Part shown: positions 1 through 64,000 of the stretch, in pieces
Layout: the number at the start of each line of letters is the position of its first letter
Position numbering within the stretch: the first letter of the stretch is position 1
Virus record (IMG/VR): IMGVR_UViG_3300035670_000181
Location: 1 to 64,000 of that record
Reading direction: 5' to 3' (one strand)
Origin: a virus
Length of the DNA stretch: 64,000 nt
Made by a program: the position numbers and the translations under genes
The notes under the pieces: generated by a model
Databases searched by the model: none
What the model saw: the letters and a program-made list of their open reading frames with translations, nothing else
Told to the model about the DNA's origin: nothing

Positions 1-116
1 TGTTTGCCTAGCATAATGTCTAAGGTTAGTGTCTTACTCTTATATCCCCAGAAATTAAGTCCCCATGATGGATTGTCTATCGTGAACTTGTCGTGGTAGT
101 GTCTAAATCCCAGCAT
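1..116 (-). CDS. Unknown small protein, 3' end cut by window
   Basis: An open minus-strand frame starts with ATG at 116 and runs off the left edge, giving 38 visible residues rich in aromatics and glycine (NPSWGLNFWGY in the middle). The start overlaps the stop of the gene at 103-312 by 14 nt, the compact overlap seen throughout this genome, which supports a coupled real gene. No family is recognised. The start could be further downstream. Confidence 0.5.
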   Translation of the reverse strand, partial: MLGFRHYHDKFTIDNPSWGLNFWGYKSKTLTLDIMLGK

Positions 117-312
117 ACTCTACCCAATCTCCCTTGTATGTATAGTTTAGTCCTAGATCTGGAGTGTATACACAAATCTCATCAGGCTCTAGAGACTTGG
201 TTTGCTTATCAGATGTGATAAGAAACATACGAGTACCCTCTGGTATTGCAGTTTCATGGTCCATATTGGTCATTAGGTTAATATATGTATCACGCTTGGC
301 TTTAACGAACAT
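103..312 (-). CDS. Conserved-looking hypothetical protein, 69 aa
   Basis: A 69-residue soluble protein with no membrane segment or known motif. It reads like a small beta-rich fold, with a TRMFLITSD strand and a C-terminal NYTYKGDWVEYAGI. The start is supported by a TAGAAT hexamer exactly 6 nt upstream of the ATG and no Shine-Dalgarno sequence, as for other leaderless genes here. It is transcribed divergently from the gene at 368. Function unknown. Confidence 0.6.
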   Translation of the reverse strand: MFVKAKRDTYINLMTNMDHETAIPEGTRMFLITSDKQTKSLEPDEICVYTPDLGLNYTYKGDWVEYAGI

Positions 313-318
313 GTATAT

Positions 319-324
319 ATTCTA
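319..324 (-). promoter_or_regulatory. -10 hexamer TAGAAT, leaderless start of 103-312
   Basis: TAGAAT ends 7 nt before the A of the ATG, which would place transcription initiation at the start codon. It is back to back with the plus-strand hexamer at 356-361, forming a 55-bp divergent promoter region. Confidence 0.55.
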
Positions 325-355
325 CCTGATGCCCCAACCAATGTCAAGTTTATGA

Positions 356-361
356 TACAAT
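356..361 (+). promoter_or_regulatory. -10 hexamer TACAAT, leaderless start of 368
   Basis: TACAAT is followed by exactly 6 nt (TATCTC) and ATG at 368, with no Shine-Dalgarno sequence. The same spacing recurs at more than a dozen genes in the window. Confidence 0.6.
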
Positions 362-367
362 TATCTC

Positions 368-481
368 ATGGCAGCTAAAAAAACTAAGGGTGAGCGTAAC
401 TCACAGAGAAACAACGGCAAGGCATCTAAAAAGTCTCCAAAGATCTTTGATCCTGTTAAGCGTAGACTAGTAAATGCATAA
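368..481 (+). CDS. Small basic protein, 37 aa
   Basis: A 37-residue protein dominated by Lys and Arg (MAAKKTKGERNSQRNNGKAS at the start), possibly nucleic-acid binding by charge alone. It is below the usual ORF length cutoff. It has a leaderless-type promoter and its TAA stop lies inside the start region of the next gene (8-nt overlap), which supports a real first gene of a short plus-strand operon. No family recognised. Confidence 0.55.
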   Translation: MAAKKTKGERNSQRNNGKASKKSPKIFDPVKRRLVNA

Positions 482-605
482 TAAGTTTAGATATCTTATT
501 ATTCCAGATGCTATCTATACCGTAATGATTGGTGACCAGGCAGTGGATGTGCTTGGCGAAGAAATACTAGAGGCTATTTATTTAAGGATGGATGATGGAA
601 AATAA
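474..605 (+). CDS. Hypothetical protein, 43 aa
   Basis: ATG at 474 overlaps the stop of the preceding gene, and the frame ends at TAA 603-605 inside the next gene's start. The 43-residue product (MHNKFRYLIIPDAIYTVMIG at the start) is acidic toward the C-terminus. Only the tight overlaps and the absence of another ORF in the gap support it. Function unknown. Confidence 0.5.
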   Translation: MHNKFRYLIIPDAIYTVMIGDQAVDVLGEEILEAIYLRMDDGK

Positions 606-840
606 GATTAATACCTCAAAAGAAAATGCAAAGTGGTATACCGTTTGGAAAAAGAGAATGGAGTCTGGCAAGCCTAGAGAGGGAGACTATAATTTTGTTT
701 TATGGAAAAATGGCGATGAGATTATAGTTGAACCATTTTCTCAAGAACTTCCACCATCAATATTTCAAGATGGAAAGTGGATATCTTTAAAAGATCTTTA
801 TGATATTAAAAATTCAGTTGACTTAGAGACTGAAGTCTAA
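592..840 (+). CDS. Hypothetical protein, 82 aa
   Basis: Third gene of the plus-strand operon, with ATG-ATG at 592/595 overlapping the previous stop by 14 nt. The product is charged and soluble, with paired Trp-rich segments (WYTVWKKRM and GKWISLKDLYDI). No known family is recognised. Confidence 0.6.
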   Translation: MMENKINTSKENAKWYTVWKKRMESGKPREGDYNFVLWKNGDEIIVEPFSQELPPSIFQDGKWISLKDLYDIKNSVDLETEV

Positions 841-846
841 TATAAT
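841..846 (+). promoter_or_regulatory. -10 hexamer TATAAT, leaderless start of 853
   Basis: A perfect TATAAT is followed by 6 nt (AGTTAT) and ATG at 853, directly after the stop of the preceding gene. No Shine-Dalgarno sequence is present. Confidence 0.65.
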
Positions 847-852
847 AGTTAT

Positions 853-1047
853 ATGATTAATTATGAACACGGAATGCTAGTATTAAACTCTGCTCTCAAC
901 AAACAGGACCAGGAAGCGATCAATCAGTTTCTTGCAGCATCTATTAAAAATGAGCGTGAGCGTATCTATCAAGAAATTACGAAAAAGTCTGATGGTGGAC
1001 ACGTTACAATTGCATTGTTTAATCTAGAAGAAATTATTAAACTCTAG
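853..1047 (+). CDS. Small ERERI-family protein, copy 1
   Basis: A 64-residue protein sharing a core with the product of 7579-7812: a helix ending in ERERIY, a loop with a Gly, then an aromatic/Leu-rich segment (ALFNLEEIIKL here, SLYNLRKIIYND there). A looser relative lies at 10396-10611. The three look like dispersed paralogs of a short helical phage protein. Function unknown. Its 3' end overlaps the convergent gene at 1037 by 11 nt. Confidence 0.65.
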   Translation: MINYEHGMLVLNSALNKQDQEAINQFLAASIKNERERIYQEITKKSDGGHVTIALFNLEEIIKL

Positions 1048-1225
1048 AAAACGTTGGATATCCGATACCGCAATTTTTGCAATAAAATTTTGGTGCCCAG
1101 CTATATTTTTCGCTTGACTCATTTCCAACCACAAGCTTTCCTGCAGCCACTAAGTCATTAATGGCAGGCGATGGACAGCCATAATATATACGTGCCATTT
1201 CATTTTTACATTTTTTACATATCAC
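1037..1225 (-). CDS. Zinc-ribbon protein, 62 aa
   Basis: Two CxxC pairs (C3/C6 and C49/C52), plus C17 in a GCPSP turn, indicate a small zinc-binding ribbon of unknown role. The start is GTG at 1225, chosen because TATAAT lies exactly 6 nt upstream and no ATG fits. It could bind nucleic acid or a protein partner. The family is not recognised. Confidence 0.65.
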   Translation of the reverse strand: MICKKCKNEMARIYYGCPSPAINDLVAAGKLVVGNESSEKYSWAPKFYCKNCGIGYPTFSRV

Positions 1226-1231
1226 ATAATA

Positions 1232-1237
1232 ATTATA
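1232..1237 (-). promoter_or_regulatory. -10 hexamer TATAAT, leaderless GTG start of 1225
   Basis: TATAAT plus 6 nt (TATTAT) leads straight into GTG at 1225, so the leaderless arrangement here uses a GTG start. Confidence 0.6.
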
Positions 1238-1822
1238 TTATGGTTTTGGTAATGAAAGCTCTTTATCTCCAGTAATCCAAAATAACATTGAGTATCTATC
1301 TTCTGCAATTCTCGAAACTTCATGCAAATATTCATTACCGTGAGATGGAAAAGTTATAAGATCTCCAGCTGATGGCTTTATTGTGTGATGAAGCAGTGGG
1401 AAGAAAAGCTCTCCGCCGTCTTCATTTGAATTAAGATAAATAATTACACTATATTTGAAATGCTTATTGATGTCTGGATGTGCATCATGATGGGCTTTGA
1501 CAAAAGCACCGTTCTGCTGCTTGGCTAGCCAGAATGTTGCAGGGTAAATTTCAGAGTCATCGCCAAAAACTTCTTTTAATTTTTCTGGCACTAGGTTAAA
1601 ATATTTATGAACTAAATCATTAATATCTTCAAGTCCATGAACATATGTATCAGAGCTATCCCACCATACCTGGTCACGACCAAATCTTAGAGCGTACCTA
1701 TTGTAGTTTTCTTGCATCGCATAAACATGAAATCTATCTAGATTATTATCTATAAATCTTATAAGCCTATCTCTATCTTCTTGCGAAATAAAGTCTGGTA
1801 TTAGCTTAATGTTTTCTTTCAT
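1238..1822 (-). CDS. 2OG-Fe(II) oxygenase, prolyl-4-hydroxylase-like (1)
   Basis: A 194-residue protein with the double-stranded beta-helix signature. Iron ligands are H111-x-D113 and H167, with R176 in the 2-oxoglutarate position (DRYSMLFW). The DGGELFF and AGDLITFPS strands are typical of the P4Hc superfamily. The start at 1822 is chosen over a longer frame reaching 1945 because TATAAT lies 6 nt upstream and the extension would overlap the divergent gene at 1864. Such enzymes hydroxylate protein or small-molecule substrates; the substrate here is unknown. One of eight related genes in the window. Confidence 0.85.
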   Translation of the reverse strand: MKENIKLIPDFISQEDRDRLIRFIDNNLDRFHVYAMQENYNRYALRFGRDQVWWDSSDTYVHGLEDINDLVHKYFNLVPEKLKEVFGDDSEIYPATFWLAKQQNGAFVKAHHDAHPDINKHFKYSVIIYLNSNEDGGELFFPLLHHTIKPSAGDLITFPSHGNEYLHEVSRIAEDRYSMLFWITGDKELSLPKP

Positions 1823-1828
1823 GAGACT

Positions 1829-1834
1829 ATTATA
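1829..1834 (-). promoter_or_regulatory. -10 hexamer TATAAT, leaderless start of 1238-1822
   Basis: TATAAT plus 6 nt (AGTCTC) precedes ATG at 1822. It faces the plus-strand hexamer at 1852-1857, forming a 41-bp divergent promoter. Confidence 0.65.
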
Positions 1835-1851
1835 CCAGATTCCTACTATGA

Positions 1852-1857
1852 TAAAAT
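1852..1857 (+). promoter_or_regulatory. -10 hexamer TAAAAT, leaderless start of 1864
   Basis: TAAAAT plus 6 nt (ATATAC) precedes ATG at 1864 with no Shine-Dalgarno sequence. Confidence 0.55.
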
Positions 1858-1863
1858 ATATAC

Positions 1864-2568
1864 ATGTCAGAAGGTCTAGAGCAGCTAAAGCCATTCTTAG
1901 AAGAGCTGCACCTGATAGAACGAAACGATACTCATAAAATATCATATTTTGAAAAGGATTCTGACGATGTAATTATATCATTCTCCAGTACCCCAAGAAT
2001 TGGTGATGTTGAAGGTCATGAACAGTTTATAGGGACACTAAGTCAAAATAATAAAACATCAATCTTTATTATTGATTTAAAAAATAGTTATGGAAATAGT
2101 TTAGACTGGGACAGAGTTGCATCACTAATATTGCCAATCATAAAGGGGAGAAGGGTACATGCAATCGGATACTGTATGGGTGGATTTCTGGCAACGGTAT
2201 TATCAAAATATATAAATATAGATGTTGTAGTATCCATTACTCCACAATATAGTATTCACCCAGACTTAATGCCAGCTTATAGCTTTTTGAGAATTTGGTC
2301 AGATCAAATCAAAGAATGGAAAATAAAGTCTTTAGATGACTATTTTTCTAGCACCACAAAATATTACATCCTCAGTAGTGAAGATAGGGATGACGTAGAT
2401 CAAATGGCGATGTATCCAGAATTACCAAACATTAAACAATTTATATTTCCAGGCACAGGACACGACTTACCAGCAGTGCTTGATGATAACCTTGGTATGC
2501 TAATTTTGTCTTGTATAAATGATAAGCCAGAAATTGTTGAAAACTTTATTCAATCACAAATTATATAA
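1864..2568 (+). CDS. Alpha/beta hydrolase with Cys nucleophile elbow
   Basis: The 234-residue product has the nucleophile elbow G-Y-C-M-G-G at 102-107, with cysteine (C104) where esterases have serine, as in dienelactone hydrolases and PHA synthases. A late G-T-G-H (H200) fits the catalytic histidine, and the ED..DD stretch around 173-178 could supply the acid. No signal peptide, so probably cytoplasmic. It is the only mid-sized plus-strand enzyme gene here and overlaps the convergent glycosyltransferase by 15 nt at its 3' end. Substrate unknown. Confidence 0.7.
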   Translation: MSEGLEQLKPFLEELHLIERNDTHKISYFEKDSDDVIISFSSTPRIGDVEGHEQFIGTLSQNNKTSIFIIDLKNSYGNSLDWDRVASLILPIIKGRRVHAIGYCMGGFLATVLSKYINIDVVVSITPQYSIHPDLMPAYSFLRIWSDQIKEWKIKSLDDYFSSTTKYYILSSEDRDDVDQMAMYPELPNIKQFIFPGTGHDLPAVLDDNLGMLILSCINDKPEIVENFIQSQII

Positions 2569-3498
2569 TTCTTTATCAGCCAATGCTTTCATTTGCCAAT
2601 AAAAATCTTTTTGGTCATTGGCTGCCCAATAGTCTTCTGGAGATCTAACAGCATTTTTGACTGCATATTTTGAGTAATCATTATATATAAAAGCCATTGC
2701 AAAGTCACGCATTGTATTTTGATTATCTATAAATTTTGGAACTGTATATATGTCTTTAAACTTTTCATTGCTCCATACAGCATCATAGTATTCTTCTGGC
2801 TTATGCGTTATCATATCTACGTTTACCTGATAGATATTCCATCCAGCAAGAAATGACCTGAAAGATAAATATCCTTCCTCATGAATTCCATGGGTATACG
2901 GATCAAAGCCAACTTCTCTAATAAATCTGCCAGGCATTACTACGGCACCAGATCTCCAAGTAGTGGTGTATTCTAATTCTTCAAAATCTGTTTTAACATT
3001 ATTTACTGGACGCATTGATACATGGTAGGTAGAGTTTTGATTCATACCCTGAGAATTTAGTTGTTCAAAATGAAATTTTTGATCATTAACGGCAATTTTG
3101 TCAGTGTCTGGAATTCTCATTGGAGACTGAACTAGCAAGACATTGTTTTTGCTTCCAAACTTATCTTCAACCTGTTGCATATAGGCATATATTTTTGTAT
3201 CCCAATCTTTTACAAATTCCATATGAGAGTCTATCATTAAAAAGTATTGCTGAAATCCATATAGCTGACTAAGAAGATACCTTATCTTAATAAGCCCTGG
3301 CCTTTCTTCTGGATGCCAATTCAGCGTTATATACTTGCTTTCTGGTAAAAAGCTTAGATCTGGAATCTCGTCTTCGTAATATTGCAAACCAAGTCCAAAG
3401 TATATTGATTCTGGCCACCTAGCATTATCAAGTGCAGACTTTATTGTTTTAATTAATGTTGGGTCTCTATACGATGCAATAGATATAAAAATACTCAT
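2554..3498 (-). CDS. Glycosyltransferase, Skp1-GlcNAc-transferase-like (GT60-like)
   Basis: A 314-residue GT-A protein. It opens with IFISIASYRDP, and the nucleotide-sugar/metal motif is I-D-S-H at 89-92 followed by ME and later WD, the arrangement of the GlcNAc transferase family (PF11397) that includes Skp1 hydroxyproline GlcNAc-transferase. Later regions EEGYLSFR and WNIYQV match the acceptor half of such enzymes. It lies 3 nt downstream of a prolyl-hydroxylase-like gene in the same operon, so modification of a hydroxylated protein is a plausible role (inference). Donor and acceptor are not shown by the sequence. Confidence 0.75.
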   Translation of the reverse strand: MSIFISIASYRDPTLIKTIKSALDNARWPESIYFGLGLQYYEDEIPDLSFLPESKYITLNWHPEERPGLIKIRYLLSQLYGFQQYFLMIDSHMEFVKDWDTKIYAYMQQVEDKFGSKNNVLLVQSPMRIPDTDKIAVNDQKFHFEQLNSQGMNQNSTYHVSMRPVNNVKTDFEELEYTTTWRSGAVVMPGRFIREVGFDPYTHGIHEEGYLSFRSFLAGWNIYQVNVDMITHKPEEYYDAVWSNEKFKDIYTVPKFIDNQNTMRDFAMAFIYNDYSKYAVKNAVRSPEDYWAANDQKDFYWQMKALADKELYNL

Positions 3499-3501
3499 TG
3501 A

Positions 3502-4149
3502 CTAATTACTTTCAAAAAACAATATGTCAGATGGGTTATGATCTGTTGGTGCCTGCTCAGCTGGAACGTCATCCTCTATATCAAAAGTAAACCAAGCTGG
3601 CATTGTATACCTTGTTCCATTATTAAAAGTAGAGATAGAATGTTTGTATCTGCTTGGAAACAATAGTAAGTCACCTACTCCTGGTTTTATTGATAGATCA
3701 AATTCTGGAAACTCAATTTCTCCACCATCAAACTTATCACTTAGATAAACTATTGATGTTATGTTGTATTTATAAAATCCGCCTGCAATAGCTGGCTTGC
3801 CACTTGGTGTCTCTGAATCACTATGAAGTGGCATAGCACTTCCAAGCAACATGTCCCACTTTGTGAAATGAACAGGGATTATTGGATTGCTGTTAATAGA
3901 TATCCCATACCTATCAACATAATTACGATTAATTTCTTCAAGAATCATTCTTTGATACATGTTCATTATTTCTATTACATATGTATTATCAATTTCATCT
4001 TGATATATGTTGCCAGATTTATCAAATGATGACAGATAGTCTGTTAGCCTATTTGCATCTGACTCCATCATAAATGATTTTATTTGAGTTATACCGCTTT
4101 GTGAGTAACCAATTTTATTGTACTCATTCATGAAAACTTCATATCCCAT
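3502..4149 (-). CDS. 2OG-Fe(II) oxygenase, prolyl-4-hydroxylase-like (2)
   Basis: A 215-residue P4Hc-type oxygenase. Ligands are H109-x-D111 and H170, with R180 in the 2OG site (GTRYTMPAWF). The FDGGEIEFPE and GDLLLFPS strands fit the fold. The start at 4149 rather than the in-frame ATG at residue 7 is decided by a TATAAT 6 nt upstream. First gene of a two-gene operon with the GT60-like glycosyltransferase 3 nt downstream, which suggests the two act on the same substrate. Confidence 0.85.
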   Translation of the reverse strand: MGYEVFMNEYNKIGYSQSGITQIKSFMMESDANRLTDYLSSFDKSGNIYQDEIDNTYVIEIMNMYQRMILEEINRNYVDRYGISINSNPIIPVHFTKWDMLLGSAMPLHSDSETPSGKPAIAGGFYKYNITSIVYLSDKFDGGEIEFPEFDLSIKPGVGDLLLFPSRYKHSISTFNNGTRYTMPAWFTFDIEDDVPAEQAPTDHNPSDILFFESN

Positions 4150-4155
4150 GAATAT

Positions 4156-4161
4156 ATTATA
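4156..4161 (-). promoter_or_regulatory. -10 hexamer TATAAT, leaderless start of 4149
   Basis: TATAAT plus 6 nt (ATATTC) precedes ATG at 4149. This promoter drives the oxygenase-glycosyltransferase pair. Confidence 0.65.
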
Positions 4162-4163
4162 CC

Positions 4164-4511
4164 CTACTCAGCCAACCACTCAATTAGATCTGGATTGTCT
4201 TGAATGATTACTAAAAAAGCGTTCTCAAATATACTAATAAAGTGATGCTCCCACTTTTCATATTCAGATTTTTTGTTGGGTATTGTTGTTCCTTCAAAAA
4301 TCATCCTTGCTGCATGAAGTATTTCATGAACAACAGTGACCTTTTGTTTGCTATCGCTAATATCACTAGCAACTACTATTAGATTTCCTTGATCTAACGT
4401 ATATCCATAATTATTATCATTTAGCATACCGTCTTCTTTTGGATTGCGATATTCAATGGTAAATACCTGTGGGCCAATCTTTACCTCACCTGGCTTCTTT
4501 ATAACTGGCAT
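4164..4511 (-). CDS. Predicted HExxH zinc metallopeptidase, 115 aa
   Basis: The H-E-I-L-H motif at residues 62-66 sits in a predicted helix, followed by AARMIFEG and a conserved-looking EKWEHHF at 85-91 that may supply the third zinc ligand. The layout resembles small phage metallopeptidases of the SprT/ImmA kind, but the family is not certain. Start at 4511 is preceded by GGAG 7 nt upstream; a longer frame overlaps ThyX and is less likely. Last gene of the ThyX operon; cytoplasmic, substrate unknown. Confidence 0.65.
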   Translation of the reverse strand: MPVIKKPGEVKIGPQVFTIEYRNPKEDGMLNDNNYGYTLDQGNLIVVASDISDSKQKVTVVHEILHAARMIFEGTTIPNKKSEYEKWEHHFISIFENAFLVIIQDNPDLIEWLAE

Positions 4512-4519
4512 ATAGTCTC

Positions 4520-5239
4520 CTATTCTTCCTGATATAGTGTAGCAAATGTTTCTGGGAATGCCTTGTGTGCCAAATCCTTGACTGCTAGAGCATATTGCTG
4601 AATCTCCCATTGGGCATCATGCTCAAGTCTTTGGTCAAGAAATGTTAGCACACCCTGGAGGGATACGGTCCAACGCCAACGTACGTACATGCCATAGGCA
4701 GGTAGAAATAGACGTGCTATTTCTGGTGCAATGCCATCCTCAAGGGCTTGGTGATAGTTGTCAACACCAAGAACAATTGCCTCACAAAGCCTACTAAAAT
4801 GCTTTTCTCCAAGCTTCTCGTCTATTGGATCTCCAGATCCCTGCTTGCTGTTCTCAGGCTTGGATCGCCACTCATGGGGCAATGGGACATAAAACTTCTC
4901 TTCCTCAGTAACATATCTACGTGATGACTCATTCCAACCGTTTTGCTCATCCACATGAGTAGATGCCACCGCATACTTCCACCATTGTCGTGCTACAAAA
5001 AGTGGGGCATAAACCTCAAAAGTAAGTGCAGCATGTCTAAAAGGACTAGTATGCTGTTCACGGATAAGAAAGTTTATTAGCTTTGCATCTTTGACAGAGA
5101 ACTCAGTAGACTCTTTATCATAGGAAACTCTGGCTGCATTAACAATACTAAGATCATCTCCTAATGTGTCTACAAGACGAACATAGCCCTCATCCAAAAC
5201 GCTGATTGGCTCTGGAAAGCTTTTAATTATAGTTGTCAT
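4520..5239 (-). CDS. thyX: Flavin-dependent thymidylate synthase ThyX
   Basis: A 239-residue ThyX homolog making dTMP from dUMP with FAD and methylene-tetrahydrofolate. It has the N-terminal NAARVSYDK, the HTSPFRHA substrate region (63-70) and NESSRRY at 103-109. The usual RHRxxS signature is changed: R84-Q-W-W-K-Y-A-V-A-S93 followed by an insertion (THVDEQNGW) before NESSRRY, a divergence I associate with some phage ThyX proteins. The start follows an AAAGGATG-type Shine-Dalgarno sequence and overlaps the epimerase stop. Works with the phage RNR to supply DNA precursors. Confidence 0.9.
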   Translation of the reverse strand: MTTIIKSFPEPISVLDEGYVRLVDTLGDDLSIVNAARVSYDKESTEFSVKDAKLINFLIREQHTSPFRHAALTFEVYAPLFVARQWWKYAVASTHVDEQNGWNESSRRYVTEEEKFYVPLPHEWRSKPENSKQGSGDPIDEKLGEKHFSRLCEAIVLGVDNYHQALEDGIAPEIARLFLPAYGMYVRWRWTVSLQGVLTFLDQRLEHDAQWEIQQYALAVKDLAHKAFPETFATLYQEE

Positions 5240-6174
5240 TCTGACATCCTTTCATAAGCTAAAATATCTTTAATTATTTTAATTAGATCAAAACGTGGCT
5301 CCCAGCCAAGTGATACTAATTTGGTAACATCTGGAACTCTTCTTGAAATTTCTGTGTATCCAGGATAAGCAGAGTCGTATGAAACATACTCTATCTCTGA
5401 CTTAGAGCCTGCATACTTTATAACAGTCTTTGCTAATTCATTGATTGAAACTTCTTCTGGATTACCAATGTTATAGACTTCGCCATAATTGCCGTGATCT
5501 ATGACTGTTAAAATTCCAGAAATGGCATCTTCGATGTGGCAGAATGATCTAGTTTGGTTTCCATTACCATAAACAGGTATTGGAGAGTTGTCTCTTGCTG
5601 CAGAAACAAACCTAGGAATTACCATGCCGTACTTGCCAGTCTGTCCTGGTCCTGCTACGTTAAATAGTCTACCAATCTTTACCTTAAGGCCAAACTTTTT
5701 ATTTAGTAGAATTAAAGATCTTTCGCTAATTGCTTTTGATTCAGCATATCCCCATCTTTGATCCCATGTAGCACCAATTACTCTGTTTGCATCTTCAGCC
5801 AATGGAACCAAAGTATTTAGTCCATAAATCTCAGAAGTTGATGCAAAAAATAATTCCTTATTGTGCTTTAGACATAGCTCAGCTATTTTTTTTGTTCCCT
5901 CAGTATTCTGATATAAAGACTCGTATGGATAGTCAAAACCATTCTTCATACCAACGATTGCTGCCAGGTGAATAACCCTATCAGAAGACTCTACAACTCT
6001 ATCTAGCATGTCATATGTTGCAATATCTGCCTCTATGAAGGTATGATCAAAACCATTCTTTCGTGAGCTAGTTGACAAATTATCAATAATTGTTACAGTA
6101 TGCCCTATGCGATAAAGGTGTTTTGCTAGGCTATAGCCAATAAATCCATATCCACCAGTAATAAGATATTTCAT
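5236..6174 (-). CDS. NAD-dependent nucleotide-sugar epimerase/dehydratase (SDR)
   Basis: An extended short-chain dehydrogenase of 312 aa. The NAD-binding G-G-Y-G-F-I-G is at 7-13, the acidic D31 binds the ribose, and the catalytic Y143-A-E-S-K147 follows a TSEIYG serine region. It acts on an NDP-sugar (UDP-glucose 4-epimerase, UDP-glucuronate decarboxylase or relative); the exact reaction cannot be read from sequence. Its stop overlaps the thyX start and its start overlaps the stop of the sugar dehydrogenase, so the two sugar enzymes are co-expressed. Confidence 0.85.
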   Translation of the reverse strand: MKYLITGGYGFIGYSLAKHLYRIGHTVTIIDNLSTSSRKNGFDHTFIEADIATYDMLDRVVESSDRVIHLAAIVGMKNGFDYPYESLYQNTEGTKKIAELCLKHNKELFFASTSEIYGLNTLVPLAEDANRVIGATWDQRWGYAESKAISERSLILLNKKFGLKVKIGRLFNVAGPGQTGKYGMVIPRFVSAARDNSPIPVYGNGNQTRSFCHIEDAISGILTVIDHGNYGEVYNIGNPEEVSINELAKTVIKYAGSKSEIEYVSYDSAYPGYTEISRRVPDVTKLVSLGWEPRFDLIKIIKDILAYERMSE

Positions 6175-7295
6175 TAAATTCTCTCACAGTCAATGACCTG
6201 CATATTATTTAGAATTGATGTATCAAAACCATCATGCCTATGTACAACAATTACCAAATCTGTTTTAGAATCAATGTTTTGTGATTCAGTGTTCCTGTAT
6301 TTTTTAACCACATCATCGTGCCAGTAAGTATTTGCACCAAGACTATTCAATCTATTTAATAGCTCCAGGCCCTGAGAGTTTGTAGTATACTCAACATTTG
6401 GCTTATATGAAATTCCAACAATACAAATTTTTTTATTGTTTACTGTGCCCAGCCTATTTATCGCTAATGATATAAAATAATTAATTGCCTTATCATTTAC
6501 CGACAAGGCCTTGTCTATCATTCCTGCCTCAATACCCAGCTCAGCTGTAGATTCCAGTATAAAGGTTGGATCTACAGGAATGCAGTCACCGCCTGCACCT
6601 AGACCAGGCCTAAATGAACTAAATCCAAAAGGCTTTGTGTCTGCTAATGAAATAACACTGTTAACATTAATGCCAAGCTTATCAAGGATCATAGCATATT
6701 CATTAATAAAAGATATATTTATTAGCCTGTACGCATTTTCTAAAAGCTTTGCAGCCTCAGCATCTTCAACCGATCCAGATAGAACAACCTCATCAATAAA
6801 GGTTTTATAAAAATCTTCTGCTCTATCTCTTGCCAGCTCTGTTATTCCAGAAACTATTTTTGGTGTGTTGGATATATTCCAGCTATGGCCCCCAACATTT
6901 ATTCTCTCTGGAGAATATGCAAGTTCAAAATATTTACTGCTTTCTTCTAAAACCCTATGAAGTCTGCGTGTTGTTCCAATTGGCACCGTAGACTCTATGA
7001 TGACTAATGCACCATCTTTAATGTTTTTAGATATTGACTTAATTGCATTAAAAACATAGGCTGAGCTTGGCAATCCTGGCTTTGCTACTACGGTTGGCAC
7101 ACATACAACCAAAATATCTGATGACTTAATATCTGAATAATCAGATGAGACTGGATAGTCTACGGTATCAGACAGGCTTTGCACTAGTGCTTGATTAACA
7201 TCAATACCAATTACAGAATGCTTTTCAGACCTAGCTATCGCATCTGATAAAGATCTTCCAACAATGCCCTGACCAATAACCGCTACCTTAGACAC
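6174..7295 (-). CDS. UDP-sugar 6-dehydrogenase (UDP-Glc/GDP-Man DH family)
   Basis: A 373-residue NAD-dependent dehydrogenase oxidising the C6 hydroxyl of a nucleotide sugar to the uronate. The N-terminal Rossmann motif G-Q-G-I-V-G is at 8-13, and the catalytic cysteine C238 lies in GAGGDCIPVDP. YSPERINVG and the C-terminal KICIVGISYKPN domain are also typical. It is slightly shorter than the usual ~420 aa. Coupled to the downstream epimerase, giving a two-step UDP-hexuronic-acid type pathway (inference). The substrate could be UDP-Glc, UDP-GlcNAc or UDP-ManNAc. Confidence 0.85.
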   Translation of the reverse strand: MSKVAVIGQGIVGRSLSDAIARSEKHSVIGIDVNQALVQSLSDTVDYPVSSDYSDIKSSDILVVCVPTVVAKPGLPSSAYVFNAIKSISKNIKDGALVIIESTVPIGTTRRLHRVLEESSKYFELAYSPERINVGGHSWNISNTPKIVSGITELARDRAEDFYKTFIDEVVLSGSVEDAEAAKLLENAYRLINISFINEYAMILDKLGINVNSVISLADTKPFGFSSFRPGLGAGGDCIPVDPTFILESTAELGIEAGMIDKALSVNDKAINYFISLAINRLGTVNNKKICIVGISYKPNVEYTTNSQGLELLNRLNSLGANTYWHDDVVKKYRNTESQNIDSKTDLVIVVHRHDGFDTSILNNMQVIDCERI

Positions 7296-7298
7296 TAC

Positions 7299-7586
7299 CT
7301 ACCCCAAAACTGCTAGAATGTCTCTATATGGCAAGATTAGATATGACTTGCCGTTTTCTGAATACTCAGTGCCACTAAACTTTGCAAATGCTACCTTATC
7401 GCCAACGCTAACGTCTGGAACCATTAAAACACCATTATCTAGTTGAAGACCTGGCCCAACTGCCACAACAATTGCCTCACTAGGCTTTTCATCAGAAAGG
7501 CCTGGAATGATAAATCCAGAAGAAGTTGTTTTCTCTTCCTCTTTAATTACCTCTACAACGACCTTATCATAAAGTGGTTTAATCAT
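7299..7586 (-). CDS. groES: GroES-like co-chaperonin
   Basis: A 95-residue Cpn10. It has the N-terminal IKPLYDKVVVEVI, the mobile loop around TSSGFIIPG (residues 21-29) and the GDKVAFAKFSGTEY and LPYRDILAVLG strands. No GroEL is present in the window, so it presumably works with the host chaperonin, as T4 gp31 does. It overlaps the upstream gene by 8 nt and sits 3 nt before the sugar dehydrogenase. Confidence 0.9.
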   Translation of the reverse strand: MIKPLYDKVVVEVIKEEEKTTSSGFIIPGLSDEKPSEAIVVAVGPGLQLDNGVLMVPDVSVGDKVAFAKFSGTEYSENGKSYLILPYRDILAVLG

Positions 7587-7812
7587 TATAAATAATCTTT
7601 CTTAGATTGTATAAAGAGATATACATGTTTTCATATCCCTTAGCATTATTTGTAAGTGTATTATAAATACGCTCTCGCTCTTTTTCTTGACCAGCTCTGA
7701 AGGCCTGTGCTACAAATTCCATATCTTCAGGGCTACTAGGTGTTGCTAGGCCAACTGAATACTCAAACTGTCCCAAGTCTCTCAATTCATAGTCTATGTC
7801 TGGAATGCTCAT
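7579..7812 (-). CDS. Small ERERI-family protein, copy 2
   Basis: A 77-residue acidic-to-neutral protein with a helix ending in EKERERIYN, then SLYNLRKIIYND, closely resembling the gene at 853-1047. First gene of a long operon, leaderless by promoter geometry, running through groES, sugar enzymes, thyX and the metallopeptidase. Function unknown. Confidence 0.7.
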   Translation of the reverse strand: MSIPDIDYELRDLGQFEYSVGLATPSSPEDMEFVAQAFRAGQEKERERIYNTLTNNAKGYENMYISLYNLRKIIYND

Positions 7813-7818
7813 TTATAC

Positions 7819-7824
7819 ATTTTA
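7819..7824 (-). promoter_or_regulatory. -10 hexamer TAAAAT, leaderless start of 7812
   Basis: TAAAAT plus 6 nt (GTATAA) precedes ATG at 7812. It appears to head the operon down to about 4164. Confidence 0.55.
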
Positions 7825-7843
7825 CACTAAAATGCAAAATATG

Positions 7844-8065
7844 TCAAGCAGCAAGTAGATTAATTTTATCTGGCTGGAATCCAGCCCAGTTGCCAGCCTC
7901 AGAGATTACAACAGGTGCTGACTGAAACCCCATCCCCAGGATCATTTGCAGTGCTTGCTCATCCTGAGTAATATCAACGGTGTCATACTTAACCCCAATT
8001 TTGTCCATATATCTTTTAGTCATGTCGCACTGGACACACGATGGCTTTGTATAAACCGTAGTCAT
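7844..8065 (-). CDS. nrdH: NrdH-type glutaredoxin
   Basis: A 73-residue redoxin with the C10-V-Q-C13 active site after MTTVYTKPS, and the APVV and GNWAGFQPDK segments typical of NrdH, the electron donor for class Ib ribonucleotide reductase. The start at 8065 is set by an AAGGAG Shine-Dalgarno sequence; an upstream in-frame ATG at 8122 lies before the promoter and is rejected. The nrdIEF genes it should serve are about 26 kb away, an unusual separation. Confidence 0.9.
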   Translation of the reverse strand: MTTVYTKPSCVQCDMTKRYMDKIGVKYDTVDITQDEQALQMILGMGFQSAPVVISEAGNWAGFQPDKINLLAA

Positions 8066-8093
8066 TTGTTGCTCCTTTTCAATTAGTGTATCT

Positions 8094-8099
8094 ATTATA
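8094..8099 (-). promoter_or_regulatory. -10 hexamer TATAAT of nrdH
   Basis: TATAAT followed by a short leader of about 20 nt containing AAGGAG before ATG 8065. An example of a leadered promoter, contrasting with the leaderless ones. Confidence 0.6.
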
Positions 8100-8124
8100 C
8101 CGATTTGTTTTGGCTTTATCAAGC

Positions 8125-9780
8125 CTAATTATTACGTTTTGGTAACAGGACAACCTTGCCCTTCTCTGGAATGTATAAAAATCTTATTCCACTTTCCGTA
8201 CAAGTCCTAATAGCATCCTCAAAACTATTTACTAAGGTATCTCCTGCTAAATTAAATGATGTATTTAGTATCATTGGAATACCTGTTTTATGATAAAAAG
8301 ATTCTATCAATCTATAGTAGTTTTCGTTATCAGACAAAGACACTGTTTGTATTCTGGAAGTACCATCATTATGCTGAAGTGCAGGTACAAGATCACGCTT
8401 ATCTAGCTTTGCCTCTACTGCGTACATCATATGAGGACTTGACACTAAGCTAGCCATATCAAACCAAGCATGTGCATGCTCTTCTAATACGCTTCCAGCA
8501 AATGGTCTAAAGTATTCTCTTTTCTTAATTGTATTAACAACATCTCTACCATTTGGATCTCTTGGATCGTATAGGATTGACCTATTACCCAATGCCCTGG
8601 GACCAGATTCCGCTTTTCCTTGATAAATGGCAACAATGTTTCTATTTGCGATTAGCTCTGCTACCATGTCTGGGGTAGCATCATACATTGATAGATCATT
8701 GCTAAAACTATCATAAGAATAGTCTGCACCCTTGCCAAGGTATAGCCTATTGATCGGAGCTATAGACTTGTCCTGTGATAGTTCACGATAAACAAATAAT
8801 GCTGCACCTATTGCGGTTCCAGAATCAGCAGAGTTTGGCTCTACGTAAAACTCAATGTCTGGGAAAGCCTTAAGATACTTATAGTTATTGACACAATTTA
8901 AGAAATACCCCCCACTCAGACATACCTTATTTAATCCTGTGGTCTCTATGGCCCTTTTAATGAGCATTAAGGATGGTTCTAGGCTGTCATGTTGGACTCT
9001 ATAGGCTAAATCCTCATTGCTGATATCTGCCTGTAGAATTTCCTGGTTAGCTATGCCATTAGTGAATGCTCTTGGATGCTCTGGGTTGTCGGTGCCATAG
9101 GCAGACAGCCCCATGACTTTTCCTGCATTATGATAGCTGTTAAAAATCTTGATACCAGTTAAGCTAAACAGCTTTCCAATACTAACATTGCTATCTAGCT
9201 TATTGATTTCATAAGAGGTTGGGACATCTAGATTACATCTAGAAAAATATGTCTTAGATTCCACATCCTGGACAAGCTTTTGATCATATTCAGATACTGT
9301 AAGCTGTCTAATAAGATTTTTATAGATTGGAGTAATTTCACTACGACTTGCAGAAAATATTGTTTCTGTTTCTCTATAGAGATATTCACTATCTATAAAA
9401 GATTGACCTGCACCGTCTACAACGAGTACTGCTGCATTTTCAAAACCAGAATTGTAGAATGCAAGTGCTGCATGAGATAGGTGATGATCCCTAAAATTGT
9501 AGGTGTTATACTTCTTATTGTTTTCAAAATGTTTATATAAGCCAGTAGAAAGCATGAGCGATGAAAAAACAGCATCAGCATCTATCTCGTGTGGAAATGC
9601 TCCAACAAATACAACATGTTCAGGGTCATACAACCTCATAGCCTCTGCAAAGCTATTTATAACTCCAGTCGTATGCTTTGTATGGGTATAGCGTTCTTCT
9701 TCAGCATAATAAATTACTTGACCATTCTCAATAACGCAAACGCTTCCATCGTGTGAAAGATTAACCCCCATCACTCTCAT
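8125..9780 (-). CDS. Carbamoyltransferase, NodU/TobZ family (1)
   Basis: A 551-residue protein with the two-domain layout of O-carbamoyltransferases. The N-terminal Kae1-like domain carries VNLSHDGSV and the metal/carbamoyl-adenylate histidines in DHHLSHAALAF, then VVDGAGQS. The C-terminal YrdC-like region has SGPRALGNRSIL and the DGTSRIQTV and NTSFN motifs. These enzymes use carbamoyl phosphate and ATP to carbamoylate a sugar or antibiotic hydroxyl. The start overlaps the PIG-L deacetylase stop, suggesting both act on the same glycan. Confidence 0.9.
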   Translation of the reverse strand: MRVMGVNLSHDGSVCVIENGQVIYYAEEERYTHTKHTTGVINSFAEAMRLYDPEHVVFVGAFPHEIDADAVFSSLMLSTGLYKHFENNKKYNTYNFRDHHLSHAALAFYNSGFENAAVLVVDGAGQSFIDSEYLYRETETIFSASRSEITPIYKNLIRQLTVSEYDQKLVQDVESKTYFSRCNLDVPTSYEINKLDSNVSIGKLFSLTGIKIFNSYHNAGKVMGLSAYGTDNPEHPRAFTNGIANQEILQADISNEDLAYRVQHDSLEPSLMLIKRAIETTGLNKVCLSGGYFLNCVNNYKYLKAFPDIEFYVEPNSADSGTAIGAALFVYRELSQDKSIAPINRLYLGKGADYSYDSFSNDLSMYDATPDMVAELIANRNIVAIYQGKAESGPRALGNRSILYDPRDPNGRDVVNTIKKREYFRPFAGSVLEEHAHAWFDMASLVSSPHMMYAVEAKLDKRDLVPALQHNDGTSRIQTVSLSDNENYYRLIESFYHKTGIPMILNTSFNLAGDTLVNSFEDAIRTCTESGIRFLYIPEKGKVVLLPKRNN

Positions 9781-10364
9781 CAGTAAAGCACCATACTATC
9801 TACGCTAAATACCTCAGCTGCCGTTGTGTTTATAAATCCACCCCTCCAGGAATCGTGGGATGCAACTTGCTCTGCCCACTCTGAAACATTTGAGTACTCC
9901 GCTATTGCATCATACTTTTGAAAAGCAAAATCGGTTATGTCAACATATAAGTTAGGATTAAAGTTTTTATATTTAAGATTGTATGGATATGAATTCATGT
10001 GCCATACATCTACTGGCTGGTTTCTTCTTATTATTGATACAATTTCGTTGCAGGCTCTATGATCTTGATGCCAGTCCTCTTCCCAGTGAGTAATTATTAA
10101 ATCTGGTTTAATTGACTTTACAATCTCATCTATGGAAGATATTGTTTGACTATTTACAGCAAATCTTGGATTTTCTAATGAATATATTAGTGGGGTATAT
10201 CCAAGCACTTTAGAAGCATTATCCAAATACTTTACATGAGGAACATTGCCAACCATAATTAGATTAGTTACTGATGCACCTTGGCTAATCATCTTTGCCA
10301 CAGTACCGCCACATGACAACTCTAGGTCATCTGGGTGTGCTGATACAACTAAAACATTCTTCAT
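9780..10364 (-). CDS. PIG-L/LmbE family N-deacetylase
   Basis: A 194-residue zinc deacetylase of the GlcNAc-PI de-N-acetylase family. The A-H-P-D-D motif is at 9-13 (zinc ligands H10 and D13, base D12), and a second H-W-E-E-D-W-H-Q-D-H segment supplies the third ligand. It removes an acetyl group from an N-acetyl sugar or related compound. First gene of a two-gene operon with the carbamoyltransferase; leaderless by promoter geometry. Confidence 0.85.
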   Translation of the reverse strand: MKNVLVVSAHPDDLELSCGGTVAKMISQGASVTNLIMVGNVPHVKYLDNASKVLGYTPLIYSLENPRFAVNSQTISSIDEIVKSIKPDLIITHWEEDWHQDHRACNEIVSIIRRNQPVDVWHMNSYPYNLKYKNFNPNLYVDITDFAFQKYDAIAEYSNVSEWAEQVASHDSWRGGFINTTAAEVFSVDSMVLY

Positions 10365-10370
10365 AGCTAT

Positions 10371-10376
10371 AGTATA
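10371..10376 (-). promoter_or_regulatory. -10 hexamer TATACT, leaderless start of 10364
   Basis: TATACT plus 6 nt (ATAGCT) precedes ATG at 10364. No Shine-Dalgarno sequence. Confidence 0.55.
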
Positions 10377-10395
10377 TCTAACCGATAGCTAAAAG

Positions 10396-10611
10396 TCAAT
10401 CCTCATCTGCCAATCTTTCATATGCCCAGCCAAGGACAGCTGCTGCAATCTGATCATCTGATAAATCCTTCTCCTGGATTAATAGCCTAAGCCTTTCAAA
10501 TATAGCAATTCTTTCTGCCTGTGCTCCAAGGAAATATAGGTCACTAGCTGATCCAGATATCTTAGTTAGCACTATCTCAGCAACTTGTCTGATTTCTTCC
10601 TTGCTTTCCAT
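10396..10611 (-). CDS. Small helical protein, possible ERERI-family relative
   Basis: A 71-residue acidic, all-helical protein. The central GAQAERIAIFERLRLLI segment resembles the ERERI helix of the genes at 853 and 7579, and its single-gene, leaderless setting is similar. The C-terminus (AAAVLGWAYERLADED) differs. Function unknown. Confidence 0.6.
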   Translation of the reverse strand: MESKEEIRQVAEIVLTKISGSASDLYFLGAQAERIAIFERLRLLIQEKDLSDDQIAAAVLGWAYERLADED

Positions 10612-10617
10612 TTATAC

Positions 10618-10623
10618 ATTATA
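10618..10623 (-). promoter_or_regulatory. -10 hexamer TATAAT, leaderless start of 10611
   Basis: TATAAT plus GTATAA precedes ATG at 10611. The 6-nt spacer is identical to that before 7812, another ERERI-type gene. Confidence 0.6.
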
Positions 10624-10630
10624 TCAGTGT

Positions 10631-10636
10631 TATAAT
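10631..10636 (+). promoter_or_regulatory. -10 hexamer TATAAT of the HNH gene at 10647
   Basis: TATAAT lies 10 nt before ATG 10647, leaving a leader of only a few nucleotides and no Shine-Dalgarno sequence. It is divergent from the promoter at 10618-10623. Confidence 0.5.
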
Positions 10637-10646
10637 TAGTTGTAAT

Positions 10647-10889
10647 ATGTCAAATACAGTTGAATTCCAAAGGTATAAGGAAAAGATGGGCTGTGCTGAC
10701 TGTAAAAAACTTTACCCACATTATGTCTTAGAATTTGATCACAGACCTGGCGTTAAAAAAATAGACGTTGTCACCAGAGTTTTAAAGAAGTATGGCCCTG
10801 AAAAAGCATGGGCAGAAGTTAAAAAATGCGATGTTGTCTGTGCAAACTGTCACAAAATTAGAACATATCAGCGTGAGCATGATGTATAA
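10647..10889 (+). CDS. HNH endonuclease-like protein, 80 aa
   Basis: A compact HNH fold. The zinc cysteines C16/C19 (CADC) and C70/C73 (CANC) flank the catalytic core LEFDHRPG and the terminal CHKIRTYQR. It could be a free-standing homing-type endonuclease or a packaging-associated HNH protein; the small size and plus orientation favour a mobile or accessory role. No intron boundaries are visible nearby. Confidence 0.8.
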   Translation: MSNTVEFQRYKEKMGCADCKKLYPHYVLEFDHRPGVKKIDVVTRVLKKYGPEKAWAEVKKCDVVCANCHKIRTYQREHDV

Positions 10890-10890
10890 T
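10885..10890 (+). promoter_or_regulatory. -10 hexamer TATAAT of the oxygenase at 10911
   Basis: TATAAT overlaps the stop of the HNH gene and would give a leader of about 14 nt with a weak GAAAG element before ATG 10911. Confidence 0.45.
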
Positions 10891-10910
10891 GGTAGTGTCG
10901 AAAGCTAACT

Positions 10911-11483
10911 ATGATAATTATTGATGACTCTTTTATTTCTGAAGACTACGTGGCTATGACTCAAGAAGCTATTCTCTCTGACACTAGACCAATTTTTTGG
11001 ACTTTGAATCAACAGACCAACGTTCCAGATGAAGAAAGTGTTTACGCTGTTCCAGATAAAAATACGCAGAGTGCCGTTCAATTTGTATCTCATGTAGACA
11101 AAAATCATCCACTTTATAATGGAATATTTGGAATATTTAATTCATTTGTGAAAAAGCATGGTATTGATTTTGCAGAAATTGTGAGAATTAAAATAAACCT
11201 AATTCAGCCTGGACCAAATCCAGATGCTAGCAAATATCATATGCCTCATGTTGACTCAGATTCTGAACACAAAGTTTTTATATATTACGTAAATGATAGT
11301 GACGGAGACACTATATTTTTTAATCAGGTTGCAGACGGACATAAGCCTGAAAAGTTTACTGTTATGAATAGAGTTTCCCCAAAGCGTGGACGTGGAGTAG
11401 TCTTTGATGGATCAATATATCATGCATCGTCTTCACCAATTGAGAATCAGTATAGATGTATAATTAATATTGATTTTGTTTAA
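10911..11483 (+). CDS. 2OG-Fe(II) oxygenase-like protein (3)
   Basis: The 190-residue product carries H113-x-D115 (MPHVDSD), a distal H171 (SIYHASS) and R182 (YRCIINIDF), spaced as in the 2OG-Fe(II) cupin fold. The NDSDGDTIFFN and GRGVVFDG strands fit. It belongs to a different branch from the P4Hc copies, with a hydrophobic strand after the arginine. It is the only oxygenase on the plus strand, without a glycosyltransferase neighbour. Substrate unknown. Confidence 0.75.
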   Translation: MIIIDDSFISEDYVAMTQEAILSDTRPIFWTLNQQTNVPDEESVYAVPDKNTQSAVQFVSHVDKNHPLYNGIFGIFNSFVKKHGIDFAEIVRIKINLIQPGPNPDASKYHMPHVDSDSEHKVFIYYVNDSDGDTIFFNQVADGHKPEKFTVMNRVSPKRGRGVVFDGSIYHASSSPIENQYRCIINIDFV

Positions 11484-11485
11484 TA

Positions 11486-12541
11486 TTAAAAGTTATTTCT
11501 AGAGATTTTAGAAATAGTTTTTCCAAACTCAGCAAACAATGCCTTGTCTGTTTCTCTTTCAACAATTCTACGTGCCCAAGAGAATCCTGCATCTCCACCC
11601 CAGGCAAGCCACATGATGTATCCGTTAGAAGGATTGGCCGTATTGCCCCAGTCTTTACCCTTCTTGTCTACTTCGTGACGTGAGAAGTACGAGTACATAC
11701 GCTTTACTGTGCTGAGCGAGAGTGTCTCTCCATTAGCCAGCTGTCTAGCTCTAGTCCATCCAACGGCAGTTCCTGCACCTGTGGCCTTGCCATCTTCCTT
11801 AAACTTAATAGCACGACGAGCAGCAGCCCTGGCACCAGCAGGAGGAGAATACCCCTCTGCCTTTTCCACATTTTCAATATCATATATAACATCATCATCA
11901 TCTTCCCAAAGATCGTCAAACTTTTCTGCTGGAACACAGTTTGGAACCATTCGTCCACCGTCTCCAGGCTTCATGCCACGCTGAACGTATCCATCCCAGC
12001 ACGGTGCTTGCTTGTCTATTGATTCATTTTTTTCACTCATTGTGTGTTCCTCCATATCAAACTCTTTTGCATCTAAGTACATCATACCAATGCTATATGC
12101 TGTTGGCTCCCAGCCAGATCCGCTATTAGTAAATATTCTAACTGACATTGCTGGATTTTCTGGTGGCATAGACTCAAGTGAGTAGGCAGACCCAGGGGTT
12201 CCAAGGGTACCACCCTCCCACATAATGTGCTCTACAACACCATGAATGACTCCTTCGCTTGTTTTTCCCATAACAAAGCTTCCCTCTGTTATTGAATTCT
12301 TCTTAAGCTTAGGGTCTTTAATTTCTGTTCCTGGCCATGCTTGTGGATTTTTAATGCCCACTCCGCCACCAGAAGTTACTACGTCTTTTGATTCGACATT
12401 TCCCTCAGACTGATTAATAGCAAAAATTTGATTGGCTGCTTCTTCTTTAGTGTTGTGACAACCCATGACAGTACCATCATCTTTTACAGCAGGGTAGCCC
12501 GAACATCCGTATGAACCCTTTTCTCCGACATGATATGGCAT
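11486..12541 (-). CDS. Phage structural or head-associated protein, multidomain
   Basis: A 351-residue protein. An N-terminal CSGYPAVKDDGTVMGCHNT module appears to be a small Cys-containing domain. The middle has a DKQAPCWDGYVQ segment. The C-terminal part (PPAGARAAARRAIKFKE through KRMYSYFSRHEVDKKGKDW to GYIMWLAWGGDAG) matches a conserved module I associate with actinophage portal or prohead-protease region proteins. The start at 12541 (MPYHVGEKG) is chosen because TATAAT lies 6 nt upstream; the longer frame from 12556 would include the promoter. Exact role uncertain. Confidence 0.6.
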   Translation of the reverse strand: MPYHVGEKGSYGCSGYPAVKDDGTVMGCHNTKEEAANQIFAINQSEGNVESKDVVTSGGGVGIKNPQAWPGTEIKDPKLKKNSITEGSFVMGKTSEGVIHGVVEHIMWEGGTLGTPGSAYSLESMPPENPAMSVRIFTNSGSGWEPTAYSIGMMYLDAKEFDMEEHTMSEKNESIDKQAPCWDGYVQRGMKPGDGGRMVPNCVPAEKFDDLWEDDDDVIYDIENVEKAEGYSPPAGARAAARRAIKFKEDGKATGAGTAVGWTRARQLANGETLSLSTVKRMYSYFSRHEVDKKGKDWGNTANPSNGYIMWLAWGGDAGFSWARRIVERETDKALFAEFGKTISKISRNNF

Positions 12542-12547
12542 AATGAT

Positions 12548-12553
12548 ATTATA
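12548..12553 (-). promoter_or_regulatory. -10 hexamer TATAAT, leaderless start of 12541
   Basis: TATAAT plus ATCATT precedes ATG 12541; it fixes the start of the downstream gene against a 5-codon longer frame. Confidence 0.65.
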
Positions 12554-12555
12554 CA

Positions 12556-13008
12556 CTATTCTGCAATATATGTGCCAGAGATATGGAAGTTATCTGCAGC
12601 ATTTAGGGTAAATGGTACATTATAAGTAAATGGGTTTTGCTTGCCATTTGAGGTAGTTGTTAGTAGCGTGAGAATGTCGCTACCAGCAAGCACATGACCT
12701 AGGATAGCATATTCATCTCCAGTAGAGGTGTCGTGGATACAACCATCAGACATTAAATAATTATACTTAGATACAAATGGGAGCCTAACGTAGTATTGTC
12801 CTTCACCAAAGTTTGTTATGTTGTCCATGTCGACATCTACATTGAAGTGAACAAGGTTATCAAATCTGGTCCAGGCACCAGAAAATAGAGGTGCTCCATT
12901 AAAGGTTGGCTGAATAGCCCCTACACCAGTTGTTCCCCCATCAATTATCCAGGTTCCGTTCTCTGTATTAGCACTAGCACCAATTGATGGATGAGTAAAC
13001 CTAGCCAT
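12556..13008 (-). CDS. Probable virion protein, beta-rich, 150 aa
   Basis: A Gly/Thr/Asn-rich, beta-strand-dominated 150-residue protein (IDGGTTGVGAIQPTFNGAPL near the N-terminus, NVPFTLNAADNFHISGTY at the end). This composition is typical of head-decoration or tail-tip proteins. Start and stop overlap by 1 nt with the upstream gene, forming a two-gene operon. Assignment to the virion is inferred from composition only. Confidence 0.5.
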   Translation of the reverse strand: MARFTHPSIGASANTENGTWIIDGGTTGVGAIQPTFNGAPLFSGAWTRFDNLVHFNVDVDMDNITNFGEGQYYVRLPFVSKYNYLMSDGCIHDTSTGDEYAILGHVLAGSDILTLLTTTSNGKQNPFTYNVPFTLNAADNFHISGTYIAE

Positions 13009-13289
13009 TATGAGCCCTTTTCTAGCTTAGTCTTTAGCACTGCAACCTTCATGCCAGATGAACTAGAAATAGCATACAACGCCTCTTGTCCTGGCAACTC
13101 AAAAGAGATAGAGTGATTGGGCAGAATTCTAAAGCCATAGTCTGTAGATGTAACACCATCAGAACCAACATAAATATATCCAGAGTCATTTACGTTTTGA
13201 ATAGTTATATCCATACCAGAATGTATGCCATCTGGAGTTAGTCTAGTTGATTGAGATGTTGATAAAGTAATTAAAGAGTGAGTGGCCAT
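13008..13289 (-). CDS. Probable small virion protein, 93 aa
   Basis: A Ser/Thr/Gly-rich beta protein of 93 aa (NDSGYIYVGSDGVTS; RILPNHSISFELPG), resembling small phage head or tail accessory proteins that begin with a trimer-like beta segment. It has a leaderless promoter and is followed by the 12556 gene. Specific role unknown. Confidence 0.5.
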   Translation of the reverse strand: MATHSLITLSTSQSTRLTPDGIHSGMDITIQNVNDSGYIYVGSDGVTSTDYGFRILPNHSISFELPGQEALYAISSSSGMKVAVLKTKLEKGS

Positions 13290-13295
13290 GGTGCT

Positions 13296-13301
13296 ATTAT
13301 A
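13296..13301 (-). promoter_or_regulatory. -10 hexamer TATAAT, leaderless start of 13289
   Basis: TATAAT plus AGCACC precedes ATG 13289, immediately downstream of the small RNA candidate at 13313-13406. Confidence 0.65.
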
Positions 13302-13312
13302 CCACGTAAATA

Positions 13313-13406
13313 ATAAACCCCCACACAGCGACCATGGCGTTGCCCAGCATAAAATGGTAACTACTCATCCTAAGATAACAAAAGTTGCCTTGCCCTGTGT
13401 GGGGAC
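13313..13406 (-). ncRNA. Candidate stand-alone structured small RNA, ~90 nt
   Basis: A perfect 10-bp inverted repeat (CCCCACACAG at 13319-13328, CTGTGTGGGG at 13395-13404) encloses about 66 nt with no ORF. An inner 6-bp helix can form between GGCAAC and GTTACC (with one G-U pair). On the minus strand a TATAAT (13413-13418) lies 6-7 nt before the 5' arm, so a transcript would begin at the foot of the stem, and the 3' arm is followed by GGTTTATTATTT, a weak U-rich end. Both ends pairing is typical of stable regulatory RNAs. It lacks the GGAA-loop core of SRP RNA. Family not recognised; a simple large terminator for hsp20 is the alternative. Confidence 0.5.
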
Positions 13407-13412
13407 TCTTTA

Positions 13413-13418
13413 ATTATA
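13413..13418 (-). promoter_or_regulatory. -10 hexamer TATAAT for the small RNA candidate
   Basis: TATAATTAAAGAG lies between the hsp20 stop and the inverted repeat. Its expected start point coincides with the first base of the stem, which argues that the RNA is independently transcribed. Confidence 0.5.
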
Positions 13419-13420
13419 CA

Positions 13421-13849
13421 CTAATTAATAGCGATCTTCTTTGGCTTCTTTTCTTCTGGAACACGCTTGTACAAATCAATGTACAGAATTCCATCAATCA
13501 TAGATGCCCTGTCTACCTCAAAATATTCTGGCAGACTGAATGATCGTGTGAACTTGCGACCAGCAATGCCCTTATAGACGTAGTTGGCTCCCTCGTCCTC
13601 TTGACGCTCACCCTTAACGGCTAGCACATCCTTCTCTACTGAGATGTCAATGCCATACTGATTGAATCCAGCAACAGCAAACTCAAGGACATAGTGTTCG
13701 TCCGAGATCTTGTTGATGTTGTATGGTGGGTAGTTGGATGTGTAGCTAGATGCGAAAGCCTTATCAATTTCCTGAGTAATGCTTCCGATGCCGAGAGAGC
13801 TAAAAAAGTTCAGATCTCTTCCTGCGTGTGGTGTACGTGTGTATACCAT
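13421..13849 (-). CDS. Small heat-shock protein (Hsp20/alpha-crystallin)
   Basis: A 142-residue alpha-crystallin-domain chaperone. It has ISDEHYVLEFAVAGF, the KDVLAVKGERQED strand pair, FTRSFSLPEYFEVDRA and the GILYIDLYKRVPE end with a terminal PKKIAIN (a variant of the I-x-I motif). This layout resembles the phage Hsp20 proteins described in cyanophages. The start at 13849 follows AAGGAG with 7-nt spacing; the ATG at 13858 overlaps that element. It may stabilise virion assembly or replication proteins. Confidence 0.9.
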   Translation of the reverse strand: MVYTRTPHAGRDLNFFSSLGIGSITQEIDKAFASSYTSNYPPYNINKISDEHYVLEFAVAGFNQYGIDISVEKDVLAVKGERQEDEGANYVYKGIAGRKFTRSFSLPEYFEVDRASMIDGILYIDLYKRVPEEKKPKKIAIN

Positions 13850-13905
13850 ATATATCATCTCCTTATATTAAGCGAGTTAATTGCCCCCAATTGGCAGGCA
13901 TATAC

Positions 13906-13911
13906 ATTATA
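13906..13911 (-). promoter_or_regulatory. -10 hexamer TATAAT of hsp20
   Basis: TATAAT with a leader of roughly 50 nt before ATG 13849 carrying AAGGAG. The leader contains CAATTGGGGGCAATTAAC with limited self-complementarity; no CIRCE element is seen. Confidence 0.5.
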
Positions 13912-13917
13912 GCATAT

Positions 13918-14544
13918 CTACCAGGTCCAGCCAAGATCAGACTGTCTTTTTATTACTGCGTCCCTAAAGTCTGCGTAGCTATTTGATAGCTTTATAAGGA
14001 AATCTCTATCTATCATGCTATACTTCAAAACAATTTCTTCGTATCTTTCATGATTTTTAGAGCTATTGGCAACTATTTTATATTTATCATTAGCATCTTG
14101 TAAGAATATTTTTTTTACAATAGCTTCTGCATTTTTATTTACAACATTAATACCTAGGCTACTAGCTAAATTCTCTATAGTTTTTTCCAGGTTGTCTGAT
14201 AGCTGCTCAAATAGTATCGGATAAATTGTGTCAACACTCTTTGATGCTGCAGCATAAAAATCTATATACTGCTTGGCGTTATTCTCAAATAGATACGGCT
14301 TTATTTCAAGACCTTGCATTATTGTTCCAAGTATAATTGCAGAAGGAATACAGTCTTTTGGATCTCTTAAAATAGTTATTACTGGAATGTCTGACCTAAG
14401 CAAAAGTTCTATTTCGTGATCATTATATCCGTCTTGATAAAATTTTTCTAGGTCATACCCAGTTAATCCCTGTGAATATCCAATAACTCTTCTTAAAAAG
14501 TGTGTGCCAGATCGTGGAAACGCCACAACGCATGGGTTTATCAT
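13918..14544 (-). CDS. Sulfotransferase-like protein
   Basis: A 208-residue protein whose N-terminal FPRSGTHFLRRV (residues 9-20) is the 5'-phosphosulfate-binding loop of PAPS-dependent sulfotransferases. VITILRDPKDC at about 70-80 matches the 3'-phosphate-binding segment. The start at 14544 is set by AGGAG 5 nt upstream. It would transfer sulfate from PAPS to a glycan, lipid or protein hydroxyl; an APS kinase domain at 18133-18891 could help supply PAPS. Acceptor unknown. Confidence 0.75.
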   Translation of the reverse strand: MINPCVVAFPRSGTHFLRRVIGYSQGLTGYDLEKFYQDGYNDHEIELLLRSDIPVITILRDPKDCIPSAIILGTIMQGLEIKPYLFENNAKQYIDFYAAASKSVDTIYPILFEQLSDNLEKTIENLASSLGINVVNKNAEAIVKKIFLQDANDKYKIVANSSKNHERYEEIVLKYSMIDRDFLIKLSNSYADFRDAVIKRQSDLGWTW

Positions 14545-14566
14545 ATATCTCCTAAAAACAAAAAAT

Positions 14567-14590
14567 GGGCTATATATAATTATACAGCCC
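14567..14590 (-). terminator. Intrinsic terminator with TATAAT in the hairpin
   Basis: On the minus strand GGGCT/AGCCC, extended by TATA/TATA across one mismatch, forms a hairpin followed by ATTTTTT. It lies directly after the stop of 14608-14982. The upper stem and loop contain TATAAT, which could serve as the -10 of the sulfotransferase gene. Confidence 0.7.
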
Positions 14591-14607
14591 ACTTAATGCT
14601 ATTTAGT

Positions 14608-14982
14608 TTACTTTTTAGTTGTTGGCTTCTTTGTAGCTGGCTTCTTTGCAGCTGGCTTCTTTACATCTGCGGAAGCTACCTTGCCTGTTCCAGCAGACCC
14701 AGACGCAGCCTTAACTGCCTCTTCCTGAATCTTAGTGGAAACAGATGTTGCAACAGCTTGTGCCACCAAACCAAATGCTGGGTCCTTCTTGTTTACCCAG
14801 CGAATTAGTGTTGGTACTGCTGCTGCCCAAAGACCATTAGCAACAGTTAGCCACTCTCCAGTACCGAAGTCTAGAGGTGATGCTAGGCCAGAATTTGCCA
14901 TGGTAGTTGTTACCAGTGCTAATGCTACACCTAGCAGGTTTCTTAGATATGAATCTAGAGCTGCCTTTAATTGATTACTCAT
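14608..14982 (-). CDS. Putative holin-like membrane protein with Lys/Pro/Ala tail
   Basis: A 124-residue protein with two hydrophobic segments (about 16-34, NLLGVALALVTTTMANSGLA; about 46-62) and a C-terminal tail of repeated A-A-K-K-P / A-T-K-K-P units, encoded by near-perfect 15-bp direct repeats at 14625-14665. Small membrane proteins like this are often annotated as actinophage holins, but function is not proven. AAGGAG precedes the ATG; the gene ends at a strong terminator. Confidence 0.6.
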   Translation of the reverse strand: MSNQLKAALDSYLRNLLGVALALVTTTMANSGLASPLDFGTGEWLTVANGLWAAAVPTLIRWVNKKDPAFGLVAQAVATSVSTKIQEEAVKAASGSAGTGKVASADVKKPAAKKPATKKPTTKK

Positions 14983-15000
14983 TTATTTTTTTCTCCTTGT

Positions 15001-15168
15001 TTACCATAATACTTGACTAGCTATTTGATTATAGTGTAGGTGGCATAGGTCAATCAGCTTACCCTCAACAGTCTCAAACTGATCTTCCGTTTCAAGTTCA
15101 CAGGAAGATATCTCGCATACACGATATAAATATTCCTCAACCTGTTGTCTTGACTTTAAGCCTAACAT
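15001..15168 (-). CDS. Hypothetical protein, 55 aa
   Basis: An ORF of 55 codons fills an otherwise empty 200-nt gap. ATG at 15168 follows an AGGTGAT element and lies 12 nt from the upstream stop; TAA at 15001 lies within the leader of the next gene. The product is acidic and helical (SRQQVEEYLYRVCEISSCEL). Spacing and operon position support it. No family recognised. Confidence 0.55.
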   Translation of the reverse strand: MLGLKSRQQVEEYLYRVCEISSCELETEDQFETVEGKLIDLCHLHYNQIASQVLW

Positions 15169-15180
15169 ATTATCACCTAG

Positions 15181-15555
15181 CTAGTTTACCATATCTGGAT
15201 TTGTGTTTGGCAAAAACTTAATAAGCCTATTATATGCCTCTTGAATTTTGCCAGTATCTGAGCCTTCCATAGCCCCATGCAGTTCAACAATAGCTTCTTG
15301 GACCTCTTCAATATATCCAAAAGCCCATTCTCTAGATTCAGAAATAAATTTTAAGAATCCATCTGTTTGTTGAATTTCCAGGGACTGAGAATACTCAGAA
15401 AGCTTTGTCAGTTGATCAATAAGTGCCATCCTATCAATCTCAAACTGAATAATGATATTAGACAGCTTGCGTGTCTTTAAAAATGAAATCAGGTTGCCAA
15501 TAAATAGCAAAATAATTATTACAGATATAGATATATAAACCAAGATATCAGCCAT
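15181..15555 (-). CDS. Membrane-anchored coiled-coil protein, 124 aa
   Basis: One N-terminal transmembrane helix (about residues 4-25, ILVYISISVIIILLFIG) is followed by a charged helical, probably coiled-coil domain. This resembles spanin-like or holin-accessory proteins in layout, but no lipobox is present. Overlaps the upstream DNA-repair gene by 8 nt. Role unknown. Confidence 0.6.
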   Translation of the reverse strand: MADILVYISISVIIILLFIGNLISFLKTRKLSNIIIQFEIDRMALIDQLTKLSEYSQSLEIQQTDGFLKFISESREWAFGYIEEVQEAIVELHGAMEGSDTGKIQEAYNRLIKFLPNTNPDMVN

Positions 15556-16027
15556 TAGCTTGCCTTTCTAAATGCGTAACCCAAAAGTATTGACACTTAT
15601 CGCAGCAAGGGTTAGCATTATCGTGGACAAAATCCATATAAAACTCTGGATCTTTTCTATACAGGTTAGCTCTATGAGATTCTGTGATTCTGTCTAGAAT
15701 TGCACTATCCTCATACCACCTTGGCATGCTGTGTTCCCAATTCATAGCGTATTTGCTGTGTAGCTCAATAAGGTTTGATTCATTCTTATCAGTCTTAATT
15801 CCCCTACTACGTGCCTCAACTACCATATTAGCCACATAGTCATAGAGAGCATCCTGATATCCATTCCACATCTTTACAGCAGGATGGTTCCGCCAGGCTG
15901 CACGTGGATCTGGATTATGCAAGACCTTAAGGATCTGATATCCTTCAAGAATCTGCTTATTCAAACGTTTTGAGTCTAGTGCCTGGGCAGACTGAGCAAA
16001 ACTCTTATAGGGTAAGAATGTTTGCAT
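15548..16027 (-). CDS. Pyrimidine-dimer DNA glycosylase-like (DenV-family) protein
   Basis: A 159-residue protein with the family hallmarks MQTFLPYKSFAQSAQALDSKRLNKQ, WRNHPAVKMWNGYQDAL and a C-terminal SHRANLYRKDPEFY, as in proteins annotated as pyrimidine dimer DNA glycosylase/MSMEG_6728-like. It likely excises UV photoproducts, useful for a phage in sunlit water (inference). The C-terminus adds a CCDKC pair not essential to the fold. Start overlaps the upstream stop by 1 nt. Confidence 0.75.
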   Translation of the reverse strand: MQTFLPYKSFAQSAQALDSKRLNKQILEGYQILKVLHNPDPRAAWRNHPAVKMWNGYQDALYDYVANMVVEARSRGIKTDKNESNLIELHSKYAMNWEHSMPRWYEDSAILDRITESHRANLYRKDPEFYMDFVHDNANPCCDKCQYFWVTHLERQANG

Positions 16028-16269
16028 TATTCTTCTACTCCGCCTTCTCTTACTAGCAACACGATTGCTCCATTATCTTCTAGTGCCTTTTTTATCTTAG
16101 ACATATATTCTACAGCACGACGCTTATCTTCGTCAAGTAGCGACATGAAAACTTTTTCATTAGCTATAACTGTAAGAAAGTATTCATTGTCCATAATGTC
16201 TAGATAAAAGCCTTTTGGTGCGTGATGTGCCAAAGACCTCACTGCAGTCTTCATGTTATCTGTATACAT
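16027..16269 (-). CDS. Hypothetical protein, 80 aa
   Basis: An alpha/beta protein with YFLTVIANEKVFMSLLDEDKR and a final strand GAIVLLVREGG. Overlaps its downstream neighbour by 1 nt and lies 2 nt after whiB. An internal start at residue 6 is possible. No family recognised. Confidence 0.6.
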   Translation of the reverse strand: MYTDNMKTAVRSLAHHAPKGFYLDIMDNEYFLTVIANEKVFMSLLDEDKRRAVEYMSKIKKALEDNGAIVLLVREGGVEE

Positions 16270-16271
16270 AA

Positions 16272-16559
16272 TTACCTAACATCTGTTGTTAAAGACTGCC
16301 ATTTTTCAGCCCATACTTGCTTATTACGATGACGGTTAAATTCCCTGGAAATAGCTCCACCCTCAAGATATATGCCACCCCAAACACCCCATTCCTTTTG
16401 AGAAACGCCAACAGCAAAACACTGCCTTGCTACTGGACACTCTGAGCATAGCTTATCAATAGCTGGTCTCAGAGCTAAATCCTCCTCATATTTATCAAAG
16501 AATAGGTTAGTATCGTAGTCAACACAGTCTGCATCGTTTTTCCATGCATTCTTGTCCAT
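16272..16559 (-). CDS. whiB: WhiB-like iron-sulfur transcription factor
   Basis: A 95-residue Wbl protein with the four cluster cysteines C12, C38, C41 and C47 (C...CxxC..5..C) followed by the G-V-W-G-G turn at 58-62 and a basic C-terminus. The family is restricted to actinobacteria and their phages, and is the strongest host clue here. It may rewire host transcription by binding the primary sigma factor, as characterised phage WhiB proteins do. Confidence 0.93.
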   Translation of the reverse strand: MDKNAWKNDADCVDYDTNLFFDKYEEDLALRPAIDKLCSECPVARQCFAVGVSQKEWGVWGGIYLEGGAISREFNRHRNKQVWAEKWQSLTTDVR

Positions 16560-16560
16560 A

Positions 16561-16770
16561 CTACCTCACTAGTCTGTCAGGGATCTCCCAACCGCTAGCA
16601 GTTACCGTATAACGCTTTTGCAGGTGCCACTTACCCTTGTAGAAAATGCCGTTTGGGTCAGTCCAAGCAGCATGAGATGGGGTCCTGTGTAGAACATCCC
16701 AACCATCCCAAAACAAAGACTTGTTAGATGCAACAATCTTTTCCATTTTTGAGAGTGATTTAATTATCAT
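16561..16770 (-). CDS. Conserved actinophage hypothetical protein, 69 aa
   Basis: A Trp-rich small protein (KSLFWDGWDVLHRTPSHAAW; GIFYKGKWHLQKRY; GWEIP) of a kind common next to whiB in actinophages by recollection. A beta-sheet fold is likely. AAGGAC precedes the ATG. It is 1 nt from whiB and probably in the same transcript. Function unknown. Confidence 0.65.
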   Translation of the reverse strand: MIIKSLSKMEKIVASNKSLFWDGWDVLHRTPSHAAWTDPNGIFYKGKWHLQKRYTVTASGWEIPDRLVR

Positions 16771-16821
16771 TGTAATTGTCCTTACTATATGATAAACCTG
16801 ACAACATACCTTGTAGTCAGC

Positions 16822-17175
16822 CTAGTATCTGTATACTCCAACTGGCACATCCTTAGATTCTGCCAGGTGTACTAAATCAGATACTGATTCTTTTGGTTTG
16901 CTGAAGAATGCAAAGTAGTCAACAGCAGAAATATTTTGCTTAATCCAGCTTGGTGGAACCTTAAGCACACGAATCTTAATTCCATTTGCCTTAAGAGTTC
17001 TTTCTGCAATATTTGCAAACTCCAAACACATGCCATTTATATTAGCAGGTCCAGCAGAATAAAGCAATATCTCTGAATCATTTTCATCTTTTGTTGTTAA
17101 TGCAACATGCATTGCTCGCAAAAATATATTGCTGTAGTCTGAGAAATTACGAGTTCCCTGAACTCCTACGATCAT
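16822..17175 (-). CDS. SLOG/Rossmann-like protein, 117 aa
   Basis: Begins with a beta-strand and glycine-containing loop (MIVGVQGTRNFSDY), then LLYSAGPANINGM and VDYFAFFSKPKESVSDLV, the order seen in small nucleotide-binding SLOG (YpsA/DprA-like) proteins. It could sense or process a nucleotide ligand; the assignment is by fold pattern only. Overlaps the upstream gene's 3' end by 29 nt. Confidence 0.55.
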   Translation of the reverse strand: MIVGVQGTRNFSDYSNIFLRAMHVALTTKDENDSEILLYSAGPANINGMCLEFANIAERTLKANGIKIRVLKVPPSWIKQNISAVDYFAFFSKPKESVSDLVHLAESKDVPVGVYRY

Positions 17176-17578
17176 CAGCCTTCCCTTCTGTTAGCTTCTG
17201 TACTATAAAAAACATCTTGTCCAATTGTACCTTATCCATGCCCATTGTGTCAACTGGTTTTGCTGTTTCTTGATCAACATTGCCATCAACAAGGTCTGCA
17301 CAATAGAACTGATTATCTTTAATCCAATAGGCCCTGCCATCCAAAAACATAACCTTAAGAGAGTTGCGGTCATAGTGGTTGGTTGCCTGGGTCCTAAGCT
17401 CTGGCTTAAAACTATTTATATTATTAGATATATATAAGGCTGTTCTAATAAGATCAAAAGTCCTGCTTTGGCTATGTTCTGGCTTAAAGTAAAATATATT
17501 TTTGGGAGTATTTCTAGCAATAAGCATTGCAGAGGTCATGACTATAATGCCAGCAACTAAACCAATCAAATACTCCAT
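17147..17578 (-). CDS. Membrane-anchored conserved phage protein, 143 aa
   Basis: An N-terminal transmembrane helix (about 4-22, LIGLVAGIIVMTSAMLIA) is followed by a soluble domain with FLDGRAYWIKDNQFYCADLVDG and VDTMGMDKVQLDKMFFIVQKL. No enzymatic motif. TATAAT (17596-17601) and GGAG lie upstream, so it starts a transcript. Function unknown. Confidence 0.65.
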   Translation of the reverse strand: MEYLIGLVAGIIVMTSAMLIARNTPKNIFYFKPEHSQSRTFDLIRTALYISNNINSFKPELRTQATNHYDRNSLKVMFLDGRAYWIKDNQFYCADLVDGNVDQETAKPVDTMGMDKVQLDKMFFIVQKLTEGKADDRRSSGNS

Positions 17579-17595
17579 TTAGATCTCCAAAAACA

Positions 17596-17601
17596 ATTAT
17601 A
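17596..17601 (-). promoter_or_regulatory. -10 hexamer TATAAT of 17578
   Basis: TATAAT followed by a 17-nt stretch with TTTTTGGAG before ATG 17578, in the gap after the 17605 stop. Confidence 0.5.
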
Positions 17602-17604
17602 CTA

Positions 17605-17934
17605 TTATTCTTTGGACATTAGGCCAATAATTTGCTTTAGGTTTAAAAGCTGTTCAGCATTTAGGGTATCAGTGTGTGCAGCACTAAATGCTTTTTCGGT
17701 AAGCCTTACTGTTGGACTATCGTCTGTAAGATCAATCTCTAAAAATCCATTTTGCCACAAAAACATGATTTCAGAGTGAACATAGTTCATAAGTCTTTTA
17801 TGTAGTGGTGGAGAGAACTGTGCCAACTTCTCAGTAAAAGTATATAGCATTTCTCCAGAGTTCATATCCATTCCTGCTGGTTCTACCGTGCCATTAAGAA
17901 TCATAGACTCTAAAATATTTTTATCTTTGCTCAT
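17605..17934 (-). CDS. Conserved phage hypothetical protein, 109 aa
   Basis: A helical protein with a segment (LHKRLMNYVHSEIMFLWQNGFLEIDLTDDSPTV, read in parts) that resembles a winged-helix beta hairpin. DNA or protein binding is possible but not demonstrated. Overlaps the DUF2061 gene by 14 nt. Function unknown. Confidence 0.6.
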   Translation of the reverse strand: MSKDKNILESMILNGTVEPAGMDMNSGEMLYTFTEKLAQFSPPLHKRLMNYVHSEIMFLWQNGFLEIDLTDDSPTVRLTEKAFSAAHTDTLNAEQLLNLKQIIGLMSKE

Positions 17935-18136
17935 ATCTTCTTCCCCATTTTACAAAATTCCATCCACGTTCATGAAAATAATAAAGTACTGTTTTTGTTA
18001 AAACTTCTAGCGATGCAATTGATGCAGCAGCAACTGGCTCTTTAGTAATTAACCAGGATATTAAGAATGTGTCTGCTGTCCCAATAATTCTCCACGAGAT
18101 GGCCTTAGCAGCAGACCTAGACCTTGTTACATTCAT
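17921..18136 (-). CDS. DUF2061 membrane protein
   Basis: A 71-residue protein matching the DUF2061 pattern: SRSAAKAISWRIIGTADTFL, SWLIT, then EVLTKTVLYYFHERGW. Two short hydrophobic helices suggest an integral membrane protein. Its ATG overlaps the stop of the kinase gene (ATGA). In bacteria such genes often neighbour sulfate-activation genes, which fits the APS-kinase fusion directly upstream. Function unknown. Confidence 0.85.
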   Translation of the reverse strand: MNVTRSRSAAKAISWRIIGTADTFLISWLITKEPVAAASIASLEVLTKTVLYYFHERGWNFVKWGRRYEQR

Positions 18137-18891
18137 ATGCCCATCTCTTTTCTTTTCTGAGTAGCAGAGATTGCCTGTATTTCTGGTGGCAAATCTACAT
18201 GTTCAATCTTATATCCAACATCACGTCCATAAACAATGTTTGTGATATTGGGCAAACGCATTACCAGGGTAGCCCCATCATGTTCGATATCTTTATATAT
18301 ATATCGTTCAACTTCTTCATAAGTAAGCGGATCCTTTTCTGAAGTTCCATAAGTATTTCTAACTCCCACTAATACCTGGCTGGTCCTCTTATGTGCCTCA
18401 TTTTTCAAAGCACTATGCCCCTCATGCCATGGCTGGTACCTTCCAAGCTGAAGGGTTGTTGGTGCTGACCAATCAAACAGCTCTGCTTCTTTAATTACTA
18501 AGGCTACCTCTTCTTCTACAGTAAGCCCATCCTCAATCCTAAGATCACATACTGCTGGATTTTGCCAAATAGAGTCTGTATCCTCAAACCTACTCTTATC
18601 AATTCTATCAACCCAAATTAAAAAATCCTGGTATCCAAAAGCTTTTCTTGTTTCAACAGTTGGGCAAACAAAATCAACAATCACTGTTTTTCCCTGATTA
18701 GATAGTAGTTCTGCTATAGCACCAAGCCTGCGAGCATTCTCTATTCTATCCTCAATACTAAAGCCAAGATCGGAGTTTATAGAGGATCTAACTTCATCTG
18801 CATTTAGGTGTATGGCATCTACCTTTTCTAGCAATGCCTTAGCAAGGGTAGTCTTACCGCTGCCTGGTAAACCAATAATTTGAATAATCAC
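18133..18891 (-). CDS. APS kinase-like and HxGH nucleotidyltransferase fusion
   Basis: A 252-residue two-domain protein. The N-terminal half matches adenylylsulfate kinase: P-loop G-L-P-G-S-G-K-T (7-14), HLNADEVR and the diagnostic DLGFSIEDRIENARR (41-55). The C-terminal half from about 145 is a nucleotidyltransferase with H156-E-G-H159 and the distal I-S-A-T-Q-K-R (241-247). APS kinase makes PAPS from APS; the second domain could be a sulfurylase-like or other adenylyl/cytidylyltransferase. Upstream of DUF2061, and a sulfotransferase lies 4 kb away, so a sulfation role is plausible. The second domain's substrate is unknown. Confidence 0.8.
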   Translation of the reverse strand: MIIQIIGLPGSGKTTLAKALLEKVDAIHLNADEVRSSINSDLGFSIEDRIENARRLGAIAELLSNQGKTVIVDFVCPTVETRKAFGYQDFLIWVDRIDKSRFEDTDSIWQNPAVCDLRIEDGLTVEEEVALVIKEAELFDWSAPTTLQLGRYQPWHEGHSALKNEAHKRTSQVLVGVRNTYGTSEKDPLTYEEVERYIYKDIEHDGATLVMRLPNITNIVYGRDVGYKIEHVDLPPEIQAISATQKRKEMGI

Positions 18892-18893
18892 AA

Positions 18894-19304
18894 CTATCCC
18901 TTTTGTGAGTTTAGTCGTGCCTTAGCAAGTGCTTCAAAGTCTTTTACCTTAGTATCCCCTAAGTATCCCCAGGCATAGCCCTTCTCAATCATCTCATTAT
19001 TGATTGAGTTTCCAGATCCATCCAGGTATACCCAGCCAAGAATGCGACCATACTTTTCAGATGAGTCCATCTTTTCGGTCTTAATCACAACAGTCTTGGC
19101 AGCCTTGATGGCCTTCTTTAAGTATTCTTTAGACTCTAAGCCAAGGGCCTTTTCAGCCCTGTCAGATGTACGTGACTCTGGAGTGTCAATGCCAGCAAGG
19201 CGTACACGGCTCTGGAATAGGATATCAAATCCTAGATCAATCACAACGTCAATGGTATCACCATCTACTACGTTAGTCACTTCCTTAACAAAATATTCAT
19301 ACAT
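18894..19304 (-). CDS. Staphylococcal-nuclease-like (SNase) protein
   Basis: A 136-residue thermonuclease-fold protein. VVDGDTIDVVID supplies the catalytic Asp, VRLAGIDTPES holds the Arg/Asp pair, and YGRILGWVYLDG with MIEKGYAWGY completes the OB-fold. There is no signal peptide, so it would act in the cytoplasm, perhaps in host DNA degradation or nucleic-acid turnover. 2 nt from the next gene and overlapping the previous by 1 nt. Confidence 0.88.
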   Translation of the reverse strand: MYEYFVKEVTNVVDGDTIDVVIDLGFDILFQSRVRLAGIDTPESRTSDRAEKALGLESKEYLKKAIKAAKTVVIKTEKMDSSEKYGRILGWVYLDGSGNSINNEMIEKGYAWGYLGDTKVKDFEALAKARLNSQKG

Positions 19305-19537
19305 TAGTTTTCTCCTACTAAACGATTTTCAACCAATCGCTCTCGCTCGTCAACAAACTCAAAAGCAAACTTCATCATATTCTCATAACCGATTGAACTA
19401 TTCATTATCTTGTCGTAGTGATGAGAGCAAAACAATAGCTCTCCTGTAACCCCTGTAACTTTTACATAGGCCTGTGCTGAGCATTCAGCATCACAACGAT
19501 CAGAAGCAGTTAAAGTCCATTCTTGGGTTTGAATCAT
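19304..19537 (-). CDS. DUF7455-type zinc-binding protein
   Basis: A 77-residue protein with LTASDRCDAECSAQAYVKV and LLFCSHHYDK, the CxxxC...CxHH pattern of the DUF7455 family found in actinobacteria and their phages. Likely a small zinc-ribbon. Function unknown. Start and stop overlap neighbours by 1 nt. Confidence 0.75.
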   Translation of the reverse strand: MIQTQEWTLTASDRCDAECSAQAYVKVTGVTGELLFCSHHYDKIMNSSIGYENMMKFAFEFVDERERLVENRLVGEN

Positions 19538-19719
19538 TACTTTCCTTTGTCAGTTGAATAAAATCCGCCACCATTAAAGGTAACTCCTATAGAAGAGTAT
19601 ACCCTATTTAAAGGAATATTGCAAGACTGACACTGTGGAACAACTTCTTTGTCAGCAATGCCCCTGGAAATAGTCTCAGAGGCATCGCATGACTTACACT
19701 TATATTCGTAAATCGCCAT
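19537..19719 (-). CDS. FmdB-family zinc ribbon protein
   Basis: A 60-residue zinc ribbon: [17 protein letters not shown] and VVPQCQSCNIPLNRVYS give two CxxC knuckles in the FmdB/CxxC regulatory-protein arrangement, followed by a flexible FNGGGFYSTDKGK tail. Common in actinobacteria and their phages; role unclear. Overlaps both neighbours by 1 nt. Confidence 0.88.
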   Translation of the reverse strand: MAIYEYKCKSCDASETISRGIADKEVVPQCQSCNIPLNRVYSSIGVTFNGGGFYSTDKGK

Positions 19720-20519
19720 TATGGTAGCTTAATAACCTGTCCTACGCCAATTGAATTTACATTAGTAATCTTGTTAAGCTTTGCTAGAGCATCTACGGTT
19801 GTCCCATGTTTCTTAGCAATCTTGCTAAGAGTGTCACCAGATGCGACAGTATAAACCTTTGCTTTGGCAGCAGGCTTTGCTACTGGCTTAGCAAGTGTCT
19901 TCACAACAGGCTTGGCCACTGGCTTGACAATTGGCTTAGCGACAGGCTTATCCTCTTTTACGCCATCATCAGCAACTGGGGCATCTTCTGGAGTGGCCTC
20001 ACCAGCAAATCCCTTTGCCTTTTCTGCCTGAATGAGTGCCTTTGTGAACTCAATTGGCTCAACAAAGCCCTTTCCATCAGCAGACCAGCCATGGTCCTTG
20101 CCCTTCCAGATCTCCCAGTGTAGGTGAACACCAGTTGACATGCCAGAAGTTCCCATCTTACCTAGAACCTTTCCAGCCTCAACCTTGTCTCCAGTCTTGA
20201 CCTGTAGAGAACCCTTCTCAAGGTGTGCATACAGGTGACTGTACCATTCGCCATCAATTAGTGATGCGATCTTTACGTAATAACCAAATCCGTCTGGTTC
20301 CCCATTAGACTTCTTTTGCTTTGATGGTCCAGCATACATGACCTTGCCTGGAAATGCTGCTTCAATATAAACTGGTCCCTTTGAGTTACCAGGAATGATG
20401 TCAGTACCGTTGTGGTGCTTCTTCTCATTCTTTACTGGGTGGATTCTCCAACCCATCTTGCTCTTTACCTTCCAGGCTTTTCCTGGAATTCCGTCAATTG
20501 GAAATTGATACTTAGCCAT
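19719..20519 (-). CDS. Endolysin: M23 peptidase with LysM domain
   Basis: A 266-residue cell-wall hydrolase. The N-terminal LytM/M23 zinc endopeptidase has H36-x3-D40, the YSHLYAHL strand and H131-L-H133 as metal and catalytic residues. A Pro/Ala/Lys/Val linker (about 185-220, repeated VAKPVVK-type units) leads to one C-terminal LysM ([17 protein letters not shown]...). It cleaves peptide crossbridges of peptidoglycan; no signal peptide, so release should need a holin. AAGGAG precedes the start. Confidence 0.92.
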
Positions 20520-20529
20520 ATGTTACTCC

Positions 20530-21189
20530 TTATTCTGTTCCGTCTGACATTCTTGGGTTTTTTAAATGATGATACCAATGTGGCATAGAATATCTTGTTC
20601 CAGACCTTATTGGCATAATCTCATGTACATACAAGAAATTTGATGGGAAAAATACAATACTTCCAGCCTCTGGCTTTATCTTAACGTTAGACTGCCTAAA
20701 CTCTATCTCTCCACCCTCATAATCATCATTTAGGTATGATACTGTAGAAATTAGTCTACTGCTTACCCCCAAATCTTGGTGTGCTGGCAGGTGTCCACCA
20801 TCAGACTCGTATCGCAAAATACCATCCATTGGCTCCTCAGACTTTACAGCATTTTTAGCCCATGGATATAACACTGTGCTATAGTGCTCAAATGCTCTGT
20901 CTAGTGAGCCATATAATGCATCAGCAATTGTAACTAAATCATTTTTATAAAAGTCATGCTCATCAATTTCATTATGACGATAAATATAAAACTTATAGTT
21001 AAATGGTTTTGGCATGTGATCATCCCACCATGGCTCCCAGTCACGAACCCTGGTAAAGCTATCTCCATGCTCTTTTGCATCATATCTATCACTCAGCTTC
21101 TTGACCAAGCTTACAATCTTTTTAGAATCTGGAATAATATTTTTATAATATACCAGCCCAAGGTCAAGAACTTCAAAGTCTAGGCTCAC
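20530..21189 (-). CDS. 2OG-Fe(II) oxygenase, prolyl-4-hydroxylase-like (4)
   Basis: A 219-residue P4Hc-type protein with H137-x-D139 (PAHQDLG), H189 (YVHEIMP) and R199 (GTRYSMPHWY). The YEGGEIEF and AGSIVFFPS strands fit. GTG at 21189 is chosen as start because GAGG lies 5-6 nt upstream; the longer ATG frame (21228) would overlap the carbamoyltransferase by 37 nt. Directly follows that carbamoyltransferase in the transcript, so a shared glycan or protein substrate is possible. Confidence 0.85.
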   Translation of the reverse strand: MSLDFEVLDLGLVYYKNIIPDSKKIVSLVKKLSDRYDAKEHGDSFTRVRDWEPWWDDHMPKPFNYKFYIYRHNEIDEHDFYKNDLVTIADALYGSLDRAFEHYSTVLYPWAKNAVKSEEPMDGILRYESDGGHLPAHQDLGVSSRLISTVSYLNDDYEGGEIEFRQSNVKIKPEAGSIVFFPSNFLYVHEIMPIRSGTRYSMPHWYHHLKNPRMSDGTE

Positions 21190-21191
21190 AG

Positions 21192-22604
21192 CTACCTCAC
21201 TATCTTTGTTTTGTATGTCTGTTCCCACTTAATTATATCATGCTCGTCGTTAAGTAGTGGCTGCCCCTTAATGTTTAGGCTAGTATTAAGCAATACTGGA
21301 ACACCAGTTTCGCTATAAAACTTTTCCAATACTGCGTACAGGCCAGGGTGCTGATTGCGTGTCACTGTTTGAACCCTAGAAGTTCCATCAACGTGAACAA
21401 CTGATGGAATAATATCTGGCTTTAAGCATTTAGGGGTATACTGCATATATGGAGACTCGTAGTCCATATTAAACCACTCAGAGGCATGCTCTGCCATTAC
21501 CACAGGAGCAAATGGCCTAAAAAGCTCACGTTTTTTAATTTTATTAACCTTATTTTTGATATCTGGGTCTCTTGGATCAGCCAGGATGCTTCTATTTCCT
21601 AGTGCACGTGGACCAAACTCTGCCTTACCACTTGCCACTGCAGCAATCTTATTTGACATGATTTCATTAAAGATATCGTCTACTGGATATTCTCCACCAA
21701 GATCATATCCAAGGTATGGCCCTTGCCAATCCAAGTGTTTTCCATATAGGGCAGCTGCAGCCCCTAGCGAGCTTCCAGCATCTCCTGGGTTTGGCATAAT
21801 CCAAACATTAGGGAATATGTCCCATAACATAGTATTTGCCTTACTATTAAGTGCACAGCCACCCATAAAAACTAAATTCTGACTAGGCAACTCTTGCCTA
21901 ATAATATACATAAAGTCCCAAAGTCTATCTTCATATACAGCCTGTACTGCAGCTGCTATGTCAAACCTATCCTGCTCTGAAATTGTGTCATTCCAGTCAA
22001 TTATTCCTTTATGAAATCCATATTTTTGTTTATATACAGATGGGAAATATTCTTCAATTTTATTTCGATACTTGTCAGGATTTCCATACCCTGCCATCCC
22101 CATCATAATATACTCTTCTTCGTTTTCCTTTAAGCCAATTAGCTGAGTAAATGCAGAATAGAATAATCCAAAGCTGTATGGATAAGACCAAGACCTGTAT
22201 GGCTTTATGGTATCTTTATCTCCTATCCAAATGCTAGATGTTGTAAATTCTCCAATAGCGTCAAGCACAACAATTGTTGCATCTTTAAATGAGCTTGTAT
22301 AATAACCTGCAGCTGCATGAGAGTAATGATGCCTAAATGCCTTATCGTAATGATGAGTTGGCTTCCAGTCAGATGCTCCACCACTTAGCATAAGCCTTAA
22401 ATGCTTAAATTTTGGTTTTTCATAATAAGCAATTGTATCTGGCTCACCAAACTTAAGTCCATCTAGCCATAGCTTATCATTGGTATACCAATCATTTTTT
22501 TGTTTACTATATCGTTCAGCATGACCAGCAAATAAAATTTTTCCGTCTTCAATAACAGCTAGGGCAGCATCATGAGACGTTTCATTAAATCCAAGTATTC
22601 GCAT
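21192..22604 (-). CDS. Carbamoyltransferase, NodU/TobZ family (2)
   Basis: A 470-residue paralog of the 8125-9780 enzyme, about 80 residues shorter. It retains NETSHDAALAV, the HHYSHAAAGYY histidines, VVLDAIGE, FMGGCALNSKAN, FGPRALGNRSIL, DGTSRVQTV and NTSLN motifs, so the active site appears complete. It would transfer a carbamoyl group to a hydroxyl on a sugar or natural product. Coupled by a 1-nt overlap to a 25-aa ORF upstream. Confidence 0.9.
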   Translation of the reverse strand: MRILGFNETSHDAALAVIEDGKILFAGHAERYSKQKNDWYTNDKLWLDGLKFGEPDTIAYYEKPKFKHLRLMLSGGASDWKPTHHYDKAFRHHYSHAAAGYYTSSFKDATIVVLDAIGEFTTSSIWIGDKDTIKPYRSWSYPYSFGLFYSAFTQLIGLKENEEEYIMMGMAGYGNPDKYRNKIEEYFPSVYKQKYGFHKGIIDWNDTISEQDRFDIAAAVQAVYEDRLWDFMYIIRQELPSQNLVFMGGCALNSKANTMLWDIFPNVWIMPNPGDAGSSLGAAAALYGKHLDWQGPYLGYDLGGEYPVDDIFNEIMSNKIAAVASGKAEFGPRALGNRSILADPRDPDIKNKVNKIKKRELFRPFAPVVMAEHASEWFNMDYESPYMQYTPKCLKPDIIPSVVHVDGTSRVQTVTRNQHPGLYAVLEKFYSETGVPVLLNTSLNIKGQPLLNDEHDIIKWEQTYKTKIVR

Positions 22605-22681
22605 TAATAAATATACTTTCTTTGCTTTAAATCTTTACGATTTTTAAATTTCCAAATAAGAAACTTAATATACTTAATCAC
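22604..22681 (-). CDS. 25-aa basic ORF coupled to carbamoyltransferase
   Basis: GTG at 22681 has an excellent GGAGG 5 nt upstream, and its TAA overlaps the carbamoyltransferase ATG by 1 nt. The 25-residue product is very basic and aromatic (IKYIKFLIWKFKNRK). It may be a real microprotein or a leader whose translation activates the next gene by coupling. No homology is claimed. Confidence 0.45.
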   Translation of the reverse strand: MIKYIKFLIWKFKNRKDLKQRKYIY

Positions 22682-23587
22682 CTAGACCTCCAAACTTTTT
22701 ATATATTCATTATATATGAAGTTGTAGTAAAAATCATGAACAGCAATTCCAGGATGTGCGTCATCCATGGCCTTTATGAAAAAATCGCTGTATTTATGCT
22801 CTGAGTTTTCCTGAGTAAAATTAAAAATGTGCCGTTCTGCATCCTTAATTCTAAATGGCAAAAGTCCCATGGCTGATCTTATATCTCTATTTGGCTTAGC
22901 GTTAAAGGTTTTATCCCATGTGAATGCATAAATTTTTGATGGCAATATCCTTCTTAAAAATTTTATTAGCATTAAATTACTAATCAAAAGTTTATTCTTA
23001 AAAATCTCTCTTTGATCTAAATTATCAATAGAGGATGATTCTCTTTCTGCGTCTGGAAAGTTAATGAAAATTAAATCTGGAACTCCATAATAATATAGAT
23101 AGACAAGGATGTTTGACAGTATTTCAGACATCCCAACGCCTGGAGTTCCAAGATTAAAGTATCCAGATGTTTTTTGAGAAGATGAGATTTTTGAATATAA
23201 TTTATGTGCCCAAGTATATTCTAGTGGAATAGAATCGCCAAATGTTATAGAGCATCCAGCAAAAAGAATATGCAAACCATTGTGCTTGTCTGTAAACTCA
23301 TCAGATCTAAATCCATAACTATTTAATTTATAAAAGTCTCTAATATCAATCCCCATGCCATTTAGATATTTTTCTAATATATAAACTGCTGAGTCTTTTT
23401 GCTTTCCAACATTGGCAAAGCGTCCTTCCTTGTGATTACGATCAAACCCCAGCTCATTTATTAGTCTATCTATTCTTTTTTTGTGTTTTGGAAATTCAAG
23501 ATGATCAGCTTTATCTTTTTGGTATAGCCTACCTGCTTCATCAATTGGAAGACTTACAAGCTCGCTTGGATCTGGACCATCAATCAT
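22682..23587 (-). CDS. SGNH/GDSL-like hydrolase (1)
   Basis: A 301-residue protein with block I G-C-S-I-T-F-G-D (nucleophile Ser), block III-like FINFPDAERE and a late DAHPGIAVHDFYYN providing the Asp-x-x-His pair. Such enzymes are esterases or acetyl-esterases/acyltransferases acting on glycans. The start is placed at ATG 23587, which overlaps the stop of the tandem paralog (ATGATTGA); a longer frame reaches into that gene. No signal peptide. Confidence 0.75.
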   Translation of the reverse strand: MIDGPDPSELVSLPIDEAGRLYQKDKADHLEFPKHKKRIDRLINELGFDRNHKEGRFANVGKQKDSAVYILEKYLNGMGIDIRDFYKLNSYGFRSDEFTDKHNGLHILFAGCSITFGDSIPLEYTWAHKLYSKISSSQKTSGYFNLGTPGVGMSEILSNILVYLYYYGVPDLIFINFPDAERESSSIDNLDQREIFKNKLLISNLMLIKFLRRILPSKIYAFTWDKTFNAKPNRDIRSAMGLLPFRIKDAERHIFNFTQENSEHKYSDFFIKAMDDAHPGIAVHDFYYNFIYNEYIKSLEV

Positions 23588-24500
23588 TTTGTGCAATAGC
23601 CTTTTGATATAAATTAAATGCAAAGTGAGCGTAAAAATCATGCTCTGCTACCCCAGGATGAACGTAGTCAAGACCCTTAAGCATGTGCTCTATATATGGA
23701 GAGTCTTGATTATTTTTTATATAGTTATACATATGCAAATATCTTTCATCATAGTCAAAGGTATAAAAGTTATCAAATTTTAATCTAGGATCTTCATACT
23801 CATAAACTTGTTCTGGAGCACCATCGTTTACCCTAGCATCCCAAGAAAATGAAATTAACTTAATATTATTTTGAGCACAATAATGGCTAAGCATCATATA
23901 TGGTGGTAATATATTTATATTGACGACATGCCCCTCAGACTCGTACCCTCGTTCACGATTCAGGTCTGGAAGGTTTAAAAATATAACATCTGGATTACCA
24001 TACTTAACTATATACTTAAATGTTTGCCCCAATACCTCTAGTACTGTAGCACCATTCATGCCAATGTTAAAATATCCAGAAGTCTTAGTTTCTCTTTCAA
24101 TCATCTGGTGTGTCTTATATGACCAAGTTTCTTCTAAAAACATAGCGTCACCAAATGTGATTGAACAGCCAGCAAATAAAACGTGTAGACCGCTGTGATC
24201 TTTTTTAAACTCGTCAGACCTCAGTCCATTTGAGTTTCTTTTTTTATATAGGTCATAAATTGTCATATCATACTTTTGTAACTCTTTTTCAGTATAGTAT
24301 ATGTTAAATGCCCCCAGGTTAGATGCAAAAAGATCTTTGATATCTCTATTGTCTTTGGTGTAAAACCCAAGTTCTATTGCAATAGAGTTAAGCCTATCAA
24401 GCTCTGGAAGGTAGGCATTTCTTTCTATACCGTGCCTTTTATAAAACTCTGACTCATCTTCTTTGGGACTATTTCCAAAAACTTTAGAAAACATTTCCAT
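23580..24500 (-). CDS. SGNH/GDSL-like hydrolase (2), tandem paralog
   Basis: A 306-residue paralog of the downstream gene: shared NSxGxRSDEF, GLHxLFAGCSITFGD (Ser about 113), FLNLPDLNRE and a DYVHPGVAEHDFY catalytic end. The two diverge strongly outside the motifs, indicating an old tandem duplication with possible different substrates. AAAGGAATAAT precedes the ATG. Likely esterase or O-acetyl modification of glycans (inference). Confidence 0.75.
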   Translation of the reverse strand: MEMFSKVFGNSPKEDESEFYKRHGIERNAYLPELDRLNSIAIELGFYTKDNRDIKDLFASNLGAFNIYYTEKELQKYDMTIYDLYKKRNSNGLRSDEFKKDHSGLHVLFAGCSITFGDAMFLEETWSYKTHQMIERETKTSGYFNIGMNGATVLEVLGQTFKYIVKYGNPDVIFLNLPDLNRERGYESEGHVVNINILPPYMMLSHYCAQNNIKLISFSWDARVNDGAPEQVYEYEDPRLKFDNFYTFDYDERYLHMYNYIKNNQDSPYIEHMLKGLDYVHPGVAEHDFYAHFAFNLYQKAIAQND

Positions 24501-24501
24501 A

Positions 24502-25104
24502 TTATTCCTTTCTTGTATTTGGATGGTTTCTTGCAGCCCAGAATGCGGTTTCTTCTACTGTGTGAAAGTCAGGATCCGCATGCTCTGGAAGGCTTGTGTG
24601 CATATAGAGTGCGGTATGCCTGTGCCCAGCAGTCACTGTTGTTATTCCATGAATGTATTCTGACCCAGCACTTGGGAAAAATACAGCAGAATACTTTTTA
24701 GGCTTATACTCAAAATCTTGATTGGGAAAATAAATTATTCCACCCTCATAGTCTTCTGGATCATTTAAATATATAATTGTGCTCCACTCAATAAATGGCT
24801 CTGGGTCCTGTGCATCAATATGAAGCCCACCAACCGATCCAGATTGCCAATGTGATCCGAATGCCTTAAAAACATATATTGGATTTACAAATCCATTAAG
24901 GTTTTTATGTACATCATTAGACTTATGTCCATACTTAATTAACAAATCCATAACCACTTTGTTATACGGAAATGCTGTTCCACCAAAACGATCCTTGTAA
25001 TATTCTGGATATGGATTAACCTCTGATGGATTTAATTGCTCATTGATTAAAATCTGAGCATCTTCTGGTGCAATAAAGTTATCTATGATGTGGATTCTAT
25101 GCAT
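24502..25104 (-). CDS. 2OG-Fe(II) oxygenase, prolyl-4-hydroxylase-like (5)
   Basis: A 200-residue P4Hc-type oxygenase: H95-x-D97 (GLHIDAQD), H152 (YIHGITT) and R162 (HRHTALYMH). YEGGIIYFPNQ and AVFFPSAGS strands are present. Start follows ATTAGGAG. It lies 9 nt downstream of a GT60-like glycosyltransferase, the second such oxygenase-glycosyltransferase neighbourhood in the window. Confidence 0.85.
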   Translation of the reverse strand: MHRIHIIDNFIAPEDAQILINEQLNPSEVNPYPEYYKDRFGGTAFPYNKVVMDLLIKYGHKSNDVHKNLNGFVNPIYVFKAFGSHWQSGSVGGLHIDAQDPEPFIEWSTIIYLNDPEDYEGGIIYFPNQDFEYKPKKYSAVFFPSAGSEYIHGITTVTAGHRHTALYMHTSLPEHADPDFHTVEETAFWAARNHPNTRKE

Positions 25105-25113
25105 TATGTTCTC

Positions 25114-25977
25114 CTAATAAATTGCCTTGGTTGAAGCCAAGAATCGTTCTCCACCAATATCTACAAACTTTAACGTATTTGGATCATACAATACATCATC
25201 GTTTTGATATGGTATAGGCTTTAGATCATTCTTTTTGAGTCCATGAAACTCTAAAAAGTCTGACAGTTTTCTTTCTTTACCCTGGTAATAGCTATACCTA
25301 TTATAGCTTATTTCATTTATCAAATTTATGAAATCATTATATTTATGCTCTAGGGAAAATGGGGCATATAAGTTCTCCAGGGTCCTATTCTTTAAGTCAG
25401 TATATAGGTCGCTTGGTGCTGAATATATATCAATATTATTACAAAAACACTCAATGCTAAGAAGCTCAGACTCTCCAAAATACTTAGTCTGAATAGGATA
25501 CTGAATTGAAGAAAATGTTTCTTTAGACCCAAACATAAAATTATTGTCAATTATTTGACTCAGTATAAAGTTATTAGCCTCATACCTGTCTACTGTCAAA
25601 AAATATTTGTCTTTTTTTCTATATCTTGAAGTACCTTGACCAGAAACTATAATATTTTTATCAGCAACAAAATCCATCAGCCTGGTATCCCATCCAGGGG
25701 TAAAAATTATGTCATCTGTGACCATCATACGATAGCCATCTGGACCATTATAAATAGATTCATGCCTATAGCTTGCAGGACCATACTGATGATCCCAAAA
25801 AATATTATAGTAATCTATTGCCTTGGCCTTTATCTTATCCTCTCTTGTTAGAGGATTTTGATCTTTTACTACTACATATGGAACACTGTCAGCAGTGTCA
25901 ACCATATTTTTTACCATTTCTGGCAAATTCTTTCCTTTATAAGAGTAAACTAATACTGATATCATTCTGGCTGTCAT
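25114..25977 (-). CDS. GT-A glycosyltransferase-like protein, 287 aa
   Basis: Opens with ISVLVYSYKGKNLPEM, and has a central MVTDDIIFTPGWD in which TDD replaces the DSH of the first glycosyltransferase while the trailing W-D is kept. This fits a GT-A nucleotide-sugar site in the GT60/GlcNAc-transferase neighbourhood, but similarity is partial. It sits just upstream of a P4Hc oxygenase. Acceptor and sugar unknown. Confidence 0.55.
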   Translation of the reverse strand: MTARMISVLVYSYKGKNLPEMVKNMVDTADSVPYVVVKDQNPLTREDKIKAKAIDYYNIFWDHQYGPASYRHESIYNGPDGYRMMVTDDIIFTPGWDTRLMDFVADKNIIVSGQGTSRYRKKDKYFLTVDRYEANNFILSQIIDNNFMFGSKETFSSIQYPIQTKYFGESELLSIECFCNNIDIYSAPSDLYTDLKNRTLENLYAPFSLEHKYNDFINLINEISYNRYSYYQGKERKLSDFLEFHGLKKNDLKPIPYQNDDVLYDPNTLKFVDIGGERFLASTKAIY

Positions 25978-26726
25978 TTTTTATTCTTTGACTCCCCACG
26001 AAATATTTTTCTTCTCCACGCAAACCACTTATAGTATCCATGAATTTTTGTTCTGCGACGTTCTGCTGCAAAATCATGTCTCTCAACTTCTTCAGGAGTC
26101 TCTATCACCTGCATTCCCCAAGAGTCTCGCTTAAAGGGAATCATTTGAAAAATTGGAGTTCCTTTTGGAATAACTCCACGAAAATTTCTATTTAAAAAGA
26201 ATGCAACGAATACTGGCAGTCCCCAAATATCTGACTCAATAATTCCAGACTGAACTATAAAAGGCAAGTCATATCTATTCATTGGGTGTGTAACCAATAC
26301 AGAGTACCCTGGTGGAGTTTCATAATACCAATTCATTTTAAAACCATAATGTATTGGGTGACAATTATTTGGAACTGGTAGCTCTATTGTGGGGCGTTGA
26401 TCAACAATCATGAAATCGCCCTTCCACCAAAGAATTGGCTTGCCATCATCATCTATGTCAACATGAAGATCATCTTCTAGAGTAAACATATATCCTGCTG
26501 TCATAGCATCTAGAAATGGAGGGCACTGCTTTGTTGCTACAACTGCACCATCAGTACCTATATAGTTAACTGGATGCAGGGTCTTTTCGCTATTAGATAG
26601 GTTATGCTTAGCAAGACTTTTATACCACTCTGGAACATGGATACTTGCAGGTGTTGGTGCCGTTAGCCTACCACCATGGTCTGGCATAGTGGGAACAAAG
26701 CTAATCTTTAAAAGATCATCTTCCAA
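25974..26726 (-). CDS. Unknown protein, paralog of 26727-27461
   Basis: A 250-residue protein with HVPEWYKSL, FLDAMTAGYMF, ETPPGYSVLVTHPMNR and GVIPKGTPIFQMIPFKRDSW, all aligned with the next gene. I place both in a widespread phage family (DUF6065-like in appearance) of unknown function. The start is TTG at 26726, directly after the paralog's stop, which aligns the two N-termini. No catalytic motif is evident. Confidence 0.6.
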   Translation of the reverse strand: MEDDLLKISFVPTMPDHGGRLTAPTPASIHVPEWYKSLAKHNLSNSEKTLHPVNYIGTDGAVVATKQCPPFLDAMTAGYMFTLEDDLHVDIDDDGKPILWWKGDFMIVDQRPTIELPVPNNCHPIHYGFKMNWYYETPPGYSVLVTHPMNRYDLPFIVQSGIIESDIWGLPVFVAFFLNRNFRGVIPKGTPIFQMIPFKRDSWGMQVIETPEEVERHDFAAERRRTKIHGYYKWFAWRRKIFRGESKNKK

Positions 26727-27461
26727 TTACTTATACTCTTTCTTAGAGCGAAACTTATTCTTGTAGCCATTCAAGAAGGTGCTTCTAAGCCATAGCCTCT
26801 GATTATCAAACATTTCTCTAGCCTCTTCTGGTGTTTCAAGCTCCATTTCCCAAGATTCTCTTTGGAATGGCACTAACTGTAACATTGGAGTACCTTGCTT
26901 GATTACCCCCTTGAATCCCTTCTTTACCAAGAATGACATGTGGCCGTCAGTAGCAAAAGTGTCAGTATCAACAATAGCACTAAATGCCCAAAGCGGTGAG
27001 TTGTCTGCGTGATGTGGATTCATAATTAAAGTGCTGTATCCCTTTGGAGTTCTGATTGCCCACATTGGCATTATTCTTAATAATTGCTTATGATAAAGTT
27101 CTGGATCAATTGGGTAATTTGCGTACTGTTCTGGAGAATGGTAAGAAAATACATCATTCTGCCACTCGTGTAGCTGAGATGGTATTGACCACTTTAGCTG
27201 GTTTGGATCAGTAGCATCTAAGAAAATATCGCATGGAACACCAAGTATATATCCTGCTGTCATAGCATCAAAAATTGGCATACATCTTTTAATTGTTGAT
27301 GTAGCAAATCCCATTGGGATGGTTTCTTCGTCCCTAATACTTCCAGGCTGTACCTTATACCATTCTGGTACGTACTTCACTGCTGGCTTTGGCTCTGGAA
27401 CAAAAGTTTTAGTAGCATGATTAAATGGATAAAACTTTATAAGGTTAGACTGCTTTTTCAT
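26727..27461 (-). CDS. Unknown protein, paralog of 25974-26726
   Basis: A 244-residue protein with YVPEWYKVQPG, PIFDAMTAGYILGVPCD, RTPKGYSTLIMNPHH and GVIKQGTPMLQLVPFQRESW. Shared motif order with the downstream gene shows tandem duplication. The start overlaps the stop of 27445-28122. Clustering with glycan genes may hint at a role in surface or sugar chemistry, but this is only context. Confidence 0.65.
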   Translation of the reverse strand: MKKQSNLIKFYPFNHATKTFVPEPKPAVKYVPEWYKVQPGSIRDEETIPMGFATSTIKRCMPIFDAMTAGYILGVPCDIFLDATDPNQLKWSIPSQLHEWQNDVFSYHSPEQYANYPIDPELYHKQLLRIMPMWAIRTPKGYSTLIMNPHHADNSPLWAFSAIVDTDTFATDGHMSFLVKKGFKGVIKQGTPMLQLVPFQRESWEMELETPEEAREMFDNQRLWLRSTFLNGYKNKFRSKKEYK

Positions 27462-28122
27462 AGAACTCCTCTATTCTTTCTTTAATTATATCATTTACTG
27501 CAAAAACCATATCAAACATTGGCGATGGCATTCTTACTACTCCAAACTCACTATCTTCCATATGGGGTCCACTTTTCTTAAAACTAAATGGAATAAAGTG
27601 TGGCCTGACGTAGTCATTAGCGGTATTTCCAATGTAATGTCTAAAATCCTTCATCTCGTAAATATGAAAGGCAGACTCTTCTTGTGGCTGCTCATAAGAT
27701 ATTTCTACATCAATATCTGGAAACCATGGAGTATAAAACTTATGGATTACATCAAAACAATTATCAGGAACCGTGGCCTGAAAGTTAGTGGGATAATATT
27801 GTCTAACCCATGGCCTATCAACATGATAAAGCTCTTCGTTTTCTTCTTTTAATAAGAAAATATCTGCATGGGTGTATTGCCTTAGCCTAACAATATTGTT
27901 ATTAATAGAAACAAGCTTTGGTGGTGCAATAATGTTAGCAGCATACCAGTTAATTGGTTTAATTATGTTCCTGCCAAAATTACTTTGCAATACCTTTTGG
28001 TAAGATCTCCAGGATGGCCTAACCGTAGACTTAATGCAAATATCCAAAAAATCAGGGTCTGGATTATTTTTCCAGGCATCTTTATCGAAATTTTCTGTAC
28101 CTGGTGCGAACATCTCTTGCAT
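27445..28122 (-). CDS. Unknown protein, first gene of paralog operon
   Basis: A 225-residue soluble protein with NPDPDFLDICIKSTVRPSW and WFPDIDVEISYEQPQEESAF; not recognisable. It begins a transcript from a TATAAT between tRNA-Glu and the gene and overlaps the 26727 gene by 17 nt, so the three unknown genes are co-expressed. Confidence 0.65.
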   Translation of the reverse strand: MQEMFAPGTENFDKDAWKNNPDPDFLDICIKSTVRPSWRSYQKVLQSNFGRNIIKPINWYAANIIAPPKLVSINNNIVRLRQYTHADIFLLKEENEELYHVDRPWVRQYYPTNFQATVPDNCFDVIHKFYTPWFPDIDVEISYEQPQEESAFHIYEMKDFRHYIGNTANDYVRPHFIPFSFKKSGPHMEDSEFGVVRMPSPMFDMVFAVNDIIKERIEEFYEKAV

Positions 28123-28144
28123 ATTAAGCTCTTTCTACATAACA

Positions 28145-28150
28145 ATTATA
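28145..28150 (-). promoter_or_regulatory. -10 hexamer TATAAT of the 28122 operon
   Basis: TATAAT lies right after the 3' end of tRNA-Glu, with a short leader of about 16 nt (GAAAGAG) before ATG 28122. Confidence 0.5.
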
Positions 28151-28155
28151 CCATG

Positions 28156-28228
28156 CAGTCCGTATGGGATTCGAACCCATGATCTTCTCCGTGAAAGGGA
28201 GACGAGATAACCGCTACTCCAACGGACC
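28156..28228 (-). tRNA. tRNA-Glu (UUC)
   Basis: A 73-nt cloverleaf. The acceptor is GGTCCGT pairing with ACGGACT (G-U first pair), with a D-arm GAG/CTC, anticodon stem TCTCC/GGAGA with loop CTTTCAC (anticodon TTC) and T-arm ATGGG-TTCGAAT-CCCAT. No encoded CCA is evident beyond GCA. Confidence 0.9.
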
Positions 28229-28232
28229 AAAG

Positions 28233-28306
28233 AGCTCCCTGTCAGGTTCGAACTGACGACCTATCGCTTACAAGGCGATTGCTCTGGCCAACTGAGCTAA
28301 GGAAGC
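28233..28306 (-). tRNA. tRNA-Thr (UGU)
   Basis: A 74-nt cloverleaf: acceptor GCTTCCT/AGGGAGC, D-arm GCTC..GAGC, anticodon stem TCGCC/GGCGA with loop TTGTAAG (anticodon TGT), and T-arm GTCAG-TTCGAAC-CTGAC. It lies 4 nt from tRNA-Glu. Confidence 0.9.
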
Positions 28307-28448
28307 AAATGCCATCCACGCAAGTGCTGATGGCTGTGTAATCTAAGTTCTCGCCTAGACGCATGATCTGTTGGCTGAACTCCTCAACCATACCGCTGGA
28401 ACATGCAATTTCAACTACACGATCTTTGTACTTATGTTCAGATACCAT
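28242..28448 (-). CDS. Possible small ORF between tRNAs, overlapping tRNA-Thr
   Basis: ATG at 28448 opens 68 codons (MVSEHKYKDRVVEIACSSGM at the start) that fill the 150-nt tRNA spacer with protein-like residues, then read through most of tRNA-Thr to a stop at 28242. The overlap with tRNA-Thr and weak Shine-Dalgarno sequence argue against it, yet the spacer half looks coding. Alternatively the spacer is a remnant of a truncated gene. Confidence 0.3.
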   Translation of the reverse strand: MVSEHKYKDRVVEIACSSGMVEEFSQQIMRLGENLDYTAISTCVDGICFLSSVGQSNRLVSDRSSVRT

Positions 28449-28456
28449 ACAAAGAG

Positions 28457-28530
28457 CGACTCCGATGGGACTTGAACCCACGACCCCCACCGTGACAGGG
28501 TGGTGCTCTAACCTACTGAGCTACGAAGCC
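28457..28530 (-). tRNA. tRNA-Asp (GUC)
   Basis: A 74-nt cloverleaf: acceptor GGCTTCG/CGGAGTC (two G-U pairs), D-arm GCTC..GAGC, anticodon stem CCACC/GGTGG with loop CTGTCAC (anticodon GTC), and T-arm GTGGG-TTCAAGT-CCCAT region. Confidence 0.88.
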
Positions 28531-28791
28531 AAAACAGAAGAGTTACGACCAGTCACTGCAATAGCGATAGCCGTTCATGCCTTCCGCACTCCTTTCGGAG
28601 TAGTGTGAGTAGGTGGATTGCCTTTTACCACCAGTGCCTAGTCAATACGGCTCGTCATAGATCCGCTTTTGAGCACACCCTCAGTTTAGCTTGCTAAGCT
28701 TGGACGCTAGTCCCCAAGTTGCCTTATTCTCCCCATTTGACTCTGAGAATTATTCAGCCATACTCCACAGAAACCGTCGTCTCTGTGTTTG
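28531..28791 (-). ncRNA. Structured non-coding stretch between tRNA-Asp and tRNA-Asn
   Basis: About 260 nt without a credible ORF on either strand, but with at least four strong hairpins: ACTCC-TTTC-GGAGT, GGTGG...CCACC, CTTGGAC-GCTA-GTCCCCAAG and CACAGA...TCTGTG. In such a compact genome a hairpin-rich gap of this length suggests a structured RNA or processing element in the tRNA transcript. No known family (tmRNA, 6S, RNase P) is recognised, and no promoter of its own is seen. Orientation is assumed from the tRNAs. Confidence 0.4.
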
Positions 28792-28863
28792 CTCCCCCTC
28801 CTGGATTCGAACCAGGAACCTTAGAGTTAACAGCTCTCTGCTCTGCCGTTGAGCTAAAGGGGA
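28792..28863 (-). tRNA. tRNA-Asn (GUU)
   Basis: A 72-nt cloverleaf: acceptor TCCCCTT/AGGGGGA, D-arm GCTC..GAGC, anticodon loop CTGTTAA (anticodon GTT) with a mismatched outer anticodon-stem pair, and T-arm CCTGG-TTCGAAT-CCAGG. The gene starts 9 nt from the end of the subtilisin-like gene. Confidence 0.88.
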
Positions 28864-28871
28864 AAACCTAT

Positions 28872-29639
28872 TTACTTATATGTTGCAGCAGCTACTACAG
28901 TTGCTACTGATGTAGTATTACCAGCCTTGACAGCATATGGACTTACTAGATCAATTTTAGCAGAATCCTGTAGAGATGTTTTAATAGATTTTAGATTTGA
29001 ACTAACAAATACTGGTAGGTTCATAACAATATCTGATCGTAGCTGGCTACCACGGTACATTGTAGAGCCAACAGCAACCACCTCATCAATACACGCTGGG
29101 TAGTTAATGTTATTTCCAGAACCATAGTTACCAGATGCTGCATATACCTTAGTTCCAGCATTAGACAAAGACTGAACATCGGAGACAATGTCTCCATGTA
29201 GAGTTTTTACATTAACACCAGTTGCCAGTGGCAAACACTTAGATCCACTGCCAGCATTTGCTGAGAAGGATACAGACTTAATATTTAGAGATTCACGATT
29301 AGCAATTACCCAATCAAGAGCAGTCTCAAGATTAACAGCATTCACGTTAGAAGTTGGAGATGCTGCATTAATTAGAACTAGCTTTGCTGATGGGTTGTTT
29401 GCTCTAGCAATGTTTGCCATGATTGTTCCATGATTAAATACCTTGAACTGGGATGCTAGTCTTGGCGTTACGTTGGCACAAGATCCAGCTACTAGGCATA
29501 CCTCAGTAAAATCTCCAGTAATGGCTGATTCATCAAAATTAGAATCAATAATAACGATAGACTCTACACCCTCTGCCTGTGCTGGAGCAACTCCAACAAT
29601 AGCAAACAGTGCAATAAATGTAGCAATTAGTTTTTTCAT
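28872..29639 (-). CDS. Secreted subtilisin-like (S8) serine protease-like protein
   Basis: A 255-residue protein with a Sec signal peptide (MKK + hydrophobic core + APAQAEG, cleavage about 22). The subtilase triad order is present: D32 (IIDSNFD), H70 (NHGTIMANIA), oxyanion N171 (ASGNYG) and S244 (GNTTSVATVVAAA). It ends right after the serine helix, shorter than typical S8 enzymes, so activity is uncertain. An exported phage protease might modify host surface proteins or aid exclusion or release. Promoterless; probably transcribed from the 29838 leaderless promoter. Confidence 0.75.
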   Translation of the reverse strand: MKKLIATFIALFAIVGVAPAQAEGVESIVIIDSNFDESAITGDFTEVCLVAGSCANVTPRLASQFKVFNHGTIMANIARANNPSAKLVLINAASPTSNVNAVNLETALDWVIANRESLNIKSVSFSANAGSGSKCLPLATGVNVKTLHGDIVSDVQSLSNAGTKVYAASGNYGSGNNINYPACIDEVVAVGSTMYRGSQLRSDIVMNLPVFVSSNLKSIKTSLQDSAKIDLVSPYAVKAGNTTSVATVVAAATYK

Positions 29640-29661
29640 GTTTTCTTTCTTGTTTATTTGA

Positions 29662-29838
29662 TTAGTTATTTAGTAGTTTTACAACAGGAAGGCAGGGGTC
29701 TCCACCCTCTTCCCACTCTTTTTCTTCTTCTTCAGTCATGTATGGATCGCCATCATGTGTATTGCAGAATGGCTTAGATATCCATCCATTAGTAATTCCA
29801 ACCTCTAGCCAGGCTAGGAACTCGTCTTCTTTTTCCAT
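29662..29838 (-). CDS. Conserved actinophage small acidic protein, 58 aa
   Basis: A 58-codon gene too short for most callers. The product has LAWLEVGITNGWISKPFC, NTHDGDPYM and WEEGGDPCLPVVKLL, matching a small family frequent in actinophages (C...THDG...GxDPC). Start at 29838 is supported by TAGACT exactly 6 nt upstream. Two cysteines and a histidine could bind a metal. Function unknown. Confidence 0.75.
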   Translation of the reverse strand: MEKEDEFLAWLEVGITNGWISKPFCNTHDGDPYMTEEEEKEWEEGGDPCLPVVKLLNN

Positions 29839-29844
29839 AGTATA

Positions 29845-29850
29845 AGTCTA
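29845..29850 (-). promoter_or_regulatory. -10 hexamer TAGACT, leaderless start of 29838
   Basis: TAGACT plus TATACT precedes ATG 29838. It is a weaker match to TANNNT than the others, but with the same 6-nt spacing. Confidence 0.45.
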
Positions 29851-29877
29851 CCTTAAAACAAACCAGATGTCAAGAAA

Positions 29878-30588
29878 TTAATAAATTTTAGGAAGTGGGA
29901 AGTAGTGCTGTTCCCAGAATCTTTCGTGTGGCTTCATGTCAGACTCAAGGAATGCCTCTTGCTTGATAACACGAAGTGGCATAACATCATAAGCAATTGT
30001 AATTCTTTCGCCATCCCAGTCCCAAGGACCCATAGCATGTTGGAAGCCAACCATAGATAAAATTGCCCTATTGTTTTTATTCTGATTAATCTTAATCTCA
30101 TCATTAACCATATAATGAGTCTCTGATGGCTCTGCATTAACGGAATAGTAGCCATGGAATGCTGGAACCTTAATATTTGGATCCATGTGGTCGTGCCACT
30201 CTAACTTTGCTCCCTTAGCACGGCTATTAATATTAAACCAGGCCTGTGCCATCCACTGTTCTGAATTATAATCAATGCCATAGTATTCGCAAGCTTCACG
30301 AGTCATATCAACTACTGCCGAGAATAGTTCATGCATAAACGGATAGTACATCTGAAATGCATTATACTCACGAGACTTCTGCGTAGAGTATGATTTAGAG
30401 TATGTAAAGATATCTAGCTCTTCACTGTGCTCTTGAATACCCCACATTTCACCCTTAGCAATACGATCATACTCAACCTTTAGTCTTTCTGTAACGTACT
30501 CAAGGTCATTATCTAAAAATCTTTCAAAAAACTTCTGTGGTTTGCCATTCTTGTCAAACGTATTGTCTCCCCAAAACGGTTCTTGCAC
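29878..30588 (-). CDS. 2OG-Fe(II) oxygenase-like protein (6)
   Basis: A 236-residue protein of a larger 2OG-Fe(II) branch. The W-H-D-H-M-D cluster at 131-136 contains the H-x-D, H184 (FQHAMGPW) is distal, and R195 (ERITIAYDV) would bind 2OG. GTG at 30588 with GGAG 5 nt upstream is preferred; an ATG at 30645 sits on the TATAAT promoter (30637-30642) and cannot be the start of that transcript. Substrate unknown. Confidence 0.7.
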   Translation of the reverse strand: MQEPFWGDNTFDKNGKPQKFFERFLDNDLEYVTERLKVEYDRIAKGEMWGIQEHSEELDIFTYSKSYSTQKSREYNAFQMYYPFMHELFSAVVDMTREACEYYGIDYNSEQWMAQAWFNINSRAKGAKLEWHDHMDPNIKVPAFHGYYSVNAEPSETHYMVNDEIKINQNKNNRAILSMVGFQHAMGPWDWDGERITIAYDVMPLRVIKQEAFLESDMKPHERFWEQHYFPLPKIY

Positions 30589-30617
30589 AATATCTCCATC
30601 TCTTATATATAGGAAAA

Positions 30618-30657
30618 CCCTTCCTAATGCATATCTATTATACACTATCAGGAAGGG
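30618..30657 (-). terminator. Hairpin terminator with TATAAT promoter in its loop
   Basis: CCCTTCCT (30618-30625) and AGGAAGGG (30650-30657) form an 8-bp stem with a 24-nt loop. On the minus strand the 3' arm is followed by TTTTCC. It lies after the holin-like gene stop (30668). The loop carries TATAAT at 30637-30642 for the oxygenase downstream. Confidence 0.55.
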
Positions 30658-30667
30658 CTGTCAACTA

Positions 30668-30937
30668 TTACTTAGAGTTTTTATCTACTTTAGAAAAAGC
30701 CTGGTTGATCTCATCCATAGTCAGCTTTCCATCATCTAGGAATGCCCTTGCTAGTTTTTCAACAACAGTTGCTACCCCCAGAATACCAGCCATAAATACG
30801 GCTGATAATAAGTCAACACCAACAACAGCACCAGCACCCAAGACGCTAAGTCCAGATGCAGCAAATACTGCTAGGATTCTCATTAGGACATTCTTCATGG
30901 TGTGCCAGCCACCAGTTACTCCTAGTTCATCTTCCAT
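30668..30937 (-). CDS. Holin-like membrane protein, 89 aa
   Basis: Two hydrophobic helices (about 18-35 and 40-57; ILAVFAASGLSVLGAGAVV, LLSAVFMAGILGVATVV) followed by a charged FLDDGKLTMDEINQAFSKVDK tail, a pattern I know from actinophage holins. It would form membrane lesions for endolysin escape. AAGGTAGG precedes the start; an internal ATG at residue 14 is possible. A second small membrane protein lies upstream. Confidence 0.7.
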   Translation of the reverse strand: MEDELGVTGGWHTMKNVLMRILAVFAASGLSVLGAGAVVGVDLLSAVFMAGILGVATVVEKLARAFLDDGKLTMDEINQAFSKVDKNSK

Positions 30938-30959
30938 TTTTTACCTACCTTTCTGATGA

Positions 30960-31145
30960 TTACTCATCTTCTTTTTCATAGCGTAGTGGGAATGTTATTA
31001 CCCATACGCCTAGAGTGATCCAGATAAGCATGCCAACTACTTCTTTGGCTGAGCCTTCTAGAACTACCCAAGCTACAAACATACCTAACAGGGTCCATGC
31101 CTGATCGATAATATCCTTTAGTAATGCTTTAACAAATTTAATCAT
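30960..31145 (-). CDS. Small membrane protein, 61 aa
   Basis: A 61-residue protein with two transmembrane stretches (LLGMFVAWVVLEG and VVGMLIWITLGVWVITFPL) and a charged EKEDE C-terminus. Co-transcribed with the holin-like gene and overlapping the large surface protein's stop by 1 nt. Possibly an antiholin or second holin; not demonstrated. Confidence 0.6.
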   Translation of the reverse strand: MIKFVKALLKDIIDQAWTLLGMFVAWVVLEGSAKEVVGMLIWITLGVWVITFPLRYEKEDE

Positions 31146-33505
31146 TATGGTCTCCTTGCTGCAGACGCTGCTGCACTAGTGGCTGCTGCTGTTGCTGTCA
31201 TCGCTACTTGTCCTACGATAACAGCTGCAATAACAACCTTTTCTGATTGCTCACGGACCTGTGGAGACATGTCTGCTCCAGCATTTCCAAGTGAGTTAAA
31301 TATTTCTACCGCTGCACCTGCCACATCACCAATAAGTGGGATGGCAGCAAGCTCCTCGTCTAGAATAATGTCATCTTCCTGAGCTACTACCAGCAATGCA
31401 TCCAAAGCTGCCTCATACTCAGGAGATCCTTGTTCTGCAGAAGCAAAGACTTCCATTGCTGCTTCAACAATTAATATCTGCTGCTCTTCAGTCAATAGCT
31501 GTGGCTGTATTTCTGTAAGCTCTTCTACTAAGCTTTCGATATTTTCAGCAGAAATCTCTTCCTTTATTTCGACCTTGTCTTCTGGTAGAATTAATTCAGG
31601 TTTTTCTTCGATAGGAGGTTCTGGTGAGGGCGAAGGCTCAGGTGTTTCTGAAATTTCTGGCGTGGGTTCCTCTGTTACTTCTGGCTCAGGCTCTAATGTT
31701 GGCTCTGGTGTGGGTTCTGGTTCAGGAGTTGGCTCAGGCTCAGGAGTTGGTTCAAGCTCAGGCATAGGCTCTGGAGTAGGCTCTGGAGTAGGTAAAGGTT
31801 CAGGAATAGGAGTAGGTGTTGGTTCTGGTACTACTGGCTCTGGTGTGGGCGTGGGTATTGGTTCTGGCTGTGGGGCAGGCTGCTCCGTTGGCGTTGGCTC
31901 TGGCTGGGGTGCTGGTGTGGGGGTTGGCTCTGGCGTTGGTGTGGGCGTTGGAGAAGGCTCTGGAGAAACGGTAGGGGAAACAGTAGCAAGCATTATTGGT
32001 GTGCTTAACCTCAATACTTTACCCCATCCTGGACAAGGGTCTGTAAATGTATCATTGTTTGCTAAAAATGAAGCAGTTGAATTACCATAAATAATTGACG
32101 ATACTGTTGAGGATACGTCAAGTCCACAGGTACCGTCTGGCGTTCCATACCAGGCACGTGGTGTGGCAAATACATATCCATCTGGTGCACCAATTGTTAC
32201 TGTCTGATTTTCATCAAACTGTATTTGCCACCACTGAGGCTCTGTAGTTTGTATAGATGCAAAGGTAGATCTTGGAGAGTAGATAGCTAATGTATCGTTG
32301 TCTGCCCTAATTGCAAACTGAAACGTATTTCCCAGTCCGCCATACTGAGCAAGAATGCTTACTGGAATAGATATGCTTGTTTGATCGTGTGTCCAAGCCC
32401 AACCAGTCTGATTAAAATTGTCAACGCTCCACATAATAGCATACCGCTCTACCTGAACACTAGATAGATTGGATTCTGGAGCATTCCAGGATAGGTCAAC
32501 CTGCTCCCCATTAATTACTGCTGTAAGTCCTGTAGGGGCATTTAGGTGTGGAGTAAGTTCTACAATCAATGCCTCTAGTCTAGCCACCTCAGCAATTGCG
32601 GTTGCCAATCTATTCTCAGCAGCGGTAAGGCTTGAGATTGCACTATCCAGATTTGACTGAGCTATCTGCAAAGTCTGATATGCATCATTCTTAGCTGCTG
32701 TTTCTGCTTCACCATAGGTATAGGTATCTGGTGTAGACTGAGTCATAGTTGCTGTGAGAGTAACGTTGTCCATAACTGGACCAAATGCACCTGCCCAATA
32801 ACCAGAGTCTTGCATTCTAAAACCAATATCCCATCTAACTGCATCGTCAGATAGGGTGTATGTTGCACCTCTAGTAATCCAATAGTTGTGCCATTGAGAC
32901 CACTCAAGATTGTAATAGTTTAATCTTGTACCATCAGCAGCGTATGTTCTAAATTCAATGCGGTAGTAGTCAGGATTGTTTATGCGGTTACCCTCGTTAG
33001 TATCATAGTTAAACACATCAACAGCAAAGGTTACCTGCCTTGTTGGACTTGGGAATGTTCCTGTTTGCTGAATGTAAATACCTGCAGTATAGGATCCCTT
33101 AAGTGTGCCGTTATAAATGATTGGAGATGCCCCAGTTCCGTAAACTGAGTTACTTGCAATTACGTTTGACCACCCAGCAGTGCTATCAAATGTACCGTTC
33201 TGAACCACATTTTCTGTAGTGGTGGTGCTAGTTCCAGAAACGGTTACTCTGGTAGCCTCCCATGCAACTAGAGCAGCACTGTAGCTTGCCTGAGCCTCGT
33301 CTTTGATTGCAGAGGAAATGCTTACCTGATCACTGGCAGACTGCACTTCTGCAGATGCACTAACAACTTCCTGCTGTGCCAAAACTAAAGCAGCCTGAGC
33401 TTCTTGCATTGTCATAGTGCTAGCCTGTGCTGGGCTTACAAAAAAGATTGGCAAAAATGCTAGGGCTATCGCAAATACGGATCTTCCTACTTTACTGCTA
33501 ATGAT
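31145..33505 (-). CDS. Exported proline-rich surface protein with Fn3-like domain
   Basis: A protein of about 786 aa. A signal peptide ([20 protein letters not shown], cleavage after SPAQA), a coiled-coil region, a beta-sandwich ([14 protein letters not shown] to about residue 240), a fibronectin-III-like domain ([18 protein letters not shown]), a tract of about 150 residues of Pro-Glu/Thr repeats (31.6-31.98 kb), and a C-terminal hydrophobic helix ending SAARRP. The signal peptide's basic n-region lies upstream of the first canonical start (TTG at 33454). No ATG/GTG/TTG fits, and GGAG at about 33511-33514 points to ATC (33505) or ATT (33502). Likely a cell-surface or envelope protein; the Pro-rich tract is a candidate substrate for the prolyl-hydroxylase-like enzymes. 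Confidence 0.7.
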
Positions 33506-33544
33506 AACAACTCCAATGTTAGCTGGGGTCAGACTAACACTTTA

Positions 33545-33550
33545 ATTATA
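33545..33550 (-). promoter_or_regulatory. -10 hexamer TATAAT of the proline-rich protein gene
   Basis: TATAAT lies between the nrdF stop and the signal-peptide region, giving a leader of about 33 nt with GGAG near 33511-33514. Confidence 0.5.
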
Positions 33551-33566
33551 TCATTATTTAAATAGG

Positions 33567-36611
<3,045 letters not shown>

Positions 36612-36625
<14 letters not shown>

Positions 36626-37019
36626 ACAGTACTTCTAACCTCTCTTTTATTTTTTTAACATCCTCATCAGTGCCGAATATTTCTACCCTGGCAATAATAG
36701 GTACACCTGTTTTAGCTGAGATCATATCTGCTGCTTTGCAGAAATGTTCTCCAAAATTTGTGTTTCCAGTTCCTATTACTCCACGTAATAAGTTTCTGTT
36801 GTGTTCGATATTTAGAAAATGTCGAACCTGTCGTGGGATTGCAGATTTTTCACTACCTCCACCATAAGTAGGAACAATAAGCACATACTCGTTATGAGCA
36901 AGGGTAGGCCTATTACTATCCCAATCAATAGGAATACGAATAGAACTTCCATCTATCTTATCAACCAGCCTTTTCGTATTTCCTGAATAGTTAGAGAAAT
37001 AGACGATTCCTATGGACAT
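36612..37019 (-). CDS. nrdI: Ribonucleotide reductase flavodoxin NrdI
   Basis: A 135-residue flavodoxin-like activator of Nrd[13 protein letters not shown] phosphate loop, [17 protein letters not shown], and [15 protein letters not shown]. It supplies the oxidant for the dimanganese tyrosyl radical in class Ib RNR. AAGGAG lies upstream. First gene of the nrd operon, whose redoxin partner nrdH lies far away at 7.8-8.1 kb. Confidence 0.93.
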
Positions 37020-37058
37020 CTATTCTAACTCCTTTTTTAAATATTAGATGATAGTAAA

Positions 37059-37080
37059 GGGGAGGATTATAGCCCTCCCC
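37059..37080 (-). terminator. Terminator hairpin with TATAAT in the loop
   Basis: GGGGAGG (37059-37065) and CCTCCCC (37074-37080) form a 7-bp GC stem just downstream of the 37100 gene. On the minus strand the loop reads GCTATAAT and the stem is followed by TTTACT. The loop TATAAT may be the -10 of the nrd operon. Confidence 0.65.
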
Positions 37081-37099
37081 TCTACAATTTTACCACTTG

Positions 37100-37999
37100 T
37101 TACTTGATGAAAGCAAGCTTTTTAGACTTTGGCTTACCAACGTTGTACTTCTTTACCAAAGTGTTATACTGCCACTTTAGCTTACGTAGAGCCTTGGCAA
37201 CATCTACGCCTTCAGCAGTAAGAGATGCAATTGTTGCATTAGCTACGGCTAGATCAGCAAGAGCCTTTGTTAGCTCTGCCTCAATATTACGTGGCTGACC
37301 AACAGTAATAGTTGTAGTGGCAGAAGAGCTAGCTGCATATGCAGTTACGGTTACAGAACCAGACGATGGCAATGTAACTGTGTGGCTAACTGTACCATTT
37401 GCACCAGTTGTTACGGTAGTGGTTGAGATTACTCCGTTAGTGTTAATAACTAGGTTAACGCTTCCAGATCCCTTTGCATTGTCGTACTTATCGGATGCAG
37501 AAACTACGACAGACTGAGTAGTTCCAGCAATAGCAACTGATGGTGCAGAGATAGCAACCTTAGCAACATCACCAGCAGTTCCCTTTACATAGTATGTAGT
37601 TTGAGTATTACCAACTGTAACAACAACAGACCCAGTTGCAGATGTCTTAGTAAAGACAAATAGCTCTGCACTTGTGCTAGATCCAGTATTTACTGAAATT
37701 GTAGCAGATCCACTAGCAGAGGTTGCTCCTGCCAATGTAGAAAGCAGTAGTGCATTTGTAGCAGTTGCAGATACTGTTGCATTGTTTGCTAGACCAGAGA
37801 CCGAAATGCTAAGTGCATTTGACGCAGTTACGCTGTCTCCTGGTACTGGCAGAGCAACAGCAGTTGCGGAAGTTGTACCACCATTTGCTGCAGCACCAGC
37901 AATTGTTAGAGTCTGGGTATTAGCGGATGCAGGAACCACAGACAATGTTGCTGCAGTTAGTGCTGTAACTACGGCAATAGCAAGCTTAGATAGCTTCAT
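37100..37999 (-). CDS. Secreted Ig-like/invasin-type surface protein
   Basis: A 299-residue protein with a signal peptide (MKLSKLAIAVVTALTAATLS, cleavage after SASA-like PASA). Ser/Thr/Ala/Val-rich repeats follow, and around 150-235 a Big-1-like domain (SVAIAGTTQSVVVSASDKYDNA, GSVTVTAYAASSS). After that comes a coiled-coil LTKALADLAVANATIASLT and a basic KKYNVGKPKSKKLAFIK tail. The layout resembles small host surface proteins, so host acquisition is possible. Exported; could coat the cell and block superinfection (inference). AAGGAG precedes the ATG. Confidence 0.65.
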   Translation of the reverse strand: MKLSKLAIAVVTALTAATLSVVPASANTQTLTIAGAAANGGTTSATAVALPVPGDSVTASNALSISVSGLANNATVSATATNALLLSTLAGATSASGSATISVNTGSSTSAELFVFTKTSATGSVVVTVGNTQTTYYVKGTAGDVAKVAISAPSVAIAGTTQSVVVSASDKYDNAKGSGSVNLVINTNGVISTTTVTTGANGTVSHTVTLPSSGSVTVTAYAASSSATTTITVGQPRNIEAELTKALADLAVANATIASLTAEGVDVAKALRKLKWQYNTLVKKYNVGKPKSKKLAFIK

Positions 38000-38020
38000 A
38001 TTTCTCCTTTGTTTTTTAAT

Positions 38021-39796
38021 CTAGATTAGATCAAATCTAGCCAAGTATTCTTTTACATCTTTTGGCATAGGCTTATATTCTATCACATTGTCTGGCCTAC
38101 TGTCAACAGCCTCTTTTGGCCTATCCCTAAAAGTATGAACCTCAACTTCAAGGTTTTGATCTCTTGGGGTATGTGATATTGCACCAAAGATTGCACCACA
38201 AACAGCATCTGCCAAGTCTTTAGACTTTTTTCTTGGGTGGTCAACCTTGTTATTATTCATAATCTTTAGCTCTGACAGCTCATCAAATAATAAGTCAATC
38301 ATGGGCATAGCAAGTCGCTCTTCATATACTAGCATTGCCATATCTTCATAGTGTTTCTTTGCTACAGATACCGTCTCAGTTCTCATGCCAATAGACTTCA
38401 GCTCATTCTGAATATCAAATGATTGCCAACGGTCAAACGATACCATTCCAATATTAAATCCAAGCCTACGCAAATTTTGAATCCATTGCTTTACCTCAGA
38501 CAGATCAACTGGTCCCTCTACTCTTGGCTCCCACCAGGCTACGGCATCTACAACAACCACTGGTGCAATTTGCTGATAATCTTTAATTACCTGAATGTTA
38601 ACCCATTTGTCTACGTGAGCAATTGCAACGGCACACTTGTCATGCTTCTGTGCAAGGTCAGCGTGAACAAAATAAATTTTTTCTGGATCTGGTTTAAAGG
38701 TTTCATCAAAACGACGTAGCTGATCTAGTGGATTTCTAATAGTCATAGACGCTTTAACCTTTTCAGTTTGTTTAAAGAATCTGTCTGATGCAAATGTTGG
38801 AACGCATGCAAAGCGTTGCATAGCGTCTCCCATATCAGTAAAGAATGCAAGCTTAAAGTCATCAATCTTGCGTGTTGGATTAACAACCCATGTCGGACGC
38901 TTTAATGCAAACATACCTGGATACTTATATGAAATAACAGTATCCTCATCCCACTCAATATCTAAATAGTTACCCTCAGCATCTGATGGAAGCTCAGGAT
39001 TCATAATAAACCTATGACTCTTAGTTACAACTTCTTTTTCTGCAATAACAGCCTCATACCTCTGAGAAATAAAGTCACCTGGAAAACGTGGGAACGACAA
39101 TAGGGCTACCTTACCAAGATCTGGAAAGCGTGAATCTACAGATGCACGGAAGGCTTTATAGATATTATCCGCAGTTTTACCCTGATCATTTCCTGTTCCA
39201 ATTTCCGTAGCAAAACCAGAGATCTCATCAAGCACTGCCAGGATAAGGTTGAGACCCTCGTGGGACTCTCTTTCAGAATGTCCTGAGTAAACTGTAATAG
39301 ATTTATCAAACTCAATACTCTCCGCTTTCGCATAGAACCTTCCTGCAAACCAAGGTGACTTTTCAATCTTTGTTTTAAATCCTTTAAAGAAAACGTTCTT
39401 TGCCTGCTGGGCATTGATAGCCACGTTGATAATGTCAATAGCGTCACCGCTAGGCTTTCCGAAATACCTAGCAGGATCTTTAAGGCATAGAAGTTTATAT
39501 ACAATATATGCACACGCAACTGTTGAAGTAAAATCCTTACCAGACCCCTTACCAAGTTGGAGAATTACCTCATTCTTGGTGTATTTATTATAATACCTTT
39601 TACCCTCAGTTTCCCCCATAAGATCAATAAGATCTTCCAGCTTATAGATTTGACTCATAGCCTCTACAATGTCATACTGGACATCAGAAAGGGTAGGCTG
39701 CCCAAGATAATCTTCGCCCTCAACAAAAGTTTTTACGTCTACAGGACGTTCTGCAAAATTATCAGCCTTAAGAACTTCTAAAAAATCATCAAACAT
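38021..39796 (-). CDS. Terminase large subunit
   Basis: A 591-residue DNA-packaging motor. ATPase Walker A is G-K-G-S-G-K-D at 83-89 (Asp in place of the usual Thr/Ser), Walker B with catalytic Glu is ILAVLDEISGF, and the RNase-H-like nuclease begins at FVHADLAQKHDKCAVA with later SFDRWQSF and DLADAVCGA. It packages genome DNA into proheads. Overlaps the small-subunit gene by 8 nt. Confidence 0.9.
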   Translation of the reverse strand: MFDDFLEVLKADNFAERPVDVKTFVEGEDYLGQPTLSDVQYDIVEAMSQIYKLEDLIDLMGETEGKRYYNKYTKNEVILQLGKGSGKDFTSTVACAYIVYKLLCLKDPARYFGKPSGDAIDIINVAINAQQAKNVFFKGFKTKIEKSPWFAGRFYAKAESIEFDKSITVYSGHSERESHEGLNLILAVLDEISGFATEIGTGNDQGKTADNIYKAFRASVDSRFPDLGKVALLSFPRFPGDFISQRYEAVIAEKEVVTKSHRFIMNPELPSDAEGNYLDIEWDEDTVISYKYPGMFALKRPTWVVNPTRKIDDFKLAFFTDMGDAMQRFACVPTFASDRFFKQTEKVKASMTIRNPLDQLRRFDETFKPDPEKIYFVHADLAQKHDKCAVAIAHVDKWVNIQVIKDYQQIAPVVVVDAVAWWEPRVEGPVDLSEVKQWIQNLRRLGFNIGMVSFDRWQSFDIQNELKSIGMRTETVSVAKKHYEDMAMLVYEERLAMPMIDLLFDELSELKIMNNNKVDHPRKKSKDLADAVCGAIFGAISHTPRDQNLEVEVHTFRDRPKEAVDSRPDNVIEYKPMPKDVKEYLARFDLI

Positions 39797-40325
39797 CGCT
39801 ATGTACTACCGTAATAACTTCATTTTCTCTTGCAACTGCAGAAAGCCTTCTCATAATCTCATCACGAATCTGTGGATATTCAGAGGCAACGTCTTTAAGA
39901 ATTCCAACCAGAATGTCTTGCTTGCGTTCAATCTCAAGCATTTCTTCTGCAAGCTCTTTGTTTTCCAGCAATCCAGCCTTTTGCAGCATATCAATACGCT
40001 TTGCTTCAATGTCAAGAACCAGCTTGATTGCAGAAGTCTTGGCTGTTAGATTAGCTGTTGTTGTAGCATCATCAATAACCTCATAGGCTTTTTGAATTAG
40101 CTTATTATAGTGAGTATCTGCCCCAACAAGTGCCTCTTTTGCACGAGCACGGATTGCTGCATTGTCAGATGCCATCTGCTTCCACTCATTGATATATAAA
40201 ACTACCTTTTGTCTTGGCATCTCTAATTCTTTTGAGATTTGGGTAGGCTCAGCACCCTGCAGATACTTTTCTACAACACGATTGACATCATCAAGATGTT
40301 GAACTAGCTGTTCCTCCGCTGACAC
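39789..40325 (-). CDS. Putative terminase small subunit
   Basis: A 178-residue helical protein with an N-terminal helix-turn-helix (YLQGAEPTQISKELEMPRQKVVLYINEW), central amphipathic helices and a charged C-terminus, typical of terminase small subunits that recognise the packaging site. Adjacent to and overlapping the large subunit. Assignment from position plus HTH. Confidence 0.75.
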   Translation of the reverse strand: MSAEEQLVQHLDDVNRVVEKYLQGAEPTQISKELEMPRQKVVLYINEWKQMASDNAAIRARAKEALVGADTHYNKLIQKAYEVIDDATTTANLTAKTSAIKLVLDIEAKRIDMLQKAGLLENKELAEEMLEIERKQDILVGILKDVASEYPQIRDEIMRRLSAVARENEVITVVHSDV

Positions 40326-40605
40326 GCTTACTCCTTCTCTTACGTCTAGTTGGAATTCTCTTTAACCTTTCCAACCTGAACGATCTAAACACAGATGATG
40401 TTCCATTAATTAATTCAAAACAGTCAACCCATTGTGCCCCAGAGATTGTGTTGGTAACAAAGCTATCAAACTTAAACTTTGCCCCATGCTCTCCCTGCAC
40501 CTTAATTATATCACCACGACTAATGGTAAAACCATTAACTTCTACGAAAGACTCTTTGACAAAGAACGACTCCTTAACGTCTGCCTTAAGCTTCTTGCGA
40601 CCCAC
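40291..40605 (-). CDS. Conserved phage protein with KOW-like beta barrel, 104 aa
   Basis: Central SRGDIIKVQGEHGAKFKFDSFVTN followed by GAQWVDCFELING looks like a small beta-barrel. The C-terminus is very basic (RRKRRSKR), pointing to nucleic-acid contact. GTG at 40605 with GAGAGGTC upstream is preferred to a longer frame within the previous gene. Function unknown. Confidence 0.55.
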   Translation of the reverse strand: MGRKKLKADVKESFFVKESFVEVNGFTISRGDIIKVQGEHGAKFKFDSFVTNTISGAQWVDCFELINGTSSVFRSFRLERLKRIPTRRKRRSKRVSGGTASSTS

Positions 40606-40861
40606 TAGACCTCTCCTTAGCAATCTTTAGCAAAATCAAATACCCAACCAAATCATCAATATCATTATCTCCAGGATAGCTCTTTCCCCTAGAAAACCTA
40701 GAAAGCTTATCATCAATTCTAACAAGAAGCTGTTCTACTGGGTTTGCCTTGGAAAATATCCTAACTGGATCTAAAGCAGAGTCTCCATAGGAAAGATTTT
40801 TTGACATTAGCATATCCTTGATGTCATTGCATACTCTATTAATATCATTAACAGTATTCAT
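40586..40861 (-). CDS. Nmad1/DUF1599-like protein, 91 aa
   Basis: The pattern MLMSKNLSYGDSALDPVRIF, LLVRIDDKLSR and NDIDDLVGYLILLK matches short phage proteins annotated as nucleotide-modification-associated domain 1 or DUF1599. These may relate to dNTP pyrophosphohydrolase-like helices. Role in nucleotide handling is inferred. Its ATG overlaps the previous stop (ATGA). Confidence 0.65.
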   Translation of the reverse strand: MNTVNDINRVCNDIKDMLMSKNLSYGDSALDPVRIFSKANPVEQLLVRIDDKLSRFSRGKSYPGDNDIDDLVGYLILLKIAKERSSGSQEA

Positions 40862-41013
40862 CTACGTGACTTTCTTAATCCAAATTTTGCAAGATAAACG
40901 TATATTGTCTCTACACTTACCCCACACTCTGAAGCAATTTGCTCAGGAGTTCTTTTATCGAAGTGATATCTTTTCTTTAACCACATCTCGTTGGTATATA
41001 GTTTACTAGCCAT
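40858..41013 (-). CDS. Small helix-turn-helix protein, 51 aa
   Basis: A 51-codon gene filling a gap. The product has KKRYHFDKRTPEQIASECGV, then SVETIYVYLAKFGLRK, a clear homeodomain-like HTH with basic ends. Its stop overlaps the next ATG. It could be a transcription or DNA-processing factor near RuvC. Too short for usual ORF cutoffs. Confidence 0.65.
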   Translation of the reverse strand: MASKLYTNEMWLKKRYHFDKRTPEQIASECGVSVETIYVYLAKFGLRKSRR

Positions 41014-41024
41014 GGCTTAAAATG

Positions 41025-41603
41025 TCAACCCCCCAAAACTTTAGACCAATTATTAATAGAATAATACCCTATTCCAATAGCATCCGCAACATCATTATCA
41101 ATCACATTAATATCAAAGTATGTATTAACAAACCTTAGTGTTTTTGCTTTTCTAACAGATCTTTCATGATTTTTATACCAAGAGTCTGTCTTTCCTGGAT
41201 TTTCTCGTCTGATAGCTAGCTGCTCTTCTTTTGTAAGCTTTCCATTTCCTATGAACGTTTGCCAGGTTATTGGATTAATAGATCCAACTCTTTTTATTCC
41301 AGAATTGATTGCTGAGCCAAGTAGAGCTCCCTGGACCATTGCAAGGTCTGCCATAGTCTTTGGACTATTCATATATACTGTATGCTCAATTACTATAGCA
41401 TCTAGGTTAAACTGCCTAAGAACTGCCCCTGTTTTTGCTGCAGCATCTCCAACCTTTTCAAAAGTGTTTGACCCTAAAAACATAATCTTTCCATATTTAG
41501 TTAATTCTTTATTTGTAAAAATTGCGAAGGCCAGGCTATTTGTACTTGCGTCAATTGAACAAAAGGTTTTTGGATAATCAAGAAGCTCGCTAATTTTTTC
41601 CAT
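41025..41603 (-). CDS. RuvC-like Holliday junction resolvase
   Basis: A 192-residue RNase-H-fold nuclease. D18 lies in CSIDASTNSLAFAIF, a Glu in DAIVIEHT and the C-terminal acidic pair in DNDVADAIGIGYYS, the four-acid arrangement of RuvC/phage resolvases. It would resolve branched replication or packaging intermediates. Overlaps the zinc-ribbon gene by 14 nt. Confidence 0.85.
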   Translation of the reverse strand: MEKISELLDYPKTFCSIDASTNSLAFAIFTNKELTKYGKIMFLGSNTFEKVGDAAAKTGAVLRQFNLDAIVIEHTVYMNSPKTMADLAMVQGALLGSAINSGIKRVGSINPITWQTFIGNGKLTKEEQLAIRRENPGKTDSWYKNHERSVRKAKTLRFVNTYFDINVIDNDVADAIGIGYYSINNWSKVLGG

Positions 41604-41880
41604 TTGCCAGCCCCTTGATATCTTTTAAGGCTTTTGCTATTTCGCTTGGGTTTACCAAACAATTTTGACACAATAGCTCATCATTATAGATAGAAAGCTT
41701 TATGCCACAAGACTTACAAGCTCTCTCTTTTCCTTGTCTGTTGCTACGCCGTGTTTGAGCGTAGCGTTGAGAAATTTTTTCTCTAGTTGCTTCCTCTCTA
41801 CACTGAGGAGAGCAGTATATCTGATAAGATATCTTAGTTTCAAATAGCGTATCACACCATTGACAATGCTTGCTTTTCAT
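41590..41880 (-). CDS. Double zinc-ribbon protein, 96 aa
   Basis: Two zinc knuckles, CQWC...YCSPQC and CKSC...CQNC, separated by a basic linker (KISQRYAQTRRSNRQGKER), suggest a DNA-binding adaptor. The C-terminus is helical. Located between Cas4-like and RuvC-like genes with overlaps. Function unknown. Confidence 0.7.
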   Translation of the reverse strand: MKSKHCQWCDTLFETKISYQIYCSPQCREEATREKISQRYAQTRRSNRQGKERACKSCGIKLSIYNDELLCQNCLVNPSEIAKALKDIKGLANGKN

Positions 41881-42661
41881 CTATTGGCTCCAGGGACTTA
41901 ATCCTAATCAGTCCCTTGCCAGCTTCTGCACATGCCTTTTGAATAGGACATGTCTTGCAAATCTTAGAGTTTGACCTGTAGTTTTTCTCAGGAAGCTTTT
42001 TATCTTCCCAAGCCTTTCTAACAGATTTCATCCAATCAAATGTCTGGTTTACCCACCTTACATAGTAATCATTAATTTCTACTGGAATAATCAGTAGGTC
42101 ATGATTGTTTTTGTTTTCATAAATCAAGACTGCTTTAGTCTTGTTTAGAATCTTCATATAAATAAGCAGCTGAACTAGGTGCCCTAGCTTTGGCTTACCA
42201 TTTGCCTTGCGATACTCAAAGCCTTCGCTTGGCATAGTCTTGATTTCTCCTAGCAGATCTTCGCCTGCCCAATCTAAAATAACGTCACCAAAACCAAAAA
42301 TTGGTGGGTCACTATATGTAACCTTGAACTCTGCATCTTTTAGAATTCCAGCATCTGCCATAGCCTGCTGAATTCTTTCATGCGACTTTGTTCCGCTAGT
42401 CATGTTGGCACCACCATAAGCGTCTGCATTATCCTCAAACATAGCACCCTCAAACGCCAGGTACCAATAACGTGGACACTCTCCGTGAGAATATGCGATC
42501 GTGCTTGGTGCAAAAGTTTTCTTTTGTGCGAACTTAGTCTCACGCTTAGCGATATACCCATAATTAATCTTATCAATCAAATCTTGAGTATTTAAAAAGC
42601 TTGGTGCCTTCATTGGCGTATCGCCCTTTAGCATAATTTGTTGCAATAAATTTTTAGCCAT
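41852..42661 (-). CDS. Cas4/RecB-like PD-(D/E)XK exonuclease
   Basis: A 269-residue nuclease: H in TSGTKSHERIQQA, D in FGFGDVILDW, E-x-K in LLGEIKTM and Q/Y in HLVQLLIYM are the PD-(D/E)XK residues. An early ECPRYW cysteine and the C-terminal CKTCPIQKAC form a probable 4Fe-4S cluster as in Cas4/AddB. It probably processes DNA ends for RecA-mediated recombination. No CRISPR array is nearby. The ATG at 42661 is preferred to a GTG at 42670. Confidence 0.8.
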   Translation of the reverse strand: MAKNLLQQIMLKGDTPMKAPSFLNTQDLIDKINYGYIAKRETKFAQKKTFAPSTIAYSHGECPRYWYLAFEGAMFEDNADAYGGANMTSGTKSHERIQQAMADAGILKDAEFKVTYSDPPIFGFGDVILDWAGEDLLGEIKTMPSEGFEYRKANGKPKLGHLVQLLIYMKILNKTKAVLIYENKNNHDLLIIPVEINDYYVRWVNQTFDWMKSVRKAWEDKKLPEKNYRSNSKICKTCPIQKACAEAGKGLIRIKSLEPIDEKQALSMV

Positions 42662-42670
42662 AATATCCAC

Positions 42671-43012
42671 TTAGCGAGCAATATACTTTAAGGCTGAAAC
42701 TAAGTCATTGATTGCCTCAGCTGCAGTATAATATATATTCTTTTTTGCTCTATCTCCCTTATCTACGTTAGTCATCCATGTTGCTTTAAAAGCCATTTTT
42801 GCTGCAATCGCTTGCAGTCTAACAATCTCAACAGTAGCCACATTCATAGGAATATCTGGCTTTACAATTAGTTTTGCTATAAAAGTCAATGCTTGTGTAA
42901 GCTCCTCGTCATTCATAAAATCAGCAATCTCTGCCAATCCGTTTACCATAGACAAGGTTGTCTGGTTTTGATCAGTCAATATTAACCCTTCTGGTCGTAG
43001 ATTTCTTGCCAC
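42671..43012 (-). CDS. Conserved phage hypothetical protein, 113 aa
   Basis: An all-helical protein (MVNGLAEIADFMNDEEL; VEIVRLQAIAAKMAFKATWM; YYTAAEAINDLVSALKYIAR). The start is GTG at 43012 with GAGAG upstream; an internal ATG at residue 22 is possible. It overlaps the 42982 oxygenase by 31 nt. Possibly a tail- or replication-associated phage protein; function unknown. Confidence 0.6.
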   Translation of the reverse strand: MARNLRPEGLILTDQNQTTLSMVNGLAEIADFMNDEELTQALTFIAKLIVKPDIPMNVATVEIVRLQAIAAKMAFKATWMTNVDKGDRAKKNIYYTAAEAINDLVSALKYIAR

Positions 43013-43563
43013 GACCGCTCTCTCTCCGTCATCATATCAGTAAAGTCTTGATCTAGTATTTCTCTGCCCACTCCCTTTTCAGAGAAGTGACAAAATATCA
43101 TATCAGTAAAATCATCTTTTGTAAAGTCTACCTTATCCCTCCAGTGTACCTGGTGAGTTCCAGCAAAAGTTAGTGCCTCATTATCTTTTAGGGTATAAGA
43201 TCTTCCCTCAACAACAATTGCCCATGGAATAGTAGATCTAAGCTGAATATCAAACGTTAGCCTTGGCTCCTTGAAGGTATGATCAACATGTGGATTTAGC
43301 TGTGGCTTGTGCCCAGTATCTAAAGAATATCTTGCAAAAGATAGTTCTCGTAGCTCAAGTGGTGTATCCGTTATGGATTGTGCCTTTTCTACAATAACAT
43401 CTACAATCTCATCTGGCAGCCAGGAGTGGTAGGCTGCCTGACCATAAAAGTCAAGTATGCCAACCTTTTCTTTAGATGTAGAATTAACGTGAGCATAAAT
43501 TTTCTTTATTTGCTCTTCATTAAATATATTAGAAACTATTACATTATCTTGGTCAAATTTCAT
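42982..43563 (-). CDS. 2OG-Fe(II) oxygenase-like protein (7)
   Basis: A 193-residue beta-helix protein: H92-x-D94 (NPHVDHTF) and distal H140 (GTHQVHWRD), with SYTLKDNEALTFAG strands. It shares QVHWR and the overall layout with the next gene, so the two form a tandem pair separate from the P4Hc copies. The usual C-terminal arginine is less clear. Start at 43563 follows GAGGAGG. Confidence 0.7.
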   Translation of the reverse strand: MKFDQDNVIVSNIFNEEQIKKIYAHVNSTSKEKVGILDFYGQAAYHSWLPDEIVDVIVEKAQSITDTPLELRELSFARYSLDTGHKPQLNPHVDHTFKEPRLTFDIQLRSTIPWAIVVEGRSYTLKDNEALTFAGTHQVHWRDKVDFTKDDFTDMIFCHFSEKGVGREILDQDFTDMMTERERSWQEIYDQKG

Positions 43564-44343
43564 CTATGCCTCCTCTACAATTCCATGAACATTGGATGGA
43601 ATTCCAGCTTCTTCTCCCATTCCATTATACAGGCTCCATGCAGATAAAAATCTTGGATGACTATTTAGTTCATCAACATACTTTTGTCTTTGCTCTTTGT
43701 GATAGCGAACATCAAGTGGATCAACTTGCCCAGTAAACCTCCAGTTGTCTAGCGGTGAATAGTTTACTGTCAAAATTTTAACAAAGTCGTCTCTGCCCCA
43801 AACTCTTTTTGGTCTCCAGTGAACCTGATTTAATGAACTAAAAATTAGGGCATCGCCTGTTTTTAAAGAATGTGGTTCACCATCAATATAAATTTCCCAA
43901 TCAATGTTTCCACCTATTTGATAATTAAAGGTTAAGATGGTTTCTGCTGCATCAATGTGTGGTGGCAAAGATGGAGCAACCTTATAGTCGCTATACTTTG
44001 GTGCATAATCCAAGTAGCTAAAGTGTGAAAGCTTTAGCGGTTCTTGATATAGTGGAAGGATAACAGCATCCATCTCTTTTTCAGCTATCTCTGGAAATGG
44101 AAATTCTACCACTAGGCGTGATAGCTCTGCCATAATTCTAGGAGCATACCGCTCAGGATGCTTCGGTGAGGACAAATCATCAACCTTTAGGTCAACACCA
44201 TTGGTAACATCCTCAAAAGCCTTCAAAATCGATTCTACGGCCTCTGGAGATAGGGCATCCTCTATGTATATTGGCAAGTCTGAGCTGTATTTTTCAAAGC
44301 CAGTTAAATATTTATGCATTGGAGCTATGTTGTTCATATCCAT
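43564..44343 (-). CDS. 2OG-Fe(II) oxygenase-like protein (8)
   Basis: A 259-residue protein, tandem partner of the previous gene: H129-x-D131 (PPHIDAAE), distal H175 (LNQVHWRPKR), HSLKTGDALIFSS. Start at 44343 (MDMNNIAPM) is set by TATAAT 6 nt upstream; a longer frame to 44361 would include the promoter. Inserted in the replication module between recombination genes. Substrate unknown. Confidence 0.7.
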   Translation of the reverse strand: MDMNNIAPMHKYLTGFEKYSSDLPIYIEDALSPEAVESILKAFEDVTNGVDLKVDDLSSPKHPERYAPRIMAELSRLVVEFPFPEIAEKEMDAVILPLYQEPLKLSHFSYLDYAPKYSDYKVAPSLPPHIDAAETILTFNYQIGGNIDWEIYIDGEPHSLKTGDALIFSSLNQVHWRPKRVWGRDDFVKILTVNYSPLDNWRFTGQVDPLDVRYHKEQRQKYVDELNSHPRFLSAWSLYNGMGEEAGIPSNVHGIVEEA

Positions 44344-44349
44344 AGTATT

Positions 44350-44355
44350 ATTATA
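44350..44355 (-). promoter_or_regulatory. -10 hexamer TATAAT, leaderless start of 44343
   Basis: TATAAT plus AATACT precedes ATG 44343. It overlaps the stop of the 44351 gene, showing a promoter embedded at an operon end. Confidence 0.6.
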
Positions 44356-44635
44356 CACCATTGACCAACTGGTCTAAAAGATCAAATTCAATAATGGCTA
44401 AACGAACCTTTGAGTTGCCTTCTCCAAGAACCACAACTATTGCAGGATCAGCATTTGACTTTATTGCATCAGTTACAGCTTTAGCCCAAATATCTTTGTC
44501 TATTCTAATACCGTTAGGATATTCTTTAAAATCAATAACAAAGCTATTCCAAGAGGCATCGCCTTTCTTGGTATTTCTTCCAGAGTTCTTGTGCTGCTTA
44601 GCACCAATCCTTTTACTCTCTGTTCTTTCGCTCAT
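44351..44635 (-). CDS. PD-(D/E)XK-like nuclease/resolvase candidate, 94 aa
   Basis: KKGDASWNSFVIDFKEYPN, WAKAVTDAIKSNADPAIVVVLGE and RLAIIEFDLLDQL fit a minimal restriction-endonuclease-like core with D-x-K/E. Such small proteins are annotated as phage resolvases. It overlaps the 44613 zinc protein by 23 nt. Assignment tentative. Confidence 0.55.
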   Translation of the reverse strand: MSERTESKRIGAKQHKNSGRNTKKGDASWNSFVIDFKEYPNGIRIDKDIWAKAVTDAIKSNADPAIVVVLGEGNSKVRLAIIEFDLLDQLVNGV

Positions 44636-44798
44636 AATCTTTCTTTGTTTTTTTAGTATCTAGTGATACCGTGCTAAGATGTTTATCAGGACACATCCAA
44701 GTAAGCGTTTTATCATCAATATAGTGCCTTAAACTTTTAACAACTACCTTGCATGTGTGACAAGGAAACTGACCATTGTGAACAACATATCTAGACAT
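44613..44798 (-). CDS. Small zinc-binding phage protein, 61 aa
   Basis: GQFPCHTCKVVVKSLRHY with a CxxC, then WMCPDKHLSTVSL giving a third Cys and a His for zinc; basic KKTKKDYERKNRE tail. Conserved-looking next to recA. Overlaps the recA stop by 8 nt. Function unknown. Confidence 0.65.
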   Translation of the reverse strand: MSRYVVHNGQFPCHTCKVVVKSLRHYIDDKTLTWMCPDKHLSTVSLDTKKTKKDYERKNRE

Positions 44799-45804
44799 TT
44801 ATTTTTGCCATCAGGCTTTCTTGTAGGTCTAAGTCTTCTCTTACCCTTGCAATAAATGCATCACGTCCTTGGATCTTGCTTCCATCTTCTAGCTGGTACC
44901 AGGCACCTGTTCTTGAAACAGCACCAAGCATTTCTGCAGTATCCACAAGGTCTCCAATACTATCAATTCCAGTCAGTGGTCCCTGAAAGTAGAAGTCATA
45001 CTCTCCATCTTGGAATGCTGGACTAGTTTTTGAAAACTGTAAATCCCAACGAACCTTACGCCCAACCTTTTCTTCAATAAGCTTATCTCCAACCTGGATC
45101 TTGCCCTTTAAAGCTTGATTATCTGATTCCGAAGAAAAAAGCTTGATTACGGTTGAAGAGTAAAACTTTGTAGCTTGTCCACCAGATGGCTGCTGACTGG
45201 TGTACATTGCAGAAATGTTGTTTCGTGACTGACTAATCAAGATTAGCAAAGTTGGCTTAACCTTATTATTTGCATAATTTAGCATCTTCCACGCATTGCT
45301 AAAGTCTCTTGACTCTGCACCAATCTGCTTTGTATTCTCTAGCTGCTTTAGCTCATCAGAATCTTTTTCAAAATAGATTGCAGGTAATAGAGATGTAATG
45401 GAATCAACTACGATTAGATCTACCCCTGCCTCCATTAATCCAACACCAACATCTACCATCTCATTAATTGTTCTTGCTTGAGAGTAAATCAGCTTTGTTG
45501 GATCAACGCCAAGCTTTACTGCCCACTCTTCAGAGTAGGACATCTCTGCATCAATCCAGGCACAAATCTTCCCCTCTTGTTGAGCTAGAGCAATAGTCTG
45601 CAAGCATAGCGATGACTTAGCACTTGACTTGCTACCCCAAATTAATACCTGTCTTCCATAGGGAAGGCCACCATTAAGTGCACGATTCAGTCCATGACTT
45701 GGTGTTTTTTGATACTCTGTCTTAATCCCTACAGCAGTTCCAAGTCTCTTACGAATTCTAGGGTCTAGCTGTGCTAATACATCTTCTACGCTAACTGTTG
45801 ACAA
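44791..45804 (-). CDS. recA: RecA-like recombinase
   Basis: A 337-residue RecA/UvsX-type ATPase. The P-loop is G57-S-K-S-S-A-K63-S, in which the usual Gly before Lys is Ala, similar in spirit to T4 UvsX (GPSKSFKS). Walker B is LIVVDSITSL, and L2-region SGGQATKFYSSTVIKL is kept. It promotes strand exchange and recombination-dependent replication. Overlaps the polymerase gene by 14 nt. Confidence 0.9.
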   Translation of the reverse strand: MSTVSVEDVLAQLDPRIRKRLGTAVGIKTEYQKTPSHGLNRALNGGLPYGRQVLIWGSKSSAKSSLCLQTIALAQQEGKICAWIDAEMSYSEEWAVKLGVDPTKLIYSQARTINEMVDVGVGLMEAGVDLIVVDSITSLLPAIYFEKDSDELKQLENTKQIGAESRDFSNAWKMLNYANNKVKPTLLILISQSRNNISAMYTSQQPSGGQATKFYSSTVIKLFSSESDNQALKGKIQVGDKLIEEKVGRKVRWDLQFSKTSPAFQDGEYDFYFQGPLTGIDSIGDLVDTAEMLGAVSRTGAWYQLEDGSKIQGRDAFIARVREDLDLQESLMAKINV

Positions 45805-48800
45805 TTACATCCTCCATGATCACTGTTCCGTCTTTAGTTTTACCAAACTCAAATTTATAGGCATTGCCCTCTTGAATTTTCATGTAAGCCTTAGCAAAAG
45901 TGGTAGGAAAGACTGTTACTGAATGCAAGTCTCTGCTTGAATCAGCCAACGTAAGTGAAGCCATCTTTTTACCAGTTTTTGTAACTCTTGGCTTAAATGA
46001 TACCACAAACATCTCGTCATTCTTATATGGCAGCTGTTTATAGTTTAGAAACTTTACCAAGGCTGACTCAGAATTTCTAATTTCATCAGCAGCAACATGA
46101 CTAACAATCCTGTTATCACTACATAGTAGGAGATAAGTTTTACCAGGTTCAATCGCTGTTTGTTCTTCATCAAATATACCAACACTTCCTGTCTTGTCTA
46201 ATATTTCTACACGTGACCAGCCCTTGCCACGCTTAATATTCTTTACCATGCCCATCAAAACAAATGATCCTGACTCCTCAAAGTCAGCCACATCATTTAT
46301 AAATGCATAGTAGTGTGATGGCACAGTAATATTAAACTCTGGAAGATTTAAATACTCGTAAAGATTTTCACGAACTTCATCATCATTCCTTGGCTGATCT
46401 GGGAATGTCGCAGCACCAATAACACGTAATGCCTGTAGTGCACGACTATTGACTCCATTGCCCTTGCCAAATGTAAATTCTTCTAGCTCTTTGTATGACT
46501 TAAAGGGCCTAGCAGCAATATATTTAGATGCAATATTATCGCTAATATATTTAATTGCTGTCAAACCAAACCTAATAGCCTTGCCCTCAATCTTAAAATC
46601 ATTATCTGACTCATTGATATGTGGCAAACGAATAGGAATGTCCATACGCTTAGCTTCAATTAAGTACTCAGTGCGAGCGTCCTTGTCCTTCTCATTCTTA
46701 AGAAGTGAGTACATAAACTCTAGAGGATAGTAATACTTTAGCCAGGCAGTCCAGTAGGACAGGGTTGAGTATGCTACGGCGTGAGACTTGTTGAACGAGT
46801 AGCCTGCGTGAGCCTCAAAGTCATGCCAAAGCTCCAGAGCAACGTTTGGAGCCAAGAATCTGGAAGCACCCTCTACGAACTTATCCTGGAACTGCTTAAA
46901 CTCCTTGGCATCCTTCTTCTTACCAATAATCTTACGAACCTTATCAGCCTCAGCCATAGTCATACCGCCAAGCTCTGTACAGGCCTGCATAACTTGCTCT
47001 TGATACAGAATACATCCATAGGTTTCCTGAGTAAAGGCTTTCATTACTTGGTGATGATATGCAATATTTTGCTTACCATGCTTACGAGCAATGTAGTCTT
47101 TGCCAATTGTATTCATGGCACCTGGACGAACTAGAGCATTAGATGCTGCAAGCTCAGAAAAGTTTTTGACACCCATTTTAATCAACAGATTTGTATATGG
47201 AGTAGCTTCACACTGGAAAACACCCTTTGTATATCCAGATGATAGCATCTCGTAGACCTTAGAATCTTCCATATTGATATCATGCAGATCAATCTCTATT
47301 GCATGCCTGTCCTTGATAATGTCTAAGGTATCACGAATAACAGACAATGTTTTTAGACCTAGAGCATCAATCTTAATAAGACCAATACGCTCTGCCTCTT
47401 CCATGTCTACAGCTACTACTGGGATTCTTTCTCCGCTACCTGGCGATGTCCTTGTTTCCATCGGAGCGACTTTAAATATTGGAGACTTAGAAGTGACAAC
47501 ACCAGCAGCGTGGATGCCAGTTCCCCTAATCCTTCCACGAAGTTGTTCACCATATTTTTCAATTTCTGGGTACTTTTCTCTAAACCATGCTGCCTGTTTT
47601 GATGTGCAGTAATCATCCCAAGTGTCCACCACCTTCATAACTTTATTGACATCCGTCAATGGTATATTGAGGACACGTGCGATATCACGCACTACGCCCT
47701 TATCTTTAAACTGCAAAAATGTAGCAATAGACGCTACGTGACGATACTGGCGTACTAGATAATCCTTTACCTCTTCACGCCTTGAGTCTTGAATATCTGT
47801 ATCAATATCTGGAAAGTCATTACGCTCTGGATTAATAAAACGGAAGAATAGCAGACCGTGAACAATAGGGTCAATGTCTGTAATGCCAAGAGCGTAGCAT
47901 AGAAGAGATCCTGCAGCAGAACCACGTCCTGGCCCCACCATGATTCCCTCTTTCTTTGCCCATGCAATCATATTTCTAACTACTAGAAAGTATGGACCAA
48001 AGTTTTTACTACTAATAACCTCAAGCTCTTCATCAAGCCTAGATAAGTACTCTTCTCTATTGTGCAAACCAAGCTTTTCAAGGCCTTCCATTGCAAGGTT
48101 TCTCAACTCTTGATCTGGGTTTTGGTATTGAACTGGAAGAAGATCTAGATGCTCTTTAAGCTTATAGTCTTCAATCTTTGCTGCAATCTCACGAGAATGC
48201 TCATAAATATCTTCACGATCTATGCCCTGCTTCTTCATGGCTAGATGCATCTCTTCATCTGATAAAAGATGAATCTCAAACTTATTAAATGACATCTGAC
48301 GGTCTGCACCATATAGATAGTCAAGCCTATCCATCAGATTATCATACTTTGTAGACTTTTCATATGTAGCATCTTTCTCAACCTTATTTGCATAAGTATT
48401 AAGAATTAGCTTAAGCTCCTGGATTTCTTTTTGCCCAGTGTGTGAGTGGTGGCAGTCTGGTGTTACTACAGCTCGTACGCCATACTTATCTGCTAGGTTT
48501 AACAGCTCATTATTAACCTTTGCAGGGTTGTGTGGCATAACCTCAATGTAATAGTCATCACCAAAAACTCTTTGATGCCACTCAATAATTCTCTTAGCCT
48601 CAGCATACTCATCTGCTTCAATAGCCTTAGCTAGAGCACCAGAGAGGCATCCAGAGGTAACGATAAGTCCCTCTGAATACTTCTCTAGCACCTCATAGTC
48701 AATACGTGGCTTCTTGTAATAACCTTCAGTCCACGCAATCTCGTTGAGCTTATTTAGATTTTCTAGCCCAACCTTATCTTTGGCAATTAGGATGATGTGG

Positions 48801-49072
48801 TTATAAACCAAATCAAGAGGACCCTTACGATCTTCCTTATCTCTCTGATCAAATCTATCAGATGTAATATAACCCTCAATGCCAAGAATTGGCTTGATGC
48901 CCTTCTCTTTTGCTACACGATACATCTCACGATGCCCAGAAAGGGATCCATGATCTGTAATCGCAATAGCATTCATTCCAAGTTCAGCTGCTCTATCTAC
49001 ATACTCCTGTGGCGTAGCGATACCATCAAACAGGGAATAGTGAGTGTGAACATGCAAGCCAATGTAACTCAT
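45791..49072 (-). CDS. dnaE: DNA polymerase III alpha subunit (DnaE family)
   Basis: A 1093-residue family C polymerase. The N-terminal PHP domain (GLHVHTHYSLFDG, AITDHGSL) carries metal-binding residues, the palm has GPGRGSAAGSLL and the PDIDTD acidic motif at about 418-423, and fingers include KKKDAKEFKQF and HAGYSFNKSHAVAYS. A C-terminal OB-fold follows. It is the only replicative polymerase visible and substitutes for the usual phage PolA type. The PHP domain may proofread. Confidence 0.93.
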   Translation of the reverse strand: MSYIGLHVHTHYSLFDGIATPQEYVDRAAELGMNAIAITDHGSLSGHREMYRVAKEKGIKPILGIEGYITSDRFDQRDKEDRKGPLDLVYNHIILIAKDKVGLENLNKLNEIAWTEGYYKKPRIDYEVLEKYSEGLIVTSGCLSGALAKAIEADEYAEAKRIIEWHQRVFGDDYYIEVMPHNPAKVNNELLNLADKYGVRAVVTPDCHHSHTGQKEIQELKLILNTYANKVEKDATYEKSTKYDNLMDRLDYLYGADRQMSFNKFEIHLLSDEEMHLAMKKQGIDREDIYEHSREIAAKIEDYKLKEHLDLLPVQYQNPDQELRNLAMEGLEKLGLHNREEYLSRLDEELEVISSKNFGPYFLVVRNMIAWAKKEGIMVGPGRGSAAGSLLCYALGITDIDPIVHGLLFFRFINPERNDFPDIDTDIQDSRREEVKDYLVRQYRHVASIATFLQFKDKGVVRDIARVLNIPLTDVNKVMKVVDTWDDYCTSKQAAWFREKYPEIEKYGEQLRGRIRGTGIHAAGVVTSKSPIFKVAPMETRTSPGSGERIPVVAVDMEEAERIGLIKIDALGLKTLSVIRDTLDIIKDRHAIEIDLHDINMEDSKVYEMLSSGYTKGVFQCEATPYTNLLIKMGVKNFSELAASNALVRPGAMNTIGKDYIARKHGKQNIAYHHQVMKAFTQETYGCILYQEQVMQACTELGGMTMAEADKVRKIIGKKKDAKEFKQFQDKFVEGASRFLAPNVALELWHDFEAHAGYSFNKSHAVAYSTLSYWTAWLKYYYPLEFMYSLLKNEKDKDARTEYLIEAKRMDIPIRLPHINESDNDFKIEGKAIRFGLTAIKYISDNIASKYIAARPFKSYKELEEFTFGKGNGVNSRALQALRVIGAATFPDQPRNDDEVRENLYEYLNLPEFNITVPSHYYAFINDVADFEESGSFVLMGMVKNIKRGKGWSRVEILDKTGSVGIFDEEQTAIEPGKTYLLLCSDNRIVSHVAADEIRNSESALVKFLNYKQLPYKNDEMFVVSFKPRVTKTGKKMASLTLADSSRDLHSVTVFPTTFAKAYMKIQEGNAYKFEFGKTKDGTVIMEDVIVNS

Positions 49073-49082
49073 AAACTATCTG

Positions 49083-49745
49083 CTACCAATCCATGTTGGA
49101 TGCAGAAGTTACAGATGGGCCATCAAAGCCAAGGTAAAAAGACTCCTGCTCTGCATATGGCACCTTGCTTAGTGCTCGCTCCAGAGGGAATGGGCTAATG
49201 CCTGACCAGTCAAATGGCTCCTTATCTGGAGTGGAAGGAATTAGAGTATAGCTGGTCTCAGTACCCTGACCATTACGCTTTAGCTTCCACTGTAGATTAG
49301 AAATACTGCCAGTCTCTAGTGCATACTCACGAATAGTGTTAAATGCAGACTGCTTGCTTACACCCATTGACCAAATGGCTACGTATGGTGCCTCAATACC
49401 ATCATCAACTAGAACATTGCAGTAGAAGCGAAGACGACCACGCCAACCGCTATTACCCTTTGGATCCTTGCGATACATTTCTTCTGCCCAGTCACGGCCC
49501 TCAGTGTCCATAGTGTCTACAGCCTTACGACGATAGTCCTTTGGATTAGTGTGTTCCTTGACCACTAGGGCCAGGCCACGTGCTTCAGCATAGCTTGCAC
49601 TGTCCTCGTCAAGCTCTTCAATAAAACGAATCTTGACTGACTGACCGTCAGCTAGCTTTAGCCAACGCACCTTTGGTGCATTTTCATCATACTTAGGCTT
49701 ATCAAGTAGTGCATTGATATTCTTTAGCCCTTTAATTACGCTCAT
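49083..49745 (-). CDS. Single-stranded DNA-binding protein, phage type
   Basis: A 220-residue protein with VRWLKLADGQSVKIRFIEEL, GRLRFYCNVLVDDG, VAIWSMGVSKQSAFNTI and TETSYTLIPS, an OB-fold order common to actinophage SSB-like proteins encoded between primase and polymerase. The short C-terminus (SNMDW) is mildly acidic. AGGAG precedes the start. It likely coats ssDNA during replication; assignment by position and pattern. Confidence 0.7.
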   Translation of the reverse strand: MSVIKGLKNINALLDKPKYDENAPKVRWLKLADGQSVKIRFIEELDEDSASYAEARGLALVVKEHTNPKDYRRKAVDTMDTEGRDWAEEMYRKDPKGNSGWRGRLRFYCNVLVDDGIEAPYVAIWSMGVSKQSAFNTIREYALETGSISNLQWKLKRNGQGTETSYTLIPSTPDKEPFDWSGISPFPLERALSKVPYAEQESFYLGFDGPSVTSASNMDW

Positions 49746-49783
49746 TCTTTTTCTCCTATAGTTTGCTATATAAATTAGCTATG

Positions 49784-50728
49784 TTAGTTTAGCATTAGCG
49801 ATATAGTTTTGTCAAATGTTTTATCAAGTAATTTGATAGATTCGTCATCCATATCACCAATGTCTTTGTATTTTTTATCAAGCTGCAGAACTGTTACACG
49901 AGATCCAAGACGTTCAACAATCCTATTTCTCATATTACTTCCTGCCTCATCATTATCTGCAACAATAATAATATTGTTGAAGTATTTTTGCAACAAATCT
50001 AGCTGACTTGTTGAAACATTTGCACCAAGAGTTGCTACAGCTGGAAAGCCACATTGATCCAGCCTAATCGCATCAAACGAAGACTCAACTACATAAACCT
50101 TGCTTGAGGCCTTAGTTCTGTGTAAATTAAACAAAAGCTTACTCTTTGGTAGTCCTGGAGTGTTTTTAAAATCTTTGCCCTCAACTGATCTACCAACAAA
50201 ACCGATAAGCATTCCATCTGGTGAGTGGACTGGGATTGTAATCATATCTTGCTTTTCAGAGTATCCAAGAGCAAACTTCTTAACAGAATCTTCAGTGATT
50301 AACCTAGATGAGTAATAACGCATAGCCCTAGGACTTTCGATGGCTTGTGTGTGTAGTCGTTTTACCAAAATCTCGTCAAACTGAACAAAGTCTGGCTTGG
50401 CATTTAATTGCTTAACAATATCATCTGCAATATTTGATGCCTGCTCCTTGCTTTTAATGAATCTAGCTGCTTCAAAATAGTTTCGTCCAGAGGTATGCAT
50501 GATTAGCTCTACAAGATTAGCTGTATGCTGACAGGAAAAGCAGAAAAATATTCCAGTTGACTTACTTACTTCACCTGCTGGAGTTCTGTGATTACCATGA
50601 AATGGGCAGAAGATTATGTAGTTGCTGCCAAAATCTGCCTCTACGTCTATGCCAGATCCTGCAAGTACACGTCTGATTTGCTCTTCTGTGTAAACACTAC
50701 CGTTGTTCCGTCTATTCCTGCTATCCAT
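49784..50728 (-). CDS. DNA primase (DnaG-like)
   Basis: A 314-residue primase. The N-terminal zinc motif C41-P-F-H44...C63-F-S-C66 is a CHCC ribbon, followed by the RNA-polymerase domain and TOPRIM (VVESSFDAIRL; ADNDEAGSNM). It lacks the C-terminal helicase-binding domain of full-length DnaG (about 600 aa). It makes RNA primers for the phage DnaE, next to a DnaB-type helicase. Confidence 0.88.
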   Translation of the reverse strand: MDSRNRRNNGSVYTEEQIRRVLAGSGIDVEADFGSNYIIFCPFHGNHRTPAGEVSKSTGIFFCFSCQHTANLVELIMHTSGRNYFEAARFIKSKEQASNIADDIVKQLNAKPDFVQFDEILVKRLHTQAIESPRAMRYYSSRLITEDSVKKFALGYSEKQDMITIPVHSPDGMLIGFVGRSVEGKDFKNTPGLPKSKLLFNLHRTKASSKVYVVESSFDAIRLDQCGFPAVATLGANVSTSQLDLLQKYFNNIIIVADNDEAGSNMRNRIVERLGSRVTVLQLDKKYKDIGDMDDESIKLLDKTFDKTISLMLN

Positions 50729-50973
50729 TCTGCTTTTTTCTTTCCTACGTATACTCCATGTATTGATAATTCAAATTCAAAATATTTTGTTAGTTCGTTA
50801 TATGCTGTTGTAAAGTCTGGGTTGATATCATATCTTGGAACATATCCAGATAGCCTCATTTCAGATATCAAGAGTCTAATATATTCATTTTTAAGTCTAC
50901 TAAAAGCAGAGTCATCATGAATTATACCATCCAGCTTGAACATCTTTATAGGTTTGTGATGATAGTGTTCCAT
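50647..50973 (-). CDS. Conserved phage hypothetical protein, 108 aa
   Basis: Soluble alpha/beta protein: MFKLDGIIHDDSAFSRLKNE, GYVPRYDINPDFTTAY, KYFEFELSIHGVYVGKKKAEWI. It overlaps the primase start by 82 nt, more than usual here, but has its own TATAAT (50981-50986) 7 nt before the ATG, which supports expression. No enzymatic motif recognised. Confidence 0.6.
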   Translation of the reverse strand: MEHYHHKPIKMFKLDGIIHDDSAFSRLKNEYIRLLISEMRLSGYVPRYDINPDFTTAYNELTKYFEFELSIHGVYVGKKKAEWIAGIDGTTVVFTQKSKSDVYLQDLA

Positions 50974-50980
50974 GACATAT

Positions 50981-50986
50981 ATTATA
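50981..50986 (-). promoter_or_regulatory. -10 hexamer TATAAT, near-leaderless start of 50973
   Basis: TATAAT with a 7-nt spacer before ATG 50973 instead of 6; the leader would be zero or one nucleotide. Confidence 0.5.
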
Positions 50987-50987
50987 A

Positions 50988-52208
50988 CTACTTATCTTCA
51001 TAGTCCTTGTACTTATACCAACCTTTATCAAAATCTACCTGGACCAAAAACTCGCCCATAAAGCCATTACGGTTCTTTCTGAATACACACTCAATAATGT
51101 CAGAATTTGTCCCACGACCCAATGCCATAACCCAGTCAGCATCATATGCAATCTGACGTGACCAAGCAGTCTGTCCAAGTGTAGGAACAGTATCAAGCTT
51201 TGTAACATCATCAGGAGTAGCAGATGAAATTGCAATAATAGGAACTTCTTCTGAAATAGCCATAAGCTTTAGCTCACGAGATAGGTTCTTCATACGTACT
51301 GTCTCATTGTCTGCCTTTTGGTTTGGAGACATAAGCTGTAGGTAGTCAACAATAACAAAGTCTGGATTATATTGGTCAATCTTTCCACGCAATACAGATG
51401 GGGTGATGTCTCCACCTGTATCGTTAGAAATAATATGGAACTCTGGCTTGCCCTGCAACCTGTCTTTATGCCAACGCTTAAGATCATCAATATCTACCAT
51501 ACCAGAGCTGAGCTTTCTATGTGACCAAAGGCCCTCCCCCATGATGGTAAATACACGATTTCTAACTTCAGCCTCTGACATTTCAAGGCTAATCACTAGC
51601 GGAGATTTACCCTGTTTCCAGGCCTGTACGGCGAAATAAAGGCTTAGCCAAGACTTACCTATACCTGGATAGGCCAAGAATACACCAAGCTGTCCTGGCA
51701 TGATTCCTGCTGGCAGGTAATTGTCAAAACCTGGCAAACCAGTTTTAATGCCCACGGTGCCTAGCTCTTGCTCTCTCTTTAAGTGTTCATAATAGGCAAT
51801 TGCTGAGTCTATATCAGTGACATCTATGTCACGAATAACTGCTGTATTTTTTCTTAGCTCTGCAGTTTTAGCAATTAGATCTTCTAGTGCATTTGCACCA
51901 TTTCCACTCTGTACCTCAGATGCAGAAGACATCAGGATTTGCTTTAGGCTTTCATTAACATATTCATGCTGAAGCTCGTCTAGATGATACTTTGTTGAAC
52001 CAATACCCTCAGCTGGTGAAAAGTCACGATGCTTCTCTACCACCAAGCTCACAGGTGGTACAGTGCCATTTGCCTCATAGTACTTGCGAATAAACTGCCA
52101 GATATCACCATGGGTACGCAGAAGGTTTTCTACATTTGCCTGCAGCAAGACATGCAACTGCTTGTCCTGTAAAACTGCTGTTATTAGTTTTGCCTCTGTA
52201 TTACTCAC
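50988..52208 (-). CDS. Replicative DNA helicase, DnaB-like
   Basis: A 406-residue RecA-fold hexameric helicase. The N-terminal helical domain (SNTEAKLITAVLQDKQLHVL), GLPGFDNYLPAGIMPGQLG, Walker A Y-P-G-I-G-K-S, VISLEMSEAEV, Walker B FVIVDYLQLM and RQIAYDADWVMALGR arginine finger region are all visible. It unwinds the fork for DnaE. The next gene upstream may be its loader. Confidence 0.9.
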   Translation of the reverse strand: MSNTEAKLITAVLQDKQLHVLLQANVENLLRTHGDIWQFIRKYYEANGTVPPVSLVVEKHRDFSPAEGIGSTKYHLDELQHEYVNESLKQILMSSASEVQSGNGANALEDLIAKTAELRKNTAVIRDIDVTDIDSAIAYYEHLKREQELGTVGIKTGLPGFDNYLPAGIMPGQLGVFLAYPGIGKSWLSLYFAVQAWKQGKSPLVISLEMSEAEVRNRVFTIMGEGLWSHRKLSSGMVDIDDLKRWHKDRLQGKPEFHIISNDTGGDITPSVLRGKIDQYNPDFVIVDYLQLMSPNQKADNETVRMKNLSRELKLMAISEEVPIIAISSATPDDVTKLDTVPTLGQTAWSRQIAYDADWVMALGRGTNSDIIECVFRKNRNGFMGEFLVQVDFDKGWYKYKDYEDK

Positions 52209-52509
52209 TTAACCACTTCTTTGCTAGTTCTCTACGTTGTTGTCGTTCTCTATTATCCTGCTCTTGTGCAGCTTTTGCAAGCACTATTTCATGTGCGAAA
52301 TTAGAAAAGTATTTCCAGTCTGGCTTTTGTGCTGATTCAAAGTAGTACTCTAGAAGGTCATAGCATTGATCTAGTCCATAGGACTCTACCAGAGCATCTG
52401 CTGCCCACTGCTCTGCCCATAAATTATATGTTGGCTTTGCACTATACTTAAGCTGATAATGCTTGTTAAATCTGCTCAGCAAAGCCATACGGTCTTTGCG
52501 ATCAGCCAT
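52201..52509 (-). CDS. Putative helicase-associated (loader-like) protein, 102 aa
   Basis: A helical 102-residue protein (LSRFNKHYQLKYSAKPTYNL; WAADALVESYGLDQCYDLLE; RERQQRRELAKKWLSE) just upstream of, and overlapping by 8 nt, the DnaB-like gene. Position and helical content suggest a helicase loader or accessory factor, but there is no ATPase motif. Tentative. Confidence 0.55.
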   Translation of the reverse strand: MADRKDRMALLSRFNKHYQLKYSAKPTYNLWAEQWAADALVESYGLDQCYDLLEYYFESAQKPDWKYFSNFAHEIVLAKAAQEQDNRERQQRRELAKKWLSE

Positions 52510-52719
52510 TTACTTGCTTTCGATTTCAGCAGATGCTTCTTTAACCTTTTCAGCAAGCTTATCTTCTACAAACTTATAGACTCGCTCAAAGGCCTCATTA
52601 GTGTTCTCGCCGTCACGCTTGTTATCAGTAACTGCTAAGTCAATCCTTAGCGACTGAAAATTACCCAAATTAAGTGTGTAGCCTAGAGTTACACTAACCT
52701 TAGTCTCTTCGTTATTCAT
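52510..52719 (-). CDS. Conserved actinophage protein, 69 aa
   Basis: KVSVTLGYTLNLGNFQSLRI then DNKRDGENTNEAFERVYKFV and a Lys/Glu-rich C-terminal helix, a pattern recalled from actinophage replication regions. Start at 52719 (MNNEETKV) has AAAGG 9 nt upstream; ATG at 52725 is the alternative. Overlapping frames up to 52758 are rejected. Function unknown. Confidence 0.6.
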   Translation of the reverse strand: MNNEETKVSVTLGYTLNLGNFQSLRIDLAVTDNKRDGENTNEAFERVYKFVEDKLAEKVKEASAEIESK

Positions 52720-52739
52720 ACCCATGTACCTTTCGTACT

Positions 52740-53279
52740 TTATATTGATTCTCCCCAAACAGGGATAAATCTACCATCTTCGGTTCTAGTATAAGTTAGT
52801 ATACCACTGCCCATACGCCTTGTCAACTCTTGCCTAGAAGGAGTAATATCGTTAGTAATTAACTTATCTTTTCTTGGTCTACCCATATGGTAGGAAGCTA
52901 GTATATCACGAATCTCATGAACTTGTGACTCTGAGTAATAGCTTCTTACTTGCCACCCTCTAGCACCACCCTTTTGAGATCCCATTGGTTCTGGTAGTAT
53001 ACCACGCTTCATCAAGTCTGGCAAGTATTTTTTGTGCCTATTTACTAGCTCTGCTGTTTCACCAACAGTAAATGCCTTTTCTCTATTTCTTTTGAAATCA
53101 GAAACTAGACAGCTTTCAATTCTGTCTTTTGTAATATTATAAACAGACATAATTCCATTAGATCTATTAAAATGATGAACCCTAACAAGGTCACCATTTA
53201 AAAAATATACCTTTTTGCTTCCAGGTATTACTGGTGCAGAGTTATAGGCTTCTCTATCTAAGGGCTGTCTTACTCCCAA
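52740..53279 (-). CDS. Helix-turn-helix DNA-binding protein, 179 aa
   Basis: Central FTVGETAELVNRHKKYLPDLMKRG followed by SYYSESQVHEIRDILASYHMG is a MerR/excisionase-like winged HTH. The N-terminus (KKVYFLNGDLVRVHHFNR) is a small beta domain. TTG at 53279 with GGGG upstream is the best start. It sits between tail and replication modules, a sensible place for a regulator. Confidence 0.65.
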   Translation of the reverse strand: MGVRQPLDREAYNSAPVIPGSKKVYFLNGDLVRVHHFNRSNGIMSVYNITKDRIESCLVSDFKRNREKAFTVGETAELVNRHKKYLPDLMKRGILPEPMGSQKGGARGWQVRSYYSESQVHEIRDILASYHMGRPRKDKLITNDITPSRQELTRRMGSGILTYTRTEDGRFIPVWGESI

Positions 53280-53290
53280 TTTTACCCCAA

Positions 53291-53728
53291 TTATTGGTTA
53301 GGAACTCCGACAATTAGCAGATTAACAACAACTGCAGCAGTTCCTGCTGTATTAAAATTAACCACACCCTCAATTCTGGAAGTGGTAACAGATGTAATCA
53401 AAACGGTGGCACCCTCTCCAGATGCAAATCCAGTTACTCCAACAGGAGTAGCTGTAACTACTGGAGAATACTTAAAGCTATTTCCAGGAATAGAGTAGTA
53501 GAATCCCTGAGTATTCTGAGAGGCACTATCCTTGCTAACATTAACAAGACCAGCAACAATTTTAACTTCTGAAGAAATTAGGTTTTGTGGTCCTGCAGAG
53601 TTTGTGTCTACTGTAACATATCCAAACTTTGCTTGTGACTGAGTAATTGAATTGATAGCACGTGCCATCTTTTCAATATAGCCAACGTCTATCGGTTGTC
53701 CTCGTTCTGGTACTGGAATTTCTGCCAT
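53291..53728 (-). CDS. Probable virion (tail) protein, 145 aa
   Basis: After MAEIPVPERGQPIDVGYIEK it is a Ser/Thr/Val/Gly-rich beta structure (GFYYSIPGNSFKYSPVVTAT) like phage tail-fibre tip or appendage proteins. TATAAT (53739-53744) followed by AGGAG precedes the start. Last gene of the tail-side block. Confidence 0.6.
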   Translation of the reverse strand: MAEIPVPERGQPIDVGYIEKMARAINSITQSQAKFGYVTVDTNSAGPQNLISSEVKIVAGLVNVSKDSASQNTQGFYYSIPGNSFKYSPVVTATPVGVTGFASGEGATVLITSVTTSRIEGVVNFNTAGTAAVVVNLLIVGVPNQ

Positions 53729-53748
53729 AGTATCTCCTATTATATCAC

Positions 53749-54204
53749 TTAAACTGTAATTGGATCTGATGTTTGAACAATAAACGCTTCATCAATTTTT
53801 TGCCTTGGTGAGGTGATGTACTGTATCCAAACCCAGACTTGGTTAATTGCGTCTGGAATTTCTGCAGAAGCTGTATTGGTATAAGACCTTGTAAGGTACG
53901 TCCAAGGGATAGTTGGAGTGCCACCCTGCCCCCATTGAAGATAAATATCTACTGTATCAGCATTATATCTTTCAGGAATGTACCAAGTAATTGAGACAAA
54001 CCTATTAACCTTTTCAGCGTCAACAAATGGCATATCTCCAGGAACATCGTCTGGACCTAAAAATGGTACAAAATATTGTGGTGACCAATGAGATAGCTGA
54101 CTCTTATCTTCAGAGACTATTCTATACCTTAAGACATAACCCTTTTCATTAGCATCAATTGGTGGCAAGTCTTCTGGCTTAATGATAATCTTTTTGTTGG
54201 CCAC
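53749..54204 (-). CDS. Tail/baseplate protein with Fn3-like domain, 151 aa
   Basis: GYVLRYRIVSEDKSQLSHWS, VSITWYIPERYNADTVDIYL and the strand pattern after that fit a fibronectin-III-like domain from phage tails. Overlaps the next gene by 1 nt. Probably a tail or appendage component. Confidence 0.6.
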   Translation of the reverse strand: MANKKIIIKPEDLPPIDANEKGYVLRYRIVSEDKSQLSHWSPQYFVPFLGPDDVPGDMPFVDAEKVNRFVSITWYIPERYNADTVDIYLQWGQGGTPTIPWTYLTRSYTNTASAEIPDAINQVWVWIQYITSPRQKIDEAFIVQTSDPITV

Positions 54205-55382
54205 TAAATCACATCCAGGGCAAATCTAAATTCTGCTAAGTTTGTGGTGTTTGGCTCTTTTACAATTGGTAAAGCGTTTGCCGTTTGAATAACTGTATAC
54301 CCAGTCATCCCATAAAGTGCGTTTCTTCCAATAGCATCACGCTCTAGTCTAATTGAATCAAGGCATACATAAAAATCTTCAGAGACAACATCATCAACAT
54401 AGACAGTAGCATATACCTTGACAAGCCTAACATCTCCCCAGTCAAAGCCAGCACTCTTATATAGCCCCTGGAGCTGCTTTGATACAATAGCATATCTATT
54501 TTCTGCCCAAGGATGCGTTCCGTTAGCATGATCTAAAACGCCATTCTCTAAAACAATTTCAAATCTTGCAAAGTCAACCGATGCCTCAGTCTCTGATGAC
54601 GCAAACTCAATCAATAAAACAACTTTTGATGGATCAGCTGGCTTATCTGCTACAAGCTCCCCCCATCTATTTACTACTGAAAATGCTACCCTAAGCTCAT
54701 CAGATGGAGAGTTTTTGTCTAGGTTTAATGCAATTCCAGTTAAGTGAATATGGTCATTACCAGTAATTAAGATATGTCCATCATTGGTTAATGGAGGCAC
54801 AAGCTCGGATACATCACCACGCAATGCAATAATTCTATTTAAAAACCTGCAACGTTCGCTTCTTTCAACTCTAAAGTCATTATCAAAAAATGAATTATCT
54901 GCGTTAGATTGGAATACGTTTGGCACAGATGTGTCCATTGAGTTGTCATCATTATTAGCATCTAGTGCTTCATTTTTAGATGTGATGGATGTTGCAGAAG
55001 CAGCTGAGTGAAATTCCCAGTTTTCGTTAGAAGTAAAAGAGTATAGAGATCTACTGTCTGTAGAAGCTGCAGAAGGATCCGATCCAGCAGAAAAAATTCC
55101 AACCTCAGTAATTTCATATCTTTCCTCTGTTGGCAATTCTGCTGTTAAAACTATTTCAGAAGTACCAGCATCGTTGGTTACGATACCCCTAGAAATAATT
55201 GGGACACGAAACATCTCAAAGTCTAGAGATTGCTTGGTAGCAAATGAATCTATCTCCTGCTGGGTAAAGTCAGTAGTTGAGTGAGCAGTTGCACCACAAC
55301 CAAATGCCATGTACGAAGCGTATGCTGGGGCATGCCCAATAAGGTATTTACCTAAAATCCTCTTGCCATCATCAGTAATCAT
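54204..55382 (-). CDS. Tail-tip/receptor-region protein, 392 aa
   Basis: Opens with ITDDGKRILGKYLIGHAPAYASYMAFGCGATA and has ITEVGIFSAG, the N-terminal module seen in tail-collar-like phage proteins. A long beta-rich, Asn/Asp-rich remainder follows (ISRGIVTNDAGTSEIVLTAE; SVVNRWGELVADKP). Likely baseplate or fibre; receptor binding is possible but not shown. Confidence 0.65.
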   Translation of the reverse strand: MITDDGKRILGKYLIGHAPAYASYMAFGCGATAHSTTDFTQQEIDSFATKQSLDFEMFRVPIISRGIVTNDAGTSEIVLTAELPTEERYEITEVGIFSAGSDPSAASTDSRSLYSFTSNENWEFHSAASATSITSKNEALDANNDDNSMDTSVPNVFQSNADNSFFDNDFRVERSERCRFLNRIIALRGDVSELVPPLTNDGHILITGNDHIHLTGIALNLDKNSPSDELRVAFSVVNRWGELVADKPADPSKVVLLIEFASSETEASVDFARFEIVLENGVLDHANGTHPWAENRYAIVSKQLQGLYKSAGFDWGDVRLVKVYATVYVDDVVSEDFYVCLDSIRLERDAIGRNALYGMTGYTVIQTANALPIVKEPNTTNLAEFRFALDVI

Positions 55383-55390
55383 AATTTTCC

Positions 55391-55867
55391 TCAGTATATT
55401 GTATCATCCAGAATTGATCCAGCAGATAAAATTTGAACCTCTACCTGTTTTCCAGCTGGAATATCAGAAACTTCTATTACGACACTCCTGGATGCTTTAT
55501 CATAATAAACGCTTGCCTCATTTAAGGCCACATAGTCTTCCATCTTTATTGGAAATGAAGCAAAGTATTTATCTGCCGAACCCTGTAAAGAAGTAATGTT
55601 TAGTGGATTATTTTGTAAGAAAACAGACTTTGTGTTTTTTATTGGACTATATACCACATTCTGACCATCAATAAGGTCATGTCTTGTAATAGAAATAATC
55701 TCCTGGCCAGCTATTTCTTCAAATATCAATTCATTTGTTAATGCTAAGGGCAGCTCAGAGTCATCATACAGAATCAGATCTGGACTAGCAACCTTTACGG
55801 CATTCTTAACATAAGAGTTTAGTGGTACAGCATTAGATGGAATATTAGGTGTTGCATTAACTGCCAT
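55391..55867 (-). CDS. Tail protein, 158 aa
   Basis: Soluble beta protein in the tail operon (VKVASPDLILYDDSELPLAL; ISITRHDLIDGQNVVYSPI). It lies 8 nt from the 54204 gene and overlaps the giant minor tail gene by 1 nt. No motif recognised; assigned by context. Confidence 0.6.
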   Translation of the reverse strand: MAVNATPNIPSNAVPLNSYVKNAVKVASPDLILYDDSELPLALTNELIFEEIAGQEIISITRHDLIDGQNVVYSPIKNTKSVFLQNNPLNITSLQGSADKYFASFPIKMEDYVALNEASVYYDKASRSVVIEVSDIPAGKQVEVQILSAGSILDDTIY

Positions 55868-58800
55868 TATGATACCTCACTTAAATACAGTGTCATGGAT
55901 GGTCCCTCAGCAGACCTAACATATTCAATGTTATACACAATAAATCTAGATCCGTCAAGACCAATCTGATTAATATTATCAGATGACTTATAGGAAAACT
56001 CTACAATATCACCAAGCTGAATTGCTGGGTTTGCAAAAATTGATACACCAACAGATTTCCTTGGCTTCATTATCTTGGAAACAAGCCATCCCATTAACCT
56101 GTTTGCTTCATCATAATTTTGTATGTATGGAGAGCTAATAGAGAACTCGTTTCTGCCATAAGTAATTCTGCTAAACTTAATGTCTTCATAGTTTTGCTTA
56201 TTGGTAATGGCACCAGTAATGGTTTTATCTAGTGCAAACTGTGAAGATATAAGATCACTATTCTTTACAAAATAGTCATCTACCGACAATTCATCTGTTG
56301 ATCCTTGAGTAAAGGTAATTCCCTGAATACGTAAATAGTTTGAACTTGATGAATCAAGCTGCAAGATATTGTCAGTTGCATTAAATACCAAGAACTCTGC
56401 AGTATAGGCTCCTGCTGTAAATCCAGCTACGGTGTACCCCTTAACCCTGTCCAGCACTGGCAACAACCTCGCATTAAGAGCAGGATAGGCCTTTTCATAA
56501 CGTGCCTTAATGTATGCTGCCTCACGCATTAGCGTTCCGAACTCTTCATAATAAATCTTGTATTCTGGTGGTTGTGATGAGCTAACGCTAGATAGATATG
56601 TTGACTGTACAATACCACTTAAAGCATATTTTCTGAATGCCTCATTAGCATTTATTTCGCTATCTTCAAATGTTGATCCAATAGGAAGACCAAGCTGTGC
56701 AGTAGTATTCTGACTATAGTTTAGGGTTAGGGCATAAGCATTTTCAAAAAATACTGTAGATGTTCCTCGTACAAATAATGCCATATTATTATAAATATCT
56801 AGTGGGCTTTCATCATCAACAACGCCAACAATCTTATCATTTAGGAATAGGTAGAATCTGCGTGTAGTTCCTATGTTTTGGTACTCAATTGCAATATCGT
56901 GAACACTTTGAGAGTTAGCACCAACTAGCCTCTGCTGACCATCAAACAATCCATTATCAACCAAAATTGCTGCGTTTGCACCCCATAGCTTAATTGGTAC
57001 TGCGGTATCTTTTGCAGAATTTTTCTTTATTTTATAAAACACTAAATTATTTAAGCTATCAGACCCTTCAAGACCTGTATCAGAAAGTGCAATAACCTCA
57101 AAATAATATCCAGCATTTGTATCTGGATTTACCATAATTCCAAGGCCCCCAGACCCTCCACCTATATTTACATTCTGATCTGGACTATCATTTGGCACAG
57201 TAACATAAGACATAATTCCATCTGGTATTTGAGTTCTATTTTCATTATTGACAATCTTTCCAGCTACCCTCAGCCTGGTACCAAAATGCTTAAATGAATT
57301 ATTTAATGGCTTATACATATAAGATATAAAGTTTACTGGAGACTCAGTTACAGAAAGCGATGGGCCAGTTAATACTAGAGCAGATGCCTGGCTACCACCA
57401 CGAGAGCTATACTCCTGCAAAGCATCTGCATCAGACCTAAAATATGTTGCTAAAAAGTTTTTAATTTTACCTGTATGAGTTAATCTTTTAGCAACGTCAG
57501 ACCTAACCCCTGCCTTTCCATCCGTCACAGATGGAACTACGATATTTCCAGAATTGTCACTAATATACCTAAATAGATATTGAGACTCCATCTCACAGCT
57601 TCTTGCATATTTATTGTCTGACCAGGTTGGGCTTAGTCCAGCATAATGATAGACTATCTCAGTTCCAAATTGTCCACGACCGTGCTTAGCTACTGGACCA
57701 TTTTGTAATCTTGATATTCCATTAACAGTCTCGTAGTTTGGCTCAGAGTAAATTCTTATTAATCCTGTTGGATATATTTTTCCATTAAATGGAAGCTTAG
57801 AAACATAGTACTGATATTCCTGATTAGTAGATATCCAAACATTAGACTCTTCTAAATCACTCACAGTAATCGAAAATTCTTGTGCATCGTATCTAACGAC
57901 TTCACCGTTTGCATAGAAATATCCAGAGAATCTGCTTAAGTAGTAAATGCCTTCTCCAAAATCTATAGTGTTATTAATTACTTCGTGGTTTTCTACGTAT
58001 GGAACATCATCATATAAATCAGAGTTTAGTGGAATTGCAGACAAAGAGTATGCAGATGAATCAGAAACTTCATTATTTACTGTTTTTATTTTTTGAGTTG
58101 GAGAAATTTCCCACACAATAGATGGCTTATAAACCCAAGTTCTGTTAGACTCCAGGAGGCTGGCCTGCTTTATTGTTCTTTGAGTTCTTTGAATTGCCCT
58201 AGTCGTATAGGCAATAGATCCATCATTATATACCTTATTCTCTTGTGAAGATACTTCTACAATATTTGCTAGTGGCTGGTTAGCACTCTTATTAGTATAT
58301 CCGCCATCTTTACTAAAGTCTGTAGATCCATATAGAATGATATCTGTATCTCTATCATCAACAGATGGCATCATGTAGTCTTTGCTCATTATAACAAAAT
58401 TGTTATATTCGTCAAAAAACATTGCAGATTGTGTAGAAATAGCCAAGTTTTGTAAAACTTCTGCTACTGTAGTTTCTGGCTCAACAAAAAAGTTATCAAT
58501 AATTGACTCATCTTCTTCTGGCAATCTTTTAAAAACATAATTAGTAAATCCAATATTATCTAGTAGTATTGATATTGCAGAGCTTAAAGATACATCTCTT
58601 AGGAATAACTGTGGGGCTGTAGAAGTTTCTAGATAAAAGAAAAGATCTCTCAGCTCCATATTAACAGTACGCTCATTTGAATCTACAACTGGGAATCCCT
58701 CAGAATATAGAACCTTAATTGGCAAATAGTAGCTATCTGAATTAACATCATTAATAATTTCAAACAGCTTAATTTGAATATACTGACTTAAATATTTGCT

Positions 58801-60288
58801 GATAATACTGTCAGTATTGTTTATGTTAAATGCCTGGTCATAATCAAAAAAGGATATTGATCCAGTTGATGCTAGAAGCTGTCCCACTGGAAGACCGCTA
58901 ACGCCAAGATCTGACGCTGTCTTACTTACTGAAAACTCTAGAACTTTATCTGATAGGTCTGCTACTAGCCTAGGTGACATCTCAATAAGATCAAATGTAG
59001 ATTCTGCCTTATTCATTGACTCAGCAACAATTCTAATTCCATCTATATATTTAAACTCACTAAATATTTGCTTATTATCTATTGTCCTGAGATAAGAAAT
59101 TGGATCAGTTAAATCAGTAACAAAGTTGCTAATGTTATTTACTGGATCTTCTACTAAATGCCAATCAAAATCTGGGATAAAGGTATCATACCCATTCTTA
59201 GAACTAATCCAAATGTGGTAGACTCCCTGATCAGCATCGCTTGATTTTAACCAATAGGCAAAACCATTTCCAGCAGTTTCTGGTAATTCGTTAACAGACC
59301 TTACTGTCTTTTGATAGCTAAAAATATTACGATATTCAAAAGGAACTGATAGCCCATATGCAATTTCTACATAGCCATCACTGCCAACTATTGGCGTTCC
59401 ATCAGACTTTGTAGAGTTATTGTCAAACACAATTGCATCATTCCAGGCAACGCCATCTAGATACTGAATTCTCCAGCGGATTGGGGTTGTTTGGTTTGAA
59501 TATCCATAAAATGGATCATCATATTGGCCTGACTCATTGTTAAAGGGTCCAAGGTCAATGCTACCAACATTGGTTTGCATTTTTACAATTATTCTATTGG
59601 CAGGCACAGAATCTTTATATACAACAAATGGCGAAGCATCATCAATCAAATAAGATCCATCAAAACGCTTATTAGCAATTCCTCTTTCAATTGCTGGATC
59701 TGCTGTCCCAGAAATAGTTGCACCAGTTACCTCATCGTATATCTCTGGTCTTGGACTATATAGGTTTATAGAGTCATACCGATACATTGGCTCTGTTCTA
59801 TAAGATGTCCAATACTTAAACTTATCGTTTTTATGTGGCATGTAGTATCTAGGCCTACTTGCCATAGACGTATTGGCATAGTGAATAAAATTATTGCTAA
59901 AGAATCTTAGCTTGTTTACCCCAGACCTTGGTCTAAATTTATATAAACAATCTTCTAGCGAATATAGCAGCTTTTCTTTTTCTTTTTTAGACTTAAAAAT
60001 TGCTGGAACTTTGTTATCTGTATCATCTTCGTTATACTCATATCCACCATCTATAACTACGCTGGCATCAGTGGCATCAGTATAAAAGTACCCCTCATCA
60101 TTAATATCAAAGCTATTTACCAATGTTCCATAAATAGACTCTACACCATCTGCTGGTCTATACCTATAATTACCAACCATTAAAATATTATCTGCAATGT
60201 TCATATTCCATTCAGCAATTACAGCAGACTGAAGCTTAATTACGCTAGATGTTTCAAAGTGATTTTTTAGTTCAGTAGACTGAAACAT
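55867..60288 (-). CDS. Large minor tail protein, 1473 aa
   Basis: A very large tail protein with an N-terminal MFQSTELKNHFETSSVIKLQ and ADNILMVGNYRYRPADGVES, a long beta-rich middle, laminin-G/concanavalin-like stretches (GSDSLNNLVFYKIKKNSA; IAIEYQNIGTTRRFYLFLND), and a C-terminal end with KSVGVSIFANPAIQLGDIVEFSYK. The layout fits the tail-associated hub or central fibre. It is one gene after the tape-measure and 211-aa tail protein. Confidence 0.85.
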   Translation of the reverse strand: MFQSTELKNHFETSSVIKLQSAVIAEWNMNIADNILMVGNYRYRPADGVESIYGTLVNSFDINDEGYFYTDATDASVVIDGGYEYNEDDTDNKVPAIFKSKKEKEKLLYSLEDCLYKFRPRSGVNKLRFFSNNFIHYANTSMASRPRYYMPHKNDKFKYWTSYRTEPMYRYDSINLYSPRPEIYDEVTGATISGTADPAIERGIANKRFDGSYLIDDASPFVVYKDSVPANRIIVKMQTNVGSIDLGPFNNESGQYDDPFYGYSNQTTPIRWRIQYLDGVAWNDAIVFDNNSTKSDGTPIVGSDGYVEIAYGLSVPFEYRNIFSYQKTVRSVNELPETAGNGFAYWLKSSDADQGVYHIWISSKNGYDTFIPDFDWHLVEDPVNNISNFVTDLTDPISYLRTIDNKQIFSEFKYIDGIRIVAESMNKAESTFDLIEMSPRLVADLSDKVLEFSVSKTASDLGVSGLPVGQLLASTGSISFFDYDQAFNINNTDSIISKYLSQYIQIKLFEIINDVNSDSYYLPIKVLYSEGFPVVDSNERTVNMELRDLFFYLETSTAPQLFLRDVSLSSAISILLDNIGFTNYVFKRLPEEDESIIDNFFVEPETTVAEVLQNLAISTQSAMFFDEYNNFVIMSKDYMMPSVDDRDTDIILYGSTDFSKDGGYTNKSANQPLANIVEVSSQENKVYNDGSIAYTTRAIQRTQRTIKQASLLESNRTWVYKPSIVWEISPTQKIKTVNNEVSDSSAYSLSAIPLNSDLYDDVPYVENHEVINNTIDFGEGIYYLSRFSGYFYANGEVVRYDAQEFSITVSDLEESNVWISTNQEYQYYVSKLPFNGKIYPTGLIRIYSEPNYETVNGISRLQNGPVAKHGRGQFGTEIVYHYAGLSPTWSDNKYARSCEMESQYLFRYISDNSGNIVVPSVTDGKAGVRSDVAKRLTHTGKIKNFLATYFRSDADALQEYSSRGGSQASALVLTGPSLSVTESPVNFISYMYKPLNNSFKHFGTRLRVAGKIVNNENRTQIPDGIMSYVTVPNDSPDQNVNIGGGSGGLGIMVNPDTNAGYYFEVIALSDTGLEGSDSLNNLVFYKIKKNSAKDTAVPIKLWGANAAILVDNGLFDGQQRLVGANSQSVHDIAIEYQNIGTTRRFYLFLNDKIVGVVDDESPLDIYNNMALFVRGTSTVFFENAYALTLNYSQNTTAQLGLPIGSTFEDSEINANEAFRKYALSGIVQSTYLSSVSSSQPPEYKIYYEEFGTLMREAAYIKARYEKAYPALNARLLPVLDRVKGYTVAGFTAGAYTAEFLVFNATDNILQLDSSSSNYLRIQGITFTQGSTDELSVDDYFVKNSDLISSQFALDKTITGAITNKQNYEDIKFSRITYGRNEFSISSPYIQNYDEANRLMGWLVSKIMKPRKSVGVSIFANPAIQLGDIVEFSYKSSDNINQIGLDGSRFIVYNIEYVRSAEGPSMTLYLSEVS

Positions 60289-60289
60289 T

Positions 60290-60925
60290 CTACACCTCTT
60301 CCAGGCTGACCTCTATATCCCAGAAGTCAAATGTGGAGGTGCCACGACTAACAACGTTATATTGAAAGTCTGAGAAAAATACCTCTATGACTTCATTATA
60401 CTTATTCATATTGTTATATTGGTTGTCTCCAGAAAAGTTAGAGTAGTTGTCATATGCCAAGAATAACCAAAATGAACCTGGATTGTTATTGTACCAATTT
60501 AGCATTTCTACACCACCTGCACCACCATCTGAGGTGTGCTTTGTTAGCGATGAATTAGCTACCCCAGCAGCGTTAAAATCTGGAGATCCAGAAAATGATC
60601 TAGATGGCAACTTCTTCCATCCTGTAGAGATATTCTTTTTATCAGCGATATGGAAAGAACGCATTCTTCCGTTAATCATTCTTTTCTTGGTTTCAATTCT
60701 TTGTGGTTGAATAGATATTGGATCACGATTATCATCAGATAAAATTATAAAGTCTCCTAGGCCTGTTGCTTGACTTACTTCAACGCCATCTGGGATATAG
60801 AACTGCTCAACCAAACCTGTTGTCTGGTTTAGCTCTTCAACAACCCTGCCTGGGTTATTAGACCATAGCATGGCCTGTGGCCTGCCATACTGCTTTCTTC
60901 CAGTAACATATCCAAGTGTTGCCAT
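60290..60925 (-). CDS. Tail protein (distal-tail-like), 211 aa
   Basis: Positioned directly after the tape measure (1-nt overlap), where the distal tail protein usually lies. Start MATLGYVTGRKQYGRPQAML; mid-region ISTGWKKLPSRSFSGSPDFN; C-term TFDFWDIEVSLEEV. Beta-rich. Distal-tail identity is inferred from synteny. Confidence 0.7.
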   Translation of the reverse strand: MATLGYVTGRKQYGRPQAMLWSNNPGRVVEELNQTTGLVEQFYIPDGVEVSQATGLGDFIILSDDNRDPISIQPQRIETKKRMINGRMRSFHIADKKNISTGWKKLPSRSFSGSPDFNAAGVANSSLTKHTSDGGAGGVEMLNWYNNNPGSFWLFLAYDNYSNFSGDNQYNNMNKYNEVIEVFFSDFQYNVVSRGTSTFDFWDIEVSLEEV

Positions 60926-63900
60926 TATAGCCTATTGCCCCTTATTCTTTGAGAATCTATCTGTCTAATCTGAGAAATCACTGTTCTTGCAATCTCATCA
61001 GCATTTGCATTAGACTTAACATTTACATTAATGTCATAATTATACACTGAATCTCCAGAGTATGAGCCAGAATTGATAGCCTTTAGCTTATCAACACCAA
61101 AATTATCTACAGCATACTTTCTTATTACAAACTCTCCAGGAGTTAGCATCGCAGGCACCGTATCCGTACCCATAGCAAATCCACCAACATTAAAGTACTT
61201 TGGCTTTACCATGCCACCCATAGCATATCCTGCTGGCTTGATAGTTCCAGTCATATTTGGAGTCCCACCAAGCTTCTTAATTTCCGTAATCCTATCAACG
61301 TTCATATCCATTAAAGCGTCTTTAACGGTTGCAGAAAGCTTTTCATTCTGAACTCTCCAACGACTTATTTGTACCAATCTATTAAGCTCATCAATTTTTG
61401 CTTGATTTGGATTAGTTGTTTTGCCATCATTTGGATTGCTAACAACAATTGGGTCTGGAACAGTCTGCTGCTGAGAGTTTTCAGTTAACCACTTCTTATA
61501 TGCTGCTGGATCAAACTTAAAACCTGCAAACTTTCCTTCTGCATCTAATATTTCTGTAAATCCTGGCAAAGCCTTTAGAGTATCCTTGATTGACTTACCA
61601 AATGCATCTGACTGAACAACTGCCAGCCTTGCAGCATTTTCAATATTTTCCCATTCAGTCTTAGTCTTACCAAGATATCCCTCTTTGCCAATAGCCTCTA
61701 GTGCAACATCTCTAGCTGCTTCAGCCAAGTCTAGAGAACGTTGTGCTGGCTCAAGCTTTTCTTCTTCAAGCTTAACAATATTGGTTTGTAAGTCTGATAT
61801 TTGCTTTTCTAGGTCAAGCCTGCTCTTGCCATTGGTAGCCCTTACACCAGCAATTTCTGTCTCACGAGATTTCTCTATAATCTTCTTCTGAGTTTCTCTT
61901 GCCTGCTCAGCACGTCTTCTTTGATCTTCTTGTGCTGCTCTTGCTGCACCAGCAATATCACCCTGAGCAAGAGCATTGACAATATCTAGCTGAGACTTTT
62001 GCTGCTCTTCGATTGACCTGTTTGCATTAAACACAGCATCAAGAGCTTCAAGCCTCTTGTCATACTTCTCATTAATCTTATCTTCCTTAGAAGCAATTCC
62101 ATCAAGCAGGTACTCTAAGTCATCAATCTGATACTCATAAGTTGCAATGCTTGCTGCTGCACTATCTATATCAGACTGTAGCTGCTTCATATTGTACTTA
62201 GAGGCATTTCTACCACTTGTGTTTGTGCCTTGGCCAAAGTCTTGCTCTATGACTGCTTCTTGAGCTGCAAAATATTCATTTACCTGCCCAATTGCAGAGC
62301 TAACTTCATTAAGCTGGTCACCAAGCCACTCCTGAACACCTTGTGGGGTAGACAGCTGAAGGTTCTTTTGTGCAATCTCAAGAGCCTTAAAGTTATGAAC
62401 CAAAATAGCGACTTCCTCGCTAGTTGCTGCAGTTGCAATTGCATATGCAAGCTGAGAGTCTTGTGCAATTTTTGAAGCATCACTTACAGATAATCCAGCA
62501 CCAACCAATCTATTCATTGCAGTCATTTGCTTATTTATGTCTGCAATATCAGCCACAAGAGAGAACTGATAATCTCCAAGTGCTAGCTCAGAAAGCATTG
62601 CCTTGAGAAGCTCACCCTTTTCTGTTACCTTAACCATTCCGTTCTTGATTGAAATAAAGTTTGCCCTGGTCTCCTCATCCATAGACATAACAGTTTCAAT
62701 AAACTCTCTGTTATACCCAGCAGCCAGCAGCTTTTGGTCAACGCCTCTAAATAGGTTTGTTGTCGCAGTACCAAACTTACTTTCAGTAACAGATCCACCC
62801 TTAAGAACCTTTAAGAATTCTGCCACCCCACCCTTAGCATTAATAGCTGCATTTCTAATTCTCTTTAACCTATTGAGAAGGTCCTCAAATGGATCTGTCT
62901 TTGTGCCACCACCATCATCGCCACCGTTGGTTTGCTGATTAAGCAGATCATTCAGGCCCTGAATATTGGTAACTTGGCCCCCAAGAAATGCAAGATACTT
63001 ATCAAATGATGGCTTTACTGTTTCAAAAGTTGGGACACCCCTATTTCTATCATATCCAGTTGCCTTTCTTTTAGTATTTTCAGCTGCCCATGTTTCGTAA
63101 GATGGTAGGGCACCCTCTCCTGCAACTGAAAGAGTTGCAATAGTCTGCAAATATGTTACTTGTTGGACTGGATCAAGCTTTTCGAAATACTCTTGGTCTG
63201 CCTTTAGGGCAGCCATTGTTGCATCACCAAGTTGAGTAGTTTTCTGAACATACTCAATTGTCATTGGCTTTGTAGTGTCAAGCTTTGAAATTTCATCCAA
63301 TTGACGCAATAATTCTGTTGACTTTTTCTCGTCTTCAAAAATTGTTGAAAGTACTAGAGTGGTATCTACAACCCATCCAAGCTTAGATGCTTGAATAAAC
63401 ATATCTAGATAGCTTTCTGCATCACCAAGCTTCATTGTGCTAATCTTTGCAATAAAGCTAGCCTGCATCTTCTTTATTGGCTTGCCATCTTTATCTACAA
63501 ATAGCCCTGCAACCTGAGTTATCTTGTCTGTTTGGGCTGCACCAAACTTTGTGACCATATTCAAAATTGCAGTAGTATCAGTATCCCCACTTGCTAAAAG
63601 ATCTGTAATTGTTTTAAAGCTAGACTGGGAAATCTGTCCTGCATCAAATAGAGCCTTTATTGTAAAGCCACCCTTAGTCTTACCAAGACCTAGCCCATCT
63701 ACAGTAATTTCATCAAATTTTTCTAATAATGTCTTTGCATTCTTATACTCTTCACTATCTTTTTCGAATCCAGAAAGAATAGAGGTATTTTGGCTTAGTC
63801 TCAAGTCTTCTATAGTTGTTAAAGGATCTTTATCTGATGATGCAGATGCACGAATAATATTACCCCAAGTAGTTGCTACTGAATTTACAATACCCTGATA

Positions 63901-64000
63901 TTCTTTAGTTAGCTTACCTCTTTGCTCTAGCCAACGTTTTTCTAAAGTATTAGCCTCTTCCATATCGCCAGCTGCTTTAGCAGCCTCAATTTTTTCAATA
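60925..64000 (-). CDS. Tape measure protein, 5' end cut by window
   Basis: At least 1024 residues; the reading frame stays open to the right edge (I-E-K-I-E-A-A-K before the ATG at 63963), so that ATG is probably internal. It has long coiled-coil segments (LQTNIVKLEEEKLEPAQRSL and RAAQEDQRRRAEQARETQKK) and the terminal GGMVKPKYFNVGGFAMGTD with VPAMLTPGEFVIRKYAV near its end, diagnostic for actinophage tape measures. It sets tail length. Tail-chaperone, capsid and portal genes should lie to the right. Confidence 0.92.
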   Translation of the reverse strand, partial: IEKIEAAKAAGDMEEANTLEKRWLEQRGKLTKEYQGIVNSVATTWGNIIRASASSDKDPLTTIEDLRLSQNTSILSGFEKDSEEYKNAKTLLEKFDEITVDGLGLGKTKGGFTIKALFDAGQISQSSFKTITDLLASGDTDTTAILNMVTKFGAAQTDKITQVAGLFVDKDGKPIKKMQASFIAKISTMKLGDAESYLDMFIQASKLGWVVDTTLVLSTIFEDEKKSTELLRQLDEISKLDTTKPMTIEYVQKTTQLGDATMAALKADQEYFEKLDPVQQVTYLQTIATLSVAGEGALPSYETWAAENTKRKATGYDRNRGVPTFETVKPSFDKYLAFLGGQVTNIQGLNDLLNQQTNGGDDGGGTKTDPFEDLLNRLKRIRNAAINAKGGVAEFLKVLKGGSVTESKFGTATTNLFRGVDQKLLAAGYNREFIETVMSMDEETRANFISIKNGMVKVTEKGELLKAMLSELALGDYQFSLVADIADINKQMTAMNRLVGAGLSVSDASKIAQDSQLAYAIATAATSEEVAILVHNFKALEIAQKNLQLSTPQGVQEWLGDQLNEVSSAIGQVNEYFAAQEAVIEQDFGQGTNTSGRNASKYNMKQLQSDIDSAAASIATYEYQIDDLEYLLDGIASKEDKINEKYDKRLEALDAVFNANRSIEEQQKSQLDIVNALAQGDIAGAARAAQEDQRRRAEQARETQKKIIEKSRETEIAGVRATNGKSRLDLEKQISDLQTNIVKLEEEKLEPAQRSLDLAEAARDVALEAIGKEGYLGKTKTEWENIENAARLAVVQSDAFGKSIKDTLKALPGFTEILDAEGKFAGFKFDPAAYKKWLTENSQQQTVPDPIVVSNPNDGKTTNPNQAKIDELNRLVQISRWRVQNEKLSATVKDALMDMNVDRITEIKKLGGTPNMTGTIKPAGYAMGGMVKPKYFNVGGFAMGTDTVPAMLTPGEFVIRKYAVDNFGVDKLKAINSGSYSGDSVYNYDINVNVKSNANADEIARTVISQIRQIDSQRIRGNRL

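Follow-up and report, generated by a model that had tools for sequence, protein, structure and literature searches.

Of the cargo genes that aquatic phages carry, those for prolyl hydroxylases belong to the abundant and least understood ones. A survey termed their use by viruses 'cryptic' (PMC9301287). In the Skp1 pathway of Dictyostelium and Toxoplasma, hydroxylation by PhyA comes before glycosylation by Gnt1. Family GT60 of the CAZy classification includes Skp1 Gnt1, which requires hydroxyproline, and a T. cruzi polypeptide GlcNAc-transferase (PMC6939170). A virus-encoded case of hydroxylation followed by glycosylation, as is proposed here for a phage gene pair, is the Mimivirus L230 lysyl hydroxylase-glucosyltransferase (PMC9546862). 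A search covering part of the literature found no paper on a link between P4Hc and GT60 genes in prokaryotes.

The window, that is, the whole stretch of DNA analyzed, comprised 64,000 bases of an IMG/VR virus record that is 66,333 bases long. Streptomyces phages, Gilson, Coruscant, and NootNoot among them, had terminases 55-56% identical to the one in the window, and at least 80 viral contigs carried a terminase 79-91% identical to it; the phage was therefore assigned to a large uncultured actinophage-like group. The host was probably an aquatic actinobacterium. The phage with the pair was of a freshwater type.

Within the window, a P4Hc-type oxygenase gene and a GT60-type glycosyltransferase (GT) gene formed a pair on the minus strand (Table 1). 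Both frames described in the earlier note were open, with intact catalytic residues and a 3-nt gap between the P4Hc stop codon (3502-3504) and the GT ATG (3498-3496). The end of the GT gene converged on an alpha/beta-hydrolase gene, which makes a two-gene unit plausible. The motif TATAAT-N6-ATG, found at the start of the unit, had nine occurrences in the window (2.8 expected), a number that 0 of 100 shuffles reached. The label 'leaderless' is reasonable for this unit, judging from the motif.

Table 1. Coordinates of the hydroxylase-glycosyltransferase pair and of other genes in the window.
Positions	Strand	Feature	Basis or context
1238-1822	-	Second P4Hc near the GT	In L129-L132 its orthologues lie immediately upstream of GT60
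1864-2568	+	Alpha/beta-hydrolase, convergent with the GT	Kept in the G050 syntenic block
2554-3498	-	Second gene of the pair: GT60-type (PF11397) glycosyltransferase, D-S-H site	Pfam, alignment, model
3502-4149	-	First gene of the pair: prolyl-hydroxylase-like 2OG-Fe(II) oxygenase of the P4Hc type	Pfam, residues, model
4147-4161	-	Putative promoter and leaderless start of the two-gene unit, TATAAT-N6-ATG	Motif count
5236-6174	-	NAD-dependent sugar-nucleotide epimerase	G050 orthologue immediately upstream of the GT orthologue
6174-7295	-	UDP-glucose/GDP-mannose dehydrogenase (UGD)	Common to the G050 block
8125-9780	-	NodU/CmcH-type carbamoyltransferase	Comes after PIG-L in G050
9780-10364	-	PIG-L (GlcNAc de-N-acetylase-type)	PF02585, E 7.9e-17; immediately downstream of the GT orthologue in G050
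10911-11483	+	Further P4Hc
20530-21228	-	Further P4Hc; overlaps the end of carbamoyltransferase 21192-22604	In L133 a P4Hc of this subfamily is GT60's partner on the upstream side
24502-25104	-	P4Hc of the second pair
25114-25977	-	Divergent GT60 relative (GTb), upstream partner in the second P4Hc pair

The family assignments made in the earlier note were confirmed by Pfam. The 3502 P4Hc matched PF13640 (E 5.9e-8, 34 bits, cut-off 27) and contained the metal triad H109, D111, and H170, followed by R180 at the 2OG-binding R/K position. The solved folds nearest to its AlphaFold2 model (pLDDT 88) were PBCV-1 vCPH (the best match), PHD2, P. putida PPHD, P3H1, and DdPhyA, the last at rank 43 and with 20% identity. 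PiuC-type and other PKHD-type hydroxylases also ranked high, an observation that speaks against a sequential reading of the pair. A profile that mixes paralogues, built from 25 phage P4Hc proteins, reached P3H1, bacterial P4H, and PHD2 at E 7e-17 to 1e-9. Sequence and model support the description 'prolyl-hydroxylase-like', not 'PhyA', for the 3502 enzyme. The PHROGs labels 'DNA endonuclease V' and 'ferrochelatase' on P4Hc proteins were taken as annotation carry-over.

The GT matched the Pfam family 'Glycosyltransferase (GlcNAc)', PF11397 (E 2.2e-24, 87.1 bits, curated cut-off 21), which we take to correspond to CAZy GT60, and also phrog_24687 glycosyltransferase. Among 36 aligned relatives, D90 and H92 of the GT-A metal motif D-x-H were invariant and S91 nearly so; W99 and D100 were likewise invariant. 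Its AlphaFold2 model (pLDDT 82.5, pTM 0.84; residues 128-170 unreliable) fitted best to polypeptide GalNAc-transferases (E 2e-10), and the sequence profile reached the same enzymes (E 7e-5) with the D-S-H aligned with their D-x-H. TarS, a teichoic-acid GlcNAc-transferase, matched the model less well, and this match too speaks against the sequential reading. Fold matches for both members of the pair were moderate (TM 0.5-0.6), and the fold does not fix the substrate. A phmmer search of the PDB with the GT gave no match. The GT is classed as a GT60-type glycosyltransferase with putative HexNAc transfer to protein hydroxyls, from its sequence and model. No export signal was evident on either phage enzyme. 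The earlier note had likened the pair to PhyA and Gnt1; the prolyl-hydroxylase-like fold, with DdPhyA among the matches, and a polypeptide-GalNAc-transferase-like fold for the GT were borne out, while an assignment to PhyA specifically was not.

The preferred reading, to which a probability of about one half is assigned, is that the pair represents, in phage form, a 'hydroxylate, then glycosylate' module that recurs in prokaryotes and acts on protein. The P4Hc 2OG oxygenase would hydroxylate a protein side chain, most likely proline, and the GT60-type transferase would add HexNAc, presumably GlcNAc, to the new hydroxyl, the two acting in series on one substrate like PhyA and Gnt1 on Skp1. Gene context suggests that the co-inherited PIG-L could then de-N-acetylate the sugar and the carbamoyltransferase carbamoylate it.

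Another substrate would be DNA, with the P4Hc oxidizing bases in the manner of TET/JBP enzymes and the GT glycosylating the hydroxylated base. There was a weak Tet_JBP match (E 0.19, 11 bits against a cut-off of 35), and Tet-like enzymes appeared in the P4Hc profile search at E 2e-6; some DNA-modification clusters of phages include carbamoyltransferases and GTs, which also counts for this explanation. However, prolyl hydroxylases outscored the Tet-like enzymes by far, the GT fold was polypeptide-GalNAc-transferase-like, and ThyX is an ordinary nucleotide enzyme. No C5 cytosine methyltransferase (PF00145) was found in the window record or in five relatives. With the usual partners absent from these records and prolyl hydroxylases ranking above Tet-like enzymes, base hypermodification was rejected as highly improbable.

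The linkage of P4Hc and GT60 genes was measured in the phage clade by calling genes mechanically, labeling families by profiles made for this analysis, and shuffling P4Hc labels within records (649 genes, 32 of them P4Hc). A same-strand P4Hc lay directly upstream of 7 of the 21 D-S-H-type GTs, against 1.2 expected (0 of 5000 shuffles), with gaps of -20 to +7 nt. GTb had no Pfam match and was without the full D-x-H; profile-profile comparison linked it to the GT60 alignment (98.4%, E 5e-15). All seven GTb genes, including the one in the window, had a same-strand P4Hc directly downstream, against 0.9 expected, a count never reached in 5000 shuffles. Gene order was strict: P4Hc-GT for the D-S-H type and GTb-P4Hc for the other. 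The related contigs are not independent, so these shuffle counts overstate significance; the safeguards against kinship are the diversity of partner subfamilies and the GT60 tree, both described below.

The test bears on the explanation that these phages collect numerous cargo genes, for P4Hc, GT, and carbamoyltransferase enzymes, within a single region and that proximity does not imply joint action. Records contained up to eight P4Hc matches. The window itself held further P4Hc genes and the second P4Hc/GT60-like pair at 24502-25977, so that proximity to a P4Hc alone is not rare in it. The partner P4Hc also varied between relatives, and the majority of GT60 genes were unpaired, a fact that tells against the sequential reading as well. 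On the other side stand the excess over within-contig shuffles, the strict order, and frames that overlap or nearly do. Chance proximity is disfavored and improbable.

Conservation was followed in related phages. Genome G050 (L213; near-copy G049, which is L220) was syntenic with window positions 1037-10889. This block kept the 1238-type P4Hc (47% identity), the GT (40%), the epimerase (51%), the carbamoyltransferase (57%), and PIG-L (48%), as well as the alpha/beta-hydrolase, UGD, ThyX, GroES, glutaredoxin, and 10911-type P4Hc. The 3502-type P4Hc was absent from G050, and its operon order was epimerase-GT-PIG-L-carbamoyltransferase, an arrangement that does not favor sequential action with a hydroxylase. 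The nearest 3502 homologue, in L087 (37%), had no adjoining GT. The specific orthologous pair of 3502 P4Hc and GT is not conserved.

Other P4Hc genes occupied the same place in other relatives. The 1238-type P4Hc was directly upstream of the GT orthologue in four contigs (L129, L130, L131, and L132), the frames overlapping by 8-20 nt or lying 7 nt apart, and the upstream P4Hc was of the 20530 type in L133 and of the 24502 type in L219. Counting the 3502 type, the GT60 upstream slot was thus occupied by four different P4Hc subfamilies. Full-length orthologues of the 24502 P4Hc were 71-87% identical in most relatives and 50% identical in L160 and G052. A scan of viral contigs with the single GT sequence found no relative; the GT profile gave more than 580 matches, and few of the 80 GT60 contigs examined among these were paired with a P4Hc. 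Among cultured phages, the GT was found only in jumbo Xanthomonas and Stenotrophomonas phages, and the P4Hc and GT pair in none. The earlier note's expectation that related genomes keep the pair together therefore held for the pair of enzyme types (7/21, GTb 7/7, and bacterial adjacency and fusions) and failed for the exact 3502 and GT genes (G050, L087).

The G050 arrangement gives rise to the main rival, a decorated-glycan pathway. In it, GT60 would build a glycan containing amino sugars, attached to a lipid carrier, a surface polymer, or a protein of the virion; PIG-L would de-N-acetylate and the carbamoyltransferase carbamoylate it; UGD and the epimerase would supply sugars; and the P4Hc enzymes would hydroxylate the glycan or serve separate pathways. 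G050 retains the sugar genes and the alpha/beta-hydrolase without the 3502 P4Hc, GT60 adjoins a carbamoyltransferase in XacN1, RAS14, L091, and L160 and lies near one in L187/L196, and the TarS-like fold matches agree with such a role. This pathway accounts well for G050 but leaves unexplained the recurrent adjacency to P4Hc genes of different subfamilies and the bacterial GT60-P4Hc fusions without a carbamoyltransferase, and the 1238-type P4Hc is still within the G050 block. It is a possible but rather unlikely account.

The reading of a hydroxylate-then-glycosylate module draws on bacteria as well. Scanning bacterial and archaeal genomes with a profile gave 113 GT60 relatives, of which 80 were kept. 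In 17 cases a P4Hc lay at offset -1, 0, +1, or +2 of GT60, and none lay at the other offsets from -5 to +5. SAR86 and related gammaproteobacteria contained a divergently transcribed P4Hc-GT60 pair; the SAR86 partner was a prolyl 4-hydroxylase of the classic type, matching Chlamydomonas P4H at E 6e-33. In Alphaproteobacteria and Rickettsiales, a P4Hc domain and two to four GT60 domains were joined in one polypeptide of up to 2452 aa. Altogether, the fusions spanned 605-2452 aa and were mostly from Alphaproteobacteria, the shortest being a 605-aa GT60-P4Hc protein (L235); in those tested, both domains were confirmed by Pfam. A P4Hc neighbored GT60 in Polynucleobacter (L254) and was two genes away in Polaribacter (L282). 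Chromosomes with the link contained only one to five P4Hc genes, which further opposes chance proximity, and in four genomes (G063, G064, G066, and G067) the sole PF13640 match was the one beside or fused to GT60.

In a GT60 tree of 83 dereplicated rows, without eukaryotic sequences, the paired state required nine changes, six of them forced by well-supported branches, against 14.1 when shuffled. Pairing of GT60 with P4Hc has been gained or lost several times. An even draw of 399 genomes from one phylum contained GT60 in 27; of 26 GT60 genes examined from this draw, one was fused to a P4Hc and none was adjacent, which lowers the estimated frequency of bacterial pairing. Overall, pairing is recurrent yet a minority condition, and the P4Hc-GT60 link in phages and bacteria is supported as recurrent and non-random. 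The link between the enzyme types is stronger and broader than the earlier note had it.

The target suggested in that note fared less well. A Pro-Glu-Thr protein is encoded at 31145-33454, with a Pro-rich relative in G057; at the same place in the genome of G052, which has P4Hc-GT60 pairs, the encoded protein contains 2.4% Pro. The Pro-Glu-Thr protein is therefore at best one optional target. This only Pro-rich candidate does not track the pair, a further observation against the sequential reading. The Pro-rich proteins of the phage clade showed no collagen repeats of the Gly-X-Y kind.

The recurrent link to a polypeptide-type GlcNAc-transferase gives phage prolyl hydroxylases a testable job. 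A protein modification that hydroxylates and then sugar-coats, familiar from amoebae and Toxoplasma, may be old in prokaryotes, with its target putative here. If the preferred reading is true, hydroxyproline-linked glycosylation, known from eukaryotes, extends to bacteria and phages, and the finding bears on the origin of the Skp1 oxygen-sensing pathway. A wider proposal is tentative and rather unlikely: P4Hc and GT60 would make up a modular system, mobile by horizontal transfer, with which prokaryotes and phages glycosylate proteins on hydroxyproline, and the fused proteins of Alphaproteobacteria would be its megasynthase-like versions; the eukaryotic Skp1 PhyA/Gnt1 pathway would be a late descendant; and phages would decorate virion or host proteins with it, extended by de-N-acetylation and carbamoylation.

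Several known systems resemble the phage pair in part. The Xanthomonas phage XacN1 ORF334 and Stenotrophomonas RAS14 GTs (phrog_24687) are of the PF11397 type, about 25% identical to the window GT, and beside a carbamoyltransferase; they differ in length (457-478 aa), in having no P4Hc neighbor, and in belonging to jumbo phages. Paramecium bursaria chlorella virus-1 P4H (vCPH) is a viral P4Hc, and the best fold match to the 3502 enzyme, from a virus of eukaryotic algae. To our knowledge, vCPH has no GT60 partner. Mimivirus L230 differs in that it acts on lysine of collagen, is fused, and has a GT outside GT60.

The bacterial systems (SAR86, Alphaproteobacteria/Rickettsiales, Polynucleobacter) combine the two Pfam families of the phage pair, as neighboring genes or within a single protein. 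They differ from the phage pair in being chromosomal and in being fused or differently ordered (divergent in SAR86), and the SAR86 P4Hc is of the classic P4H type. The Skp1 PhyA/Gnt1 system of Dictyostelium and Toxoplasma likewise combines a P4Hc-type prolyl hydroxylase with a GT60 GlcNAc-transferase. In contrast to it, no Skp1 is expected in the bacterial host of the phage, the phage P4Hc resembles prolyl hydroxylases generally, the prokaryotic genes are adjacent or fused, and PIG-L and a carbamoyltransferase are co-inherited in the phage. The phage pair is classed with hydroxylate-then-glycosylate systems and not as a member of the Skp1 pathway.

The window contained a phage module with orthologues in most of the relatives examined, comprising GTb, a divergent GT60 glycosyltransferase relative, and prolyl-hydroxylase-like (P4Hc) genes, among others. 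The two GCSITFGD-motif genes of this module, read by eye, appeared SGNH-hydrolase-like; no Pfam match was found for them. DUF6065-like proteins lay close to the P4Hc/GTb module in relatives, the resemblance being weak (E 0.007 for one). At locus L090, a similar-looking protein was encoded immediately 5' of a GT60 gene.

Features of the window by position
Positions	Feature
13918-14592	Sulfotransferase-like gene
18133-18891	APS-kinase/P-loop domain fused to a cytidylyltransferase-like domain (latter weak)
20530-28122	Module: three DUF6065-like/unknown genes, GTb, P4Hc (24502-25104), two GCSITFGD-motif genes, carbamoyltransferase (21192-22604), P4Hc (20530-21228)
25974-27461	DUF6065-like proteins
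29878-30645; 42982-43563; 43564-44361	Three further proteins, candidate 2OG-oxygenase/cupin folds (by eye)
31145-33454	Exported-looking protein, 769 aa, extended Pro-Glu-Thr tract

The three candidate 2OG-oxygenase/cupin proteins had zero Pfam matches; the 29878-type protein occurred three times in tandem in a related phage with P4Hc-GT60 pairs (G052, locus L216). Among relatives, Pro content at the position of the Pro-Glu-Thr protein varied strongly. The presence of both the APS-kinase/P-loop fusion and the sulfotransferase-like gene in the window hints at sulfation. TATAAT-N6-RTG occurred at nine sites across the window (2.8 expected), several coinciding with gene starts, which suggests leaderless transcription in this phage.

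Five bacterial loci (L246, L248, L267, L285, and L299) encoded proteins of 1313-2452 aa containing two to four GT60 domains together with P4Hc domain(s); the L267 protein was incomplete, extending past the contig end. The L246 protein also had a below-threshold AhpC/TSA (thioredoxin-like) match in the Pfam scan. Within Enterobacterales (L255-L298), including Morganella, Ewingella, Erwinia, and Tatumella, the GT60 gene lay in a conserved gene order, preceded by genes for proteins of ~626, 350, 375, and 335 aa and followed by those for ~210, 545, and 160 aa.
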